Shown here: in pieces, positions 1 through 64,000 of the stretch
Layout of the letters: every line of letters starts with the position of its first letter
How positions within the stretch are numbered: position 1 is the first letter of the stretch
Origin: Candidatus Eisenbacteria bacterium
Lineage (GTDB): Bacteria > Eisenbacteria > RBG-16-71-46 > CAIMUX01 > JAHJDP01
Direction of reading: 5' to 3'
Assembly: GCA_018831195.1 (NCBI GenBank)
Contig: JAHJDP010000018.1
Span: 1-64,000 of the forward strand
DNA length: 64,000 nucleotides
Program-made: the position numbers and the translations under genes
Notes under the pieces: generated by a model
What the model was told of the DNA's origin: nothing
Seen by the model: only the letters and a program-made list of their open reading frames with translations
The model's database searches: none

Positions 1-6
1 CCCCCA

Positions 7-113
7 TTTTGCGGCATCGGCTTTGGCGTAAAGGGCATTTTTGCGGCATCCCCCTTTTTGAAAGTGCCCTTTTTGCGGCATGCCCCTCCGCGAAAGGGGC
101 GATTTTGCGGCAT
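7..113. repeat. 32-bp periodic array with 11-bp core (4 copies)
   Basis: The core TTTTGCGGCAT occurs at 7-17, 39-49, 71-81 and 103-113, so the period is exactly 32 bp. The 21-bp stretches between cores differ in sequence; the third (82-102) contains a GCCCC/GGGGC inverted repeat. The array may continue left of the window. The core is too short for a CRISPR repeat. Its function is unknown; a protein-binding array or remnant short tandem repeat is possible. Confidence 0.8.
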
Positions 114-284
114 CGAAATCGCCAAAATCCGGCCCAACGGCAAGGATGGGGCAGGAGCCGAAATCCGCTAACTCTTTATTTCCCATACCACTGCCGCTGT
201 TGGGGTGTATCCGGAGGGGCAGTGAAATGAAAAAAACAGGCGAATTCCTGCCCCTTAAATGCCCCTATGGAGTCCGGAACCCCC

Positions 285-366
285 AAATTCTGCCCCCAAA
301 CCGCCCCTTCGCGGGCCAGAACCGCTAAATCTGCCTACAAACCGCCCCTCGCGGCCCAGAATCGGC
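285..366. repeat. Imperfect direct repeat, about 41 bp, two copies
   Basis: Two adjacent C-rich copies begin at 285 and 327. They share ACAAACCGCCCC-like and CGCGG-CCAGAA blocks with a few substitutions and one indel. They lie in a stretch (114-626) with no convincing gene: the short open frames there have no ribosome-binding site and a composition like low-complexity DNA. Only the promoter and ribosome-binding site of the gene starting at 627 are expected here. Confidence 0.6.
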
Positions 367-626
367 CCCAGCTGCCCCCAAAATGGTCCTGAATGGACGT
401 CCTCCTTCGATGGAATAACGACGTGATTGTACATTTTTAGGATTATTTCTAAGCGTTGGACTAGCCTCCTCTCGGCTGCTACCATTTGCACGAGTCCAAG
501 ATGCAGTGCGAGTTGCGTAGATTGTGTCTTGTTGAGAGTAACAACGCTGGCAAAAGTGATCTGTATAGGGCGACGCCAAGAGTGATAGAGTGCTTAATCA
601 TCCAAAGAAATGAGGAGTAAATCATA

Positions 627-1382
627 ATGGCTGACAAGAAGGCTTCGGAGCCATCTGATCGGTCGAGGTATCTCTCTTGGATCCTTGGCGTCTATTTCAT
701 TGTTCTTTTTCACATTGATAAGGGCTGGCCGGGTCACATTGAAGAATTCATTAGTGATGGAGTATTTCTTGGTCTTGCCGTGCTCTTTTTTCTTGTTCCC
801 TTCATCACTCGTATCTCAATCGGCAAACTTTTTGAACTTGAGCGTCAGATGAAGACAACAAAAAATGAGCTGGAGGCCACACGAAGTGAAGTCTTAAAAG
901 TTCTATCTGTTGTGTCGACCTCTATTAGCGCTAATGTTGGCAATACCTACATGTTCGGAACGCCAGTTTCTGGAACCATTGCAACACAACTCTCCCTCAT
1001 GGAGACTCCACAGAAGGATCTGACGAGAATGGAGTATAAGATCCTTAGGACCCTATGGACGCACCAAGTTAATCGGTATGCAGATCTTGGAGTAATGTTT
1101 ACATTTCGCATACACATGAATGCAATGGAATTTATGGAAGTGCGTGAGGCGGCAACGAAACTTATCAGGAGAGGATATATTGGTGAAACGCCAGAAGGTC
1201 AGTATGTTCTGTCACTACAAGGCCTCGAATATTGTCTTGCACATTATAGAGAATTCCCCCCGGATAAGTGGTTCGAGCCAGCCGCAATAGAAGAAGAGAA
1301 TATTCCTTGTATTAGCAAGGCGATTGATGACGCAAAAAAACAAATTTCAAATAACTCGGCGAATTCAAAGACCAATGAATAG
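627..1382 (+). CDS. Two-TM membrane protein with coiled coil and winged-helix-like C-terminus
   Basis: The product is a 251-residue protein of unknown function. GAGGAG at 612-617 supports the ATG at 627. Two hydrophobic segments (about residues 14-31 and 44-66) form a hairpin anchor. A charged heptad-like stretch follows (about 70-95, ELERQMKTTKNELEATRSEV). The C-terminal half (about 130-215) has helices and a short strand pair resembling a winged-helix fold. It lies 230 bp before the hsdM gene in the same direction, but a hairpin at 1408-1429 separates them, so it is probably not in the restriction operon. A role as a membrane sensor or defence accessory is only a guess. That the gene is real is likely; the fold assignment is weak. 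Confidence 0.75.
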   Translation: MADKKASEPSDRSRYLSWILGVYFIVLFHIDKGWPGHIEEFISDGVFLGLAVLFFLVPFITRISIGKLFELERQMKTTKNELEATRSEVLKVLSVVSTSISANVGNTYMFGTPVSGTIATQLSLMETPQKDLTRMEYKILRTLWTHQVNRYADLGVMFTFRIHMNAMEFMEVREAATKLIRRGYIGETPEGQYVLSLQGLEYCLAHYREFPPDKWFEPAAIEEENIPCISKAIDDAKKQISNNSANSKTNE

Positions 1383-1400
1383 GTCAGAAGAAGGGTCCTC

Positions 1401-1433
1401 AAAAAAATGCCCATCGCTTGTAATGGGCACTTT
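1401..1433 (+). terminator. Candidate rho-independent terminator
   Basis: A 7-bp perfect stem TGCCCAT/ATGGGCA (1408-1414 with 1423-1429) has an 8-nt loop. A run of seven A lies before it and CTTT follows. It sits 25 bases after the stop of the upstream membrane-protein gene. The T-tract is short, so termination may be weak, or in both directions. Confidence 0.45.
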
Positions 1434-1612
1434 CCCTATGAATGGGCGAAACAACACTCAGAGGAAGGCAGTAGGGTTATCTGCATTCACTTCCTACTAT
1501 GATCGTAATATTTTAATGGCTCTTGAAGTGGCCGAAAAGACAAAAATGTACTCGCTTATACGAGGTATAGCTGGTGCAATATATTGACGAAAAATACAAG
1601 ATTGAGGAGACA

Positions 1613-3070
1613 ATGTTCGAGCAAACCTTTAAAAACATCGACGACGTCCTCTGGAAAGAAGCTGGATGCTCTTCTGAACTCGATTACACAGAGCAGACCT
1701 CTTGGATGCTCTTCCTAAAGTATCTTGACGACTTGGAGCTGGAGCGGGCGATGGAGGCAAAGCTCGTTGGAAAAGGCTATAAATTCCTCCTCAATAAGCC
1801 ACATCGCTGGGCAAGCTGGGCCGCGCCGAAGAAACGAGATGGTTCATTCGACCACGATAGTGCCTTGACCGGTGATGATCTGATCGATTTCGTCAATAGC
1901 GACCTATTTCCATACCTTAAGGGATTCAAGGAGCGTGCAAGCGGACCGGATACAATCGAGTACAAGATCGGTGAAATCTTCGGTGAGATTAAGAACAAGT
2001 TTCAGAGTGGATACTCGCTCCGCGATGCCCTGGAGTTAATGGACGCGCTTCGATTCCGTTCCCAAAAAGAGAAGCACGAGCTAAGCCATCTCTACGAGGC
2101 CAAGATCCGCAATATGGGCAACGCTGGACGTAATGGGGGGGAGTATTACACGCCCCGACCGCTCATCCGGGCGATGGTCCAGGTCATTGATCCAAAGATC
2201 GGTGAAAGGATATATGATGGTGCCTGCGGCTCGGCTGGTTTTCTCTGCGAGTCGCATGACTATCTTCGTCGGGGAAAGAAGAAACTCACCACCAAAGATC
2301 TGGTGACACTCCAAACACGAACATTCTTTGGTAAGGAAAAGAAGTCGCTGGCCTACATTATTGGGATCATGAATATGATCCTGCACGGCATTGAGGCACC
2401 GAACATTGTCCATACCAATACACTGTCCGAGAACCTCGCCGACATCCAAGAGAGAGATCGCTTCGACATTATCCTCGCCAATCCGCCTTTCGGTGGGAAG
2501 GAACGCAAGGAAGTTCAACAAAACTTCCCAATAAAGACTGGTGAGACGGCTTTTCTCTTTCTGCAACACTTTATTAAACGTCTTAAGGCTGGTGGTCGGG
2601 CGGCGGTGGTTATAAAAAACACCTTTCTCTCCAACTCTGACAACGCCTCGAAAGCCCTGCGCAAAGAGCTACTTGAGAGTTGCAAACTCTACACTATCCT
2701 CGACTGCCCTGGAGGAACCTTCCTTGGGGCTGGTGTAAAGACGGTGGTTCTCTTTTTTGAAAAGGGGTCACCGACGTGGAAGATCTGGTATTACCACCTT
2801 GATCCAGGGAGGAGCTTAGGCAAAACCAATCCGCTCAATGATGAAGACCTAGCTGAGTTCGTTAAGCTTCAGAAAAAGCTCGCCGACTCCGAGCAGTCGT
2901 GGACGGTAGATGTGAAGGATGTGGATGTCGAGACCTTCGACCTGTCGGTTAAAAACCCGAACGTGCGGGAGGAGGATCCCATTCGCTCACCGGAAAAGAT
3001 ATTGGATGAAATCGAAGCGCTTGACGCTGAAGCAGCAGAAGTGCTAGCTGGGATTCGGGAGATGCTGTGA
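1613..3070 (+). CDS. hsdM: Type I restriction-modification methyltransferase subunit HsdM
   Basis: This is the N6-adenine DNA methyltransferase subunit of a type I restriction-modification system, acting with HsdS and HsdR. It has 485 residues from the ATG at 1613, preceded by GAGGAGA; an in-frame start at 1574 adds 13 residues untypical of the family. The N-terminal helical HsdM domain (FEQTFKNIDDVLWKEAGCS) covers about residues 1-140. The SAM-binding motif I is D202-G-A-C-G-S-A-G-F, and the catalytic motif is N290-P-P-F. The length is normal. The stop codon overlaps the start of hsdS by one base, so translation is probably coupled. The family assignment is certain; the recognition sequence cannot be read. 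Confidence 0.97.
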   Translation: MFEQTFKNIDDVLWKEAGCSSELDYTEQTSWMLFLKYLDDLELERAMEAKLVGKGYKFLLNKPHRWASWAAPKKRDGSFDHDSALTGDDLIDFVNSDLFPYLKGFKERASGPDTIEYKIGEIFGEIKNKFQSGYSLRDALELMDALRFRSQKEKHELSHLYEAKIRNMGNAGRNGGEYYTPRPLIRAMVQVIDPKIGERIYDGACGSAGFLCESHDYLRRGKKKLTTKDLVTLQTRTFFGKEKKSLAYIIGIMNMILHGIEAPNIVHTNTLSENLADIQERDRFDIILANPPFGGKERKEVQQNFPIKTGETAFLFLQHFIKRLKAGGRAAVVIKNTFLSNSDNASKALRKELLESCKLYTILDCPGGTFLGAGVKTVVLFFEKGSPTWKIWYYHLDPGRSLGKTNPLNDEDLAEFVKLQKKLADSEQSWTVDVKDVDVETFDLSVKNPNVREEDPIRSPEKILDEIEALDAEAAEVLAGIREML

Positions 3071-4251
3071 TGGTTGGATGGAAGACGGCACGACTCAGAG
3101 ATGTCTGCCAAATCAAGCCTCCAAAGAAGGAGGCTAGGCAAAGACTCGCAGATACCGATCTTGTGTCATTCGTCCCTATGAACAATTTGGGCAAACAACA
3201 GAAGGATTTGGTTCTTAACGCCGAGCGAGAGCTTCGGGAAGTAAACGGAAGCTACACATATTTTGCTGATAACGATGTCCTTTTGGCAAAAATCACACCT
3301 TGTTTTGAAAATGGCAAGCTTGGCATTGCGCGTAACTTGAAAAATGGCATTGGATTTGGCTCTAGCGAATTTATCGTTTTTCGATCGAATGGAGATATTG
3401 ATCCAGAGTTTTTGTTCTACTTTCTTTCTCAGGATAGTTTTCGAGACGCTGGCGCACGATTAATGACCGGGGCTGTAGGTCATAAACGTGTCCCGAAAGA
3501 GTTTATAGAGAATTATCCTATTTTGGTACCCCCTATACCCGAGCAGGGATGGATCGTGGCAATTCTCGACGAGGCGTTCGCGGCGATTGAAATAGCAACA
3601 AAGAATGCCGAGAAGAGCCTCGCCAATGCTCGGGAGTTGTTTAAGAGCCATTTGAAGGCAAATTTCACGCCTCAAAATAGTGGCTGGTCCGAAAAGCGAT
3701 TTGAAGATGTCTGTGTGCTTCAGAGGGGTTTTGATCTTCCAAAACGTCTGCGGGATAACGGTGAATATCCTTTATTAAGCTCTAGTGGTCCGATTGATAC
3801 ACATGTTGAGGCAAGGGTTGCTGGTCCTGGAGTCGTGGTTGGTCGAAGCGGTAGTGTTGGTAGTGTCTTCTTTGTTGAGGAAGACTTTTGGCCTCTGAAC
3901 ACGGTTCTGTACGTTAAGAATTTTAGAAACAATGATCCCGAATTCGTTTATTGGTTCCTAATGCAGTTCGGTTTGCAGGATTATGCAGGTGGCGCTGGAG
4001 TTCCCACTCTTAATCGAAATCATGTTCATGATGTTCTGGTCACCGTTCCGTCCGATCTTCGTGAACAAGGAAAGCTAGTCGCTCGCATCAATGGGATGCG
4101 TTTGCAAACGGATAGTTTTAGAATGATTTTTGATCAAAAACTCGATTTGCTCGAAAAACTCAAGCAATCCATCCTGCACAAAGCCTTCACCGGTGAGTTA
4201 ACCGCTGACTCTAAATCTGTTGACCGCGCATTGTCGGAGGCCGGTGTATGA
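3070..4251 (+). CDS. hsdS: Type I restriction-modification specificity subunit HsdS
   Basis: This is the DNA-recognition subunit, which places the HsdM2 and HsdR2 subunits on a bipartite target. It has 393 residues from the ATG at 3070 (TGATG overlap with hsdM); a GTG one codon earlier is also possible. There are two target-recognition domains, about residues 5-155 and 210-345. Each is followed by a helical spacer: the first contains PIPEQGWIVAILDEAF and a Lys/Ala-rich helix, the second ends in LLEKLKQSILHKAFTGEL, the standard end of this family. Both domains look intact, so the subunit is probably functional. The 3' end overlaps hsdR by four bases (ATGA). Confidence 0.96.
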   Translation: MVGWKTARLRDVCQIKPPKKEARQRLADTDLVSFVPMNNLGKQQKDLVLNAERELREVNGSYTYFADNDVLLAKITPCFENGKLGIARNLKNGIGFGSSEFIVFRSNGDIDPEFLFYFLSQDSFRDAGARLMTGAVGHKRVPKEFIENYPILVPPIPEQGWIVAILDEAFAAIEIATKNAEKSLANARELFKSHLKANFTPQNSGWSEKRFEDVCVLQRGFDLPKRLRDNGEYPLLSSSGPIDTHVEARVAGPGVVVGRSGSVGSVFFVEEDFWPLNTVLYVKNFRNNDPEFVYWFLMQFGLQDYAGGAGVPTLNRNHVHDVLVTVPSDLREQGKLVARINGMRLQTDSFRMIFDQKLDLLEKLKQSILHKAFTGELTADSKSVDRALSEAGV

Positions 4252-6629
4252 CAACGCACGACCGCAACGAAGCCGAGACCCGTGCAGACCTGATTGATCC
4301 GGCAATCAAGGCCGCAGGCTGGGGTGTCGTTGACGGAAGCCGTGTGCGGTTGGAGGTCATCACCCTCGGCCGCCTCCAGGGCGCTGGCACCCGAGCGAAG
4401 AAGGACATCGCCGACTATGTCCTCGTCTACAAAAACCAGAAGCTCGCGGTGATCGAAGCCAAGCACGAGGGATCGGCCGTCACAGAGGGTTTAGGTCAAG
4501 CCAAGAAATATGCGCAGAAGCTCCAGATCCGCTTTGCTTATTCGACTAATGGCCACGGTATCTACCAAGTTGATATGCAGACCGGTAAGGAGGGGGATGT
4601 TGGTCGGTATCTGAAACCTGACGAGCTATGGGATGCGACCTTTGGCGAACGAGAAGCTCAGGAAAAAACCTGGTTGGATCGCTTTTCAGCAATCCCGTTT
4701 GAGGATAGAGGCGGACAGTGGCAACCTCGCTATTATCAGCATAACGCGATTACAAAAACACTAGAGGCGTTAAGCAAGGGGCAAGATCGCATCCTGCTGA
4801 CTATGGCCACAGGGACTGGTAAGACAGCCATCGCCTTTCAGATTGCCTGGAAGCTCTTTCACAGCCGCTGGAACCTTACCGATTGGAGTAAAGGTCTTGC
4901 CGAGGATCAGGAGCCTAAACGCCGTCCCAGAATACTCTTTTTGGCTGATCGCAATATCCTTGCTGACCAAGCCTTCAATGCCTTCAGCTCATTCCCCGAA
5001 GATGCTCTTGTGCGAATCGCGCCGGATGTGATCCGCAAGAAAGGCCGCGTACCCAAGAACGGCAGCGTCTTCTTCACAATCTTCCAGACCTTCATGACAG
5101 GTCATGACGCCGACGGCAATTCCAAGCCAAGTTTCGGGGATTATCCGCCCGACTTCTTTGACTTTATTGTGATCGACGAGTGCCACCGCGGCGGAGCCAA
5201 CGATGAGAGTAATTGGCGCAGCATCATGGAGTACTTCGCTCCGGCAGTTCAGCTGGGCCTTACAGCCACACCTAAACGCACAAATAACGCTGATACCTAC
5301 GCCTACTTCGGTGAGCCGGTCTACGTGTACTCACTCAAAGAAGGCATCAACGACGGCTATTTGACTCCGTTCAAGGTCAAGCAGATCCAAACCACGCTCG
5401 ACGACTACGTCTACACGCCGGATGACGATGTAATCGAGGGCGAAATCGAGGTGGACAGGCGCTACACTGAGCCAGACTTCAACAAGATCATCGAGATCAG
5501 GGAACGGGAGAGGAACCGCGTCGAGATTTTTATGCAGGATATCGACCAACGGCAAAAGACGCTGGTGTTCTGCGCAACGCAGGACCATGCCCTGGCGGTC
5601 CGCGACCTTATCAATCAAGTCAAGACGGGTTCGGATCCGAATTACTGTGTCCGTGTGACTGCGAACGATGGGGCGCTTGGCGATCAGCACCTGCGCATCT
5701 TCCAGGACAATGAGAAGACGATTCCGACGATTCTGACGACCTCACAGAAGCTCTCAACAGGTGTCGACGCCCGGAACGTGCGGAACATTGTGCTGATGCG
5801 GCCGATCAACTCGATGATCACGTTCAAGCAGATCATCGGCCGGGGGACCCGGCTGTTCGACGGCAAGGACTACTTCACGATCTACGATTTTGTGAAGGCG
5901 TACGAGCATTTCAATGACCCGGAGTGGGACGGTGAGCCGGAAGAGCCGGTACCAATTGAGCCACGAGGCGGCAACGATCCTGGGGGCGATGGACCGGATG
6001 ATGGTAAAATCCGGGATGGTGATCCACCCCCGCGACCCCAGAAAATCAAAGTCAAGCTCGCCGATGGCAAAGAACGAACCATCCAGCACATGATGGCCAC
6101 TTCATTCTGGAGTCCGGATGGTAGACCAATGTCCGCATTTCAATTCATAGAGCGACTTTTCGGAGACCTGCCTGAACTCTTCAAGAATGAGGACGAGCTT
6201 CGGAAGCTTTGGAGTAAACCCGACACACGCCGGAAACTGCTCGACGGCCTGGCCGAGAAAGGTTACGGCAAAGCCCCGTTGGCCGAATTGAGACAAATGA
6301 TCGATGCTGAGAAGAGCGATCTTTACGACGTGCTTGCCTATATTGCGTTTGCCCGGCCTCCCATCAGTCGCGAAGAGCGGGTTGATTCCCACAAGAGTTC
6401 CATCTTTTCTTTCTATGGTGATAAACAGCAGGAGTTCTTGGACTTCGTTCTTGATCAATACATCAAACAAGGTGAGGGAGAACTCGACGAGGAAAAACTG
6501 CCTCATCTCCTCGAATTGAAATATGACGCCATCGCTGATGCCGTTGCGGAGCTGGGAAATGTAACCAACATCCGAAAGATGTTTATCGGTTTCCAGGAAC
6601 ATTTGTATGCACGACAGGCAGCGGCGTGA
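4248..6629 (+). CDS. hsdR: Type I restriction enzyme HsdR (EcoAI/EcoEI-like translocase-nuclease)
   Basis: This is the motor and endonuclease subunit of the restriction complex. It has 793 residues and starts in a four-base ATGA overlap with hsdS. The PD-(D/E)xK nuclease signature includes E70-A-K72. The SF2 helicase part shows Walker A MATGTGKT (186-193), the D310-E-C-H box, an LTATP motif near 350 and IGRGTRLF near 530. The C-terminal 200 residues resemble the EcoEI_R_C region, pointing to the type IB subclass. An acidic, Gly/Pro-rich linker lies near residues 560-600. Intact hsdM, hsdS and hsdR imply a working system. No phase-variable tract was seen. Confidence 0.97.
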   Translation: MTTHDRNEAETRADLIDPAIKAAGWGVVDGSRVRLEVITLGRLQGAGTRAKKDIADYVLVYKNQKLAVIEAKHEGSAVTEGLGQAKKYAQKLQIRFAYSTNGHGIYQVDMQTGKEGDVGRYLKPDELWDATFGEREAQEKTWLDRFSAIPFEDRGGQWQPRYYQHNAITKTLEALSKGQDRILLTMATGTGKTAIAFQIAWKLFHSRWNLTDWSKGLAEDQEPKRRPRILFLADRNILADQAFNAFSSFPEDALVRIAPDVIRKKGRVPKNGSVFFTIFQTFMTGHDADGNSKPSFGDYPPDFFDFIVIDECHRGGANDESNWRSIMEYFAPAVQLGLTATPKRTNNADTYAYFGEPVYVYSLKEGINDGYLTPFKVKQIQTTLDDYVYTPDDDVIEGEIEVDRRYTEPDFNKIIEIRERERNRVEIFMQDIDQRQKTLVFCATQDHALAVRDLINQVKTGSDPNYCVRVTANDGALGDQHLRIFQDNEKTIPTILTTSQKLSTGVDARNVRNIVLMRPINSMITFKQIIGRGTRLFDGKDYFTIYDFVKAYEHFNDPEWDGEPEEPVPIEPRGGNDPGGDGPDDGKIRDGDPPPRPQKIKVKLADGKERTIQHMMATSFWSPDGRPMSAFQFIERLFGDLPELFKNEDELRKLWSKPDTRRKLLDGLAEKGYGKAPLAELRQMIDAEKSDLYDVLAYIAFARPPISREERVDSHKSSIFSFYGDKQQEFLDFVLDQYIKQGEGELDEEKLPHLLELKYDAIADAVAELGNVTNIRKMFIGFQEHLYARQAAA

Positions 6630-6838
6630 CCGAATAGGTGTCCATCAAACTGGGGCATCATTAATTCCAGCTTCCAATCCCTTGCCACCTAACGCGATAC
6701 AGGACCGATTCCGAACCTTCCAGCGAGCCGCATTCAGTGCTATCATCCGCCTGCGACTGTGTGGGCTGGATTCATGCAAGGTGCGTTCTGGAGGTGGTAC
6801 AAAGAGCGGGGGCAGGTCACAGACACAGACACCGACCC

Positions 6839-6882
6839 GCGGCCGACATCACCAGAATCAGCGGCCGACATCACCGGAATGC
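6839..6882. repeat. 22-bp tandem duplication at kinase 3' end
   Basis: Two 22-bp copies (6839-6860 and 6861-6882) differ at three positions and share GCGGCCGACATCACC. The duplication spans the last codons and stop of the minus-strand kinase gene, so the upstream-strand copy encodes the present GDVGR terminus. The rest of 6630-6857 shows no gene. Confidence 0.8.
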
Positions 6883-8798
6883 GCATATCCAAACAATTGC
6901 CATCTTGCCATCCACGATTCTAAATATATTTCACCAAGGAAGCTTTCAGTTTCATCCGGTGACCAAGATTTCGCGGCCACATGAAGGGGGTCAGAGACCC
7001 AGCAATCAAGGGGATTCAACTGATGATCAAGTGTTATAACGTGAGGGGCTCCTTCGTGTCCAACCGAACAGGTGATTACTGCTTCGCCAGCAACATTCCT
7101 AGAAGTTTCAAGATCAAATGCAACGATTCTTTCAATTCCAAGCCTTTGCATAAATTCCGAATCATGCGCCGGAAATACTATGCGTGCTTGAGAGTTATCT
7201 CTGAGAGAACAGTCTGGCATGAAAGACGAATCGATGGCTGCGCCATAACAATGTTTCTGGTCGAGTAGAATAACGGTACCGCCTTCATAATGAGGGAGAT
7301 TGTTTGTCCCGGCTATAATTAATTCCTCTTTGTCATCCCCATCTAAGTCTGAACAAACAATGTCGTACAGCAATCCAGGATTATAATAACATCCCATTCT
7401 CTCTCCATCTGCTTTGAGGATGACGACGAAGGCTCGACCTCTTCGGTGATGGCCGTATTCAGCAATCAGTTCGTCGATGCCATCGCCATCAAGATCACCG
7501 AAATGGAGGCTTCTGCAGTTGTAGGCTCCTTCATTGGCCAGTTCTTCTCCAAACACATGTGTCAATTCCCGATAATTTGGAGAATACTCCCAAAGAATGT
7601 GGCCAGATTTGAAATCACATAAGAACAGTTTCCCGCCGTCTGGCCACCCATTAGATAAACCAAAGGCAACGCTACGGCCCGAAGACCAACTTAATGTTTT
7701 GTAAAATCGAATATTTGACTCGTGTGTGTGGGACCAGATTTTTCCGAGTATGGGGGCTGTTGCCGAAATCGTCTTTCCCTCCACGTTCAGTCGGATTTTA
7801 GACAGCGCCAACTCACGCGCCCCAATTGTGCAAAGAGCTAACGCCAAGATGGTTACTCCAATGGTGATTGCAGGGTGTCGGATTAAACGCCAGAGACTTG
7901 TAGTCGGTTTTTCTACTCCCTTGATAGGCTTGGAAGTTCGCCCTATTCTCGATTTAAGTGAACTAACCTGTTCGTTCGAAAGCAGTTGGCGTATTTCTCG
8001 GGCTGATGATGGACGGTCATCGACGTCCATAGTGAGGCATGACTCGAGGATTTTGAGAAGCCAGTGAGGACAGTCAGCTGGGATTCCATCCCAATCAGGC
8101 CGATTCGCTAAGGTGGCGGCAATTTGATCTGCTTGGGTGTTTCCACGAAAGAGCCTGTCGCCAGTTAAGCACTCATAGAGAATACAGCCAAAGGACCAAA
8201 GATCGGTTCGATGATCGATCGGGTCGCCCCGGAGCTGCTCAGGACTAGCATAGCCGGCAGTACCAAGAGTGGTCCCAACAGCAGTGTGTCCATCTTCAGC
8301 TCCAGGCAAACCTGGCGAGACCTTGGCGAGCCCGAAGTCCAGAACCTTGGCATCATCATCCTCGGTTAACATGACATTTGATGGCTTCAGGTCGCGGTGA
8401 ATGATGCCTTTCCCATGAGCGGTTTCAAGAGCAGCGAGAATCTGCCGGCAAAGATGGAGCGTCGAGCCCAGGTCTAGCGGACCCGCCGCCAGGCGTTCAG
8501 CAAGGGTGCAGCCCTTGATGACTTCGAGTGTGATGTAATGGAGGTCGTCAGATTCATCGAATGAGTAGACTGTTGCGATGTTTGGGTGACTCAGCGATGC
8601 CAGCAGCTTTGCCTCCCGCCTGAAGCGTTCCAGAGTCTCTTGCTCACTCGCGAGCTCGGGTGGCAAGACTTTGATCGCGATCTGTCTCCCAAGACTAAGG
8701 TCCTGGGCTAGATAGACTATGCCCATACCGCCGCGCCCAAGCTCCCCGATGATCACGTAGTTCCCAATCTTAATTGGGCGTTTAGGAAAATTGCTCAC
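6858..8798 (-). CDS. Transmembrane Ser/Thr protein kinase with C-terminal FG-GAP repeats
   Basis: This is a Hanks-type Ser/Thr kinase that probably phosphorylates cytoplasmic targets and senses something outside. The 646-residue form starts at GTG 8798, preceded by GAGGA at 7-nt spacing. The open frame extends 97 codons upstream, but that part is Cys/Tyr-rich and unlike protein. The kinase domain (about 12-275) has the Gly loop GELGRGGMG, K43, catalytic H134-R-D, D154-F-G and GTAGYASPEQL. One membrane helix lies near 308-328. The exported part carries FG-GAP/VCBS-like DLDGDG motifs near 440 and 485. It is divergent from an ECF-like sigma gene, a pairing known in other phyla. It lacks PASTA repeats. 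Confidence 0.92.
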   Translation of the reverse strand: MSNFPKRPIKIGNYVIIGELGRGGMGIVYLAQDLSLGRQIAIKVLPPELASEQETLERFRREAKLLASLSHPNIATVYSFDESDDLHYITLEVIKGCTLAERLAAGPLDLGSTLHLCRQILAALETAHGKGIIHRDLKPSNVMLTEDDDAKVLDFGLAKVSPGLPGAEDGHTAVGTTLGTAGYASPEQLRGDPIDHRTDLWSFGCILYECLTGDRLFRGNTQADQIAATLANRPDWDGIPADCPHWLLKILESCLTMDVDDRPSSAREIRQLLSNEQVSSLKSRIGRTSKPIKGVEKPTTSLWRLIRHPAITIGVTILALALCTIGARELALSKIRLNVEGKTISATAPILGKIWSHTHESNIRFYKTLSWSSGRSVAFGLSNGWPDGGKLFLCDFKSGHILWEYSPNYRELTHVFGEELANEGAYNCRSLHFGDLDGDGIDELIAEYGHHRRGRAFVVILKADGERMGCYYNPGLLYDIVCSDLDGDDKEELIIAGTNNLPHYEGGTVILLDQKHCYGAAIDSSFMPDCSLRDNSQARIVFPAHDSEFMQRLGIERIVAFDLETSRNVAGEAVITCSVGHEGAPHVITLDHQLNPLDCWVSDPLHVAAKSWSPDETESFLGEIYLESWMARWQLFGYAHSGDVGR

Positions 8799-9201
8799 GC
8801 AGGCGTCCTCATCGTGAATTCCGAAAACGGATCGCTGATTCGATTGGAGCCCACCATCGTGATTACGATCCTGATAGCTAGGGATGAACTCGCTATGGCA
8901 GCATCGTGACTGGATCTCCCCACGGCACTGGTTGCGAGAATCATAGCTATTAAGCCAAACGAAGTCGACCAGACTTTGTAGTCTTTTGTTGTATATATAG
9001 TTGCGAGCGCCGATATAAATCCATGGGGTGCTGTTATTGGGTTCGGCCTCGGGCAAAGGATCGCAAGTGCGGTGGTCATATTCTGGCAAAAACGGTTATC
9101 ATACACGTAGTAGATAATGAGGGAAGAGAACAGGGTAACGAGACCCCCTTCCCCGATCCCATTCGAGGCGCATTTGGCGCAACCTATGAAAGGGCTGAAT
9201 C
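8799..9201. promoter_or_regulatory. Divergent intergenic region between kinase and sigma factor genes
   Basis: About 400 bp lie between the GTG start of the kinase (minus) and the TTG start of the sigma factor (plus). Both promoters should be here. No convincing consensus boxes or operator palindromes were recognised. The open frames crossing it have no coding character. Confidence 0.5.
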
Positions 9202-9771
9202 TTGGATCCCACACCCAGTATATGGAAAGAGCTTCTCAAGCGATCTTCCGCATTAAGGCGTCGCTACGGTGATATACCAGGTGGCCCGGAAGACACGCGG
9301 TCTCTCGCTCTTCGTGCTGCCGCAAAGTTCCCAAACGGCGGTTTACCAAATGTGAATACCCGGGACCATCTATATGCGGTGTGGACAAAGGCATTATATT
9401 CGGTGCTGAATGATCTTCGTAGACGGCAGAAAACTGCGCAAAAACATGGTTTTGGACATCAAGTACAGATTGAGGATTACCACAGCAGTACAGACGCGGG
9501 CCATGATGAATTACTCTCACAAATGATTATGGCACTCAAAGAACTAGAGAAGCTGGACCAGGAGATGGAAGAACAAAAGGCCCAAATTCTAACTATGCGA
9601 TACCTGGGTGGACTCAAATGGAGCGAAATAGCGGCCGAGCTTGGCTCTTCGATTACATCTGTCCGGCGGGAAGCGCAATTCGCAATCGCCTGGATGAGGA
9701 ACGAGCTCATACAGAGCGGAGTCCAAATGGATAACCTTGACGTAAGGGAGGCAGGCAATGACTCCAAATGA
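9202..9771 (+). CDS. ECF-like RNA polymerase sigma factor (short region 2)
   Basis: This 189-residue protein resembles sigma-70 ECF proteins found beside Ser/Thr kinases. Region 4 is clear: RYLGGLKWSEIAAELGSS near residues 132-150 is the first half of the -35-binding helix-turn-helix, followed by TSVRREAQFAIAWMR. Region 2 (about 20-85) is shorter and less typical than usual. The start is TTG at 9202 after AAAGGG, with no better ATG in frame, which suggests low translation. It is followed, with a 14-bp overlap, by a 68-residue kinase-module protein. Likely role: directing transcription of the neighbouring exported-protein cluster, an inference from position only. Confidence 0.85.
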   Translation: MDPTPSIWKELLKRSSALRRRYGDIPGGPEDTRSLALRAAAKFPNGGLPNVNTRDHLYAVWTKALYSVLNDLRRRQKTAQKHGFGHQVQIEDYHSSTDAGHDELLSQMIMALKELEKLDQEMEEQKAQILTMRYLGGLKWSEIAAELGSSITSVRREAQFAIAWMRNELIQSGVQMDNLDVREAGNDSK

Positions 9772-9964
9772 ACGCAAGAAAGCCTGGAAACGAATTCAAG
9801 ACCTTTATCATGCCGCCCGAGAACTTCAGGAAGACGCCCGAGCCCAATTTCTTGCCTACCAATGCGCCGGCGACAAAAATACCCGAGTCAAAGTAGAACG
9901 TCTCCTCGCAGCCACAGAAAACTGCAGCTTCCTAGCCGATAGCTTTGATGAAGCTGAATCCTGA
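9758..9964 (+). CDS. Stand-alone N-terminal module of ECF-linked Ser/Thr kinases
   Basis: This 68-residue protein starts at ATG 9758 after AGGGAGG (6-nt spacing), overlapping the sigma gene by 14 bp. Its pattern (W-x-x-I-x-x-L-Y-x-A-A, then AQFLAYQCAGD, then V-x-x-L-L-A and SFLADSF) matches the segment that normally precedes the kinase domain in sigma-linked Ser/Thr kinases of Acidobacteria-like bacteria. Here it ends in a stop, and no kinase frame follows in the next 370 bp. The only nearby kinase is divergent and lacks this segment. It may be a separate regulatory partner or the remnant of a lost kinase. Confidence 0.7.
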   Translation: MTPNERKKAWKRIQDLYHAARELQEDARAQFLAYQCAGDKNTRVKVERLLAATENCSFLADSFDEAES

Positions 9965-10102
9965 TTTTGATCCAAATTGGTCATTCCGAATAGCCCCCTC
10001 CAATTTCTGTTATAGCCTGCCATTTTTTTCAAAAATAACCTGAGGATCCTTGGCAATTCCGACTAGCTTCTACGTTGTACTTATTAGAAGGAGGAAATAG
10101 CA

Positions 10103-10240
10103 ATGGAGGGCGAGTTTGGCCACGGGTTAGGACAAAGCCAGCATTGTAATATCATCCAAGCAGTCGAGGTGATTGGTCGAATTTCGTTCGCCGGTGGCAA
10201 TTCAATACACAAAACACATACCCTCCTTCAGATCAGATGA
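10103..10240 (+). CDS. Small ORF (45 aa) with a strong Shine-Dalgarno
   Basis: The 45-residue frame has an excellent ribosome-binding site, AAGGAGG at 10088-10094, spaced 8 nt from the ATG at 10103. The product starts MEGEFGHGLGQSQHC and has no signal peptide or membrane segment. No family is recognised. It lies in the 379-bp gap (9965-10343) before the exported-protein cluster, whose remaining sequence shows nothing clear. It could be a leader peptide or a small protein. Confidence 0.4.
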   Translation: MEGEFGHGLGQSQHCNIIQAVEVIGRISFAGGNSIHKTHTLLQIR

Positions 10241-10343
10241 ATAGCCTTAGTTTATACAATCGAAACAGAATGGCTGGATGAACAGAAGCTCTTTTAGGGT
10301 TAATCCTGTCATCGAAAGGGACAGCTTAATAAGGAGTTAACAA

Positions 10344-10793
10344 ATGAAGCCCAATAGATATGTCGTATTTGGACTGTCTCTCGTCCTTGCAGGGCTAATT
10401 CTCGGATCACATCTAGCCCTTGCGAAGGGCGATGAGGGAAATGTGAATGGTCGATGGGGAGGTGAGCGAACGAGCAGCCAAGGTATTAAGAGCGTGTCTC
10501 TGAACCGAGATGGCTGGATTATCGTGGCAGGTTATGGAGCCGTTCAAGGCGACAAAGTGTATGTAAAGGTTGGGCGCAGCCGAGAGGTGCCGATCGGGGT
10601 TTGCCCGTGTGGAGAGGGCGGCCGGTTCGAGGTTTTAAGCCCCAGCCTCCAGTTATTGGTGTCTCTTGATAAGTTTTTTCCTGTACGAATTGTTATAGGG
10701 CCTCCGAGTTGGAGGGATATTTCAACCCAGGCTTCTGAGAGATTTGTATGGGAAGGAAGGATCTCCGTAAGAAACGGTGTCGATCCTGACTAA
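10344..10793 (+). CDS. Exported protein A of mirrored cluster, unknown function
   Basis: The product has 149 residues. AAGGAG precedes the ATG with 7-nt spacing. A signal peptide is clear (about 1-27, ending LALAKG). The mature domain (about 45-145) is predicted mostly beta from its alternating pattern and contains two Cys (CPC). It is a paralogue of the lipoprotein at 13103: both share GWIIV, D/SDKxYV, the RIV-GPPS stretch and ERFVW near the end. It is followed 59 bp later by protein B. The family is not recognised. Function is unknown; periplasmic or surface location is inferred from the signal peptide. Confidence 0.85.
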   Translation: MKPNRYVVFGLSLVLAGLILGSHLALAKGDEGNVNGRWGGERTSSQGIKSVSLNRDGWIIVAGYGAVQGDKVYVKVGRSREVPIGVCPCGEGGRFEVLSPSLQLLVSLDKFFPVRIVIGPPSWRDISTQASERFVWEGRISVRNGVDPD

Positions 10794-10852
10794 ACGCACA
10801 ATGAAGAAATCACAGTTCAGATTCATTGAAAAGTTCAGAGAGGAGAGAGGCG

Positions 10853-11269
10853 ATGACCTCGATCAAGTATGTTAGTAGGGCAGTCGTCCTGATAATGGTT
10901 CTTCTGGTTTCCGTCGTCTGGGCCAGTGGAGCGATCTATTCGATTGGTCAAGAAGGTGAACAGATTCTCGTTATGCTGGATCCCTCAATGCTGAAGCGTG
11001 TGTGGGTAGGATGCACCATCTGGGACGGGGATCAGGAAGTCGACCTTCCGGCTAAAAAAGTGTCTGCTTTGGAGAGCGTTTGCACATTCTTCTTGGGTGA
11101 ACATTCACGGGGCTACCATGACGCAGTTGTCGCAGTCTGGGGCAGGAGGGTAGACGCCGAGGATTGCCACAATGGACCCAAGAGAAAGGCATGTCAGTGG
11201 TGTCGCATGCATGGATACCATTTGGAAGAAGAGATGGATCGCCGGTACTTCACCGTCGAGGTTCGCTGA
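10853..11269 (+). CDS. Exported protein B of mirrored cluster, unknown function
   Basis: The product has 138 residues from the ATG at 10853, preceded by GAGGAGAG; an earlier in-frame start at 10826 lacks a good site. An N-terminal hydrophobic segment (about 8-25) is a signal peptide or anchor. It is a shorter paralogue of the protein at 12302: shared elements are W-[VL]-G-C, DLPA-[KH]-[KR]-V, VWG/LWS and GYHLE followed by an aromatic-rich stretch. The mature part has five Cys, which may form disulfides. No known domain is recognised. It lies between paralogue A and lipoprotein C in one probable operon. Confidence 0.8.
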   Translation: MTSIKYVSRAVVLIMVLLVSVVWASGAIYSIGQEGEQILVMLDPSMLKRVWVGCTIWDGDQEVDLPAKKVSALESVCTFFLGEHSRGYHDAVVAVWGRRVDAEDCHNGPKRKACQWCRMHGYHLEEEMDRRYFTVEVR

Positions 11270-11481
11270 TAATAACCGAGAGAGCGCCCTGGGCATTACA
11301 TGTAATGAAAGCCATCTGGAAGCAGACCCAAGGGTGGGATGGAATGTACTGAGCACTTGTAAATCAACTTCTCTCTTTGAGCGATCTATTAAATTGGAGC
11401 TGAGAAAAGCGGACTAACCAGAGTCAAGGTTTTGTGAATCACAAGTCTATTGTAGTCAATGTTCGGAAGGAGAATGGGAAA

Positions 11482-12144
11482 ATGAAATCTTTAATCAGAG
11501 GCATCTCTCGCATGATTCTGCTATACATTGTGGTAATCTGCGCGATTGCCTGTAATAACAGCTTTCAGAAAGTAGGTGCCAACTCAAAGCAGCGGTTTTT
11601 CGCTCACGCGAAAACGGAGTTTAAAAGTTTGAACAGTACATTTTTAAATGTCGCCGAAAGTACGCTAGAGCGCGGCATTAAAAGTATGATAAATTCAATC
11701 GAGCAGAGAACTGATACCAGAAAACATGCTTCAAATCATTCGCGATTCTCTCGTGATCATAGAAACCCGTCACCGAAAATTAAGATTGGAGATAGTGGAC
11801 ACTCGCAATCTCGGACCGGAGCTACTAGGAATCGAAACTCTGGCCATTTCGGAAGCCGGGGCAGCGAATCCAAATCTTCTGACTCGAATAGCAATCTTAC
11901 CCAAGATACAGGGGACTTTATCTCCGACACATATCAAGCAACAAGAATGGGATGGGAGATAGCAAACGATGATCCGCAGCGTACAGCTGACCGGCTAATG
12001 AATGATGAGAAGTTTCAAAAGGATCTTTGCCGCACGGGAGACAACCTGATGAATAGCTCAAAACGTATGAATAAACATCTCGACAAAGCATCAAAAACGA
12101 CCAAGAAAGCAGCGGATTCTGTGAAAAAGGCACTTGGATGGTAA
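11482..12144 (+). CDS. Putative lipoprotein C, Ser/Asn-rich, unknown function
   Basis: The product has 220 residues from the ATG at 11482 (GGAG at 11469-11472); a start at 11434 would add 16 residues before the signal. The signal ends in CAIAC, a plausible lipobox with Cys near residue 24. Residues about 75-140 are a low-complexity Ser/Asn/Arg/His-rich linker. The C-terminal 60 residues are helical and charged (KTTKKAADSVKKALGW at the end), likely amphipathic. It is AT-rich in codon use compared with genes after 14.5 kb. It has no paralogue in the window and sits at the centre of the mirrored A-B-C-B'-A' cluster. No family is recognised. Confidence 0.75.
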   Translation: MKSLIRGISRMILLYIVVICAIACNNSFQKVGANSKQRFFAHAKTEFKSLNSTFLNVAESTLERGIKSMINSIEQRTDTRKHASNHSRFSRDHRNPSPKIKIGDSGHSQSRTGATRNRNSGHFGSRGSESKSSDSNSNLTQDTGDFISDTYQATRMGWEIANDDPQRTADRLMNDEKFQKDLCRTGDNLMNSSKRMNKHLDKASKTTKKAADSVKKALGW

Positions 12145-12301
12145 CAGAAATTGCAGCCGAAGAAAATCACAAACGCTTTTGGCTGTCTCTTACCGGCCGG
12201 TCACACTTGCGTTTCTTGCTCTCCAGGGCAAGAATTTCAAGTATTCACGAAAGGCTACGGGATACAGCACTACGCCCCTTTAGTGGGAGAAGAGGTCTAT
12301 C

Positions 12302-13069
12302 ATGAGCCCCAGCCGCAGATTCCTTGTAAGTTCTCTTCTTGTCTTTGTCAGCCTGGCTCTCTTGCCCAGCTCCCCGGCAGCACAGGTACTCACAGTCGAA
12401 GTAAGAGGTTCTCTTATCTTTTGCGAGTACGATATGCAAGAAAAGCGTAGCGGGTGGCTCGGCTGTAGCACAGTCCTCGAAAGCGGGACAGAGTACGATC
12501 TTCCGGCTCACCGCGTGCGCGGCCGCGGAAGAAAGACTTTTGTTGTCCCCTTTGGCATTGCCCGGTCCAGCGTCGAGTACGTTTGTGCACTATGGAGCGA
12601 GAAGGTTCGAGACAAAAATAACAAAATGGGCTACCACCTGGAGGATCGCTTGGCTACCTACCGTGACTTCTTTCCAACGATCCATGTGCTGACCTGCCGC
12701 GAACTGGAAGGGGCGCTGCACCTTTTCCTTGACGGTGTCCGTGCATTTAGCTTCGAGCGAAAGGTTCGCGATTCGAGCGCCGACCAAGAGGAGCTAAAGG
12801 ACCGAGCCCTTGCAACCGCCGAGGAAATCCTTGGTCTTGTGATTAGCTTAAAGGGGGTAATGCCGGGTACCAGTGCATTCCCCCCGATTCATCACTGGAT
12901 TGGTCGCGACGAATCAAGCGACCGAGAGTACAACTTGTTTTTCCAACTACACTGGGAAGATCAGGTTCTCGTTGGACTTGAGGCTGGAGGAACCATCACG
13001 CGTCTAATCGGGCATGACCTTCGTAAGATGGGTTTCGGTGGGAAGAGACAATATATATACAAGTTCTGA
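12302..13069 (+). CDS. Exported protein B' of mirrored cluster, unknown function
   Basis: The product has 255 residues. GGGAGAAGAGG lies before the ATG. A signal peptide (about 1-27) ends near PAAQ. Residues 30-120 are homologous to protein B at 10853 (W-L-G-C, YDLPAHRV, CALWSEKV, GYHLED). The extra C-terminal half (about 135-255) has no counterpart in B and no recognised domain; it contains a Glu/Asp-rich helix then a likely beta region ending in KRQYIYKF. It is followed 33 bp later by lipoprotein A'. B may be a truncated derivative, or B' a fusion. Confidence 0.82.
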   Translation: MSPSRRFLVSSLLVFVSLALLPSSPAAQVLTVEVRGSLIFCEYDMQEKRSGWLGCSTVLESGTEYDLPAHRVRGRGRKTFVVPFGIARSSVEYVCALWSEKVRDKNNKMGYHLEDRLATYRDFFPTIHVLTCRELEGALHLFLDGVRAFSFERKVRDSSADQEELKDRALATAEEILGLVISLKGVMPGTSAFPPIHHWIGRDESSDREYNLFFQLHWEDQVLVGLEAGGTITRLIGHDLRKMGFGGKRQYIYKF

Positions 13070-13102
13070 AAGAGGTTGATCATTCGCAGAAAGGAATAGG
13101 CT

Positions 13103-13561
13103 ATGAGAATTCTTGTGTACTGCTCCCTGATTCTTTCTCTCCTAGCGATAGGCTGCTCATCCCGGATGCAGGCTCTTGGAGATCTCGGCGATCTTACTCA
13201 CCAACGGTATGTTGCGCCACGGACGAGTGCACCGGACGTTGCGGACCCGGGTATCACAGGTGTCTCCCTGAATGACGATGGCTGGATCATCGTCGAAGGG
13301 CGGGGGGCTGGCTTAAGCGACAAGCTTTACGTCACCATTAGTGGTGACGAACAGGTTCCAATGGATGTGAGACCATCGGCCGACACGGGTGAATTCTGGG
13401 TAGTGTGCCCAAATTACTTCCTGGCCGTAAAGCCGGAAAGGGCTTTCACGATCCGCATTGTCGTTGGTCCCCCAAGCTACGGCAACGTCTCACGACCTTC
13501 CATGGAGAGGTTCGTGTGGGCAGGGACGGCCTCCGTGCGACGGGGTGCCACGCAGCACTGA
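13103..13561 (+). CDS. Lipoprotein A' of mirrored cluster, unknown function
   Basis: The product has 152 residues. The signal ends in LLAIGC, a good lipobox (Cys near residue 18), so it should be lipid-anchored, unlike its paralogue A at 10344. The two share GVSLN-DGWIIV, SDKLYV and R-IVVGPPS followed by MERFVWAG. The mature domain looks all-beta. AAAGGAATAGG precedes the start. The order relative to B' is reversed compared with A and B, giving the mirrored arrangement. Function is unknown. Confidence 0.83.
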   Translation: MRILVYCSLILSLLAIGCSSRMQALGDLGDLTHQRYVAPRTSAPDVADPGITGVSLNDDGWIIVEGRGAGLSDKLYVTISGDEQVPMDVRPSADTGEFWVVCPNYFLAVKPERAFTIRIVVGPPSYGNVSRPSMERFVWAGTASVRRGATQH

Positions 13562-13640
13562 ACTTGCTCCTGAATGAGAATCCAGGACACTCGATCCCGA
13601 AAAACGTACTGCCCAGGGCTGAAAGATGGAGGGTGTGATC

Positions 13641-14042
13641 ATGACTTACACTGACGGTCAAATCGAAAAGAAGATACAGAGGCTCGAGCGAGAGTCGAGG
13701 GTCCTCAGAATCCTTGCTGGTTTTTTGCTCTCACTCACTTGCGCCATACTTGTGATGGGTCAGGCACCTCGGACGCCCGAGCCGGAGAGCATTACAATCT
13801 GCGACGACCAGGGCAGAATCCGAATCGAGCTTGCTCTCGATCCCGGCGGTGCTCCATATATCTCTCTACAAGATGAGAATGGAATTACGCGAGCCAAGCT
13901 CGACGCCAATATCAGCGGCCCTGGCGTTCATTTCCGAAATGCCGACAACTCCCTCTTAGCTTCTCTCCGGATCTTTGGAGAGGACGAACCATTCTTGATA
14001 CTCTGTGCAGGAGATGGCAAGGTATTATTTAGAGCCCCATGA
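13641..14042 (+). CDS. Membrane-anchored beta-repeat protein D, unknown function
   Basis: The product has 133 residues from the ATG at 13641 (GGAGGGTGTGATC before it); a start at 13626 is less likely. A short charged coiled-coil-like N-terminus (about 5-25) precedes one membrane helix (about 26-45). The exported part has repeated short units of the type I-x-[IL]-x-D-x-x-G-x-x-R-x-x-L, each with a Pro-rich turn, likely beta hairpins. Similar proteins are common near exported-protein loci in uncultured bacteria, but no function is known to me. It closes the cluster begun at 10344. Confidence 0.75.
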   Translation: MTYTDGQIEKKIQRLERESRVLRILAGFLLSLTCAILVMGQAPRTPEPESITICDDQGRIRIELALDPGGAPYISLQDENGITRAKLDANISGPGVHFRNADNSLLASLRIFGEDEPFLILCAGDGKVLFRAP

Positions 14043-14564
14043 GGGATCGCTAGATTGACAGTGCATGATAAAGGATCAGGCATTTATCGGAGAGGCCACG
14101 TGAGGTTACGCGCGAAAACGTAGTTGTCCCTTCTAAATATTCCGTCCGCATTGGGGGGCTTACGGTTATGGGTTTCGCTGAAATAGCCCGCTAGGTTAAA
14201 AATACTCGGACGAGGTCGGATTCTTTGCGAATTTCGCCCATGGTTTTGAGTCCAAAAAACAGAGAATGGTTAGTAGAGGGTCTCACCCGGGGAGCCGCTT
14301 GAAGCCATCTCGAACCGGGGTGGCTTTTCTGGTTAACGCAGGCCTCGACGGTGGAAGCTGCTGAGGTCATGCTATATCCGCAAATTGTGCTCATAGTGGG
14401 CATGAGTTTATCACAGTTGCGGACTTATTGAATTCCAGGGAGTTACGGCCTTTTCGCAGACTACGCCTCGGAGTTTTGGCCTTCATAAAAACATCCAATT
14501 TCATCCATTTTCCTTGACGTGTTGCCGAAATGGAGGTAAATGGAGGTATTCATGGAGGTGTGAT
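14043..14564. other. Intergenic region before the Fic gene
   Basis: This 520-bp gap holds repeat copy 1 (14251-14405) and, just before the Fic start, three close GGAGGT motifs (14532-14558), any of which could act as a ribosome-binding site. No gene is seen. Confidence 0.6.
14251..14405 (+). repeat. Structured intergenic repeat, copy 1
   Basis: This copy begins CCAAAAAACAGAGAATGG and contains CGGGGAGCCGC, CTCGAA, GGTTAACG and GCTATATCCG in the order shared by all full copies. CACCCGG pairs with CCGGGGTG across a 17-nt inner part, and GGCCTC pairs with GAGGTC in a second hairpin. It lies upstream of the Fic gene. No known RNA family is recognised. Confidence 0.75.
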
Positions 14565-15611
14565 ATGGATCCCCTCGGCAACTTCATATTGCCAACACGG
14601 TTCGTCAAGATCATCGGTGAGATCGATGAGTTTAAGGGTCGGTGGGCCGCGTTGGGTAACCTGGCGCCGGAGCGCCTGTCGGCACTGAGAAGGATTGCCA
14701 CCATCGAATCGGTCGGATCGTCGACCCGGATCGAAGGCGTCAAACTGACTGACGACCAGATTGAGCGTTTGTTGTCGGGTGTGCGGATGACCTCATTTCA
14801 ATCACGCGACGAAGAGGAGGTCATCGGTTACGCGGACCTGCTGGAGATGATCTACGAGTCGTATCCGGAAATCATCCTAACCGAGAATACGATCCTCCAA
14901 CTGCATAGCATACTACTGAAGCACTCCGCCAAAGACCAACGCCATCGAGGTGCATGGAAGACCTTGCCCAATCGAGTGGAAGCTTTCGATGAGAATGGCC
15001 ATAGCATCGGCGTGATCTTTGAGACTGCGACTCCCTTCGATACGCCACGTTTGATGAACGAGCTTGTAACTTGGACCACTAAAGCCATACGGAGTGGTGA
15101 ATTTCATGTGCTTTTGATCATCGCCGTCTTTATTGTACGGTTTCTTGCGATTCATCCCTTCCAAGACGGTAATGGGCGTTTGTCTCGGGCCCTGACCACA
15201 TTACTCCTACTGCGAGCCGGCTACGAGTATGTTCCTTATTCCTCTTTGGAACGGATAGTCGAGGACAACAAGGAGGAGTATTACAAAACCTTACGCCGCG
15301 CCCAAACTACGCTCGACCATGATGAGGCACAACTCATCGACTGGATCGAATTCTTCTTGCTCGTCCTGCTACAGCAGAAGCAGGTACTCGAACGCAAGAT
15401 TGAAAACGAGAATTTGATAGCCCCACTCGCGCCGCTATCTGAAAAGTTACTCGCGATTGTTCGCGGGTACGGGCGCATAACGGTACGCGAAGCGACTGCT
15501 TTAACAGGTGCTAATCGCAATACGATTAAGGATCATCTGATTCGACTCGTAGAAGCCGGTCATCTGGCGCGGAAGGGGCAGGGACGTGGGAGTTGGTACA
15601 AGAAGATTTAA
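14565..15611 (+). CDS. Fic family protein with winged-helix C-terminus
   Basis: This is a probable AMP-transferase that modifies Ser/Thr/Tyr of target proteins, with autoinhibition. The product has 348 residues from the ATG at 14565 (GGAGG upstream). An N-terminal inhibitory motif S53-x-x-x-E57-G58 marks a class II Fic. The catalytic loop is H197-P-F-Q-D-G-N-G-R. The C-terminal 60 residues (about 285-345) form a winged helix (REATALTGANRNTIKDHLI), common in Fic/DUF4172-like regulators. All active-site residues are present. It is transcribed alone and bracketed by repeat copies 1 and 2 in direct orientation. Without a partner toxin or antitoxin gene it is more likely self-regulated than a classic module. 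Confidence 0.94.
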   Translation: MDPLGNFILPTRFVKIIGEIDEFKGRWAALGNLAPERLSALRRIATIESVGSSTRIEGVKLTDDQIERLLSGVRMTSFQSRDEEEVIGYADLLEMIYESYPEIILTENTILQLHSILLKHSAKDQRHRGAWKTLPNRVEAFDENGHSIGVIFETATPFDTPRLMNELVTWTTKAIRSGEFHVLLIIAVFIVRFLAIHPFQDGNGRLSRALTTLLLLRAGYEYVPYSSLERIVEDNKEEYYKTLRRAQTTLDHDEAQLIDWIEFFLLVLLQQKQVLERKIENENLIAPLAPLSEKLLAIVRGYGRITVREATALTGANRNTIKDHLIRLVEAGHLARKGQGRGSWYKKI

Positions 15612-15640
15612 TTGAATCTCTCATTTGGACGAAAAATGCT

Positions 15641-15764
15641 GGCGGTTAACGGGGAAGTTTCAAATTCAATCCGTCTCCAAAAAACAGAAATGGTAGAGGG
15701 TGTTGAACGGGGAGCCGCGATTTCCCACCTCGAACCCAGGCGGATTGTTTAGTTGCCCCTGGCC
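15641..15764 (+). repeat. Structured intergenic repeat, copy 2 (3' truncated)
   Basis: This copy starts GGCGGTTAACGGGG, as copy 3 does, and shares CTCCAAAAAAC, CGGGGAGCCGC and CCTCGAA. It lacks the second hairpin and the CGCTATAT tail. It lies 30 bp after the Fic gene; the rest of 15612-16016 is AT-rich and shows no gene. Confidence 0.65.
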
Positions 15765-16016
15765 ATAAAATCTTAATCATTAAATAGGATTTGCATATAT
15801 GTAACAAAATAGTCTTAAGCAACTTGTGCAACTGATGATTGTAGAGTAGACTCAAAGCCGTGGATTGGTGCTTATCTGATTTTTTTGGGGGAAGGTTCAA
15901 CCACGATAAATATCATCATCTCCCTTCTTTTCGATACTCGTAATCGCGATGGTAGGGTGGGGCGGAAGGGGTGATTGCGGTATCGGCCGAGTATCAGCAA
16001 AGAAGGGGTGTTTCTA

Positions 16017-19000
16017 ATGAAGCAATCCGTCTATTCCGCATTAGTTTCACTAATCGCAGTAGTTGGCCTCGCAGTAATCCCAACAGCATCCAACGCTTTA
16101 AATGATCATCCGTTTTATGGCCAAGACATCATCGGAAACCGCGCCGAGCTCGTGAGCTTGTACCGAACCAGCGCCGATTCAGTATCGATGGGACTTGTCG
16201 ACTTCGATAATGATGCCCTCACTCCTTCCGGGTCGCCCCTCGAGTTTCCCAAAGACAACATGGGGGGATTGGCTCCGAGGGTGTACTGGAGCTTCGACAC
16301 CGATTTCAGCGCGAGAAATTACAGCCATGTCATTGAGGAGTGGGAAGGGGATCCACACGGGCCCCTTGCGCTCGGTGATGTCACCATCGATCCAACCGGG
16401 GGTCGGTTCGGCGGCGCGGCCTTCTTCGAGCGAGACAGCCTGGAGTATGTCACGATATCCTCAATCTACCCTCTCATCTCACCGGGGGAGGACTATTCCT
16501 ACTCGGCGTGGTATCGCGACGCCAACGGCGATGTCCCCGACGACACGCGGCAATTCATATTGGAGACGTTTGGCCCAGGCGGTGACTATGCTATAACAGC
16601 CTCCTTCGGACTTCGAGATGATGGAGCAGGAGGAGACTATGCCGAAGTTTGGACACAGCATGAAGGGGCGGGCAGTGGGTCCAGTGAATTCGAGTTTGAA
16701 GATGCCTGGCCATCAGGTTGGCACAACATCATTGTGACCTGTCAGGAGAGTGGGGGGCAAGCGCATCTGGAAGTCTACTATGATGGTAAAAATCTTGGCT
16801 CGTTCACAGACGCCTGGCCTCCTGCGATTACAGGCGGTCTCATTATCGGAGGCCACCGTGACGGGATCGGCCGCAACTGGGACGGCTGGATCGATGACGT
16901 GGCGTTCTGGGACCGGGTTCTCACCGAAGACGAGATCGCCACGCTGCAATCCCACTCTGTTCTTGGACCGTACCCCCAGTTTCAGCAGCTCGACCTGGCT
17001 TACGGTGACTTTGATGGAGACGACCGAGACGACGTTGTCGCAGTCTACAGCCGGCAATCAGGTCCAGCACACAATCAGTCACTCTGGATCGTAGTGCCCG
17101 CGATTCAGGACGGTGTGATCGACTTTGACGCTGATGCGACGACGTGGACGGAGGTAGGTTGCCAGACTATAGTACATGAGTTTTCGACTTCTCCCGGAAA
17201 CCTTCGAATCATCTCCGGGAACTTCGATGAAGACGAGGAGTCGGAGTTCGCTCTCAGTTACGTGTGGTGTTCAGAACCCCCCCTTTTTTACACGTGGACG
17301 ATGGAAATCGACTCGACAACTCGGATACCGAGCTTGACGCTTGTCATGGCTGCGGGGGGGGGCACAGCAAGGCTTGAAGAGTCCGCCCAAGCCGACATTG
17401 CTGCCGTCGATCTCGATCGAGATGGAAAGGACGAACTCATTCATGTCAGTAATTGGACTACCGACTATTACCTTTATCACCACCTTCAGATCGCCTCTCT
17501 CATCGATGGCACATGGACTACGGTTGAATCTTTATACGGTGGCTCGGACTGGCCTGAAGGGAGTTGGGAACGTGAGGTTTCCATTCAAGGCACAAACCGA
17601 TACGATCGCGATCGCCTGGTCTGTGACGCCGGAATGGTCCAGACCGAATCCGGGTCGCAGCCGTACATTGTAGTCGCCGCCGGGCGTCGTTGGTGGGATC
17701 TCAGTTTAGATCGGACCGGCGGCAATGACGCTATATGGTGGCTCTTCAAAGTCGATACGACTACCGAACCGCAGTGGACCATCACTTACCAGACCCAGCA
17801 CAATCTCGGAAACACCGATTGGGATGATGGCCTCCCTCACTGGAAATTCGGAACGCAATCACTGGGCATCGACACCGGTGACATAGATTTTGATGGCGAT
17901 GATGAAGTTGTCCTCGCAGCGACCGGGCTCCTCCGTGTCTACGACATTGTGAATAATGCCGGCACCCTCGAGTTTGATCAAGTTGCGACCTGGCCGCGGG
18001 TCGCTCCCCTGAACGATCCGTCGCATCGCGTAGTGCAGATCATTGATCTCGATGCCGATCCATCCCGAAGTGCGCCGGAAGACTGGCAGCCCGAGATTGT
18101 CTTTCAGGATTGGAGCAGCACTACAGCCCCCATGCATCTGCGGACGCATGTTCTCCGTCCCGTCCTTGAGGCGCAGCCTGCCGGTGAAGACACGGCTTAT
18201 GTTGTGGTCGGACTGGAGCAAGTTGACGAGCTGGAGCATACCGACGTAACGGAAGTGGGCGGAAGCATCGCCGTTTTAGGCGGCGACATCGACGGCGATG
18301 CCTTCCGTATCGGGCCTTATAAGCATCACGAGAATGTGGTCGCACTTGTTCCCACCGTTATTCTCAACGCGCCGCCCATCCTACTCGACGTCCTACCCGA
18401 AACTCCTCCGGCCGAGGCCGATACAGTTGATCTGAGCGATTGCTATTTATCCGGCGACGAGTGCGATTTTGTTGCGATTTATGAGGAATCTCAATCCTCC
18501 ACCTACTCGACAAGTACCGAGTTCAAGCCGGGCTGGGGTCCATCGGATGGCTGGTTTGCTAAGGAAAGCTGGCTCGAAAAACTCTGGGGCAAGGTCGATG
18601 ATACCTTCGTGGAAGATTATGGGGACGACTTTGCCAATAGTGAGTTCGAATCGCGCACCATACAACTCGGCACGGAGATTTCTGCAACAACGAATGGAGA
18701 TAAGATCCATGCGGCGTTGACGGTATGGGATGTGTACGAGTATCAGATGCTCGCATTTGGTGATTCGGTCGCACAGATCGCCGTCGTCGTGCCACAGGAT
18801 GCGCAGATCAGTGAATGGTCTACACCTGACAATTGGATGAACAATTACGGTAATGCCCAGGACGACTGGTACAGATTGGAGCATGAGGCGGGTAATTTGA
18901 TGTCCTATCCTTCCGATCTTGGGGTGGGCGAACTCGATCTGCTCAAGGGCCAATCGGGTCTGATCAGTGACAACCCAGGAGGAGGAACGCCTTACCATTT

Positions 19001-20099
19001 CTCGTTTGCTCAAGAGGATTACGCGCAGTCGACAGCGGACACCGTACAGAGCTCGGGTTTTATCCTCGGACACTTGGTGGATTTGGCAGGAGGGCTCATC
19101 GACTTAACCGGTGAATATAGATCCAAGACTGCGGGATCCTATACCACATCTCTTCTGACAAACTTGAGTATCGATGTTTGGTTCGGATTTAACGCCCGCT
19201 CAGGTTGGGATTACCGGGTGCGGCCCAGGGCCTTCTGGCGGAATGGCGTTCTCAATGTCGACTACGAGGTCGACTTTGAGGATTACAAGTGGGAGCAGCA
19301 GTACCGCCAGCTCCCCGATCCGGGATTCATCCTTCCGCACCGGTATGACGGGGTCTGGGATCCGTTCTACGACGGATATAACCTATACCATTCCCCGGAT
19401 GTCGTGGTAACCGCGCCCTCGATCTTGTCCAATCGGCCATTCGCGAAGGTGGGGGAGACGGTGACGATCTCGGCCGATGTGCGAAACTTCAGTTTGGCGA
19501 GTTGTCTCGATTCTGTGGTGGTTGAGTTCTATCTCTGGAAAGAAGATTGGGATGAGGCGGTTGTGCTCGGATCGGCCGAGACCGATACGATCACCGTACG
19601 GGGTCGCGCGCCGGCGGTGTCTATCGATTGGGAGGTGCCGACGTGGGTTGATACGGAAATGCGGCTCTATGCCCGCATTGACCCGACCAGCGCCGAGCTG
19701 CCCGGCGGGCTGATTGAGGAGATTCACGAGAATAACAACATAGGTTATACAATTCTAATTACCGATGGCGACGGATCGGGCCCGCCGACGAGTGGCGTTC
19801 AAACCGTCGAGTGGCTGCCCTCGGCCTTCGCCCTGCGGCAAAACCGGCCGAATCCGTTGCGTCAGTCCACGGTCTTTGAATTCCGCCAGCCGGTCAATGC
19901 TCGGACTTCACTCCGCGTGTACGATGTGGCGGGACGCATGGTGAAGACGCTGGCCGACGGACCCTATCCGGCGGGGATACATACATTACGCTGGGACGGT
20001 CGTGACACCGAAGGTAACCGGGCGGCTTCGGGCGTCTATTTCTACAAAATGGAGAGCGGTGACTTCCGCCAGACTCGCAAGTTGATCATTCTGCGGTAA
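16017..20099 (+). CDS. Large secreted protein: LamG-like, FG-GAP repeats, FlgD-like C-terminal domain
   Basis: The product has 1360 residues from the ATG at 16017 (AAGAAGGGG upstream); an in-frame TTG at 15975 is not needed. The signal peptide ends near SNA (about 26). A LamG-like jelly roll (about 75-310) is marked by VYWSFD and WHNIIVTCQE. FG-GAP/VCBS-type motifs DFDGDDRDD, DLDRDGKDE and DIDFDGDDE follow between 320 and 650. A long unassigned region precedes a CARDB-like segment near 1140-1250. The last 85 residues are a FlgD-like domain with RPNPLRQST, VYDVAGRMVKTL and WDGRDTEGN, ending KLIILR, as in T9SS-type cargo. Surface or extracellular location is inferred. A terminator follows at 20126. 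Confidence 0.9.
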   Translation: MKQSVYSALVSLIAVVGLAVIPTASNALNDHPFYGQDIIGNRAELVSLYRTSADSVSMGLVDFDNDALTPSGSPLEFPKDNMGGLAPRVYWSFDTDFSARNYSHVIEEWEGDPHGPLALGDVTIDPTGGRFGGAAFFERDSLEYVTISSIYPLISPGEDYSYSAWYRDANGDVPDDTRQFILETFGPGGDYAITASFGLRDDGAGGDYAEVWTQHEGAGSGSSEFEFEDAWPSGWHNIIVTCQESGGQAHLEVYYDGKNLGSFTDAWPPAITGGLIIGGHRDGIGRNWDGWIDDVAFWDRVLTEDEIATLQSHSVLGPYPQFQQLDLAYGDFDGDDRDDVVAVYSRQSGPAHNQSLWIVVPAIQDGVIDFDADATTWTEVGCQTIVHEFSTSPGNLRIISGNFDEDEESEFALSYVWCSEPPLFYTWTMEIDSTTRIPSLTLVMAAGGGTARLEESAQADIAAVDLDRDGKDELIHVSNWTTDYYLYHHLQIASLIDGTWTTVESLYGGSDWPEGSWEREVSIQGTNRYDRDRLVCDAGMVQTESGSQPYIVVAAGRRWWDLSLDRTGGNDAIWWLFKVDTTTEPQWTITYQTQHNLGNTDWDDGLPHWKFGTQSLGIDTGDIDFDGDDEVVLAATGLLRVYDIVNNAGTLEFDQVATWPRVAPLNDPSHRVVQIIDLDADPSRSAPEDWQPEIVFQDWSSTTAPMHLRTHVLRPVLEAQPAGEDTAYVVVGLEQVDELEHTDVTEVGGSIAVLGGDIDGDAFRIGPYKHHENVVALVPTVILNAPPILLDVLPETPPAEADTVDLSDCYLSGDECDFVAIYEESQSSTYSTSTEFKPGWGPSDGWFAKESWLEKLWGKVDDTFVEDYGDDFANSEFESRTIQLGTEISATTNGDKIHAALTVWDVYEYQMLAFGDSVAQIAVVVPQDAQISEWSTPDNWMNNYGNAQDDWYRLEHEAGNLMSYPSDLGVGELDLLKGQSGLISDNPGGGTPYHFSFAQEDYAQSTADTVQSSGFILGHLVDLAGGLIDLTGEYRSKTAGSYTTSLLTNLSIDVWFGFNARSGWDYRVRPRAFWRNGVLNVDYEVDFEDYKWEQQYRQLPDPGFILPHRYDGVWDPFYDGYNLYHSPDVVVTAPSILSNRPFAKVGETVTISADVRNFSLASCLDSVVVEFYLWKEDWDEAVVLGSAETDTITVRGRAPAVSIDWEVPTWVDTEMRLYARIDPTSAELPGGLIEEIHENNNIGYTILITDGDGSGPPTSGVQTVEWLPSAFALRQNRPNPLRQSTVFEFRQPVNARTSLRVYDVAGRMVKTLADGPYPAGIHTLRWDGRDTEGNRAASGVYFYKMESGDFRQTRKLIILR

Positions 20100-20125
20100 T
20101 CTGGAGCGAATGTTTTGCTAAGGGT

Positions 20126-20160
20126 GACCGCCTCCTGCATTGGGGGCGGTCGCTTTATTG
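20126..20160 (+). terminator. Rho-independent terminator
   Basis: A 10-bp stem (20126-20135 GACCGCCTCC with 20142-20151 GGGGGCGGTC, one G-T pair) has a 6-nt loop and is followed by GCTTTATTG. It lies 26 bases after the stop of the large FlgD-tailed gene. Confidence 0.85.
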
Positions 20161-20265
20161 TCATGCACTGAGAGCGAAGAATACAGAAAGGCAATGTGCA
20201 ATTTTCTTGTTTCCGGCAAGGCCGGCGTCAGGAAATCACTTTGCTTTAGGCTGACCTGAAGAGAT

Positions 20266-20440
20266 GGCCGTTAACTGGGATGTTTCAAAATTATCGTCTC
20301 CAAAAAACGGAGCGTGGTTCGCAAACGGTTTCACCCGGGAGCCGGGATGAGCTGCCTCGAAATGGGGTGAATCATTTGGTTGACGCTGATCCCGGTGGTG
20401 AGAGTTTCCGGGTCGCGCTATATCCGCAGGTGACTTAGAG
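20266..20440 (+). repeat. Structured intergenic repeat, copy 3
   Basis: This is the fullest copy. TTCACCC pairs with GGGTGAA around the GGGAGCC...CTCGAA core, and a second hairpin pairs CCCGG with CCGGG around TGGTGAGAGTTT. It ends CGCTATATCCGCAGGTGAC. It lies between a terminator and the next secreted-protein gene; the remainder of 20441-20711 contains no evident gene. Confidence 0.8.
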
Positions 20441-20711
20441 ATTTAGTGGAGCGGATTATTGAGGCTGATTCTCTTCACCCGCGTGATATTGACGCTAGCC
20501 CGGCGAGGCGGATATTATTTGGTAGTCTGGTAATTGAGGACCGGGCGGAAGCGGCATTTGGGGCCACCAACCTTCCAGCCCATTGGAGAAGCTCCCTGGC
20601 GTGGCCCAGCGACACCGCCGGGGAACGAAGTTCTGACTACGAGGAACACGGCGCCCGCCTCCTGTCCGGTGGCGGACGCACTGCGCTGTTCCTGCACCGC
20701 CGGAGGCAATC

Positions 20712-23111
20712 ATGCGCATCCTGAGTCTCACCGCTCTGGCTATCCTCATTCTGGGTCTCGCATCGCCCGCACTGGCTGGCTGGGAGACCGATCCTTACGA
20801 AAACAACTACATCTGCACCTACGATCTCGAACAGGGGTGGCTGGAGGGGATGCCGGATGGAAGCGGCGGCATCGTTGTCGTCTGGGTAGATTACCGCCTT
20901 GGACCAGATGACAGGCGGATCTATATCCAGCGTCTCGATGCAAACGGAGACCGGGCTTTCGCCGCGCAGGGTATCCGTGTCTGCACCTACGAGAGCGAAC
21001 AGCATTCGCCGCAGATCGTGAGCGACGGAGCAGGCGGGGTGATCGTCGTTTGGTGTGATGTGACGGCGGGAGAGACAAATCTCTACGCGCAGCGAATCGG
21101 CCCGTCGGGCGCCCTGCTTTGGGATCCGGCCGGAAAGGCCGTCTGCACGGTCGTCGGCTCGCAGCAGTCTCCCCATGCAGTCGCGGACGGATTAGGCGGG
21201 GTCGTCGTCGCTTGGGGCGACTATCGCTCGGTAACCGTGGATGTCTATGCCCAGCGCCTCAACTCCAGCGGGGTGCGGCAGTGGACATCGACCGGCGTGC
21301 TCGTCTGCGACGCGACCGGTGACGAGTACGTTGATGGCCTGGTTGACGATCAGACCGGGGGAGCCATCGTCGTATGGGTGGATCACCGCGATGGCCAGCA
21401 GGTCTACGCCCAGCGGGTCAATTCGGTGGGATCTCCGATCTGGACGGAAGATGGTGTGCACCTCTGCTCGACGACGGACGTCCAGTACGACGCTCTCGCG
21501 GCGTCGGACGCCTCCGGCGGAGTCTTCGCTTTTTGGTACGATGGGGAGTACGACAATATCACCGGAATGCACGTGACATCCGGCGGGACTCTTGATTGGC
21601 CGAGCCTCGGCATGGCCGCCTCGACGGGTAGCGAAACCCAATACCGTCCGGCAGTCGCTCCGGACGGCGAGGGAGGAGTCCTCGTCTCGTGGCAGCAGGG
21701 GGGTTGCAACGACATCTACGTTCAGAGATTGAGCCGCGAGGGCTGGCGCCTCTGGGGCTCAAACGGTGTTCAGGCTTCCCCCGCCTGCCAAGTATATTTA
21801 AGCGTTCGCCATTCCCTGGCGCCGGACGGCAGCGGCGGCGCGCTGCTGGCCTGGACCGATCGGCGCTTCGGCAACGACCACTTGTCCGTACACGGACAGC
21901 GCGTGGGAGCCGGTGGCGACCTGCGCTGGGATCCGGATGGTGTCATGATTTCCCGTCCGACTTGCTCCATCGAGAAACCGGAGGTGGTCTCCGATGCTCG
22001 AGGCGGGCTGATCTCTGCCTGGACAGATAGTAGGGTCTGGGAGATCACCGAGCTGGACATCTATGCGCAGCGCCTCGATGCCAATGGCTACTGGGGCGTC
22101 GCCGATCCCGTGATGGCCTCGATCGAGGACCGTCCCGACGACCAGGGAGGGAGCGTTATCGTTGGCTGGACCTCGGCCTACGTGGATGCCGATCCCTACT
22201 TCGCCGTGGAGAACTACACGCTTTGGTTTCGCGCCTCCTCCGGGGCTCGGGCCGCCTCTCCGCTCTCTCCGGAGCAGCTCGTGGAACTGCGGGAGGTCTG
22301 CGGGCTCGAACCAGCGCGTATCGAGGCTCTACTCCGTGACAGCTGGACCTATGTCGTGACCGTGCCCGCAATCCAGACGCACGATTACTCAACCCTGGCG
22401 CCGACCTTCGGCGACTCGACGGAGAACGGTATTGCATGGATGGACTACAAGGTGCTGGCGCATGGAACGCGTCCGGGAACGATCTGGGAGTCGGAGCCAA
22501 TGGCAGGTTACTCGGTCGATAACTGGGCTCCCGGAGCGCCGCTCTACCTAGTGGGAGAGATGGACGGGGAGGTGGTCTCATTGTGGTGGACCGCCAGCGG
22601 GCATCACGACGAGGATCTCGACTATTACATTATATACCGCGGGACCACGAGTGACTTTCCGCTTGATGAAGCGCATCAGGTCGGCAGCGCAGACGATGCG
22701 TCCTACACGGAGGAGCCGGGACCGGGAACCTGGCACTACCGTGTGACGGCGATCGACGTTCATAACAACGAGAGCGAGGGGAGTGGAGAGGTCATCCTCA
22801 GCCCCTCCTCGACGGTGGAGGAGTCTCTTCCGACGATGCTTTCCTTCTCGCGACCTCATCCCAATCCGGCTCGAGAGCAGACGGCGATGACTCTCGCACT
22901 GCCGAAGCCGCAAACGGTCAAGGTGATTGTGGTTGACGTCAGCGGCGCCCGCGTCGCGATTCTTGCTCAGGGGACGCAAGCGGCTGGAGTACATCGGTTC
23001 GTATGGGATGGGCGCGACGACGCGGGACGACCAGTGGCCTCGGGGATCTATCTCTTTCAGGTTGAAGCGGAAGATTGGAGGAAATCAAGCCAGGTCATCT
23101 GGATCCGATGA
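20712..23111 (+). CDS. Secreted beta-propeller-like repeat protein with FlgD-like C-terminus
   Basis: The product has 799 residues with a signal peptide (about 1-22, ending ALAG). Eight repeats of about 50 residues cover roughly 40-460; each has a DG-x-GG turn, a [VL]-x-W-x-D-x-R strand, then YAQR[LV] and W-x-x-x-G-V. A propeller is the simplest fold, though the eight-unit count is by eye. A fibronectin III-like region (about 620-700, YYIIYRGT and WHYRVTAIDVHNN) and a FlgD-like domain (about 715-799, HPNPAREQT, WDGRDDAGR, ending QVIWIR) follow. The GC-rich codon use matches the other secreted genes. It is convergent with the broken lipoprotein gene. Confidence 0.88.
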   Translation: MRILSLTALAILILGLASPALAGWETDPYENNYICTYDLEQGWLEGMPDGSGGIVVVWVDYRLGPDDRRIYIQRLDANGDRAFAAQGIRVCTYESEQHSPQIVSDGAGGVIVVWCDVTAGETNLYAQRIGPSGALLWDPAGKAVCTVVGSQQSPHAVADGLGGVVVAWGDYRSVTVDVYAQRLNSSGVRQWTSTGVLVCDATGDEYVDGLVDDQTGGAIVVWVDHRDGQQVYAQRVNSVGSPIWTEDGVHLCSTTDVQYDALAASDASGGVFAFWYDGEYDNITGMHVTSGGTLDWPSLGMAASTGSETQYRPAVAPDGEGGVLVSWQQGGCNDIYVQRLSREGWRLWGSNGVQASPACQVYLSVRHSLAPDGSGGALLAWTDRRFGNDHLSVHGQRVGAGGDLRWDPDGVMISRPTCSIEKPEVVSDARGGLISAWTDSRVWEITELDIYAQRLDANGYWGVADPVMASIEDRPDDQGGSVIVGWTSAYVDADPYFAVENYTLWFRASSGARAASPLSPEQLVELREVCGLEPARIEALLRDSWTYVVTVPAIQTHDYSTLAPTFGDSTENGIAWMDYKVLAHGTRPGTIWESEPMAGYSVDNWAPGAPLYLVGEMDGEVVSLWWTASGHHDEDLDYYIIYRGTTSDFPLDEAHQVGSADDASYTEEPGPGTWHYRVTAIDVHNNESEGSGEVILSPSSTVEESLPTMLSFSRPHPNPAREQTAMTLALPKPQTVKVIVVDVSGARVAILAQGTQAAGVHRFVWDGRDDAGRPVASGIYLFQVEAEDWRKSSQVIWIR

Positions 23112-23370
23112 GGACGGTCCACCCGGAAGCTTCATCGCACTCCGCCATCAACCAGGGGACCGTCATCGGAAACCACCGTCGCAGACGTGGCATACATTTC
23201 TTAAAAATCAAGCCAAGGACATCGTGCGACGGCTTTCGCATTACTTTAACTATTACCACATCTCCCGCGCGCATCTCGGATTGGAGAAGGATTGTCCTGT
23301 TCCAAGATCGGTGGTGCCTCCCGAGAACGGGAGATCGGTTTCAAAACGCAGTTCAGAAACCGGTGAGACA

Positions 23371-25277
23371 CTACGGCTCATCCTCAAAATCCAACAGGTC
23401 GACGGGAATGATCTCCACCGTGCCCGAGTCGAAACACGACAGCGCAACGTGAGGGACACTGCTGAGGCCGACGAAGACCGCGTATATCGGCGCCTGGCCC
23501 GTCTCGGGTACGGGATAGGTCTTCTTATCGATGTAATTGCCAGCCGAGCTGTAGTGCGACAGGGTGTACGTGTTGTTGATCGCGCTTGTGCTCACGACGA
23601 GATACGTATCGTCCGGCAGTTCTCTGACGTCGATGCCGCGCGGGCCGGCGCCGACAGTCGTATTCTGGATGTTGCTGATCGATGCTCCACCACTCCACAG
23701 GAAGGTCGTCAGCGTGCTCGAGCTGGAATTGCTGATCGCGTAGAAATCACCTACCCCACGTATCTGTCTAGGAAAGGATTGCGCGCTGCCGATCGCGGTG
23801 CCATCGACCAGGATGTCCTGGCGGGCGTGGTACCCATATCTGGCCGGTGCTGGTGATTATCAGCGCAGCTCTGGTCGTGTTGTGCGCGATGCAGCTCACT
23901 ATCTCGCCGGTCAGGCCGGGAAAGCTGTTGGTGAAGAACAGAGAGACGAGGGTGGGGGAGCCTTCGAAGCGTCCCGTCGCCGGATTAAAATCCAGGAACC
24001 CGGCCCGTGTTCGTTGGGCGGAGCTGAAGCCGGGGGAGTTATTGATGCTCCCGTAGTCACAGGCGTCTGCTATCGGGGTTGCGTGAGCCAGCATCATCCC
24101 GTATTCGCCCGCGGTCGAGTTCCAGTACGTGATATAGTTGTATTCCTCTTCCTCGTAAATGAACAGACATCGTTCTATCGCGCTGCCCTGGCCCGATATT
24201 GGAAGAACTCCGGCCGCATTGGCCCGCGTAATGGTACCCACCAGCTCCGCTGATACGATGTAGTGATCCTGGTTCTTCACGAGACGGTAATATTTCACTC
24301 CCTCATAGGCGGCAACGTAGAGCCACGGGTCCGTCGGCGCGCCCAGCGGCGCCGGGTCATTGAGGACTTCATAGGCGACACTGATTCCTTTGAGCGCCGC
24401 CATTCCCGTCGCGATGGAAATCGCCGGTGGCAGGGGCTCCGGATCACTGACCAGAAAATGAATGGGCTTTGCCCGCAGATGTATCTTGGATTGCCCGATG
24501 GTCGCTCCGTCGGGCAAGGGCAGATGCATCCCCGGTATGTCCATGAACTCGAGATCGGCTTCGAGACTCGTGGTGAATTTTACGTCTCCAGCCATCCCCG
24601 GATACAATTCGACAGTCCAACTGTACATGGTCCGGTTCTCATGTAGTTCCTCGACCTCTTCAGGATCCCAGGGGGTACCCGGCAGCAGGAGGGAGTAGAA
24701 ATTCCACTGTCCCGGCAATGAGCCCATCAGCGGGTTGTCGAGTGTCAGCCCTCCGCTTCCTCGTAATATGACAAAGAGGTCGAAGGGGCTCCCTCTGTCC
24801 TCGACCAGGGGAGGCGATGCGTCGTCACTGAGTTTGAATTCGGCTTCTAGTGTCAGCTTCGTATACCCGTTGTCTTTCGCGCTCGGGTCCGCGGGATTGC
24901 CGATAACGAGTTGAGACCATCCCATTGTCTCGGCAGTGATCGTGACGTTGTTTTCCGTGTCCGGGTCGAGGTCGTAGACAAGAACCTGGCTAGGGGCCGA
25001 GTTCACGTCGGTCGTCCTGACGATGCCAAGAAGCAGTGGATACTCCTGCGGATCATCCGCTTTGCCCGCCGTCTGAGGGACCGGCGGCGCAGAGAAACTG
25101 AAGCTGATCTCGGCGGGAGCCGTCAGCCCCAGATCCGGCGGGGCCTGCTGTGCCGCTGAGTTCTGCCGGCTCGTAAGGCTGTGGGGTCAACACGTCGTCG
25201 GTCTTCTCACAGCCGAGCATGAAGGCTGTCAGACAGGCGATGGAGATAGGAAGTGCGCTGGATTTCATCATGTACAT
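23371..25277 (-). pseudogene. Lipoprotein gene interrupted by two frameshifts
   Basis: Three overlapping frames join into one product of about 635 residues. The first (from 25277) gives a signal with lipobox FMLGC and reads to about 25160. The second (open from just below 25189 to 23768) holds the long middle, including SFSAPPVPQTAG and LVYDLDPDTENN. The third (from about 23865 to 23371) gives the C-terminus with GVGDFYAISNSSSS and ends DLLDFEDEP. Each junction needs one base removed (or two added). All segments look like real protein, so a sequencing error or recent decay are both possible. The middle and C-terminal parts look beta-rich, perhaps a propeller. No family is recognised. Confidence 0.75.
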
Positions 25278-25377
25278 CCCCCGGGTTAACAGTCCACACG
25301 AAAACTGTGGAGGGATAGTACTATCAATAATGCATCACAGTCAAAAGACTGTTACCGACGGCGGGTGGTTATGCTTA

Positions 25378-25488
25378 CTATACCGGGGAGCCGCAATGAG
25401 CTGCATCGAAATGGGTGGTTTATCTGGTTAGCAAAGACCCTGTTGGCTTAGGACATCTGGATTCGCTATATTTGTAAGTATCATAGAG
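25378..25488 (+). repeat. Structured intergenic repeat, copy 4
   Basis: This copy contains CCGGGGAGCCGCAATGAGCT, ATCGAAATGGG, TGGTTAGC and a tail ATTCGCTATATTTGTAAGT. The 5' CCAAAAAAC block is not evident. It lies in the 360-bp gap between the broken lipoprotein gene and the AsmA-like gene; nothing else is seen in the gap. Confidence 0.72.
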
Positions 25489-25641
25489 TTTCGCGGATAT
25501 GGGAAGTGATTGACGCACACGTTGTGGCACCGGGCCCCTTTGACAGCGGGGCACTCGTTTTGAAGGCTGAGATTGGTGATTTGACTATCGGACGCACCTA
25601 TTCATTGAACCGCGGTTTGCAGGAATGAAAGGGATTTCGCT

Positions 25642-28194
25642 ATGAAGAAAACTCTCATCGTAATTGCCGCGCTATTGCTCCTGCTCGTGGCAGCACTGTT
25701 CATAGTGCCGCTGGTATTTGAGGGGCAGATCAAGGAAATGGTCAAGCATGAAGCCAACAAGCGCATGGCTGCCGCTCTCGATTTCGATGACATCGGCCTC
25801 AGCCTGATCAGACATTTCCCCAAAGCAACACTCACGATCGACAAAATGATAATCGTCAACAAGGAGCCATTTGCCGGCGATACCCTGCTGGTGCTGCCGG
25901 AATTCGAGGGGACAGTCAATCTCGGCAGTCTTATCGGCGGCGGCCCGCTGGAGATCGTGTCTATTCACCTGATTGAGCCGCACATGAATCTGCGGGTGGG
26001 GCAGGATGGACGCAACAACTGGCAGATATTTGCCGAATCGCCCCCGGAAGATGTATCCGCGGTGGACGCGTCCACCAAGCCGTTCAATCTGGCAGTACAA
26101 ACCTATGAAATTAAGGATGGCCATCTCAGTTACCAGGATGAGGCCGGCGGCGTGCAGGTGCTTGTCGCGGGATTGCGGCATCAGGGGCATGGTGATTTCA
26201 GTCAGAGCCAGTTCCTATTGGCGACCCATACCGAGATTGCGGCAATGACCGTTTTGATGCAGGGAACAACCTATCTCAGCGAAGCGCAGGTTGTGGCAAA
26301 GGCGGATATCAATGTGGACCTCGTGAACAAGAAGTACGTTTTCGCTGATAATGAGATACGTCTCAATGATCTCGCGCTTGCATTTACTGGGTGGGCTGCT
26401 CAGCGTGGGGAAGAGGTGGAACTTGATCTGAGGCTTGGTGCCCCTGAGGCTGATTTGAAAAGCCTGCTGTCGATGATCCCCTTTGTATATCAAAAAGACT
26501 TTGAGGACCTTTCCGCCGAGGGCCAACTGAAATTGGCCGGCGAGATCAAGGGTGTCAGCAGCAAGACGTCGCTTCCGAACTTCGACATCAGCGTCAATCT
26601 CAATGAGGGCCGGGCGAAATACTCGCAGATGCCGACCTCAATTGATCAGGTGCAAATGACTCTCCAAATCAGCAACCGCGGTAAAGAACCTGATGATGTC
26701 GTGGTTAAACTTGACAGCCTTCATTTCGAGATCCTCGGCAAGGCGGTTGACATCACCGGCTCAGTGAAAACGCCGCTGTCCGATCCCCTGCTTGACTTGA
26801 ATATCATAGGCTCCGTGGATCTGGGAACTGCCGTCAATATCGCCCCGCTCGAGCAGGTACCCGACCTCAAAGGCGACCTGCGGTCGGAGTTGCATCTGAA
26901 GGGCAATTTGTCGGATGCCGAGAAGGGCCACGCCGACAAGTTCAGTGTCAGCGGCGTACTGGTCTTCACCGATGTGGATTATGGCTCCGCGCAGCTTCCC
27001 GAACGTCTGAAAGTGAGCAACGCTCAGATCACCTTTTCGCCGCAGCGAATCACACTTGACAAGCTAATAGCCAAAGTCGGCAAGAGTGATGTCAGCGCCA
27101 ATGGGCTGCTGGAAGATGTTGTCGGTTACATCTTCGCCAAGAAGACGCTCAAAGGTACGCTTGTTGTCAAGTCGAGCTTCCTTGATCTGAATCCCTGGGT
27201 GACCGACGAGAGTGAAAAGTTGCAGGCAGTGGAACTCCCGGCTGGTGTTGAGATTCTGATGCAGGCTGATTTCGGACGCGTGCTTTACGATAACCTGGAA
27301 TTGGCCGATGCTGCCGGCAATCTTCAACTGAAGGATCAAATACTGAGCTTGCTCGATCTGCATACGAAGACATTGGGAGGAACGGTCGTTGCCAGCGGCA
27401 ACTATAGTTTCATCCCGCCGAAACGACCTCATCTCTTCCTCGATGCCAAGGTAACCGAACTGAGCATACCGACCACCTTTGAAAAGCTGGAAGCAGTACA
27501 GCGTTTCGCGCCCATCGCACATCATCTGGTGGGTTCATTTAGCGGCGAGATCAATATCGACTCCGATCTCGATGCCGCATTGCTGCCCATGTGGCAGGAA
27601 TTCTTCAGCAAAGGTCAACTCCGTATTCCCAAGGTTGATTTGAAGGGATTCGCACCGCTCGACATGGTAGCCGACAACCTCCAGCTTGCCAAACTCAAGA
27701 ATCCCTCAATGCACAACCTGGATCCGGCCTATCTAATCGAGGGCGGCCGTTTCCGACTCAAGCCGATCGACTTTTCCATAGACAATTACCTGATCACAGT
27801 CTCGGGTTCGAACGGACTCGATAAGTCAATCGACTACAAACTGACAATCCATGTCCCCGCATCTGAACTCAAATCGAAAACGAACTCTTTCATCTCACAA
27901 CTGGTGGGTCAGGACATCGCCGCTCTGACCAATGAAACGATTGTGATCGATGTGGCCATCGGGGGCACCCTGACGAGTCCCAGTGTCAAGACTTCACTCG
28001 CGCAGATCATCAAGGGTGCGGTCACTGATCCACTCAAAGACGCCGTCACGGCTGAAGTGGACAAACAGAAACTCGAGGCAGAGAAGAAGGCGCAAGAGGA
28101 AATCGCCAAGCAGAAACTGGAGCTTGAGAAGAAAAAGAAAGAAGCGGAGGAGAAGATCAAGAACAAGCTGAAGGACTTGTTCAAGAAACCGTAA
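25642..28194 (+). CDS. AsmA family protein
   Basis: The product has 850 residues. AAAGGG precedes the ATG. An N-terminal membrane helix (about 4-24) is followed by an AsmA N-terminal domain (IDKMIIVNKEPFAGDTLL; LRVGQDGRNNW near residue 125) and an AsmA_2-like C-terminal domain (about 620-790, with SFSGEINID). The last 45 residues are a Lys/Glu-rich coiled coil. AsmA-like proteins sit in the inner membrane, reach across the periplasm, and are implicated in outer-membrane lipid homeostasis. It is monocistronic, convergent with the ATPase gene at 28334. The family is clear; the exact role is not. Confidence 0.9.
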   Translation: MKKTLIVIAALLLLLVAALFIVPLVFEGQIKEMVKHEANKRMAAALDFDDIGLSLIRHFPKATLTIDKMIIVNKEPFAGDTLLVLPEFEGTVNLGSLIGGGPLEIVSIHLIEPHMNLRVGQDGRNNWQIFAESPPEDVSAVDASTKPFNLAVQTYEIKDGHLSYQDEAGGVQVLVAGLRHQGHGDFSQSQFLLATHTEIAAMTVLMQGTTYLSEAQVVAKADINVDLVNKKYVFADNEIRLNDLALAFTGWAAQRGEEVELDLRLGAPEADLKSLLSMIPFVYQKDFEDLSAEGQLKLAGEIKGVSSKTSLPNFDISVNLNEGRAKYSQMPTSIDQVQMTLQISNRGKEPDDVVVKLDSLHFEILGKAVDITGSVKTPLSDPLLDLNIIGSVDLGTAVNIAPLEQVPDLKGDLRSELHLKGNLSDAEKGHADKFSVSGVLVFTDVDYGSAQLPERLKVSNAQITFSPQRITLDKLIAKVGKSDVSANGLLEDVVGYIFAKKTLKGTLVVKSSFLDLNPWVTDESEKLQAVELPAGVEILMQADFGRVLYDNLELADAAGNLQLKDQILSLLDLHTKTLGGTVVASGNYSFIPPKRPHLFLDAKVTELSIPTTFEKLEAVQRFAPIAHHLVGSFSGEINIDSDLDAALLPMWQEFFSKGQLRIPKVDLKGFAPLDMVADNLQLAKLKNPSMHNLDPAYLIEGGRFRLKPIDFSIDNYLITVSGSNGLDKSIDYKLTIHVPASELKSKTNSFISQLVGQDIAALTNETIVIDVAIGGTLTSPSVKTSLAQIIKGAVTDPLKDAVTAEVDKQKLEAEKKAQEEIAKQKLELEKKKKEAEEKIKNKLKDLFKKP

Positions 28195-28333
28195 GCTGAG
28201 AGATGTGCATCCCGATAAGTGTGCCACAAAAGCGAGGAAAGGGGATCAGGATTGACTGATCCTTCAGAATGTGTAAGTGCGGTTTTGTGAAAGCATGATC
28301 ATTGCCCGTATCCACGGGCGGGTTCCGCGCCGG

Positions 28334-29476
28334 CTACCGCCGCTCCAGTTTTCCCTTCCAGAGTTCATCCAGGAACACTTGCCATGGTAGGATCCGTATC
28401 CCACCGACCTGCCGGACACGTGGTTCTAAACTCACGCAGATCATCTGCTTGAGTTTCTTCTCCTCTGAGAGGGCTCGCAAACCCCTAAGATCATCAGAAG
28501 TAATATTCTTCTTAGCTTTCGCCTCAATGGCCGTGTGATCGCCAATGATAAAGTCAACTTCAAAACCTGAGGTGGATCGCCAATAGCTCAAGATTTCGCC
28601 GGATACAGAATCTCTTTGGCAGCGAAGCTCGTGGAAAATGTAAGTTTCAAAGGCTTCACCGAACTCCGGCGTGCCGATCCTGAATGCCCTGCCCTGCAGG
28701 GATGCCACGACTCCAACGTCGAAAAAGTAGTACTTCGAACTCACGATGGGCTTTCGTTTAAGAGACTTTTTCCATGCCGGAAGCTCATGAACAATGAGTG
28801 TGTCCCTCAAGATATCGAAGTAATCGTAGACGGTTGTCCTTGCCACCTGCGCGTCGTTTGCGACCTTTGTATAATTCACAATAGTGGCATTGCAAAGGGC
28901 GGCGATGCGTAGGAAGCGGCTGAAAGCGGGTACATTGCGGGTAGCGCCCTCCGCGGCAATTTCTTGCTGCAGATATGAGCCCACATAGGCTTCCAGATCT
29001 GCAGCAGGATCGTCGGAGAAGTAGATTGAAGGGAGGAGACCCCGCGAAGCCATCTTCAACAGATCGAAACGATCACCCAGCTCTTGATAAGTCAATGGAT
29101 GAAGAAACTTCGTGCGGACTCTACCTCCCAATAGATTGACCCCTCCTCGTCGGAGTTTGCGTGCGCTTGACCCCGTGAGCAAGAATCGAAGCCCTCGGGA
29201 TTCAATCAGGCGGTGAACCTCATTCAAAAGTTCCGGGAGTCTCTGAATCTCGTCAATGACGATGACGCTGTCCTTTGGGGAGATTTCCTCTTCCAATCGG
29301 CCCGGATTATTGCTGAGCGCCAGAAAGACGGAAGAATCGAGGAGATCGAAGATTCGGGCGTCGGCCAGAGAGCGGCGGATTAAGAAGGTCTTGCCGGTCT
29401 GACGGGGTCCGAACAAGAAATGAGATTTCTTCTGCAGGAGAGCATTTAGATCCAGGGTACGCGTTACTTCTACCAT
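28334..29476 (-). CDS. AAA family ATPase with DUF4143 domain
   Basis: The product has 380 residues. On the minus strand GGAGG lies 5 nt before the ATG at 29476. The P-loop is FGPRQTGKT (about 22-30), the Walker B VIVIDEIQRLP (about 70-80), and a sensor FLLTGSSARKL follows. The C-terminal half is a DUF4143 region with a restriction-endonuclease-like fold signature (EVDFIIGDHTAIEAKAKK). The family is widespread and often mobile; its targets are unknown. It stands alone, convergent with the AsmA-like gene. Confidence 0.93.
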   Translation of the reverse strand: MVEVTRTLDLNALLQKKSHFLFGPRQTGKTFLIRRSLADARIFDLLDSSVFLALSNNPGRLEEEISPKDSVIVIDEIQRLPELLNEVHRLIESRGLRFLLTGSSARKLRRGGVNLLGGRVRTKFLHPLTYQELGDRFDLLKMASRGLLPSIYFSDDPAADLEAYVGSYLQQEIAAEGATRNVPAFSRFLRIAALCNATIVNYTKVANDAQVARTTVYDYFDILRDTLIVHELPAWKKSLKRKPIVSSKYYFFDVGVVASLQGRAFRIGTPEFGEAFETYIFHELRCQRDSVSGEILSYWRSTSGFEVDFIIGDHTAIEAKAKKNITSDDLRGLRALSEEKKLKQMICVSLEPRVRQVGGIRILPWQVFLDELWKGKLERR

Positions 29477-29629
29477 GTCGGCCTCCAGAATCGTCGTCTA
29501 TTTCGTCATTCAGGATGCCAAATGACGACTATATTGTCAATTGGTATTCAACCCAAAGCAACTATTCTATCTATCTATTTGGGGGGCTATCGGTTAGGTA
29601 TGCGAAACCAGAAACTCGACGTGAGCTGG

Positions 29630-29767
29630 AATCAGAGAATGATGAGAAAATGGTCCCGCACGGGGAGCCACCGGAAGCCGCCTCGAAACGGGGCGGTTTG
29701 TTTTGTTAACGGAGACCCCGGTGGTGAGAGCTGCTGGGATTCGCTATATGTGTAAGTGTCATGGAAG
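29630..29767 (+). repeat. Structured intergenic repeat, copy 5
   Basis: This copy contains CACGGGGAGCC, CCTCGAAACGGGG, GTTAACGGAGACCCCGG, TGGTGAGAGCTGCTGGG and ATTCGCTATATGTGTAAGTG. Its 3' half is nearly identical to copy 3. It lies between the divergent-strand ATPase start and the end of the beta-helix gene, which is on the minus strand, so the copy is antisense to that gene's 3' flank. Confidence 0.78.
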
Positions 29768-29771
29768 GTAT

Positions 29772-30878
29772 CTAGCGTTTATTCTCGCGGGAATTGAGTT
29801 TTAATAGGCCCCACGTGGTCGGAATAGGGGCTGGTGTCGGAACGGAGGAAATTGGGCAGCCAATTGGAAGAGCGCCTATCAACCCGCAGTCGGTATTATC
29901 CGGGTGGTGACCGGGCAAGCAGGGGGAGCTGGCAGTCAGGGTGAAATCGCCGTTGTCGGGATCACAGAATTGAGGATCGGCGCTTATATGCCCGTCTACG
30001 CCGAAGGGGCCAAAATCGATCAAATTTCCATACACGTCATTGCAGGAGCATTCAAGATGCTCCAAGCTAGCGTTCCCACTCCCCACATTGAAAGCAATAA
30101 TGTTATTCTTGTAGGTCCCAGATCCGGTGTGCTCGATGATTCCACCATAGGATCCACTCTCGTTAAACGCAAAGGTATTGCCTTCGATGAATGCAGTATT
30201 GCTGTGAAAGCGGAAGAGCGGGAAGTCAGAGCAGGTATTGTTGACGACCACATTTTGTCTAAATGTAAGAGTACCGTCAAATGTTCCAATGATATCTATA
30301 CTGCTGAAGTTGCCTTCAATCCAACACCCACTTATGGTGGGGGACGCAAAAAGAATCTCCAATGCGGCTCCCGACAAGGCGTTGTTTTCGACAATGTGAA
30401 GACCCTTAAAGACCGGGGTGCAAAGATCGGGAGACGGCGACCCCTCGACATTGATCGCTCCACCGCCGGGGGCGCCATAACCTCCTTCTCTGCCATGCGT
30501 GAGTGTGAGGCCCTCCACTACGGCTTCAGAGCTGATATTCCCCGCATATTCTGCCCAACAGACAACAACTCTTCCCTGGTCCTGAGCATCGAGTATCGTG
30601 ACTTCGGGGCCATCGGAGCTGTGAATCCAGATACTGTCTTTCATTGTGATGATTGTGTTCCAATCTCCCCACGGGTCGGGATGCAAATCGGAATACACAC
30701 CGGGATGGATCAGGACATCATCCCCCGCCGAGGCGGAGTCGATCGCTGCTTGGATGGTCGGTGCGTCACCACTCCCGTCCTCGTAGACATGCCATGTTTC
30801 AGAGTATGAAGGCTGTACCATAGATTGGAGCAAAGCAAAAGCCATGGCAACCAGTACAAAAGACCGATTCACATACAT
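29772..30878 (-). CDS. Secreted right-handed beta-helix protein with TWGLLK tail
   Basis: The product has 368 residues from the ATG at 30878 (GAGG 9 nt upstream on the minus strand); a start at 30905 lacks this. The signal peptide ends near SYSE (about 27). A beta-helix of the pectin-lyase-like type is marked by DAPTIQAAIDSASAGD and repeated G-x-[IT]-x-x-N-x-[IVA] coils. Such proteins are mostly surface or extracellular. It ends in a Pro-rich linker and TTWGLLK plus a basic tail, a motif shared with the exported protein at 62248. No catalytic residues can be assigned. The Cys content is high (about ten), suggesting disulfides. Confidence 0.85.
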   Translation of the reverse strand: MYVNRSFVLVAMAFALLQSMVQPSYSETWHVYEDGSGDAPTIQAAIDSASAGDDVLIHPGVYSDLHPDPWGDWNTIITMKDSIWIHSSDGPEVTILDAQDQGRVVVCWAEYAGNISSEAVVEGLTLTHGREGGYGAPGGGAINVEGSPSPDLCTPVFKGLHIVENNALSGAALEILFASPTISGCWIEGNFSSIDIIGTFDGTLTFRQNVVVNNTCSDFPLFRFHSNTAFIEGNTFAFNESGSYGGIIEHTGSGTYKNNIIAFNVGSGNASLEHLECSCNDVYGNLIDFGPFGVDGHISADPQFCDPDNGDFTLTASSPCLPGHHPDNTDCGLIGALPIGCPISSVPTPAPIPTTWGLLKLNSRENKR

Positions 30879-31063
30879 TTCACACCTCGCTTGCGGCTCC
30901 CTCAATACTAGTCACTCGACCTCGCCAATAGTATAAGGCCAATTGGGCTCGGCCGTCAAATGGAAGGCGTAGTCTCCCATAACTGACTACTAAATAGGAG
31001 GTTGCGGTTGTATAAGTAGTTTTTGTGTAACAATGCAAAGCAATGAAATGGGGTAAGGTTACC

Positions 31064-34000
31064 CTACGCCGCTTTTCGGACATTACAGGCATGGGCATGC
31101 ATAACGCTCGCAATAACATTTTTCAAATCATTATTGTTGATCGGTTTTGCAATATAGCCATTCATGCCGGATTCTAGACACCTTTTCTGATCTTCTTCCA
31201 AGGTATGCGCGGTTACGGCTATTATTGGTATATCACGATACCAACTATCGGAATGTCTAATAATGCTTGTGGCCTCGAAGCCATTCATTACAGGCATCTG
31301 AATGTCCAACAGGATGAGGTCGAATTCTCCTGATGCCAACTTGTCCAAAGCAACAGCACCATTTTCTGCTATTTTAGTGCTGTGGCCGGCCCTCTTCAGC
31401 ATGGCCGACGCAACCATCTGATTGACGACGATATCTTCTACCAGAAGAATGTCCAAACTGTTCGATTCCTGCGGTTGCGTCTCCTGGTATTTCTTTGGTG
31501 AATAAGCGCTATACTCAGATATCTCAAGCGAAAGGTTTTCTTTCTTGACGGATTGGCCCGGCCCGAAACATGCATTGAATTGGAATGTGCTTCCCTGTCC
31601 AACTTCGCTTTTTACCGAGATTGATCCTTTCATCATTTTGAGAAGCTGACGGCAAATTGTCAGACCGATTCCCGTGCCGCCGTGTTCTCTTGTATGGGAT
31701 CCGTCTGCTTGGCGAAAGCTGTCAAAAATAGAATCCATATTTTCTGAAGAAATGCCGATTCCCGTATCGCAAATTGTAAATTCGATCAAGATCGTATCTT
31801 GATTTGGAGGGATTGACTTGCTTCGCCGAATGTGAAGCTCTATCGAACCTTTATCGGTGAATTTCTCTGCATTTCCAACGACTTCCTTAAGCACCTGATG
31901 CAGAGCATTTCTATTTCCTTTCAGGTTGATGGGGACATCGGAATCGATGATAATTCGAAATTCTATTCCTTTGTCGCGAATACGAGTTCCCTTGATAAAA
32001 TCGATTTCATCCAGTAAGTCGGTTAGTTTGAAGTCGTGCTGACCAAGCGGATGGTCGCCACCTATAATGTTTGAAATCTCGAGAATATTGTTCATTATCT
32101 CCAGAAGCGAATCGGCTGAATGCTTGACGATTTCAAGATTCTCGCGCTGGTCTTCGTCGAGATCAGAGTCCAGGGTCAGCATTGTCATGCCGATGATTCC
32201 GTTCATGGGTGTCCGGAATTCATGACTGATATTCGCCAGAAATTCGCTTTTAACCTGATTTGCATCGTTGGCAATGGCCATTGCGTGTTGCATCGCTACT
32301 TCGGCACGCTCGCGTTCTTTGATTTCCTGTTGAAGCGCTCGATTTTGTTTTCTTATGCCATATGTCCGGAACCTATAGAATGCAATGATGAAAAATAGCG
32401 CTATTAATATGACAATTGATCTGAACCAAAGGGTTTGCCAAAATGGCGGGGTTATGGAAATATTAAGTGAAAGTGCGTTTTCGTTCCACACATTGTCGCT
32501 ATTGGAAGATTTGACAAGAAAGACATAATCGCCTGGCGGCAGGCAGGTGTATGTCGCAAATCTCCGTGAACCTACATAGTTCCAATCGCGTTCGAAACCC
32601 TCCATCATGTAGGCGTATTGATTGCGTTCCGGAGTGACAAAATGTAACCCTGAGAATTCAAAAGTGAATACATCCTCGCGGTATGATAGGACGATATCTT
32701 TTGTGTCTGTAATTGCACGATCAAGAATTACTGAAGCATTGATTTCAGAACCTATTGTCACGCTTTTATTGAATATTAGAATATCCGTGATTATGACATG
32801 CGATAGATATGGATTATCCATGATATCATCCGGGAAGAAGGCGTTGAATCCGTTAATGCCCCCGAAGAACATTTCTCCTCGTGCGCTTCGGTAAAATGAG
32901 CCTCCGTTGAATTCATTACTCTGCAGGCCATCTCTGGTATCAAAATTCCTGAATGTTTCGGTTCGCGGATCGAATTTCGACAGACCCATGTTGGTGCTCA
33001 ACCAAAGGATTCCGTGATCGTCCTGTAGAATGCCATAAATGGCGTTACTGGCCAGGCCGTCTTGAATCGTATAACTGGTAAACGCGCCGGTTTGCCGATC
33101 GTATCGATTCAAACCACCGGCATAAGTTGCAATCCACAAGATTCCGGAAGAATCCTCGACAATTGAAAACACATGATTTTCGCTCAAGCTGTTCGGATTA
33201 TCAGGATCATTTAGATATCGGGTGAACATCCCGGTTTCACGGTCGAGCCGGCAGATTCCACCTCCTTCCGTTCCTATCCAAAGCACATGTCCTGCTTCAT
33301 CTTCATCCTCATAGATACTGCGGATGTAGTTATTGCTGATGCTATGTGGATTCGTTGTGTCGTTTTTATAATTAGAAAATGTTGAGCTTTGACGGTCAAA
33401 ACTGTCGAGCCCGCCGCCATATGTTCCAATCCATAAAACTCCACCACGGTCCTCATAAATAGTGCGGATCTGGTCCGCGCTGATTGTTTTTGGATCATCC
33501 GGATCGTGGCGGAAACTCGTAAATAATTTGCTTTCACTGTCGAAGCGGTTCAAACCGCCCCCATTGGTTCCTATCCAGAGAACATGCGCACGATCTTCAT
33601 AGATGCAGCGGACGAAAGCGTTGCTCAGACTATTGGGGTCGGATGGATCCGGCTGAAAATTCTCAAGGCTATTGGTGGTTCGATCCAACCGGTCAAGACC
33701 ATTGCCGTGGGTTCCAATCCAGAGGATCCCCTGATGATCCTCAATGACCGACCAAATGATGCTATGGCTGAGCATTCCTCCTGTAATTGTATTGGGCTTG
33801 TAATGGACGAAAGCCTTGGATTCGAGATCGAGCTTATCGACGCCACCGCCATAAGTTCCGATCCAGAGAACTCCGGAGCGATCCGCATACAGTGCGCGAA
33901 CATCATCTCGACTCAAGCTGCCCGGACTGTTCTGCAAGCGATTATAGCGAGTCAAATGGCCGGTATGCCGATCCAAACGGTTGAGGCCGTTATTTGTTCC

Positions 34001-34951
34001 GATCCAGAGAATTCCGGATGCGTCTAAGCAAATGGCTTGGATATTGTCGGAATTTATGCTGTTTGGATCCGAAGGATCAAATGTGTAAGATGTGACTTGG
34101 TTGTTATATTTGTCAAACTTAATCAAGCCGCTTTCTCCGGTTCCGACCCAGAGGACGCCGTCATCGTCTTCGATCAACGCTTGCACCGTAATGTTTTGTG
34201 GAAATTTGGAAGTCTCACTTGTATTTCCAACGCGTTTGAAGCTGTATGCTGGTACGGCATCGAACGACCCACGGGTTTCTGTCACGTCAGGCGTATGCAA
34301 GATGTCGAGGCCATTATCCGTACCGATCCAGACAGTTCCTGACCGATCCGTAAATAATGCGTTGATTGTGTTACCGCTGATACTTTTGGGATTCTCGGAG
34401 TCGCTGAGGAATTGCTTAAATGTTCCAGCTGCGGGGTCATACCTGTTCAAGCCGAGATCAGTGCCTATCCATATCGCTCCAGATCGATCTTCGGTGAGAG
34501 AATGCACGATCTCATTGCTCAAAAAACCGGAGCTTCCGTCGGTGCTTTGAAAGCGTGTAAACGTATTTGTTGCCGGATCATAGCAATTCAGACCGCCGTG
34601 AAAGGTTCCGATCCAGAGCAAGCCACGGCTATCTTCCATGATAGTGAGGATGTCACTATAGCTCGGACTGTTAGCGTCATCCGGATTATGCTTAAAAATG
34701 CGGAAATCATAACCGTCGTAGCGATTCAGTCCATCCTCGGTTCCGAACCACATAAATCCTCGTTGGTCCTGGATAATACATTTTACGATGCTTTGCGAGA
34801 GACCCTCATTGAGCGAAATCTGTACGAAATTGGTCTGGATACCCATTGAGGGATTGTTTGAGCAGAGCAGGACGCATATGGAAATGAAAATAAAGACGAA
34901 CAATTTGCGCCATTGCTTGGCTGAGCCACTCAGTTCGTTAGACGAGGCCAT
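31064..34951 (-). CDS. Hybrid histidine kinase with Reg_prop/Y_Y_Y sensor and receiver domain
   Basis: The product has about 1295 residues; the ATG at 34951 is chosen, with 34966 and a TTG at 35002 as alternatives. A signal-anchor (about 15-33) precedes about 13-14 Reg_prop repeats (WIGTxGGGLxRFD-type) forming two periplasmic propellers, a Y_Y_Y domain (about 690-770), one membrane helix near 790-810, HisKA with H910 (ISHEFRTPMNGI), HATPase_c with DTGIGI and GGTGIGLTI, and a receiver with D1216 (LILLDIQMP). This resembles Bacteroidetes HTCS glycan sensors but lacks the AraC DNA-binding domain. It is divergent from the GH29-DUF4838-GH3 operon. AT-rich base use suggests transfer. Confidence 0.93.
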   Translation of the reverse strand: MASSNELSGSAKQWRKLFVFIFISICVLLCSNNPSMGIQTNFVQISLNEGLSQSIVKCIIQDQRGFMWFGTEDGLNRYDGYDFRIFKHNPDDANSPSYSDILTIMEDSRGLLWIGTFHGGLNCYDPATNTFTRFQSTDGSSGFLSNEIVHSLTEDRSGAIWIGTDLGLNRYDPAAGTFKQFLSDSENPKSISGNTINALFTDRSGTVWIGTDNGLDILHTPDVTETRGSFDAVPAYSFKRVGNTSETSKFPQNITVQALIEDDDGVLWVGTGESGLIKFDKYNNQVTSYTFDPSDPNSINSDNIQAICLDASGILWIGTNNGLNRLDRHTGHLTRYNRLQNSPGSLSRDDVRALYADRSGVLWIGTYGGGVDKLDLESKAFVHYKPNTITGGMLSHSIIWSVIEDHQGILWIGTHGNGLDRLDRTTNSLENFQPDPSDPNSLSNAFVRCIYEDRAHVLWIGTNGGGLNRFDSESKLFTSFRHDPDDPKTISADQIRTIYEDRGGVLWIGTYGGGLDSFDRQSSTFSNYKNDTTNPHSISNNYIRSIYEDEDEAGHVLWIGTEGGGICRLDRETGMFTRYLNDPDNPNSLSENHVFSIVEDSSGILWIATYAGGLNRYDRQTGAFTSYTIQDGLASNAIYGILQDDHGILWLSTNMGLSKFDPRTETFRNFDTRDGLQSNEFNGGSFYRSARGEMFFGGINGFNAFFPDDIMDNPYLSHVIITDILIFNKSVTIGSEINASVILDRAITDTKDIVLSYREDVFTFEFSGLHFVTPERNQYAYMMEGFERDWNYVGSRRFATYTCLPPGDYVFLVKSSNSDNVWNENALSLNISITPPFWQTLWFRSIVILIALFFIIAFYRFRTYGIRKQNRALQQEIKERERAEVAMQHAMAIANDANQVKSEFLANISHEFRTPMNGIIGMTMLTLDSDLDEDQRENLEIVKHSADSLLEIMNNILEISNIIGGDHPLGQHDFKLTDLLDEIDFIKGTRIRDKGIEFRIIIDSDVPINLKGNRNALHQVLKEVVGNAEKFTDKGSIELHIRRSKSIPPNQDTILIEFTICDTGIGISSENMDSIFDSFRQADGSHTREHGGTGIGLTICRQLLKMMKGSISVKSEVGQGSTFQFNACFGPGQSVKKENLSLEISEYSAYSPKKYQETQPQESNSLDILLVEDIVVNQMVASAMLKRAGHSTKIAENGAVALDKLASGEFDLILLDIQMPVMNGFEATSIIRHSDSWYRDIPIIAVTAHTLEEDQKRCLESGMNGYIAKPINNNDLKNVIASVMHAHACNVRKAA

Positions 34952-35132
34952 CTTGATATCCCGCATTGTAGAGTGATCATACAGCAAAGGACCCCTATCC
35001 AATGGGTATTCTTGTCTTTCCCGAAATACGGTATTTTGATCTATATCGGGTTAATTTTGGATAATCTTGATTGGAAAATTCATCTTCTGAATAGAACCGG
35101 CCGCGCGCCGGAGATGCTATTCATTCCCCCTT

Positions 35133-35161
35133 TTCAAGGGCGCTGCACAATCTGCTATCAT
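35133..35161 (+). promoter_or_regulatory. Candidate sigma-70-type promoter with extended -10
   Basis: An extended -10, TGCTATCAT, lies at 35153-35161 with TTCAAG 17 bp upstream. It is 80 bp before the GH29 start. Bases 35152-35200 resemble 51763-51800, the region before another secreted-protein gene, which supports a shared regulatory signal. Confidence 0.35.
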
Positions 35162-35241
35162 GGAACCTGTTTCAGGGCATGGGCCGGACCGGCCCTCGAC
35201 CGAGCACGGGGATGACCCGAGCGAACCATCCGGAGGATCTT

Positions 35242-36699
35242 ATGGTCATGATTCCAGGTCACGCAGCAAATCACTCGCGCCTGCTTGCCTTCCTGGTCGC
35301 GCTGGTTCTGCTCCTTGGCGCGGCAAGCCAGGCACCGGGTGACGCCACCACCATAAAGGAGACCGATCCCATGGTCCTCGAGAAATTGGAATGGTTTCAG
35401 AATCAGAAATTTGGTTTGTTGATGCACTGGGGTCCGTACTGCCAGTGGCAAATTGTCGAAAGCTGGAGTCTCTGCCCCGAGGACGAAAACTGGTGTGAGC
35501 GACGCGGCGAATATGCTGGAGATTACTGCCAGTACAAGGCCGCGTACGATAACCTGAAGACTACGTTCAACCCCATCAAGTTCGATCCTGACTTATGGGC
35601 CGAAGCCGCCAGCGCCGCCGGCATGCGCTATGTCGTTTTCACGACCAAACACCATGATGGCTTCTGCATGTTTGATACCAAGGAGACCAATTACAAAGTC
35701 ACCGCTGATGATTGCGCTTTCAGTTCCAATCCCAGGGCTAACATTACCCGGGAAATCTTCTCTGCGTTCCGTAAACGTGGATTCGGAATCGGCGCTTACT
35801 TCTCAAAAGCGGATTGGCACTGCCCCGACTACTGGTGGCCCAAATTTCCGCCGTTCGACCGAAACGTTAATTACGATATCAAGAAGTATCCCAAGAAATG
35901 GGAGAGCTTCAAGGAGTTTACCTACAATCAGATTAAGGAGTTGATGAGCGATTACGGCGGCGTCGATATCCTCTGGCTTGACGGGGGATGGGTGCAGCCC
36001 ATGACGCCGACCTCGCCGCGTGAGGGTAAAAATCCCTGTGACCAAAACATCGATATGCCGAAGATTGCAGCCATGGCGCGTTCCAAGCAGCCGGGCCTCA
36101 TCATCGTGGATCGGGCGGTAGAGGGTAACTATCAGAACTATCGCACGCCAGAACAGGAGATACCCGACACCGCGCTCGACCACGTCTGGGAAACCTGCAT
36201 GACGATGGCCACGGCCTGGACATACGTCGCAACCGACACCTACAAGCCGACCTCGCAACTGATACATTATCTCGTCGAAATCGTCGCCAAAGGCGGCAAC
36301 CTGCTGCTCAATATTGGTCCCAGCGCTGAAGGCGAATTCGCACCGGCGGCATTGGATCGTCTTGAGGGCATTGCCGCCTGGATGAAGGTGAATAGCAACG
36401 CCATCTACAGCACGCGGGCCGTGCCGCCTTACAAAGAGGGCAAGATCTGTTTCACTCGAATGCCGGATAGAAGCATCAACGCCATCTATCTAGCCGATGA
36501 AGACGAGCTGCAGCCTCCGGAGAAGATAACCATCAACGCTTTCATTCCTGAAGCAGGGAGTACGGTCACGATGTATGGCGTGAAGGCGCCGGTCGCGTGG
36601 GAGCGAGCCGCCGTAGGATTTACTATTCGTGTCCCGGAAGCGGCGCATATCAATCCGCCCTGCAGGTATGCCTGGGCTTTCCACTTTTCGGTGGAGTAA
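35242..36699 (+). CDS. Alpha-L-fucosidase, GH29 family
   Basis: This is a predicted exported fucosidase that releases L-fucose from glycans. It has 485 residues from the ATG at 35242 (GGAGG at 35232-35236); an ATG at 35248 is possible. The signal peptide has its hydrophobic core at about 11-30. The family signature FGLLMHWGPYCQW is near residue 52, TTKHHDGFCMFDT near 135, and the nucleophile is D247 in WLDGGW. The acid/base cannot be placed reliably. The C-terminal beta domain is complete. It is the first gene of a three-gene operon (3 bp to the next gene). Divergent from the hybrid sensor kinase, which may control it. Confidence 0.94.
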   Translation: MVMIPGHAANHSRLLAFLVALVLLLGAASQAPGDATTIKETDPMVLEKLEWFQNQKFGLLMHWGPYCQWQIVESWSLCPEDENWCERRGEYAGDYCQYKAAYDNLKTTFNPIKFDPDLWAEAASAAGMRYVVFTTKHHDGFCMFDTKETNYKVTADDCAFSSNPRANITREIFSAFRKRGFGIGAYFSKADWHCPDYWWPKFPPFDRNVNYDIKKYPKKWESFKEFTYNQIKELMSDYGGVDILWLDGGWVQPMTPTSPREGKNPCDQNIDMPKIAAMARSKQPGLIIVDRAVEGNYQNYRTPEQEIPDTALDHVWETCMTMATAWTYVATDTYKPTSQLIHYLVEIVAKGGNLLLNIGPSAEGEFAPAALDRLEGIAAWMKVNSNAIYSTRAVPPYKEGKICFTRMPDRSINAIYLADEDELQPPEKITINAFIPEAGSTVTMYGVKAPVAWERAAVGFTIRVPEAAHINPPCRYAWAFHFSVE

Positions 36700-36701
36700 C
36701 G

Positions 36702-38948
36702 ATGTGGCGCTCTTGGCGGCGACTCACTCTTCTCGTAACGTTCTTGTGCGGCGTGACGCAAGTTGGCGCCGCACCTGGAAATTTCATCTTGGTCCAGGAC
36801 GGAAAGAGCGAGGTTGGCGTTTGTGCGGGTACCGACGTCCCGGCGCCGGTATATGCAAGCATCGATATCCTCCGTCGGTACATCAGAGAAATTTCCGGCG
36901 TTGATTTGCCGCTAATCCACAGCCTATCCGAGAAGAGTCCTCAGATCATCGTCGAGATTGGCGCGAGTCGCGATCCCAAATTGAGCGTGGCGGATCTCGG
37001 TAACGACGGCTTCCGCCTCAAAACCACTGGCAAGGACCTGGTTTTTACGGCCAAGACCGCCGACGGATTTCAAAACGCCGTGTACACCTTTCTCGAATCC
37101 TACCTCGGTTGTCGAAAGTACAGCTTCACGGTGGAGGTGGTGCCGCAGAAGACCACAATTATACTCCCCGGCATGGACGACCAGCAAATTCCACAACTGA
37201 GCTTTCGCATGCAGGACATACGCGATGCTGCATATGTCGCCTGGCACAAACTGGACACCAACGACGATTTTGGCTTGTTCGTTCATACGTTCAAGGAGCT
37301 GGTTCCACCGGATAAATACTTCAAGGAGCACCCGGAATACTTTTCTATGTTGAATGGAAGCCGTACACCCGAGGGCCAGCTATGCCTTACAAATCCCGAC
37401 GTTTTTAACATTGTCGTCGAGGAACTCCGCGCTCGAATGAGTGAAAAGCCGGGCTCGAGCTTCTGGTCGGTTTCGCAGAATGATACCTACGCACCTTGCG
37501 AATGTGAATTCTGCCGCGCCGCCGGCCAGGCCGAAGGCGCTCAATCCGGATCGATCCTGGCCTTCGTGAACCGGGTTGCCGAGAAATTCCCCGATCAAAC
37601 AATCTCGACGCTGGCATACCAGTATTCACGTTCCGCGCCGCGGCGCATCAAGCCGAGGCCCAATGTGAATATCATGCTCTGCAGCATCGAATGTAACCGC
37701 AGTAAGCCGCTTGCTGATGATCCGGGCAGCGTATCCTTTGTGAAGGATGTCAGGGATTGGGGCAAACTCACGCATAACATTTTCCTGTGGGATTACGTTA
37801 TACAATTCCGCAATCTTGTGAGTCCATTTCCGAACTTGCGCGTGTTGCAACCGAATATTCAATTCTTTGTGGAAAGCGGTATCACATCGATATTCGAGCA
37901 GGGACTGCCCGTTATGCATGGTGAGTTCGCCGAGCTTCGGATTTACTTGATCTCTAAGCTGCTGTGGAACCCCTATGCCGATGTTGATGCCATCATTAAC
38001 GACTTCCTGCAGGGATACTACGGCCGGGCCGCGCCATTCATCAGACAGTACATCGATATCATGCATGACGCGCTGGCGGCATCCGGCGAGGACCTCTCCA
38101 TTTACGGATATCCACTGACTTCAAGCGACGGATACCTATCCCCGCGCATGATGCAGAGCTACAGCGATCTTTTCGCCAAAGCGGAAGCGGCGGTGAATGA
38201 TGATTTGGAAATACTTTCGCGCGTGCGCACCGCTCATCTGCCCGTGCAGTTCGCAATACTGGAACAGGCCAAGGTCGCCGGGGATGCCGAGCGGGGATGC
38301 TTTGTGAGGACCAGCGCAGGCGTACTACAGACAAAACCGGAAATAGAGTCGCTTCTGGCTCTGTTCGTCCAGCGTTGCCGGGAAGCAGACATTCCCAGGC
38401 TGTGGGAGCATGGTACTTCTCCGGATGAGTACTTCGCATCGACCCGGAAGTTTCTTGAGGGCAGCACGAGACCGCATCTCGCTCTGTCCAGCCCGGTCGT
38501 GCTGACCCGGCCCGCCAGCCAGAAGTATCACCAGGGCGATCCCGCGGCTCTGACCGATGGATGCAAGGGCTGGGATGACTATCACACCCATTGGCTCGGG
38601 TTCGAGGGGGAGGATATGGAAGCGACCCTTGACCTCGGTGCGGTCAAATCGATCTCGGCCATCAACACCGATTTCCTGCAAGACATAAATTCCTGGATCT
38701 TCATGCCGCTTCTGGTAACATTCTCGATCTCAAAGGATGGAATGGGCTATCGCGAGGTGGGGAAGACCGAGAACACGACAGCGCCGGAAGAATGGGGCGC
38801 CATCATCGCGCCGTACAATGTCACATTCGAATCATCCCGGGCGCGCTACATCCGGGTCAAGGCGGTCAGCGTGAAGAGTTGTCCGGCCTGGCACAAGGGA
38901 TCCGGAGGGCCCGCATGGATCTTCATCGACGAGATATCGGTACAATAG
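36702..38948 (+). CDS. DUF4838 domain glycan-active protein with discoidin-like C-terminus
   Basis: The product has 748 residues from the ATG at 36702 (GGTGGAG upstream); a longer frame from 36597 overlaps the GH29 gene. The signal peptide ends near GAAPG (about 24). The N-terminal GH20b/GH67-type alpha/beta domain (about 30-130) precedes DUF4838, with SVSQNDTYAPCECEFC near residue 268. The last 150 residues form an F5/8 type C (discoidin) sugar-binding domain containing LDLGAVKSI and FSISKDG. DUF4838 proteins accompany glycoside hydrolases and are believed to act on glycans, but the reaction is not established. It sits between GH29 and GH3 in the operon. Confidence 0.88.
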   Translation: MWRSWRRLTLLVTFLCGVTQVGAAPGNFILVQDGKSEVGVCAGTDVPAPVYASIDILRRYIREISGVDLPLIHSLSEKSPQIIVEIGASRDPKLSVADLGNDGFRLKTTGKDLVFTAKTADGFQNAVYTFLESYLGCRKYSFTVEVVPQKTTIILPGMDDQQIPQLSFRMQDIRDAAYVAWHKLDTNDDFGLFVHTFKELVPPDKYFKEHPEYFSMLNGSRTPEGQLCLTNPDVFNIVVEELRARMSEKPGSSFWSVSQNDTYAPCECEFCRAAGQAEGAQSGSILAFVNRVAEKFPDQTISTLAYQYSRSAPRRIKPRPNVNIMLCSIECNRSKPLADDPGSVSFVKDVRDWGKLTHNIFLWDYVIQFRNLVSPFPNLRVLQPNIQFFVESGITSIFEQGLPVMHGEFAELRIYLISKLLWNPYADVDAIINDFLQGYYGRAAPFIRQYIDIMHDALAASGEDLSIYGYPLTSSDGYLSPRMMQSYSDLFAKAEAAVNDDLEILSRVRTAHLPVQFAILEQAKVAGDAERGCFVRTSAGVLQTKPEIESLLALFVQRCREADIPRLWEHGTSPDEYFASTRKFLEGSTRPHLALSSPVVLTRPASQKYHQGDPAALTDGCKGWDDYHTHWLGFEGEDMEATLDLGAVKSISAINTDFLQDINSWIFMPLLVTFSISKDGMGYREVGKTENTTAPEEWGAIIAPYNVTFESSRARYIRVKAVSVKSCPAWHKGSGGPAWIFIDEISVQ

Positions 38949-38958
38949 GAGCCGGACA

Positions 38959-41604
38959 TTGAGGAATATTCGTTCGATCGGGCCGCTGCTCGCATTCATC
39001 GTGGTGATTATTTCAATAGCCACTCCCGCGGCGGCACAATCCTACCGGGATGCGCGTCTCCCTGTCGAGACGAGGGTCCAAGATCTTCTCTCTCGCATGA
39101 CGCTCGAAGAAAAATTCTGGCAGCTCTTCATGCTGGCCGGAAGTCTTGACGAAGGCGTCGCGAGGTATGAACACGGCGCCTTCGGTTTTCAGCCGCGGAA
39201 CTACTGTGACAGCGCGAGTGCAATGGTCTGTGCCAACGATCTGCAGAGGCATTTTGTCGAGAAGACCCGGCTGGGCATCCCGGTGATCCTGTTCGAGGAG
39301 GCATTGCATGGCGTCGTTCAACCGGGCGCCACATCCTTCCCGCAGGCCATCGGGCTGGCGGCGACGTTCGATACAGACCTGATGCGCGAGGTTTCACACG
39401 CCATAGCACGGGAATGCCGGGCCCTCGGCATCCGCCAGGTGCTGTCGCCGGTCGTTAACATTGCAGATGATGTTCGCTGGGGCAGGGTGGAAGAAACCTA
39501 CGGCGAAGATCCGTTGCTGGCCGCGGACATGGGCGTGGCCTTTACGTCGGGATTCGAACAGCAGGGAATCATCACCACCCCAAAGCACTTTATTGCCAAT
39601 GTGGGAAACGGCGGCCGCGACAGCTATCCCATACATTATAGTGAACGCCTGCTCCGCGAGATTTATCTCCCTCCATTTGAGGCGTGCATCCGCCGGGGCG
39701 GCTCCAGATCAATCATGACCTCGTACAATTCCCTTGATGGCGTTCCCTGTACCGCCGGCGATTGGTTGAACGATAAATGGCTCAAGCATGAGCTGGGTTT
39801 CTCAGGTTTCGTCATTTCCGATGCTTGCGCGGTCGGCGGCGCCAATGGCCTCCATGGCACCGCGCGTGATTACACTGATGCCACGGCGCAAGCGATCAAA
39901 GGCGGACTCGATGTTATCTTCCAGACTTCCTTCGACCATGCCGGGCTGTTCTTTCCGGCGTTTCATGAGGGACGAATACCGCCGGAAGTGATCGATAGCG
40001 CGGTGGCGCGTGTGCTAAGGGCCAAGTTCGAACTGGGATTGTTTGATCAGCCCTATATCGACACCGGCGACGCCATCTCAGCGCCGGAACAGAAACAGCA
40101 TGTTCTCCTGGCCCGCCGGGCGGCCCAGGAATCGATCGTGTTGCTCAAAAATGACCGGCAGACGCTGCCCCTGAACCGGAATCTCAAGCAGATCGCCGTT
40201 TTGGGTCCGGATGCCGCCGAGGCGCGACTGGGCGGATACAGCGGTCCCGGCAATGATAAGGTCAGCATTATCGATGGGATTAAGAACAAGATCGGTCCAT
40301 CGACCCAAATCGTGTATGCCGAGGGTTGCCCCCGGGTTTCCCCAGACTATACAACCGTTCCGCCGGAGTTTCTGTCCTGCGTTCAAGACGATACCCTGAG
40401 AAATGGATTGATTGGATCTTACTATAACAATATCAATCTCTCCGGAGATCCCGTCTTCACCCGCGTCGACCCGCAGATTCAATTCCAATGGACGTTGAAT
40501 TCTCCTGACCCACATAGGCTTCCCGACAATTTTTACTCTGTGCGCTGGATCGGCAAGCTTAGGGCGCCCGCGACAGGATGGGTCAAGATTGGCGTTGAAG
40601 GCAATGACGGCTATCGGCTGACCATTGACGGCGTATTGGTGATTGATAACTGGCACAAGGTTTCCTTCCGCAGCCTGGCCGCCGAACATCACTTCGAAGA
40701 GGGCAGGGAATATGATTTGCGCATTGAGTATTTCGAGCCGACCGGCAATGCCCGGCTTCGGCTGGTTTGGAACTACGGCATGGAGACCGGCGGCGATTCC
40801 GCGATCAACGAGGCCGTCGCGCTTGCTGCCCGGAGTGATGCCGCGGTTGTCGTGGTGGGCATTGAAGAAGGCGAATTCCGGGATCGCGCGAATCTTGATC
40901 TGCCCGGCCGCCAGGAGGCGCTGATCCAGCGCGTCGCGGCCGCCGGCAAGCCGACGGTCGTCGTACTGGTCGGCGGCGGCGCCGTCACCATGACCAGCTG
41001 GCTTGACAGTGTGCCGGCCCTGCTGCATGTATGGTATCCGGGCGAAGCCGGGGGGGATGCCGTCGCCGACGTGCTCTTCGGCGATTACAATCCCGCGGGA
41101 CGCTTGCCCATCACCTTTCCCGTGTCAGTAGGTCAATTACCATTGGTCTACAATCACAAACCCACCGGCCGCGGCGATGACTATCTGGATCTCACGGGTC
41201 AGCCGATGTTCCCGTTTGGATATGGCATGAGCTATACACAGTTTGAGTACAGCGATCTGCGATTGGTGGAGCGCCAAATATCCGCAGGCGGCGCCGCTGC
41301 CGTACATTTCATCGTGAAGAATGCGGGTGCGATGGAAGGTGACGAAGTCGTACAGTTGTACATTCGCGATGAGCTCGCTTCGATGGCGCGCCCTGTCACC
41401 GAACTCAAAGGTTTCCAACGGATTCATCTGAGAGCGGGCGAGACCAGGGCATTGCACTTCATCATCGGCCCCGACATGCTTTCGATGCTCGACCGTGATC
41501 TGAAGCCCGTGGTCGAGCCGGGTGATTTCCGCATCATGATTGGTGCTTCATGCAAGGACATTCGTTTGCGGGAAACCCTTACCGTCGCCAGGGAGAATGA
41601 GTAG
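38959..41604 (+). CDS. Glycoside hydrolase family 3 with PA14 insertion
   Basis: The product has 881 residues. The start is TTG at 38959, with AGGAG 8 nt upstream, followed directly by a signal peptide (to about 28). The GH3 N-domain holds the nucleophile D288 in GFVISDACAVG; the usual SDW is SDA here. A PA14 domain (about 485-610, LIGSYYNN and VEGNDGYRLTIDG) is inserted in the second domain, as in many beta-glucosidases and xylosidases. The fibronectin III-like end shows GDEVVQLYIRD. Substrate is unclear: beta-glucoside, xyloside or N-acetylhexosaminide. It is the last gene of the operon, 10 bp after the DUF4838 gene. Confidence 0.93.
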   Translation: MRNIRSIGPLLAFIVVIISIATPAAAQSYRDARLPVETRVQDLLSRMTLEEKFWQLFMLAGSLDEGVARYEHGAFGFQPRNYCDSASAMVCANDLQRHFVEKTRLGIPVILFEEALHGVVQPGATSFPQAIGLAATFDTDLMREVSHAIARECRALGIRQVLSPVVNIADDVRWGRVEETYGEDPLLAADMGVAFTSGFEQQGIITTPKHFIANVGNGGRDSYPIHYSERLLREIYLPPFEACIRRGGSRSIMTSYNSLDGVPCTAGDWLNDKWLKHELGFSGFVISDACAVGGANGLHGTARDYTDATAQAIKGGLDVIFQTSFDHAGLFFPAFHEGRIPPEVIDSAVARVLRAKFELGLFDQPYIDTGDAISAPEQKQHVLLARRAAQESIVLLKNDRQTLPLNRNLKQIAVLGPDAAEARLGGYSGPGNDKVSIIDGIKNKIGPSTQIVYAEGCPRVSPDYTTVPPEFLSCVQDDTLRNGLIGSYYNNINLSGDPVFTRVDPQIQFQWTLNSPDPHRLPDNFYSVRWIGKLRAPATGWVKIGVEGNDGYRLTIDGVLVIDNWHKVSFRSLAAEHHFEEGREYDLRIEYFEPTGNARLRLVWNYGMETGGDSAINEAVALAARSDAAVVVVGIEEGEFRDRANLDLPGRQEALIQRVAAAGKPTVVVLVGGGAVTMTSWLDSVPALLHVWYPGEAGGDAVADVLFGDYNPAGRLPITFPVSVGQLPLVYNHKPTGRGDDYLDLTGQPMFPFGYGMSYTQFEYSDLRLVERQISAGGAAAVHFIVKNAGAMEGDEVVQLYIRDELASMARPVTELKGFQRIHLRAGETRALHFIIGPDMLSMLDRDLKPVVEPGDFRIMIGASCKDIRLRETLTVARENE

Positions 41605-41697
41605 CAGAGGATCCCACCCGGCCTGCCTGGCGCTCATTATATCACTTGCCGACATTTCTCATCTTGACTCCCTTTGAGGGGCGGTCTATTCTGAAAA

Positions 41698-41725
41698 CTC
41701 GTTCATGATATGAACAATCGTTCAC
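41698..41725. promoter_or_regulatory. Palindromic candidate operator for the adjacent TetR regulator
   Basis: GTTCATGATATGAAC (41701-41715) is a perfect 6-bp inverted repeat with a 3-nt centre. It overlaps GAAC-AATC-GTTC (41712-41723), so two half-site pairs are interlaced. It ends just before the ribosome-binding site AAGGAG (41727-41732) of the tetR gene, as expected for autorepression. Confidence 0.6.
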
Positions 41726-41737
41726 TAAGGAGATGAC

Positions 41738-42376
41738 GTGGATAAGATTCCATCCCAGCGACGTCAAGCTCGGAAAAAAGATGAGCGCAACTGGCAGCGT
41801 AAGAAGATACTGGATGCGGGGTTAGACGTTTTCGCCAGGAATGGCTACGAGGGAACATCGGTCCGGGAAATAGCCGAGATATCCGGATTCAGCGTCGGGC
41901 ACATCTACAACCTTATTGGCAAGAAGGAGGAATTATTCGATCAACTCCTCCTTCAGGAAGGTTGTGATTTTGAGGGGGTCTTGCTTTCTTTGACCGAAAG
42001 ACTATCCCAGCAGCCCGCGATTGAAATCCTCGATCAACTCATTGTGGAGATCCTCAGCTATTTTCAAGAACGTCCCGCGCTTTTTCAAATTTATCTCAAT
42101 GAGACCGGGGCCGTGCTGGCGGCGATCGATACTCACTTCTCGAAGCGTGTGCTTCGTCTCCGGGGACGCCTCCAAAAACAAATTGTAACGCTTTTTAAGC
42201 GGGCGTTTGAAGAGGGATCAGTGATTGAAATTGACCCCGAACATATGAGGATTGCGTTCTTTCAGCTTCTGAATGGCTTTCTGGGAGCGTGGGCGCTTGC
42301 GCGCTATCGTTATCCCGTTGTCAACGAGGCGAAGACCATTCGACAAATTATCTGGAGCGGCCTTCGCTCAAAATGA
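41738..42376 (+). CDS. TetR family transcriptional regulator
   Basis: The product has 212 residues. The start is GTG at 41738 with AAGGAG 5 nt upstream. The N-terminal helix-turn-helix (about 23-68) has ILDAGLDVFARNGYEGTSV then the recognition helix FSVGHIYNLIGKKEELF. The C-terminal ligand-binding domain is generic. It is the first gene of an efflux operon and probably represses it via the palindrome just upstream. The ligand is unknown. Confidence 0.93.
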   Translation: MDKIPSQRRQARKKDERNWQRKKILDAGLDVFARNGYEGTSVREIAEISGFSVGHIYNLIGKKEELFDQLLLQEGCDFEGVLLSLTERLSQQPAIEILDQLIVEILSYFQERPALFQIYLNETGAVLAAIDTHFSKRVLRLRGRLQKQIVTLFKRAFEEGSVIEIDPEHMRIAFFQLLNGFLGAWALARYRYPVVNEAKTIRQIIWSGLRSK

Positions 42377-42488
42377 TTAAGGTAATAATGTGAACAGATG
42401 TGCTTTTGAACACCTTGTTCGAGGAGGTTTTTGTTTCATGGCTATTGGGAACCGTGCTGGGCGCATGCGCCCACAGGGAGGAAGTTCC

Positions 42489-43694
42489 ATGCTGTCCCGT
42501 GCAATGAAATTCACGAGAAATGTGGTTCTGGGCGCTTTCGCAAGCGTTCTAATGCTTGCGGGATGCGGCAAGAATGAGGCTCCGCCGCCACCCGGCGAAC
42601 CGGTGGTTTCTGTGGTGACGATCGAGGCTCAAAGCACAGCTCTGACAACCGAGTTGACCGGGCGTACGGTTGCCTACCGCATGGCCGAAATCCGGCCCCA
42701 GGTCAACGGCATCATCCAGAAGCGTCTGTTCGAGGAGGGTTCCGAGGTGAAGGCGGGGCAAGCGCTCTACAAGATTGACCCCGCTCCTTACCAGGCCGCC
42801 CTGGACAATGCGCGGGCGGCTCTGGCCAGGGCGGAGGCCAACTTGACCACAATTCAATTGCGAAAAGATCGTTTCGAAAAACTGCTACCGGATAATGCGG
42901 TGAGCCAACAGGACTACGACGATGTGACCGCGGGGTTGAAGCAGGCCCAGGCCGAAGTCGAATCCTGGAAAGCGCAGGTAAAGCTGGCCGACATCAATCT
43001 GGTCTATACCGATGTCATTGCGCCTATCTCCGGCCGCATCGGAAGATCCAATATAACCGAGGGCGCCATCGTTACGGCCTATCAACCCCTTAATCTGACA
43101 ACGATCCAGCAACTCGACCCCATTTATGTGGACCTGCCTCAATCCACCACCGAAATGCTGCGCCTGAAACGGCATCTGCTGGACGGGAGCGTCAAACAGG
43201 ATGGCGCAGACCAGGGAAATATCCGGCTTATCCAGGAAGACGGGATGGTTTACCCCTTGGCGGGCACCCTGCAGTTCCGCGACATCTCGGTGGATCCAAG
43301 CACCGGTTCGGTTGTTCTGCGAGCGCTCTTCCCCAATCCCGACGGTGCGCTTCTCCCGGACATGTTTGTTCGCGGAATCGTGACCGAAGGCATCAACCAG
43401 CAGGCCATCCTGGTTCCCCAGCAGGGTGTTGCCCGTGATTCCAAGGGTGATCCGTTTGCTTGGATCGTGGATGCGGAGGGTCATGCTCAAATCCGGAGAC
43501 TCGTTATTGATAGGGCCATGGGCGACAAATGGTTGGTTTCGGAAGGTCTTGCCCCCGGGGATCAGCTTGTCGTCGAGGGATTGATGAGCCTGCGACGACC
43601 CGGTGCAGCAGTGAAAGCTGTTCCTTTCAAAGAGGGTGGTTCGCCTGGCGGGCTGGATGAACATTCACATCAGCCGGCGACTCAATCGAATTAA
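42489..43694 (+). CDS. RND efflux periplasmic adaptor (MexA/AcrA-like lipoprotein)
   Basis: This membrane-fusion protein links the RND pump to its outer-membrane channel. It has 401 residues from the ATG at 42489 (GGGAGGAAG upstream); the frame extends to 42390 without a signal. The lipobox is MLAGC (Cys near 24). The barrel-sandwich halves (about 55-90 and 185-225), the helical hairpin (about 100-175) and beta-barrel follow the HlyD/AcrA order. It is separated by 12 bp from the pump gene. The Pro-rich segment just after the lipid anchor is a flexible tether. Confidence 0.93.
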   Translation: MLSRAMKFTRNVVLGAFASVLMLAGCGKNEAPPPPGEPVVSVVTIEAQSTALTTELTGRTVAYRMAEIRPQVNGIIQKRLFEEGSEVKAGQALYKIDPAPYQAALDNARAALARAEANLTTIQLRKDRFEKLLPDNAVSQQDYDDVTAGLKQAQAEVESWKAQVKLADINLVYTDVIAPISGRIGRSNITEGAIVTAYQPLNLTTIQQLDPIYVDLPQSTTEMLRLKRHLLDGSVKQDGADQGNIRLIQEDGMVYPLAGTLQFRDISVDPSTGSVVLRALFPNPDGALLPDMFVRGIVTEGINQQAILVPQQGVARDSKGDPFAWIVDAEGHAQIRRLVIDRAMGDKWLVSEGLAPGDQLVVEGLMSLRRPGAAVKAVPFKEGGSPGGLDEHSHQPATQSN

Positions 43695-43706
43695 CGGAGG
43701 CGTAAG

Positions 43707-46700
43707 ATGTTATCAAGATTCTTCCTGAAGCGTCCTGTCTTCGCTTGGGTCATCGCTATCTCCATGATGGCGGCCGGCGGTCTGGCGATCTACAATATGA
43801 GCATCTCCCAGTATCCCCCCATCGCCCCGCCGTCCATTTCCATAACAGCGTTCTATCCCGGGGCTTCGGCCGAGACCGTTGAAAATACGATTACCCAGAT
43901 CATCGAGCAGAAGATGACGGGTCTCGACAACATGTTGTACATATCCGGCATGAGTTCTTCGTCGGGCATGTCTCGTCTTGAGTTGACCTTCGCCCCCGAG
44001 ACCGATCCCGATCTCGCCTGGGCCAAAGTTCAAAACAAGCTTCAACTGGCCATGTCGAACCTGCCGGATGTGGTGCAACGCCAAGGGGTCAAGGTCAGCA
44101 AGTCCACTAGGAATTACCTGATGATCGTCGGGCTCATTTCCGAGGATGGCAGCCAAAACGGCGACGCGCTACGGGACTACGCCCAGTCGAATATGGAAAA
44201 GATCCTGTCCCGTGTGCCCGGCGTGGGCGAAGTCGAAAATTTCGGGTCCCAGTATGCCATGAGAATCTGGCTCGATCCCGACAAACTGACCAGCTACAAT
44301 CTCACCATCGAAGATGTTGTCATGGCGCTCAGGGTCTACAATGTAGAAGTTTCCGCTGGGCAGTTCGGCGCGGCGCCGGCAGAGGAAGGCCAGCGCTTGA
44401 ACGCGTCCATCGTAGTCCAGCATCTGCTCCAGACCACGGACGAATTCGCCGCGATCCCCATCCGCACCAATCCCGACGGCTCCACGGTAAAGATCAGTGA
44501 TATCGGCAGGACGGAAGTGGGAAGCGAGCGCTACGATGTGCTGGCAAGTTACAACGGCCATCCATCCGCCGGATTGGCCATCCGCCAGGCGGCCGGCGCC
44601 AACGCATTGAAGACGGCCGATGCCGTCAAGACGACCCTGGAAGAAATGAGTGTGAATTTTCCGCCGGGGATGAAGGTGGTGTATCCCTACGATACGACCC
44701 CTTTCACCGTGGTGGCCATCAACGAGGTGGTCAAGACCCTCATCATCGCGATCCTGCTCGTCTTCGTTGTCATGTACCTTTTCATGGGCAACATCCGGGC
44801 CACCATGATCCCGACCATCGCCGTTCCGGTGGTCATCCTGGGCACCTTCGGCGTCCTTGGGCTGTTCGGATTTTCAATCAATATGCTGACCATGTTTGCC
44901 ATGGTGCTGGCCATCGGACTGCTCGTTGATGACGCTATCGTTGTCGTGGAAAATGTTGAGCGGGTCATGACGGAAGAGGGCCTCTCCGCCCGGGAGGCGG
45001 CGGTTAAGTCCATGGGCCAGATCTCCAGCGCCCTGATCGGCATCGGGCTGGTGCTGGCCGCCGTCTTTGGGCCCATGGCTTTTTTCCCCGGTTCCACCGG
45101 CATCATCTATCGCCAGTTCTCAGTGACCATCGCCGCCTCCATGCTTCTTTCGGTGGCCGTGGCCTTGATCCTCACGCCGGTCCTTTGCGTATCCTTGCTC
45201 AGGCCGGTGCCCCCCGGGCACGCCCCCTCGGATCAGGCGTTGCCGATCTTCCGTCCTTTCTTTCGGTGGTTCGACCGCAGCTTCTACAATCTCAGGGATC
45301 GTTATGTGAAATTGACGGGGCGCATGCTGCGGCACCGCCTTATCTCTCTCGTCGTGTATTTGCTGATTGTGGCGGCGATGGGGTACATGTACCAGCGGAT
45401 GCCGACCTCGTATCTCCCAGATGAGGATCAGGGGATGCTGATGGTCCAGGCCATTTTGCCTTCGGGCTCCACCCTGGAGCAGACCGCGGAGGTCATGGAC
45501 CAGGTCAGGGAGTACTTCCTGACCCAGGAATCGGATGCCGTCGAATCCTTCATGGGTGTTCCCGGCATGAGTTTCGGTGGCCAGGGGCAGAACATGGGCT
45601 TGGGTTTTGCCAAGCTCAAGGACTGGGATCTGCGTCGCCATCGAGATCTCAAGGTCGAGGCCGTGGCCGGCCGGGCCATGCGAGCCCTCTCTCAGATCAA
45701 CTCGGCCATGGTTTTTGCCTTCGCGCCGCCGGCGGTGATCGAACTAGGCAATGCCACAGGGATCGATTTCCAGTTGCAGGACCGCGGTGGCTTGGGGCAC
45801 GCGGCCTTGATGGCCGCCCGCAACCAGCTGCTGGGCATGGCCGCCCAGGATCCGCGGCTTGTTCGCGTTCGCCCCAACGGCATGGAGGATGTGGCTGAAT
45901 ACAGGCTCGATGTGGATTGGGGCAAAGCGGGCGCCCTGGGTGTTCCCATCGCCTCGATCCACAACACCATCGCCGCCTCCTTTGGCAGCGCTTATGCCAA
46001 CGATTTCATTCAGGGTGGACGGGTCAAACGGGTTTTTGTTCAAGCTGACGCCCCCTACCGCATGTTGCCGGAGCATATAAATAAGCTGTATGTGCGCAAC
46101 ACCGTGGGCAAGATGGTCCCATTTTCTTCCTTTGCTTCCGGGCACTGGGAATCCGGTTCGCCGCTGCTGGAGCGTTTCAACGGCTTCCCCTCTCTGAACA
46201 TCTGGGGTGAACCTGCACCCGGGAAGAGCACCGGCGACGCCATGAAGGCCATGGAGGAGATCACGTCAAGATTACCCAAGGGAATTTCTTATGACTGGAC
46301 AGGGCTTTCTTACCAGGAACGCATGGCCTCGTCCAAGACAGGCCTGCTGTATGGGTTTTCCATCTTCGTGGTCTTTCTCACCCTGGCGGCCTTGTACGAG
46401 AGCTGGCCTATTCCTCTCGCCATCCTGCTGACCATGCCCCTCGGGATTATCGGAGGTGTGATAGCAACGGGCATGCGGGGTTACACAAACGACGTTTATT
46501 TCCAGATCGGGCTGCTGACGGTCCTCGGTCTGACGACCAAGAACGCCATCCTGATCATCCAGTTCGCCAGGGGCAGGGTGGATGAAGGCATGGAGTTGAT
46601 CGAGGCGACACTTGAAGGGGCCCGGTTGCGGCTGCGCCCGATCGTTATGACATCCTTGGCCTTCGGGTTCGGCGTCCTTCCGCTTGCCTTCGCGGCCGGG

Positions 46701-46886
46701 GCCGGATCGGGCGCGCAAACCGCCATCGGCACCGGCGTGCTGGGCGGCATGATAACATCCACCATCCTCGTCATCTTCTTTGCGCCCTTGTTCTATGTGT
46801 TTATTTATAAGGGCCTCGGCAAGTACAGAGAACGCGCGTCGGTCGTGCCTGCTGGCCCGAACCCGCCGAAGGGGGAGTCGAAATGA
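43707..46886 (+). CDS. RND multidrug efflux permease (HAE1 family, AcrB/MexB-like)
   Basis: This proton-driven inner-membrane pump has 1059 residues, the usual length. ACGGAGG precedes the ATG. It begins with the first helix FLKRPVFAWVIAISMMAAGG. The TM4 proton-relay pair is in LLVDDAIVVVENVERVM (about 405-420), and the TM10 lysine is in LTTKNAILIIQF. Two large periplasmic loops (about 40-335 and 560-870) are complete. It overlaps the channel gene by four bases (ATGA). Substrates cannot be predicted from sequence alone. Confidence 0.97.
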   Translation: MLSRFFLKRPVFAWVIAISMMAAGGLAIYNMSISQYPPIAPPSISITAFYPGASAETVENTITQIIEQKMTGLDNMLYISGMSSSSGMSRLELTFAPETDPDLAWAKVQNKLQLAMSNLPDVVQRQGVKVSKSTRNYLMIVGLISEDGSQNGDALRDYAQSNMEKILSRVPGVGEVENFGSQYAMRIWLDPDKLTSYNLTIEDVVMALRVYNVEVSAGQFGAAPAEEGQRLNASIVVQHLLQTTDEFAAIPIRTNPDGSTVKISDIGRTEVGSERYDVLASYNGHPSAGLAIRQAAGANALKTADAVKTTLEEMSVNFPPGMKVVYPYDTTPFTVVAINEVVKTLIIAILLVFVVMYLFMGNIRATMIPTIAVPVVILGTFGVLGLFGFSINMLTMFAMVLAIGLLVDDAIVVVENVERVMTEEGLSAREAAVKSMGQISSALIGIGLVLAAVFGPMAFFPGSTGIIYRQFSVTIAASMLLSVAVALILTPVLCVSLLRPVPPGHAPSDQALPIFRPFFRWFDRSFYNLRDRYVKLTGRMLRHRLISLVVYLLIVAAMGYMYQRMPTSYLPDEDQGMLMVQAILPSGSTLEQTAEVMDQVREYFLTQESDAVESFMGVPGMSFGGQGQNMGLGFAKLKDWDLRRHRDLKVEAVAGRAMRALSQINSAMVFAFAPPAVIELGNATGIDFQLQDRGGLGHAALMAARNQLLGMAAQDPRLVRVRPNGMEDVAEYRLDVDWGKAGALGVPIASIHNTIAASFGSAYANDFIQGGRVKRVFVQADAPYRMLPEHINKLYVRNTVGKMVPFSSFASGHWESGSPLLERFNGFPSLNIWGEPAPGKSTGDAMKAMEEITSRLPKGISYDWTGLSYQERMASSKTGLLYGFSIFVVFLTLAALYESWPIPLAILLTMPLGIIGGVIATGMRGYTNDVYFQIGLLTVLGLTTKNAILIIQFARGRVDEGMELIEATLEGARLRLRPIVMTSLAFGFGVLPLAFAAGAGSGAQTAIGTGVLGGMITSTILVIFFAPLFYVFIYKGLGKYRERASVVPAGPNPPKGESK

Positions 46887-48301
46887 AACGGCTGAGTCAA
46901 GCCCTCTTGCTGGCCCTCATCATATTCAGCGGGGGTTGTACAATGGCCCCCAAGTACACCCGTCCCGCGGCCACCGTTCCAGTGGATTGGCCCGAGGGTC
47001 CCGCCTATGCGGAACGTCCCGCCTCTTCCGCATTCCTTTCGGCGGCCGATTTGAGTCCGCAGGAGTTTTTCCTGGATCCGCGTTTGCAACAGGTCATCAA
47101 CCTGGCCTTGGAGAACAATCTGGATCTGCGCCTGGCCGTTCTGAACGTTGAAAAGGCGCGCGCTTTTTATAAGATCCAGCAGGCGGATCTATATCCGGCG
47201 ATCAGCGCGTCCGCCCACGGGTACAAACACAGGACATCCGCGGATCTTTCCTCATCGGACGCACCCTCAACGAGCGAGGAATACGGCATCGATGTCGGCA
47301 TCACCGCCTGGGAGATTGATCTGTTTGGTCGCGTTCGAAGCGAGAAGAACCAGGCCATCGAAAAATATCTAGCATCCGACGCGGGCCGGCGCGCCGCACA
47401 GATTTCTTTGGTGTCCGCTGTTGGTTCGGCCTATCTGGCGCTTGCGGCGGCGCGCGAACAACTCCTACTTGCACAATCCACGCTCGAGTCCCAGGAAGAA
47501 TTCTATGGGATTATCGAGAAGCAATATCAAAATGGACTGGCCACAAAGTTGGACCTGCGCCGGGCGCAGACGACGGTAAATCTTGCCCAACGGGATGTCG
47601 CACAGTACCAGCAGTGGGGCGCGCAGGGAGAGAACGCATTGAATCTTCTTGTTGGAAGCCCTGTTCCCGCCGAGTTGCTCCCGGAGCGTCTGAGCAAGGT
47701 TTCCTTACCCCGCGATTTTCAGATGGGACTTTCCTCTTCCGTCCTTCTGAGCAGACCCGACATCATGGCGGCTGAGCATCAACTGAAAGCGGCGAACGCC
47801 TATATCGGTGTGGCCCGCGCGGCTTTTTTCCCCCGAATTTCCTTAACGTCACTCATCGGGACGGCGAGCAAGGGGATCTCCGGCCTCTTTGATTCCGGCT
47901 CGGAAACCTGGACGCTCAATCCCATGATTGGAATACCCCTCTTCGATGCCCGCGCTTTTCTGGCGCTCCAATTCACCCATACCGATCAAGAGATCGCGCT
48001 GACCCAGTATCAGAAAGCCATCCAGACGGCCTTCAAGGAGGTCGCGGATGCCTTTGCGGTCGAGGGTACGATCGATCAACAGGTCGCCGCCCAGGAATCT
48101 TTGGTCGAGGCCACTGAGGAGATCTATCGTCTGGCGCAGAAACGCTATACCGGTGGAATCGAGAGTTACCTCAGTGTACTGGATGCGCAGCGCTCGCTCT
48201 ATGGATCCCAGCAGGGGCTGGTGGGGTTGCGCTTGGCCAAACTCACCAATCAGGTGCAACTTTATGCTGTATTGGGTGGAGGCAACGGTGCCGGCCGATG
48301 A
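46883..48301 (+). CDS. Outer-membrane efflux channel lipoprotein (OprM/NodT-like)
   Basis: The product has 472 residues, with the start in an ATGA overlap with the pump gene. The lipobox is FSGGC (Cys near 19). Two OEP repeats (about 60-250 and 275-465) build the trimeric barrel and alpha tunnel; typical motifs are VEKARAFYKIQQADLYP, YGIDVGITAWEIDLFGR and RRAQTTVNLAQRDV. It completes an adaptor-pump-channel set. A hairpin at 48355-48379 downstream may end the transcript. Confidence 0.95.
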   Translation: MKRLSQALLLALIIFSGGCTMAPKYTRPAATVPVDWPEGPAYAERPASSAFLSAADLSPQEFFLDPRLQQVINLALENNLDLRLAVLNVEKARAFYKIQQADLYPAISASAHGYKHRTSADLSSSDAPSTSEEYGIDVGITAWEIDLFGRVRSEKNQAIEKYLASDAGRRAAQISLVSAVGSAYLALAAAREQLLLAQSTLESQEEFYGIIEKQYQNGLATKLDLRRAQTTVNLAQRDVAQYQQWGAQGENALNLLVGSPVPAELLPERLSKVSLPRDFQMGLSSSVLLSRPDIMAAEHQLKAANAYIGVARAAFFPRISLTSLIGTASKGISGLFDSGSETWTLNPMIGIPLFDARAFLALQFTHTDQEIALTQYQKAIQTAFKEVADAFAVEGTIDQQVAAQESLVEATEEIYRLAQKRYTGGIESYLSVLDAQRSLYGSQQGLVGLRLAKLTNQVQLYAVLGGGNGAGR

Positions 48302-48354
48302 CCGTGGCGGTTTAACGAAGACGATCATTAGGTAACGGCAACCTTTCTTTATGA

Positions 48355-48379
48355 AGAAGAGGCCCGCGCGCCCTCTTCT
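48355..48379 (+). terminator. Candidate terminator hairpin after efflux operon
   Basis: An 8-bp perfect stem AGAAGAGG/CCTCTTCT (48355-48362 with 48372-48379) has a 9-nt GC loop. No T-tract follows, so it may only stabilise the 3' end. A TATAAT at 48399-48404, close behind it, could be the -10 box of the next gene. Confidence 0.4.
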
Positions 48380-48462
48380 GCTTAGCTCCGTTCCCGGCTA
48401 TAATTAAGGGATGCGGTGAGGTGGAGCGATCACCCCGGGGCAACACAAGCAGGAGGCCGATC

Positions 48463-50301
48463 ATGGCGTCATCAAGAGGGTTTGCAGCAGCGGCGTTCAT
48501 CACTGGGCTGGTTTGGATAGCTATCCTTTCCTTTCACTCGGCGGCCCTGGCCGTCGTGACATTTACCGACATCAATGCCGGTCTGGTCGGCACCTACTAC
48601 GGTGATACGATCTGGGGGGACTACGACGGCGACGGGGATCTCGATCTCCTGGTGACCGGGGGTAGCTCAGCTTCAAGTCCCATCACCCGCCTCTACCGGA
48701 ACGATGGCGGAGGGACCTTTACTTTTTTGTCCAACCTGCTGCCGGACCTCATCTTTGCCGCGGCGGCGTGGGGCGATTACGACAACGATGGGGATCTCGA
48801 CCTGGTGCTCCACGGTCGCGAAAGCGTTGATTCCGTGGTGCACCGCGTGTACCGCAACGACGGTGCGTTCGGCTTCCACGACATCGACGCCGGACTCCCG
48901 GAGATGCTTGGCGGATCGACTTGCTGGGTCGATTACGACAACGACGGGGACCTCGACATCTTTGCGACGGGCAGCCGGCCTGATGGTCCTGTCGATATCA
49001 CGCGGATTTTCCGCAATGACGGAGTCAACACGTTCACCGAGATGGCCGCCGGATTTCCCGATCTTTCAGGGAGTTTCGGCGCTTGGGGCGACTACGACAA
49101 CGATGGGGATATGGATCTCCTGTTCACGGGCGTCGATTTATTGCCCTTCGAAAAAACGATTTCAGCCCAGACACACCTCTACCGCAATGATGGTGGCACC
49201 TTCACAGAGATACCGACCGACTTCCAGGCGTGCGGATATGGTTATTCCGCCTGGGGTGACTATGACAACGACGGGGACCTCGACGTCGTGATTGCAGGGT
49301 TGGACGAAACGGAGGCACGCCTCACGATCATCTATCGCAATGATGGCGAGGCCCTCTTTACCGACATCTCCGCGGGCCTGGTAGGAGCCAACAACTGCGC
49401 TGTCGCGTGGGGAGATGGCGACAACGACGGGGATCTGGATCTTCTGCTGACCGGGTCGCAGGCCATAAGCGACCCCATTACCATCTTCTACCGCAATGAC
49501 GGCGGAGGGAGTTTCGTTCCGACCACTAACAACCTGCTGCAGGTGGGTGAGGGATCGGTCGGCTGGGGCGACTATGACAACGACGGCGACCTCGACCTGG
49601 TCGTAGCCGGCCGCAGAGAAGGCATGCTCTACTCCACCATCTACAGTAACTACGGCGCATCGGCCAACACGCCGCCCGTCGCCCCGACCGGACTCGCCGC
49701 GACCTTCGCCGACGATCGTCTGGTGCTGAGCTGGCTTCCGGCATCCGATGCCGAGACGCCGACGGCCGGGCTTTCATACAACCTGCGGGTCGGCACCTCC
49801 TCGGGCGGATCCCAGATCATGTCGGCCATGGTGATCCCGGCCACCGGCCACCGAACGATCCCCGCGCTCGGCAATGCGCAGCAGTGCCTTTCCTGGTCAC
49901 TGGATGCTCAGGCCGAGCAGTACTACTGGAGCGTCCAGTCGATCGACGGCGCCTTCGCCGGATCGGTTTTTGCCGCTGAGCATAGTTTCTCGATCGCCGA
50001 TGTGGTCGTTCCGGAGTCGTCGGAGCGTCTTCGGCTTCATCCCAGCGCACCGAATCCTTTCCATAGCGAGGCGGTCATCTCCTATGAATTGGCTGCCGCG
50101 GAACCGATCCGGCTGGCGATCTATAATGCGTCGGGCCGCTGCGTGCGGGTGCTTCTTGAAGAGACCGTTTCGGCCGGCCCGCACCATCTCGCTTGGGACG
50201 GAACCGACGATCAAAACCGCCCCGTGGGATCCGGTTTCTATTTCTGCCGGTTGGAAACGGGGGGGCGGAGCGAGACCAGAAGCATCGTGCGGATCGAGTA
50301 A
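48463..50301 (+). CDS. Secreted FG-GAP/VCBS repeat protein with FlgD-like C-terminus
   Basis: The product has 612 residues from the ATG at 48463 (AGGAGG upstream); the frame from 48421 adds only a basic stretch. The signal peptide ends near ALAV (about 30). Seven near-identical calcium-loop motifs WGDYDNDGDLDL-type, one per about 55 residues, form a propeller over about 35-405. A fibronectin III-like domain (about 412-520) and FlgD-like domain (about 530-612, SAPNPFHSEA and WDGTDDQNR, ending RSIVRIE) follow. The strict repeat identity suggests recent unit duplication. A surface or exported role is inferred. Confidence 0.88.
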   Translation: MASSRGFAAAAFITGLVWIAILSFHSAALAVVTFTDINAGLVGTYYGDTIWGDYDGDGDLDLLVTGGSSASSPITRLYRNDGGGTFTFLSNLLPDLIFAAAAWGDYDNDGDLDLVLHGRESVDSVVHRVYRNDGAFGFHDIDAGLPEMLGGSTCWVDYDNDGDLDIFATGSRPDGPVDITRIFRNDGVNTFTEMAAGFPDLSGSFGAWGDYDNDGDMDLLFTGVDLLPFEKTISAQTHLYRNDGGTFTEIPTDFQACGYGYSAWGDYDNDGDLDVVIAGLDETEARLTIIYRNDGEALFTDISAGLVGANNCAVAWGDGDNDGDLDLLLTGSQAISDPITIFYRNDGGGSFVPTTNNLLQVGEGSVGWGDYDNDGDLDLVVAGRREGMLYSTIYSNYGASANTPPVAPTGLAATFADDRLVLSWLPASDAETPTAGLSYNLRVGTSSGGSQIMSAMVIPATGHRTIPALGNAQQCLSWSLDAQAEQYYWSVQSIDGAFAGSVFAAEHSFSIADVVVPESSERLRLHPSAPNPFHSEAVISYELAAAEPIRLAIYNASGRCVRVLLEETVSAGPHHLAWDGTDDQNRPVGSGFYFCRLETGGRSETRSIVRIE

Positions 50302-50343
50302 GATATCCGAAGTTGTTATATAGCATGGGAGTCTTCGGTCATG

Positions 50344-50365
50344 AAGCCGGGCCACCGCCCGGCTT
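50344..50365 (+). terminator. Candidate terminator hairpin
   Basis: A perfect 9-bp stem AAGCCGGGC/GCCCGGCTT (50344-50352 with 50357-50365) has a 4-nt loop. It lies 43 bases after the FG-GAP gene. No T-run follows, so efficiency is doubtful. Confidence 0.5.
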
Positions 50366-50491
50366 GACCATCCAACCTTCTTTCGCCCCAAAACGTCTAA
50401 GTTAATAAGGCCTGTGATAGGTTTCGGCTTGTGATCACGTGTTTGATTGCTTTCGTCATTGGTGAGTCGCTTAATAATTGTGAGGCGTAAG

Positions 50492-51685
50492 ATGGAGCAT
50501 ATCCTCAAATCCTCCCTTTGGTTCATTGTATTTTTCCTTGGCCTTCTGTTGTATGGATCTGATGTTGTCGCCGGTGCGACTGATCGTGAGGTTTATGACT
50601 TGGAACAAATGTGGCGGATTGAGGGAAACGAGGATGAATTTATTATTGGGATTATCGACGACGCGGTTGCAGATGAACATGGTCGATTCTATATGCTCGA
50701 CCATCAACTTTCCCAGATTTGTGTTGTGGATCAATCCGGGGGATTTGTTGGATTTCTAGGAAGAGAAGGCGAAGGACCGGGGGAATTTGTGCGCCCGTCA
50801 AGCATCGCTTGGTGGGGCGATGGCATGCTTGCCGTAGCCCAGGCATCACCAGGCCGCCTAACGCTAATATCAACAGAAGGTGTTCCGGGCGGCGCTATTC
50901 ATTATTCGCGTTCGGGCGAACGCCTGACGACGGGAATACAGCGTGTCGAGCCTTATTCTGATGGGTTTATTATTCAAGCATCCTATAGCATGAGCAACGG
51001 CACCATTATAAATAGGGAAAAACAGTTGGTGCGTTGTGACCGCAAGGGACAAGAGTTGGGCATAGTGATGGAATATGAGCTGACCCAGAATACAGAAAAT
51101 TTCATTATGGACGAGAAGCTGCTCACGCCACCTTGGGCGGAGTGGGTGTGCCGTGAAAATGGTGAACTTATTTGGGTGGATGATCGGGATCAGTATTCCC
51201 TCTCAATTTCCAGCTCCATTGGTTCGCGGGAATCTTTTGCCCACCGTGATTACCCCGGCTGGGCGCGTTCAGATGCAATGGTGGACTCACTAAAGGAGGA
51301 TTGGGAGTCCGATGTTCGTATGTATTTCCAAAACGTTAAAGCCGTGATTGAAAAGGCAGAGCCCGTCATCATAAAACTATTGCGGGGCCCCTCAGAACAA
51401 ATTTGGGTGGTTACGAGTCGTAATCATAAGGAAAAAAGGAAAGATGCTCTGATTGAAGCGGAGGTTCATGGTCCTGATGGCTCTTGGTTGGGGATGGCTG
51501 AAATGTTATTGCCGGAGGGAATGGCCGGGGGGGAATTGCTCGCCTTGGACTGGCCTTTTGCCCTTGTACGATTTCAAGTTGATGAAGACGATGCTTCCCT
51601 CCCTGACTCAACTGCCGGCAACAGTTGCGTTCCTGTTTATGCAGCCTTCCACCTTCGGAAACGGGAAGCCGGCCACAAAGAATGA
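50492..51685 (+). CDS. 6-bladed beta-propeller-like exported protein
   Basis: The product has 397 residues from the ATG at 50492 (GAGGCGTAAG upstream); the 50447 start adds 15 residues before the signal. The signal peptide (about 5-26) ends VVAGA. Units such as DEHGRFYMLDHQLSQICVVD and GFLGREGEGPGEFVRPSSI are characteristic of NHL/6-bladed propellers of the TolB-like group. Its codon use is more AT-rich than the two FG-GAP genes flanking it, suggesting a different origin. No FlgD-like tail is present, so it may use another route. Function is unknown. Confidence 0.8.
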   Translation: MEHILKSSLWFIVFFLGLLLYGSDVVAGATDREVYDLEQMWRIEGNEDEFIIGIIDDAVADEHGRFYMLDHQLSQICVVDQSGGFVGFLGREGEGPGEFVRPSSIAWWGDGMLAVAQASPGRLTLISTEGVPGGAIHYSRSGERLTTGIQRVEPYSDGFIIQASYSMSNGTIINREKQLVRCDRKGQELGIVMEYELTQNTENFIMDEKLLTPPWAEWVCRENGELIWVDDRDQYSLSISSSIGSRESFAHRDYPGWARSDAMVDSLKEDWESDVRMYFQNVKAVIEKAEPVIIKLLRGPSEQIWVVTSRNHKEKRKDALIEAEVHGPDGSWLGMAEMLLPEGMAGGELLALDWPFALVRFQVDEDDASLPDSTAGNSCVPVYAAFHLRKREAGHKE

Positions 51686-51743
51686 AGCTGCCGGAGAACG
51701 ATCCGTTGCTCTCCTCCCAATTTAGCCCACAACGATTGCTCCC

Positions 51744-51772
51744 TTCATCTGTGTTGCTCGATCTGCTATCAT
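51744..51772 (+). promoter_or_regulatory. Candidate sigma-70-type promoter with extended -10
   Basis: TGCTATCAT (51764-51772) has TTCATC 17 bp upstream. It precedes the FG-GAP gene by about 60 bp and resembles the promoter candidate before the GH29 operon. Confidence 0.35.
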
Positions 51773-51833
51773 AGAATCGGTCTCAAAGCGCGGGTCAGGT
51801 CGAGCAAGCGAGAATGATCTCCGGTCGGAGGCA

Positions 51834-53831
51834 ATGAAAAGAAGGGACAGGCGAAGTATGAGAACCAAGGCGATCCTCATCATGCTCGGCATCTTCCTGA
51901 GTCTGGCCGCATCTCCGAGTCACGGCCAGAACTGGGTCCAGAACGACCAGATCTTCAATCCCAGCGGGGTCGCTTCGCTTTTCTTTTCCCAGCCGCGCTT
52001 CGCCGACCTTGATGCGGATGGCGACGTCGACCTGATGCTGGGGAGTTCCGAGTCCACGCTGCTTTACTATGAGAACACCGGAACGGCAATGGCCCCCGCC
52101 TTTTTACCGGGGCCGGAGATCTTCGCCGGCGTCGATCCGCTGGATGCCGAGGTTGGTGTCTGCGCCGATCTCGACGGCGACGGGGACCTGGACCTCGTCA
52201 CCGGGGGATACAATGGATTGGTCTTGTTCGAGAACACCGGCACCGCGGCGGCGCCCGTCTTCACCGAGCAGCAAGGCTTCTTCTCCGGGTTGGCGACCGG
52301 CTCCAATCCGGTCCCGACACTCTCCGATCTGGACGGGGATCTTGATTTCGATCTGCTGATCGGGATCAGTGAGAACGGAATGTTAAAGTACTACCCCAAC
52401 ACCGGAACTCCATCCGCGGCCTCGTTTGAGGAATCGCAGTCGGAGTCCTGGTTCGATGTCGGTCTCTACGCCTATCCCTGGTTCGTCGACTTGGACGGCG
52501 ACGATGATATCGACCTGGCCTCCGGGCGGGATGTGCACGGCTTCGTCTACTATCGCAATGACGGCACCGCGTCCACCTGGAATTGGGTGGAGGACGCCGC
52601 GGTCTTCGAGGGTCTGGGCCTCTCAAGCTACTGGAACTCGCCGTGTCTCGTCGACCTCAACGGAGATGGCCGCCGGGATCTTATCTATGGCACCAGCGCG
52701 GGGCCGCTGCAGTACTACACGAACCAGGGCCCGCCGACCGACCCGGTCTGGACCGCCAATACGACACTTTTCGGCGGGGTGATCGACGTGGGGGCGGCCA
52801 GCTCGCCCTTCCTGTTCGACTTCGATTCCGATGGGGATTTGGACTTGGTCAGCGGCACTCAGCTGGGCGATATCAAATACTTCGAGAATATCGGCACCAG
52901 CGCGGCCCCGGCGTGGCACACCGACCATAGCTATTTCGCCGGCATAGATCACTCGATCTATTCCGCCATCGCCGTCGGCGAGCTTGATGGCGACGATCTG
53001 CCCGACGCCGTCGTCGGCGATCTCTCAGGCGACCTCTTCTATCACCACAACAATGGCTCGGGCTTCGACTACGACGCGGGTGTCTTCGCCGGCATCAACC
53101 TCGGCGGATGGTCTGTTCCCCGGCTGGTGGACATGGACAACGACGGCGATCTCGATCTGGTGGCGGGCAACGAGGTCGGCCGTCTGCGCTACTTCGAGAA
53201 CATCGGCTCGGGCTCGATGGAGTGGCAGGAGGTGGCCGGTTACTTCGGCAGCATTGATGTCGGCAGCAATTGTTCACCCACGCTGGGCGACTACGACCAT
53301 GATGGGGATCAGGATCTCCTGACCGGCGACATCTCCCACGAACTCCAATACTTCAGAAACGACAATGGGATCTGGAATGAGAACCCGGCCGTGGTCGCCG
53401 GGTTGGTGGTGGGCCAGAACGCGGCGCCCGCGTTCGGCGATCTGGACGGCGATGAAGACCTGGACCTGACCGTCGGTAACTACTCGGGCACCTTCAACTA
53501 CTTCGAGAACACGAGTCCGGCTGCGAGCCTCCCGACCGACGGCGAGCCCCTGACGCGCTGGATCCGCCTGCAGGTCCATCCGAGTCCATTCCGATCCGCC
53601 GTGACCCTGACCTTCAGCCTGCCCGAAGCCGGGCCGGTCGACCTCGCGATCTTCGATGCGTCCGGGCGGCGCGTCCGCCAGCTCGCTCAGGGGATTCAGC
53701 CCGCCGGTCGCCACGCGTTCGAGTGGAGCCGAGGCGGCGCCGCCGATCCGGAGATGGCCAGCGGGGTCTACTTCTGCCGCCTGAAGGCCGGCGGAATGAA
53801 GCAGACGATCAAGCTCATCCGCGTTCAGTAG
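51834..53831 (+). CDS. Secreted FG-GAP/VCBS repeat protein with FlgD-like C-terminus
   Basis: The product has 665 residues if read from ATG 51834; the ATG at 51858 would give a more usual signal peptide (MRTKAILIMLGIFLSLAA). Ten DLDGDGDLDLV-type calcium-loop motifs, each followed by a YYENTGT-like strand, cover about 45-570. The FlgD-like end (about 582-665) has VHPSPFRSA, IFDASGRRVRQL and KLIRVQ. It is convergent with the S41 peptidase gene, only 37 bp apart. It belongs to the same class as the gene at 48463, but the units differ in sequence, so this is not a simple tandem duplication. Confidence 0.87.
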   Translation: MKRRDRRSMRTKAILIMLGIFLSLAASPSHGQNWVQNDQIFNPSGVASLFFSQPRFADLDADGDVDLMLGSSESTLLYYENTGTAMAPAFLPGPEIFAGVDPLDAEVGVCADLDGDGDLDLVTGGYNGLVLFENTGTAAAPVFTEQQGFFSGLATGSNPVPTLSDLDGDLDFDLLIGISENGMLKYYPNTGTPSAASFEESQSESWFDVGLYAYPWFVDLDGDDDIDLASGRDVHGFVYYRNDGTASTWNWVEDAAVFEGLGLSSYWNSPCLVDLNGDGRRDLIYGTSAGPLQYYTNQGPPTDPVWTANTTLFGGVIDVGAASSPFLFDFDSDGDLDLVSGTQLGDIKYFENIGTSAAPAWHTDHSYFAGIDHSIYSAIAVGELDGDDLPDAVVGDLSGDLFYHHNNGSGFDYDAGVFAGINLGGWSVPRLVDMDNDGDLDLVAGNEVGRLRYFENIGSGSMEWQEVAGYFGSIDVGSNCSPTLGDYDHDGDQDLLTGDISHELQYFRNDNGIWNENPAVVAGLVVGQNAAPAFGDLDGDEDLDLTVGNYSGTFNYFENTSPAASLPTDGEPLTRWIRLQVHPSPFRSAVTLTFSLPEAGPVDLAIFDASGRRVRQLAQGIQPAGRHAFEWSRGGAADPEMASGVYFCRLKAGGMKQTIKLIRVQ

Positions 53832-53868
53832 ATCGGGATCTCCCCGTCGCCGGCAAAAGATCAAGGTT

Positions 53869-54993
53869 TCAATTCAAGAGCTCTCGGATAGCCCTCTCGA
53901 CGACGAAATCGTGCTCGGCGTCAAAACTCTCCTCCGCGGGAATCGTGATTTCGGGTGGGAGACCCACGTCTTCGAAGGGCTTCATCTCCGAAGTAAAGGC
54001 CATCCAGCTCGGGATCCCACAAACGACGCCGTTCGGCAGCCGGAGCTCCGCCGGATTGCCTGAGCTTCCACGCGTCGCGCTGCCGATCAAAGTCACCTGG
54101 GGGCACGCCTTCATCATCAAGGTGAACCATTCCGCCGAGCTCATGCACCGCTCTCCGATGAGACAAGCCACGGGTCCCGCGTAGCGGCCGCCCTCATGCG
54201 GTTCCAGAACCTTCTTCTGCGGCGGCTCAAACTCATCATGACCCGGACCGTTTCGTCGCGCCGTGTATCCATAGGTCAGAGGCTTATCGGTAAACCATCC
54301 CGCGATACCCGCCGCGATCGTCTCATCACCGCCGTTGTTCGGGCGGATATCGATGATCATGCCCCGCGCATTCCCATATTGAGTGAACAATTTATCGATA
54401 TCGCTTTCCCGCAATGGGGCATAGGCCTCCCGGGCGAAGGTGTCAATGCGGATGTAGGCGATCTCGTCGGCGAGCCAACCATGCCGGATCACCCCGTCGC
54501 CCATGGTCTCGTAACCCGACACGCTGTAACGATTGCGCGGGTCGGATGTATAATTCCGCTCGATCTGCCGGTTATAAACTTCGGCGAAGCCGCCATCCGG
54601 CTTCCGAATCGAAACGTGAAAGTCGCGCAGCTCCCTCAAAAGGATCGCCAACTTATCGACGAACTCGTCGGGGGCGAGGTCCCCGGCGAAGTCTGAGCGG
54701 TGGCTCTCTTTCAAATCGTTCCAGTCGATCCCTTTGTAGTCGAAGTATGGATATGTCCGATCGAACTCTTCCCAAACCTGATCGAATAGTCCCAAAGCAG
54801 CCGGCGTCTCTTCTTGAAGGGGATCCCAGTTCTCATCGAAAGGACCGGCGGATTCCGATCCTATCGAATCTCCAGGCTCGTCGAGTGCATTCAAGAAGCT
54901 ATCCAGAATTTCTGGATCGATCGGTTCCTGGGCGATCGCCGGGGAGAGGAATAGGCAGCAGGCTAGCGACAGAATGAGATACGGCCATTTCAT
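53869..54993 (-). CDS. S41 family serine peptidase, exported
   Basis: The product has 374 residues with a signal peptide ending AIAQ (about 21). A helical S41 N-domain (about 65-130) includes DFHVSIRKPDG. The core domain has GMIIDIRPNNGGDET (211-225) and the nucleophile S285 in CMSSAEWF; the Lys/Glu dyad partner cannot be fixed by eye. A PDZ domain is not obvious, placing it in the tricorn/IRBP-like branch rather than CtpA. It is a periplasmic or surface peptidase by signal. No operon partners. Confidence 0.88.
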   Translation of the reverse strand: MKWPYLILSLACCLFLSPAIAQEPIDPEILDSFLNALDEPGDSIGSESAGPFDENWDPLQEETPAALGLFDQVWEEFDRTYPYFDYKGIDWNDLKESHRSDFAGDLAPDEFVDKLAILLRELRDFHVSIRKPDGGFAEVYNRQIERNYTSDPRNRYSVSGYETMGDGVIRHGWLADEIAYIRIDTFAREAYAPLRESDIDKLFTQYGNARGMIIDIRPNNGGDETIAAGIAGWFTDKPLTYGYTARRNGPGHDEFEPPQKKVLEPHEGGRYAGPVACLIGERCMSSAEWFTLMMKACPQVTLIGSATRGSSGNPAELRLPNGVVCGIPSWMAFTSEMKPFEDVGLPPEITIPAEESFDAEHDFVVERAIRELLN

Positions 54994-55047
54994 TTCTTTT
55001 GGATCTCCTATCCGTCATTGACGGGCGACAAGCAAAAGGCCTTGCTG

Positions 55048-55206
55048 ATGAAAAATGGTATCAGCGGATTCCACCTGCCCGGCATTTTAGCATCACTCAC
55101 TCTGGTCTTGGCAATTTTTATCGCCGCCGGCTCTCTTGAAAAACCCTCGCCGGCAAAACCGGCATTCAGGCGAAGTCTAACCCCGCTTGGAAGAATGCCT
55201 CAATAA
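55048..55206 (+). CDS. Possible small membrane protein (52 aa)
   Basis: The frame reads from ATG 55048 (a TTG 30 bases earlier also opens it). A hydrophobic segment LASLTLVLAIFIAAG (about 14-28) is followed by a Pro/Lys/Arg-rich tail. No good ribosome-binding site is seen. It lies in the 335-bp gap between two minus-strand genes. Real expression is uncertain. Confidence 0.25.
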   Translation: MKNGISGFHLPGILASLTLVLAIFIAAGSLEKPSPAKPAFRRSLTPLGRMPQ

Positions 55207-55259
55207 CGATGAGAGCCGTCGGACCCATTGCGCAAAACGAAAAGGAGGGCTTAAAGCAG

Positions 55260-55287
55260 AGTCTCACCCGGAGAACCGGGTGAGACT
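55260..55287 (-). terminator. Perfect 12-bp hairpin, probable terminator
   Basis: GTCTCACCCGG (55261-55271) pairs with CCGGGTGAGAC (55276-55286), and A55260 pairs with T55287. The 4-nt loop is AGAA. It is downstream of the minus-strand FlgD-tailed gene; on that strand it is followed by CTGCTTTAAG. It resembles the first hairpin of the 14-30 kb repeats, but the match is not good enough to call a copy. Confidence 0.6.
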
Positions 55288-55328
55288 GGGAGCCTGAAAA
55301 TTCTTGGGTGATCCTTTTGGCTCAAGTG

Positions 55329-56357
55329 CTACCTCAGGAAAATCGCCCGTTCGGTTGTTATTGTCGACCCCGCCTCCATTCGAATGTAATAGACGCCGTT
55401 TTCCACTCGCCTTCCACCTCGATCGCGGCCGGACCAGATCCTCTGATAGTTCCCGGCATTCAGATCCTCGGACATTAGCTCGATGACCATGCGTCCGCGC
55501 GTGTCAAAGATAGCGATACTGGTATGAGCCGGTTTTAACAAAGAGAAATTGATCTTGGTGCCGCTATTGAATGGACTGGGCCGGCACGGAGCGAGATGTA
55601 AAACCGCGGGCACGGTACTTGTTGTGACGGCTGCTGGGGTGGCGGGGGAGGGATTTGTCAGGTTCAAGGCGTCGGTGGTCTCAAGGTGGATGTCGTCCAG
55701 GTAGAGGGGGCCGGCAACCCCGCTTCCGCCTCCGGTCTTGACGAAGAATGTCTTTAAATCAATGGTGGTTCCATTTCTAAATCCAAAATCAAATTCTCCC
55801 TCCACCTCCAGTTGATCAAAAGAGTTGGCATCTTCTCCAGGCCGGGAGTGCAGCCAGACTTGCGTCGTGTTATCGAGATTGTCTATCAATAGCCAGCAAT
55901 TGTACCAGATATTCGGCTCCAAAATTGTCAAAACATCGTATTGGCCATCGTTGTTGATACGTAACTCATTTGTGGTGCTGGTCAGACTGAGCTCAACTGA
56001 AAAATCACCAAATTGAGTGGGATAGGAGGCGAAGGAAGATCCAAAGGAACAGCTGAGCTGGCTTGCATAGCGAAATCTCAGGAAGAGCATACGCACGGTT
56101 CCGTCCTGGATCAAAAGATCTTTGTGAAGGTGAGTCGAGTTGGTAATCACCGAGAGGACCTGATTATCCTCGAAGAGAGGATCCACTGCCACGGCAGAGC
56201 TATCACTCGCGGCATACCACCCGTTCTGATCATCGATCGGTCCAAGATTCAGGTTCTGGAAGTCCTCGAGCAGAACGAACTCAGCCACGGCGCTTCCCGC
56301 CAGAAAAAACGCGAAAATGACGGAATAGAGCAGGTATAAAGTCGGTCGATTCTTCAT
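55329..56357 (-). CDS. Exported protein with FlgD-like C-terminus
   Basis: The product has 342 residues with a signal peptide ending AVAE (about 26). The central region (about 28-240) is beta-rich and resembles concanavalin-type jelly rolls (DNQNGWYAASDSS-like start, LYLDDIHLE end), but no family is certain. The last 85 residues are a FlgD-like sorting domain (RPSPFNSGT, IFDTRGRMV, ending RAIFLR). It is divergent from the serine hydrolase gene (298 bp apart). No catalytic residues are assigned. Confidence 0.85.
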   Translation of the reverse strand: MKNRPTLYLLYSVIFAFFLAGSAVAEFVLLEDFQNLNLGPIDDQNGWYAASDSSAVAVDPLFEDNQVLSVITNSTHLHKDLLIQDGTVRMLFLRFRYASQLSCSFGSSFASYPTQFGDFSVELSLTSTTNELRINNDGQYDVLTILEPNIWYNCWLLIDNLDNTTQVWLHSRPGEDANSFDQLEVEGEFDFGFRNGTTIDLKTFFVKTGGGSGVAGPLYLDDIHLETTDALNLTNPSPATPAAVTTSTVPAVLHLAPCRPSPFNSGTKINFSLLKPAHTSIAIFDTRGRMVIELMSEDLNAGNYQRIWSGRDRGGRRVENGVYYIRMEAGSTITTERAIFLR

Positions 56358-56655
56358 GTTTATCCTCCATGATTGCTTCAGGCATCCAGGATGTTTGCCA
56401 TGTTCCCACTTAAACTAGATTAGCAATCTACATGCCAGGAGGATAGATACCATCCGGTGTGCCTTTTGACCGAGACACGGCGGGGTTTCCGAGCGAATGC
56501 CGCTGTGTTTGCCCTCGGTCCGGGATCGGATGCGTGTACCAACGGGGCTACTTGATCGCTCAATGTGAACCAGATGGATCAACGACGGGCGCAACCAGGA
56601 TCCGGCGCCACTCATATTTTGGGTAACAGCCTCCCAACCGGAAAGGATAGATATA

Positions 56656-58237
56656 ATGAGGAGCCTTCTCACGGTGGCCCTGCTGGTGGCGTCGATTTCG
56701 AGTTCAGTCGCCGAACCGGGTCTCGCCATCTCTGAAGAAGATTTGGGGGCAAAGTTAGACACTCTGCTTGTCCCCTGGGATCAATCCGACGCCCCGGGTA
56801 TGGCGGTGCTGGTGCAGAGTCGCGGCACCGACATTTACCGGCGATGTATCGGTCTGGCCGATCTAGAACAGGGCATCAAAATCACTCCGCTGACCTGCTT
56901 CGACCTCGCCTCGGTCTCGAAACACCTGACAGCTTTCGGACTTTGCCTGCTTGCCGAGGAGGGCAGGCTGAACCTTGATGACCCCATCCGGCGATACCTG
57001 CCCGAACTGCCCCTCTGCGCCGAGCCCGTGCTGGTGCGGCACCTGGTGCATCAATCCAGTGGATTCTGGGAATTCTGGACAATACTGAATAAGTATTCGG
57101 GATTCCAAGGCCGCGACTATCTCCGTTTGAGCGATGTGCTGACCTTGCTGGCGGGCCAATCGGCATTGAACTTTGCCCCAGGCTCACGCTATGCCTATAC
57201 AAACACCAACTACTCTCTGCTCTCGCTGGTAATCGAGCGCGCCGGCGGGATCCGGTTCGGTATCTGGATGCGCGATCATGTTTTCACTCCTCTCGGCATG
57301 ACGGGCACGCTGATTCAAACCGAGTGCACAGAACTCATCCCACATAGAGCAACCGCCTACTTGTCAGACGCTGAGGGGTATCGTTTGGCGAGGCCCAGCA
57401 ACGTCGAGATACCCGGGTCTGCCCACGCCTTTACCAACCTTGAAGATATGTCTCGCTGGCTTTCCAGTTTCCATGACAAGCGGCTGGGTGGCGATCGCAT
57501 CTTTGAATGTATAACCAAGCCCGGCGTGTTGAATGATGGGACTCAAATGAACTACGCCGGCGGACTCATCGTCAGCGAGCGGAAGAGGACAAAGACGATC
57601 CAGCATTCCGGCCAGACCGGCGGTTTCAAGACGATGTTGATCTACTGCCCGGAAGAAGAGTTGGGTGTCGTGATCCTGGCCAATGCGCGCTCCATCAACG
57701 CGGCCGGGCTCGCCTTTGAGATTTTGGACATCTGCAGGGGACTCGAGCCGCCGAGACCTGCCGGCGAAACCACAGAAGAACCCACCCTGGAACCCGAATC
57801 CTTCACTCCGGACGTTGCGCTCTTGGACAGCTACACCGGTGGGTATCGTCTGCAGCCGGATGGCGGTCATGACCTTCACAATGGATGGGATGGGCGATGT
57901 GGTGGGGCTGACCTTGGCTATGGATGGCGAAACTCAGTCGGCGCGCCGCGTGAATTTCGCATTTGATGCCGATGAGTTTGCGCGTGAGGCCGGCGGCCAG
58001 TACATCTGCCCGGCACTGGGCAGCTCTTGTGATATCGCCATTGAGGATGGGCGTCTGGTCTTGAAACATCGGCGCTATGATACGATCAATCTCTACTGTG
58101 TTGACCAGGACAGATTCTTTTGTGGATGGGGATTCCTTGCTTTTAATCGCAATGCGGATGGGGCCGTGACCGGTTTCGATCTAACCGACGAGCTCTTTGC
58201 CTGGCGTGAAATGGCGTTCACTCGGCTTGGCCGATAA
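56656..58237 (+). pseudogene. Serine beta-lactamase-like hydrolase with one frameshift
   Basis: The first frame (56656-57966) starts after GGAAAGGA and has a signal peptide, then a class C beta-lactamase/esterase-type fold. S86-V-S-K89 is the nucleophile motif, Y-x-N lies in YAYTNTNYSLLS near residue 180, and HSGQTGGF near 316 replaces the usual KTG. The C-terminal domain continues in another frame (57683-58237): YTGGYRLQPDGG in frame one joins MTFTMDGMGDVVGLTL in frame two near 57865. One base is extra there (or two are missing). The two parts together give a normal-length protein of about 525 residues. Sequence error is as likely as decay. Confidence 0.8.
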
Positions 58238-58276
58238 GACCATCCGGCATGTCCGGCCAAGCTACCACCCGGCAAT

Positions 58277-60607
58277 CTACGGCTGGAAAAGGTACTGCAC
58301 CTTCATAAAGAACTGGCGGTAATCCAGTTTCCTGTGGCTGAAAGATTCTTCATTTTCAGCTACGAATCGATCGCCGTGCCGGTCGAGGTTGTCATACGCC
58401 TGGATATTATAAGTAGAGCCCACATAGAAGAGCGTGAATGGGGTCAGCTGATATGTGATCAGCGGATCGAACACCCAGGTGTCACTAAAATTGTTGTATT
58501 GGGAGAATAGCCTTAGGGAAAGCCGTCGATCATACTGAAGGCTTATTCTGGATCCGTAAATGTAACCGTTGAACAATTCATCATCGGTCTCGGTATCGTA
58601 ACTCTTGACATGATCGATCCAATTCTCAACATATAAACGGTCGAACAGATTGAGATCCACCCAAGCGCCCCACTTGGTTTGCCTGCCGATCGCCCGGTAG
58701 CCATATGCGATCTGATTGCCGTAACTGCATGACCCTCCAAAGGTCAGCAGCTCGCTCGGTGAGGCTCTGAAACCTACGTAGTGGTTCCAGATGTCATCAA
58801 AATAGTGGCCCGCGAACTCTTCCGTACTGATCATATATTGATATGACGGCTGGACCTGGTAGAACCTCAGCGGCATCGACACGGTGGCGAATATAGCCTC
58901 ATCCTTCTTGTGGCCGTCGGTGTTCCAGACCCTCATGGGGTTAAGTTCCAGCGAGATCCTCTCAAGAAGTCCCTGATCAAATCGTATATGATAGGAGGAA
59001 TAAAGACTCGCATCCCGGCGGTTATTGCGCGGCATCCAGCCATTATCGGCCCGGAAGGTGGGACCCGTTTCGGAATAGGTCCCGCTAATATAGAAATTGC
59101 GGCTGTTGTAGCTGAGATTTCCGGAGCCGGCGTAGCCTCCAAACGATTCGCCATCAAACATTGCCGTGTGCTTGCCGTTGTCGAACAGGTAACCCTCTAG
59201 ACCTGACGTCAGCCCGCTGTTGTCTGGTTCCACGGTCTGACTCCCAACCGCTTGGGCTCTAAGAGTAACACGGCGCGAGAATCGGAATGTCGCATCTGTA
59301 CTATAGGTTGTTCCGCTGCCTCCTCCTTCCCATGATCGGTTTGTTATCATCGCACCCACCTGGGTGCCTGATCCAAGTGTCCGTTGTACTCTCAGAATGT
59401 TAGAGAAGCTGCTACCGCCAATGATAAGCCCAGAAGAAGTTTCTTCGAAGGGCACGATGAAGGGACTATGCAGATCATGGGCGCTGAGAAAACTGATCGA
59501 TGTCTTGCCGGCCCGGGCGGTCACCTTTGCCGCAAAGTCCGGTTCATTGATTGAACGGGTGTAGACAAGGCTAAGACGGGTGCGATACAGATCGCTGCCT
59601 TCCTGAAAAAACGGCCTCTTTTCCGGATAGGATAGGGCTGTTGCGGAGTTCACATCGATCTGAAAGGCGTCCGATTCGACATTGCTGAAATCCGGGTTCA
59701 CGGTGGCGTCGATGATGATGTTTGATGAAACTGAATACTTGCCCGAAAGGGAGAGCTCCCCGCGTGGATCGTTATCCTTAAATTTCAAATCGCCGTCAGA
59801 ATCCACTCCAAGCGCCCCGGCCATGGAGCCGGTCCATGCCGGAATGATCTCGATCCCTTTTCCCGGTGAGACATTATTGATTCCGGTCAGGCTTCCCCAA
59901 TTGCGCACCCAGTTGGACTCGTTTCGATCCTGAGCCGCCCAGGTAATGCTGTAATGTGTATCCCGATAGTGATGACGCCAGAACTGGATCCCCCAGGTCT
60001 GCTCCTCCGTATTGGGGAAGCGCAGGCTGGAGAACGGAATGTCCAGCTCCACCTGGTAACCTGAATCGGTAATTCGCCCCGCCGATTCGAAGACAAGGTC
60101 AAACATGCCGTCTTCGCCATAGCCGTCGCTCCACAAGGCATCCGCCTGAACACCAAAGGGATTGACGTTGATCGTATAAGCCCAGGTCGCATTATGATAG
60201 GTATCAATAAAGAACCCGATATTGTCTCCGCCCATGTGGTCTCGCTGGCTCAAGGTCGCGCGGATCTCGGCGGGGTTGTCATAGCAAATGGCTGATAGGT
60301 AGAGATGGTCGTCATTGTAGGTCGCGAAGACGGTGGTTTCCACCGGCGGCCGTAGGTTGTCACCGGGCTCAACCTCGTGGAAGTGGTCCGCCACCGCCGC
60401 CCCCTTCCAACCCGAGTCCTCAAGAAAACCATCTATCTTGATCTCTCCCGTCATTCGGGTGATTTTCAGCTCGGGGTGAAAAGCAGGCGTATAATCGCTT
60501 TGCGCGATGGCGGGCGCAAAGGCTGACGCCAGTATGAGTGCCGGAAGAAGTGCGAGTATCGATCTCAATTGCCGCCATCGCGACGACAAGATAGGTTGTT
60601 CGGCCAT
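58277..60607 (-). CDS. CBM9-like/DUF5916 outer-membrane protein
   Basis: The product has 776 residues from the ATG at 60607, with a run of G just upstream as ribosome-binding site; the frame reaches 60646. The signal peptide ends AIAQ (about 36). The N-terminal CBM9-like domain (about 45-240) has KIDGFLEDSGWKGA and DDHLYLSAICYDN. The rest (about 250-776) is a DUF5916 region with many alternating strands and a terminal aromatic (FQP), typical of a beta-barrel in the outer membrane. Family members occur next to peptidase and glycan genes; their substrate is unknown. Confidence 0.88.
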   Translation of the reverse strand: MAEQPILSSRWRQLRSILALLPALILASAFAPAIAQSDYTPAFHPELKITRMTGEIKIDGFLEDSGWKGAAVADHFHEVEPGDNLRPPVETTVFATYNDDHLYLSAICYDNPAEIRATLSQRDHMGGDNIGFFIDTYHNATWAYTINVNPFGVQADALWSDGYGEDGMFDLVFESAGRITDSGYQVELDIPFSSLRFPNTEEQTWGIQFWRHHYRDTHYSITWAAQDRNESNWVRNWGSLTGINNVSPGKGIEIIPAWTGSMAGALGVDSDGDLKFKDNDPRGELSLSGKYSVSSNIIIDATVNPDFSNVESDAFQIDVNSATALSYPEKRPFFQEGSDLYRTRLSLVYTRSINEPDFAAKVTARAGKTSISFLSAHDLHSPFIVPFEETSSGLIIGGSSFSNILRVQRTLGSGTQVGAMITNRSWEGGGSGTTYSTDATFRFSRRVTLRAQAVGSQTVEPDNSGLTSGLEGYLFDNGKHTAMFDGESFGGYAGSGNLSYNSRNFYISGTYSETGPTFRADNGWMPRNNRRDASLYSSYHIRFDQGLLERISLELNPMRVWNTDGHKKDEAIFATVSMPLRFYQVQPSYQYMISTEEFAGHYFDDIWNHYVGFRASPSELLTFGGSCSYGNQIAYGYRAIGRQTKWGAWVDLNLFDRLYVENWIDHVKSYDTETDDELFNGYIYGSRISLQYDRRLSLRLFSQYNNFSDTWVFDPLITYQLTPFTLFYVGSTYNIQAYDNLDRHGDRFVAENEESFSHRKLDYRQFFMKVQYLFQP

Positions 60608-60762
60608 TATCATCCCCCCCAAAAAACTGGAAATTCCGGATTCCACAACAAGAGATTTCTACTCGAACTCGCCCGCAGGGGATGGAGATCGACCAGAAGG
60701 GCTTATCTATAATCCCTGCATATCTCTATGACGGTCGCCGGACCATTTTCGTTCAAAAGAAT

Positions 60763-60930
60763 GGGTTGTGCTTCGAAGATTGCATCTGGCGTGTTTCCTG
60801 CGCCCCCTGGCAAGGTACATTGAAATGTCGAATCCATTCTTAGACCCGAGGAAGGCATGCAAAGAGCCTGGCGGCCGTATGGACCGCCGGGCTCTTGACC
60901 ACCTCAGATGCAATTTCCGAAGCACAACCC
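60763..60930. repeat. Element with 26-bp inverted ends and internal hairpin (MITE-like)
   Basis: GGGTTGTGCTTCGAAGATTG (first 20 of 26) at 60763-60788 is the near-perfect inverse of 60905-60930 (24 of 26 by eye). Between them lies a 13-bp stem hairpin. The element directly abuts the 3' end of the methyltransferase gene. No target-site duplication was seen, and it encodes nothing. It may be a small non-autonomous element or an unusually long 3'-end structure. Confidence 0.65.
60862..60896 (-). terminator. Strong hairpin, probable terminator of the methyltransferase gene
   Basis: A 13-bp stem (60862-60874 with 60884-60896, one G-T pair) has a GTAT-centred loop. On the minus strand it follows the stop of the RNA methyltransferase gene by about 35 bases and is followed by a short T run (CTCTTTGC). 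Confidence 0.65.
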
Positions 60931-62076
60931 CTAGTAGACGGGGATTTCCACCAGGCGGCACTCCAGCGGGCCGTTGAAGATCGGTATACGCTGCTTCGGC
61001 CGCAGGCCGATCGACTTCACCAGCTCCACGTCGCCGGCCAGGATCCAAGCGGTGGAGTTTGTGCAGCGGCGTTTGAGGAAATCCCCCAACTCACCATAGA
61101 GGATCTTCACCTTGGCCGTGTCGCTGAGGCGGCGGCCGTAGGGCGGGTTGGTGACGATGGTGGCTCCATCGATCGGCTCGCCCTGGCGGAAGTCCCGTTT
61201 GGTGATAAGCACACCGCGCCCCCCCGGCAGGCGCGCCAGATTGCCCCGCGCGACGCGGACGGCCTGTGCGTCGATGTCGCCGCCTTGAATCAGACCGGCG
61301 GGCAGTTCACGCATCTCAGCATCGGCGGCGGCCTTCACCCGGGTCCAAACGGCAGCGTCGTAGTCGGGCAGATGCGCGAAGGGCGGCTTGCCGGCCATGC
61401 GCACATGGGCGGCCGGCAACCGGCTCGCCAGCATCAGCGCCTCGGCCAGAATTGTGCCCGAGCCGCACATCGGATCGACCAGGGGCGTTTCGCCCCGCCA
61501 GCCGCTGTGACGAAGGAGGGCGGCAGCCAGGGTTTCCTGGAGCGGCGCCTCGCGCGCGTCGATGCGATAGCCGCGCCGGTGCAGGGAACCGCCGGAGCAA
61601 TCCACGCTGATGATGGCTTTGTTGCGATGGATGTTGAGGTTCAGCCAAAGATCGGCCTCGCGACGGTCCACGCTCGGTCGCTCGCCGCGCTTCTCGACGA
61701 AGTGATCAGCGATGGCGTCTTTGAGGCGCTGGGCGGCGAATTGCGAGTGGTGCAGATTGCTATCGGAGGCATTGGCGGCGATGACGAACGTATGGTCCAA
61801 GCCGAGAAGGGATTCCCAATCGAGCTTGCGCGCGGTTTTGTAAAGGTATTTGTGCGAGTGGCACGCAAAGGTGATCAGAGGCGCCAGCACGTGGCTGGCC
61901 AGGCGCGAGCAGTAGTTGACGCGGTAGAGAACGGCGGGGTCCGCCTTGAAGTAGACGCCGCGGTAGGCCGGGCGGATCTCGGCGGCGCCGAGCTCCTTGA
62001 GCTCATCGGCGATGAGTTCCTCCATGGCATGGGCGCCCTGGGCGAAGTAGCGGCCGTATTTCTGGTACTCGAACAC
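60931..62076 (-). CDS. rlmL: THUMP-domain rRNA (guanine-N2)-methyltransferase, RlmL-like
   Basis: Probable SAM-dependent 23S rRNA m2G methylase. The product has 381 residues; the start is GTG at 62076 with GGAG upstream. The N-terminal ferredoxin-like and THUMP region (about 1-165) ends in LHRRGYR. The methylase domain has motif I DPMCGSGTILAEA (about 200-212) and the catalytic TNPPYGRRL (about 309-317). This matches the RlmL half of the fused E. coli enzyme; the RlmK half is not present. It is monocistronic. A housekeeping gene, so it suggests chromosome rather than plasmid. Confidence 0.93.
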   Translation of the reverse strand: MFEYQKYGRYFAQGAHAMEELIADELKELGAAEIRPAYRGVYFKADPAVLYRVNYCSRLASHVLAPLITFACHSHKYLYKTARKLDWESLLGLDHTFVIAANASDSNLHHSQFAAQRLKDAIADHFVEKRGERPSVDRREADLWLNLNIHRNKAIISVDCSGGSLHRRGYRIDAREAPLQETLAAALLRHSGWRGETPLVDPMCGSGTILAEALMLASRLPAAHVRMAGKPPFAHLPDYDAAVWTRVKAAADAEMRELPAGLIQGGDIDAQAVRVARGNLARLPGGRGVLITKRDFRQGEPIDGATIVTNPPYGRRLSDTAKVKILYGELGDFLKRRCTNSTAWILAGDVELVKSIGLRPKQRIPIFNGPLECRLVEIPVY

Positions 62077-62247
62077 GCTCTGGCTCCATTAGGATTGTGG
62101 TGGTTCAGGCGCAAAACATTTTTGCGGATTCTGCTTGCTTCGACAGTCTAGCATGGCCCGGCCTCGTCCTGAAAATTCATAACGAGGCCGGATTCGCTGC
62201 AAGTTGTGCCGTGGAAATGAGCGGTGGTCCTTCATCTCGGCGAGGGG

Positions 62248-63009
62248 TCAGTGCTTATTGTGCAAGGGCGTCTTGATCGAACCCCAGGTGCCCTTTCTGC
62301 ATGGCGTCGGACCCGAAAACGGCGCGAGTTGAAAGAGTTCTAGATACGCGCCAACGTATTGGATCCTGCCTATTCCATCGGTCCACCAATCGGACGCCGG
62401 TGGCCGCTCGTCTCCGCCCAGAGGCGTGCCGAAGATGTCCCGATCCTGCAAGAGGGGGACCAGATGCTTGGGAGGGAACTCGTATCCAATACCGAAGGTG
62501 TAGAACTCCCCAGCTGGAACGACGATCAGGCCTTCCTCTTCCACGGTGAAATCCAACGTAAGCGAGGTGGATGAGGTCGAATCGGACCACTCGAACACAT
62601 TCACGGTGCAAGACCAAGTTTTGCCAAGTTCCAAGGGGGCGTCCACCATGCGAATGGGGGGATCATAGAGAATGCCAAAGGAATCCGGAATAATGTAGAA
62701 GCCCCAGAGCAGTACGGATCCGGCTTCATCGCATGTCCAATAGTTCACAAGGCCCTCGTTGAGAGGGTTGCCTTCGTAGCGCATCGCGTACACATCAGCG
62801 CCCCATATATTGATGATCCCCTCCACACGTTGGACTTCGTGGTGTCCCTCGAGACCCTCGTACTCCCATTCAAAGCCGACCGACAGGGGGAGGTATTCCT
62901 CACACATCGCCGGCGAAGCTGAAGCGGCCCAGAACACGATGGCGAAGATCATTGATTCAAGCACTCTTGCCCCGGCATGAGTGCGAGTTATGTTCGAAGT
63001 ATGCTTCAT
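62248..63009 (-). CDS. Exported protein with TWGSIK tail, unknown function
   Basis: The product has 253 residues from the ATG at 63009, supported by GAGGAG 7 nt upstream; the longer frame to 63141 has no such site. The signal peptide ends near PAMC (about 36). The mature part is beta-rich (LPLSVGFEWEYEG at the start, a FTVEEEGLIVVPAGEF strand pair in the middle), like secreted proteins that describe a calibrated response domain (unknown). The C-terminus has CRKGTWGSIK and a short basic tail, resembling TTWGLLK in the protein at 29772. No domain is recognised. Confidence 0.75.
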   Translation of the reverse strand: MKHTSNITRTHAGARVLESMIFAIVFWAASASPAMCEEYLPLSVGFEWEYEGLEGHHEVQRVEGIINIWGADVYAMRYEGNPLNEGLVNYWTCDEAGSVLLWGFYIIPDSFGILYDPPIRMVDAPLELGKTWSCTVNVFEWSDSTSSTSLTLDFTVEEEGLIVVPAGEFYTFGIGYEFPPKHLVPLLQDRDIFGTPLGGDERPPASDWWTDGIGRIQYVGAYLELFQLAPFSGPTPCRKGTWGSIKTPLHNKH

Positions 63010-63130
63010 CAAGAGTCTCCTCATCCACGGCATCAGGAGAGGTCGTTCTCTTCCTGGCGCTTCAGCTAATTTCATCCGACTGTCAGACTTGAAGTTGGGA
63101 TGCGGTTTCATGTCAGCAGCCGGAATCTCG

Positions 63131-63160
63131 TTCCAACTCACTCCCCATCAATGTTATCAT
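63131..63160 (+). promoter_or_regulatory. Candidate promoter with extended -10
   Basis: TGTTATCAT (63152-63160) has TTCCAA 18 bp upstream. It lies 60 bp before the beta-helix gene. It is the third instance of TG-x-TATCAT before a secreted-protein gene in this window. Confidence 0.3.
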
Positions 63161-63221
63161 GCATCTGTGGCTATGGGATCCATTTTCATGCGACCCGTTT
63201 TCATGCGACATGGGGGGATTT

Positions 63222-64000
63222 ATGATAGTCCGATTCTGCATTATAACTATGCTCATTTTACTCATGCCCGCTGCCGGCGAGGCCACAACTACCATTGTTA
63301 AACCCGACGGGACCGGGGATTTCCCAACGATCCAGGCGGCTATTGATGCCGCGCTAGAAGGAGACATCATCGAGCTGACGGATGGGACCTTCACCGGGGA
63401 CGGCAATCGGGACATGGACTATCTTGGGAAAGCCATCACGGTGCGATCGCAGGGCGGAAATCCGGAAACTTGCCTCATCGACTGCGAGGGAAGCCAGAGC
63501 GAGCCGCACGGGGCGATCGAATTCTCCGGCGGCGAGGGGGCTTCCTCGATTCTGGAAGGGATAACCATCAGGGGGGCTTACCCGGCGGGCATCATCTGCG
63601 ACAGCTCTTCCCCGACCCTCTATAATTGCCGGTTCCGTGATAATCTGGGCAGCGCCCTTGGACTGAACCATTCGCAATCCTCAATCATCGGCTGTCAATT
63701 CCTCAACAATGCCTCGGACTTCGGAGGAGCCGGCATCAATTGGGCCAACTCGAGCGGTTCGATCACCGACTGCGTCTTTGAGGAGAACACCGCGCTCGTG
63801 GGAGCGGGCCTCTTCTGCCAGTGGGCCTCACCGACAATCTCCGGATGCAGCTTTGTGGGAAATGCGGCGACGTTGACCGGGGGAGCGATCGCGGGCCAGA
63901 GTTCCTCCTCGCACGTGTCGAACTGCAGCTTCTCAAGCAATACCGCCGGCGAGGCGGGAGGGGCCATCCGCTTTCATTACGACGCCCCGATCCTTGAGGA
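63222..64000 (+). CDS. Secreted right-handed beta-helix protein (3' end beyond window)
   Basis: The frame opens at ATG 63222 after GGGGGGATTT and stays open to the window end (259 codons). The signal peptide has the core FCIITMLILLMPAAGEA. The start of the mature part, GTGDFPTIQAAIDAALEGD, is the classic beginning of pectin-lyase-like proteins. Later coils such as GCSFVGNAATLTGGA and NCSFSSNTAGEAGGA are the repeated POMP-like/beta-helix unit. It has the same architecture as the gene at 29772. Whether it ends in a FlgD or TWG tail cannot be seen. Confidence 0.88.
   Translation, partial: MIVRFCIITMLILLMPAAGEATTTIVKPDGTGDFPTIQAAIDAALEGDIIELTDGTFTGDGNRDMDYLGKAITVRSQGGNPETCLIDCEGSQSEPHGAIEFSGGEGASSILEGITIRGAYPAGIICDSSSPTLYNCRFRDNLGSALGLNHSQSSIIGCQFLNNASDFGGAGINWANSSGSITDCVFEENTALVGAGLFCQWASPTISGCSFVGNAATLTGGAIAGQSSSSHVSNCSFSSNTAGEAGGAIRFHYDAPILE

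Follow-up and report, generated by a model that had tools for sequence, protein, structure and literature searches.

The window analysed here is a stretch of 64,000 nucleotides of contig JAHJDP010000018.1 from a Candidatus Eisenbacteria genome. Within it, five copies of an intergenic repeat (W1 to W5) begin at approximately positions 14251, 15641, 20266, 25378 and 29630, all on the plus strand, with genes between them. W1 and W2 enclose a Fic-family gene (14514-15611, +; Fic, 62.8 bits; PADLOC SoFic, 4e-43), and W2 and W3 a gene for a large secreted protein with LamG and FlgD_ig domains (15975-20099, +). The block from W3 to W4 holds genes for a secreted protein with a FlgD_ig tail (20712-23111, +) and for a protein without assigned family (23768-25006, -); that from W4 to W5 encodes an AsmA-family protein (25642-28194, +) and a protein with AAA_14 and DUF4143 domains (28334-29476, -), the latter matching the PADLOC candidate PDC-S01 (3e-56).

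The window copies share a common order of blocks: GGGGAGCC, CTCGAA, a GTTAAC-like motif and CGCTATAT. Alignments bear out these ordered blocks, and also the original prediction that five plus-strand copies lie at these positions without overlapping any credible gene. W1 occupies 14221-14400 (covariance-model match 14258-14381, 119 bits), with weak profile similarity extending to 14513; W2, 15640-15802 (15683-15802, 64 bits); W3, 20266-20542 (20306-20427, 109 bits; nhmmer 20271-20542); W4, 25353-25617 (25353-25475, 87 bits; nhmmer 25383-25617); and W5, 29600-29852 (29631-29753, 116 bits; nhmmer 29623-29852). Pairwise blastn within the window gave E = 1.4e-12 for W1 and W5, 1.1e-7 for W1 and W3 and likewise for W4 and W5, and 5.6e-5 for W2 (left arm) and W3. 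With W5 as the sole query against the whole genome, 14 places were recovered, including W3 and W4 at E < 1e-7 and 11 on other contigs. Because both searches match, the window copies exceed chance likeness, which had been named as one of the outcomes that would undo the prediction.

We found 16-17 places in the 5.24-Mb genome with covariance models, the search that had been proposed alongside Rfam, one of these places being an intact tRNA-Asn gene. The claim that the repeat occurs only in one 16-kb stretch thus holds inside the window but not across the genome. Four relatives yielded 25, 5, 4 and 2 places; the relatives belong to the same order or class, and the nearest genomes compared are from other families of the order. 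The predicted length of 110-175 bp is likewise too short, as fuller copies on contigs C119, C68, C42, C36 and C90 give an element of about 400-500 bp, of which the window copies are chiefly the 5' part; their 3' ends are decayed, and degenerate 3' remains persist in W3 and W4.

On sequence evidence, the repeat is a decayed 3' half of the tRNA-Asn(GTT) gene that starts at the anticodon loop or the T-arm, together with the hairpins that follow that gene. A single intact tRNA-Asn(GTT) gene was found in the genome, on C46 (17226-17300). A query of tRNA-Asn plus terminator matched C119 at 80% over query positions 30-110 (E = 1.4e-14), C42 at 2e-12, C120 and C70 at 5e-7 and W5 at 1.8e-6, with W1, W4 and W2 weaker; aligned with the tRNA 3' end and terminator, each of the five window copies beat 2000 of 2000 simple base shuffles. 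The shared blocks can be read accordingly: GGGGAGCC is the acceptor 3' strand of tRNA-Asn, the anticodon loop supplies the GTTAAC seen in some left arms, and CTCGAA is the loop of the hairpin just after the tRNA. The tRNA-Asn-derived segment is found at 14285-14326 in W1, which also has hairpin 1 (about 14301-14328), hairpin 2 (about 14343-14366) and a CTATAT tail. It lies at 15708-15755 in W2, the most decayed copy, which keeps a GTTAAC left arm and has lost hairpin 2, and at 20333-20367 in W3, which has a GTTAAC left arm and hairpin 2 (GATCCCGG...CCGGGTC). In W4 it occupies 25383-25413, with a right arm, and in W5, the best kept of the five, 29653-29703, with both hairpins.

Two types of left arm were distinguished. 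One is tRNA-like from the anticodon loop on (one C119 copy, C119b; C42; several copies in relative G005; and G001), and the other is a non-tRNA arm, CCAAAAACAGAGAGTGGTTCGTAAAGGG, joining at the T-arm. Two such types might be expected if target-side and element-side arms of attachment sites alternated. No Rfam family matched in the window at the gathering score, and at the anchor loci Rfam returned intact tRNAs only, apart from one sub-threshold chance match; besides intact tRNAs, relaxed and gathering searches found a group II intron fragment near the C57 copy. The prediction that no known family matches therefore stands for Rfam, but the origin of the repeat is recognisable as tRNA-Asn and its trailer, which in the window have decayed beyond what Rfam or ARAGORN can call. 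REP/BIME elements (RAYT-linked palindromes) are disfavoured by the length and the tRNA origin of the repeat, and a coding fragment (small ORF) was rejected because 1-nt indels between copies break the frames.

The two hairpins covary. Over 36 distinct aligned copies, 84% of cells are paired and 38 double changes are seen, against 15 in shuffles; the score was equalled by none of 500 shuffles and slid controls were far lower, a large effect even though the alignment was fitted to the model and so leans towards structure. The second hairpin, GACCCCGG...CCGGGGTC, is followed by a T-rich run in relatives G002, G003 and G006 and looks like the tRNA-Asn terminator, beyond which the best copies carry an extra conserved unit end of about 250 bp. 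Given this resemblance, the covariation is most simply that of a tRNA trailer copied into islands. A structured non-coding RNA family functioning at each locus, with only a historical tie to tRNA-Asn, could draw on the same strong covariation and on the body being kept behind tRNA-Asn in several families. We regard it as most improbable, given that covariation is expected of a trailer and terminator, that the position of the repeat relative to neighbouring genes is not constant (a convergent gene follows W5), and that only W5, and that mildly, outperforms shuffles when window copies are folded individually as single strands. The structured RNA first suggested as one possibility is thus real as two covarying hairpins, but the tRNA-Asn trailer and terminator explain these without a new RNA class.

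In relatives, the repeat is anchored at tRNA-Asn itself. Repeat hairpins and body lie directly behind an intact tRNA-Asn in G002, G003, G005 and G006, and two hairpins of the same layout do so in G013, G016 and G027. Intact tRNA-Asn genes also head arrays of same-strand copies: in G001 the tRNA at about 1360 is followed downstream by copies at 2315 and 4651; in G002 the tRNA at 60390 is followed by one at 62111; and in G005 (contig C87) the tRNA at 62222-62296 (-) precedes copies at 60823, 35736 and 29516, all on the minus strand. Neighbouring copies less than 30 kb apart agree in strand in 15 of 15 pairs (p = 3e-5). This uniformity, and arrays that begin at the tRNA, are hard to reconcile with a SINE- or MITE-like tRNA-derived repeat dispersed either by retrotransposition or through inverted ends recognised by a transposase. 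Copies are indeed dispersed and diverged with a tRNA-like head, some comprise only the 5' part and others only the 3' part, and in G012 the two ends show inverted complementarity over 24 of 25 bp. The inverted-end idea was nevertheless rejected, being strong in G012 only; overall, end complementarity within copies exceeds expectation only marginally (202 of 5000 permutations), and no target duplications could be defined, the element having indistinct edges. As dispersal of this kind would also leave unexplained the recombinase linkage described below, we consider it very unlikely.

A large serine recombinase (LSR) is linked to the repeat. In G003, the tRNA-Asn with its repeat body is followed by a small ORF, a DUF2924-like ORF (so named by eye from its sequence), a 529-aa serine recombinase and a 138-aa protein, and this module lies less than 1 kb from the tRNA. 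In the window's own genome, a related LSR (PF00239, PF07508 and PF13408; PHROG 'integrase') follows downstream of the repeat on each of contigs C90, C36 and C42, and the clade is represented in that position in G002 and G005 as well; where checked, DUF2924 (PF11149) precedes the LSR. Upstream sequence could be read for nine LSRs of the clade, and for eight of them a repeat on the same strand lies at most 10.5 kb upstream (P of about 7e-15 if placement is random and contig ends are disregarded); none of the contigs of 15 distant serine-recombinase matches carries the repeat. At the DNA level, the genome's LSR genes share 85-88% identity, and therefore several related elements coexist. One LSR fragment runs on into phage-type replication genes (C81), and an IMG/VR search with the LSR returned two relatives at 48-49%, both without the repeat.

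Alternatively, the islands at tRNA-Asn could be real but their sites made by a tyrosine integrase that has since been lost, the LSR elements merely using the same region. The 3' ends of tRNA genes are the classic target of tyrosine integrases, and site-specific serine-recombinase elements have been reported inside dispensable genes (PMC5704250); the distance from LSR to repeat also varies, from 1 to 10 kb. Yet none of the eight tyrosine recombinase loci of the genome has the repeat on its contig, against eight of nine LSRs, and the G003 module adjoins tRNA-Asn closely. We therefore judge a lost tyrosine integrase to be unlikely, if less so than dispersal or a functional RNA.

The four contigs C119, C120, C36 and C90 together share an identical 170-bp core, with unrelated left flanks and right flanks that are about 70-75% alike by eye, which suggests recent exchange at the site. 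The identity is confined to boundary sequence, a pattern that would fit recombination or conversion there. C119 and C120 have the same 141 terminal bases, and C36 and C90 the same 141 initial bases; these overlaps look like assembler k-mer breaks, and the assembly may contain a mixture of strains. Many contigs break within repeats or LSR genes.

Genes near the repeats often match anti-phage genes. Elsewhere in the genome and its relatives, repeats flank SoFic (C42 and C57), DUF4143-AAA (C57, C117 and G007), SIR2 with DUF5131 (C36), a class I Argonaute (G002), HmaA (G005) and a type I restriction subunit (G005, contig C121). PADLOC matches at E < 1e-20 were found for seven of 29 nearest genes and for none of 20 controls (p = 0.018), an excess that is suggestive only, because real-looking ORFs were chosen by eye. 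The cargo may thus include putative defence genes.

We think it likely that the repeats are attachment-type boundaries of site-specific integrative islands which target the single-copy tRNA-Asn(GTT) gene, with a DUF2924-linked LSR as the probable integrase. This reading starts from the tRNA-Asn origin of the repeat, the same-strand arrays anchored at tRNA-Asn in relatives, the linkage to LSRs and the covarying hairpins; of the options in the original prediction, a site-specific or mobile element is the best supported, by the anchoring, the uniform orientation and the recombinase. Each repeat carries the 3' half of the tRNA with its downstream hairpins and terminator, so that the tRNA gene would be complete, terminator included, after integration. 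A new, similar sequence would remain at the far end, open to further islands, and one insertion after another would build up same-strand direct repeats, with one or two cargo genes between each and the next. Copies located elsewhere than at tRNA-Asn would be secondary sites or moved islands. The role of the LSR is suggested by linkage, and its catalysis, the mobility of the islands and the position of the crossover are likewise proposed by inference. The window contig (C18) has no LSR of the linked clade, and its array would be a decayed, non-autonomous stretch, movable at most in trans.

Several observations count against such islands. Copies are scattered over many contigs, the genome's own tRNA-Asn on C46 has no array, and the 3' halves of most copies are too degenerate for rebuilding a tRNA. 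A right-hand repeat just after the LSR was found in one case only (G005, contig C14), and no empty site, circle or excision was seen. Two of the six cargo genes in the window lie on the minus strand, as does the neighbour of W5 on its other side. Published serine-recombinase sites are short, and the repeat here measures 120-500 bp.

An apparently unclassifiable intergenic repeat thus becomes a searchable marker of putative island boundaries in a poorly known lineage, one which locates candidate anti-phage genes between its copies. It points to a serine recombinase, with DUF2924 as a possible partner, whose putative target is a tRNA 3' end, unusual for serine integrases; should the sites prove functional, recombinases of this type would also serve as integration tools. 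The arrays would be a record of repeated gene turnover at one tRNA in several families. More tentatively, and with some doubt, one may envisage modular islands anchored at tRNA-Asn throughout the class, in which a DUF2924-coupled LSR captures and stacks small blocks, often of anti-phage genes, through long attachment sites that copy the whole tRNA 3' end (T-arm, trailer hairpins and terminator). If true, this would in effect be a serine-recombinase counterpart of the sedentary integron.

Chromosomal integrons and CALIN arrays also place same-orientation, site-like repeats between blocks of one or two genes, and include arrays without an integrase. Here, by contrast, blocks are larger, genes face both ways, attC core boxes are absent and IntI is unlinked: RYYYAAC (R'') occurs in none of the window copies and GTTRRRY (R') in W2 only, by chance, and the TIGR02249 integrase (IntI) of the genome is on C69, which has no repeat. 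Integron attC sites were accordingly rejected. In SCC elements, Ccr large serine recombinases stack islands at one site, and remnant islands lack the recombinase; their site lies within a protein gene, and they have short att sites and other recombinase partners. Elements without an integrase are known to accumulate by accretion (PMC5704250); CIMEs and tandem ICEs and IMEs resemble the present arrays in that integrase-less units keep their att sites and stack at tRNA 3' ends, but those elements use tyrosine integrases (PMC5704250), and the islands here have no recognised conjugation genes. Tycheposons (as described in PMC10872708) and the tRNA-Lys-repeat islands of Methylophilaceae similarly have cargo bordered by tRNAs or end repeats, but with a tyrosine recombinase, which was found on repeat contigs at none of eight loci here, and with other tRNAs (20-bp repeats for tRNA-Lys).

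The layout agrees best with the Dehalococcoides ssrA islands (DsiB; McMurdie et al. 2011, PMC3146451). Those islands, with which SCC has been compared, are likewise in tandem on one side of a single-copy RNA gene, bordered by direct repeats of its 3' end; some lack integration genes, a serine recombinase lies by the boundary in some islands only, and the cargo is strain-variable. Correspondingly, direct repeats here derive from the tRNA-Asn 3' half, with arrays behind that gene in G001, G002 and G005, and the serine recombinase stands beside the boundary for eight of nine clade LSRs and is absent from the window array. The ssrA islands have their own target (ssrA, the tmRNA gene), a 20-bp repeat, a location always less than 100 kb from ssrA and a six-gene integration module that includes a second small serine recombinase (PMC3146451), whereas here the target is tRNA-Asn, the 120-500 bp repeat includes trailer hairpins, the partner is DUF2924, copies occur on many contigs and the cargo is of defence type. 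With target, repeat length, recombinase partner, cargo and dispersal all different, the present islands would work like the ssrA and SCC kind without being members of the ssrA group. We found no published description of such a tandem arrangement at tRNA-Asn; the arrangement is of a known kind, and what is new is the tRNA-Asn target, the much longer repeat and the different recombinase.

In full-length elements of the repeat (contigs C68, C90 and C36, C103 of the related genome G005, and the related genome G012), one end is an inverted copy of the other. The G012 ends match over 24 of 25 bp (GGTTCGTAAACCGTCCG...; locus L248, contig C274, about 1505-1815), and in copies from the own genome GTTCGTAAAGGGT pairs with ACCCTTTACGAAC. 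Candidate roles for these inverted ends are binding sites, an invertible segment or a closing stem.

About 65 bp 3' of the intact tRNA-Asn gene lies GGTTTGTAAAGGGTATAACCGG (own genome, C46:17301-17370), which resembles the repeats' left arm of non-tRNA type and may be what an island left behind when it was lost. On C57 of the same genome (L123), a repeat copy is followed, after about 420 bp, by the start of a group II intron fragment (3843-3963; Rfam RF01999, 97 bits). The own genome also encodes an IntI-type integrase (C69:1123-2064, minus strand; TIGR02249, 441 bits, well above the cut-off) and a second, interrupted by an in-frame TGA (C65:3625-4332, plus strand); the tRNA-Asn-derived repeat was found at neither locus.

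In the window, two similar small secreted-protein ORFs (10344-10793 and 13103-13561) upstream of W1, the first repeat copy, share the motif GVSLN/SVSLN-DGWIIV and are apparently a local duplication, and another ORF (48421-50301) contains direct repeats of about 245 bp with 67% identity (48562-49601).

Upstream of the repeat array, the window carries HsdM, HsdS and HsdR, which form a complete-looking type I restriction-modification set, together with one protein that matched PD-T4-6-type defence models (35 PADLOC families); these genes occupy 1574-6629 on the plus strand and 6858-9089 on the minus strand. Defence-type genes adjoin repeat copies in relatives: a class I prokaryotic Argonaute in G002 (L188, C24, 14595-16022) and an HmaA-type helicase in G005 (L196, C87, 6008-9520).
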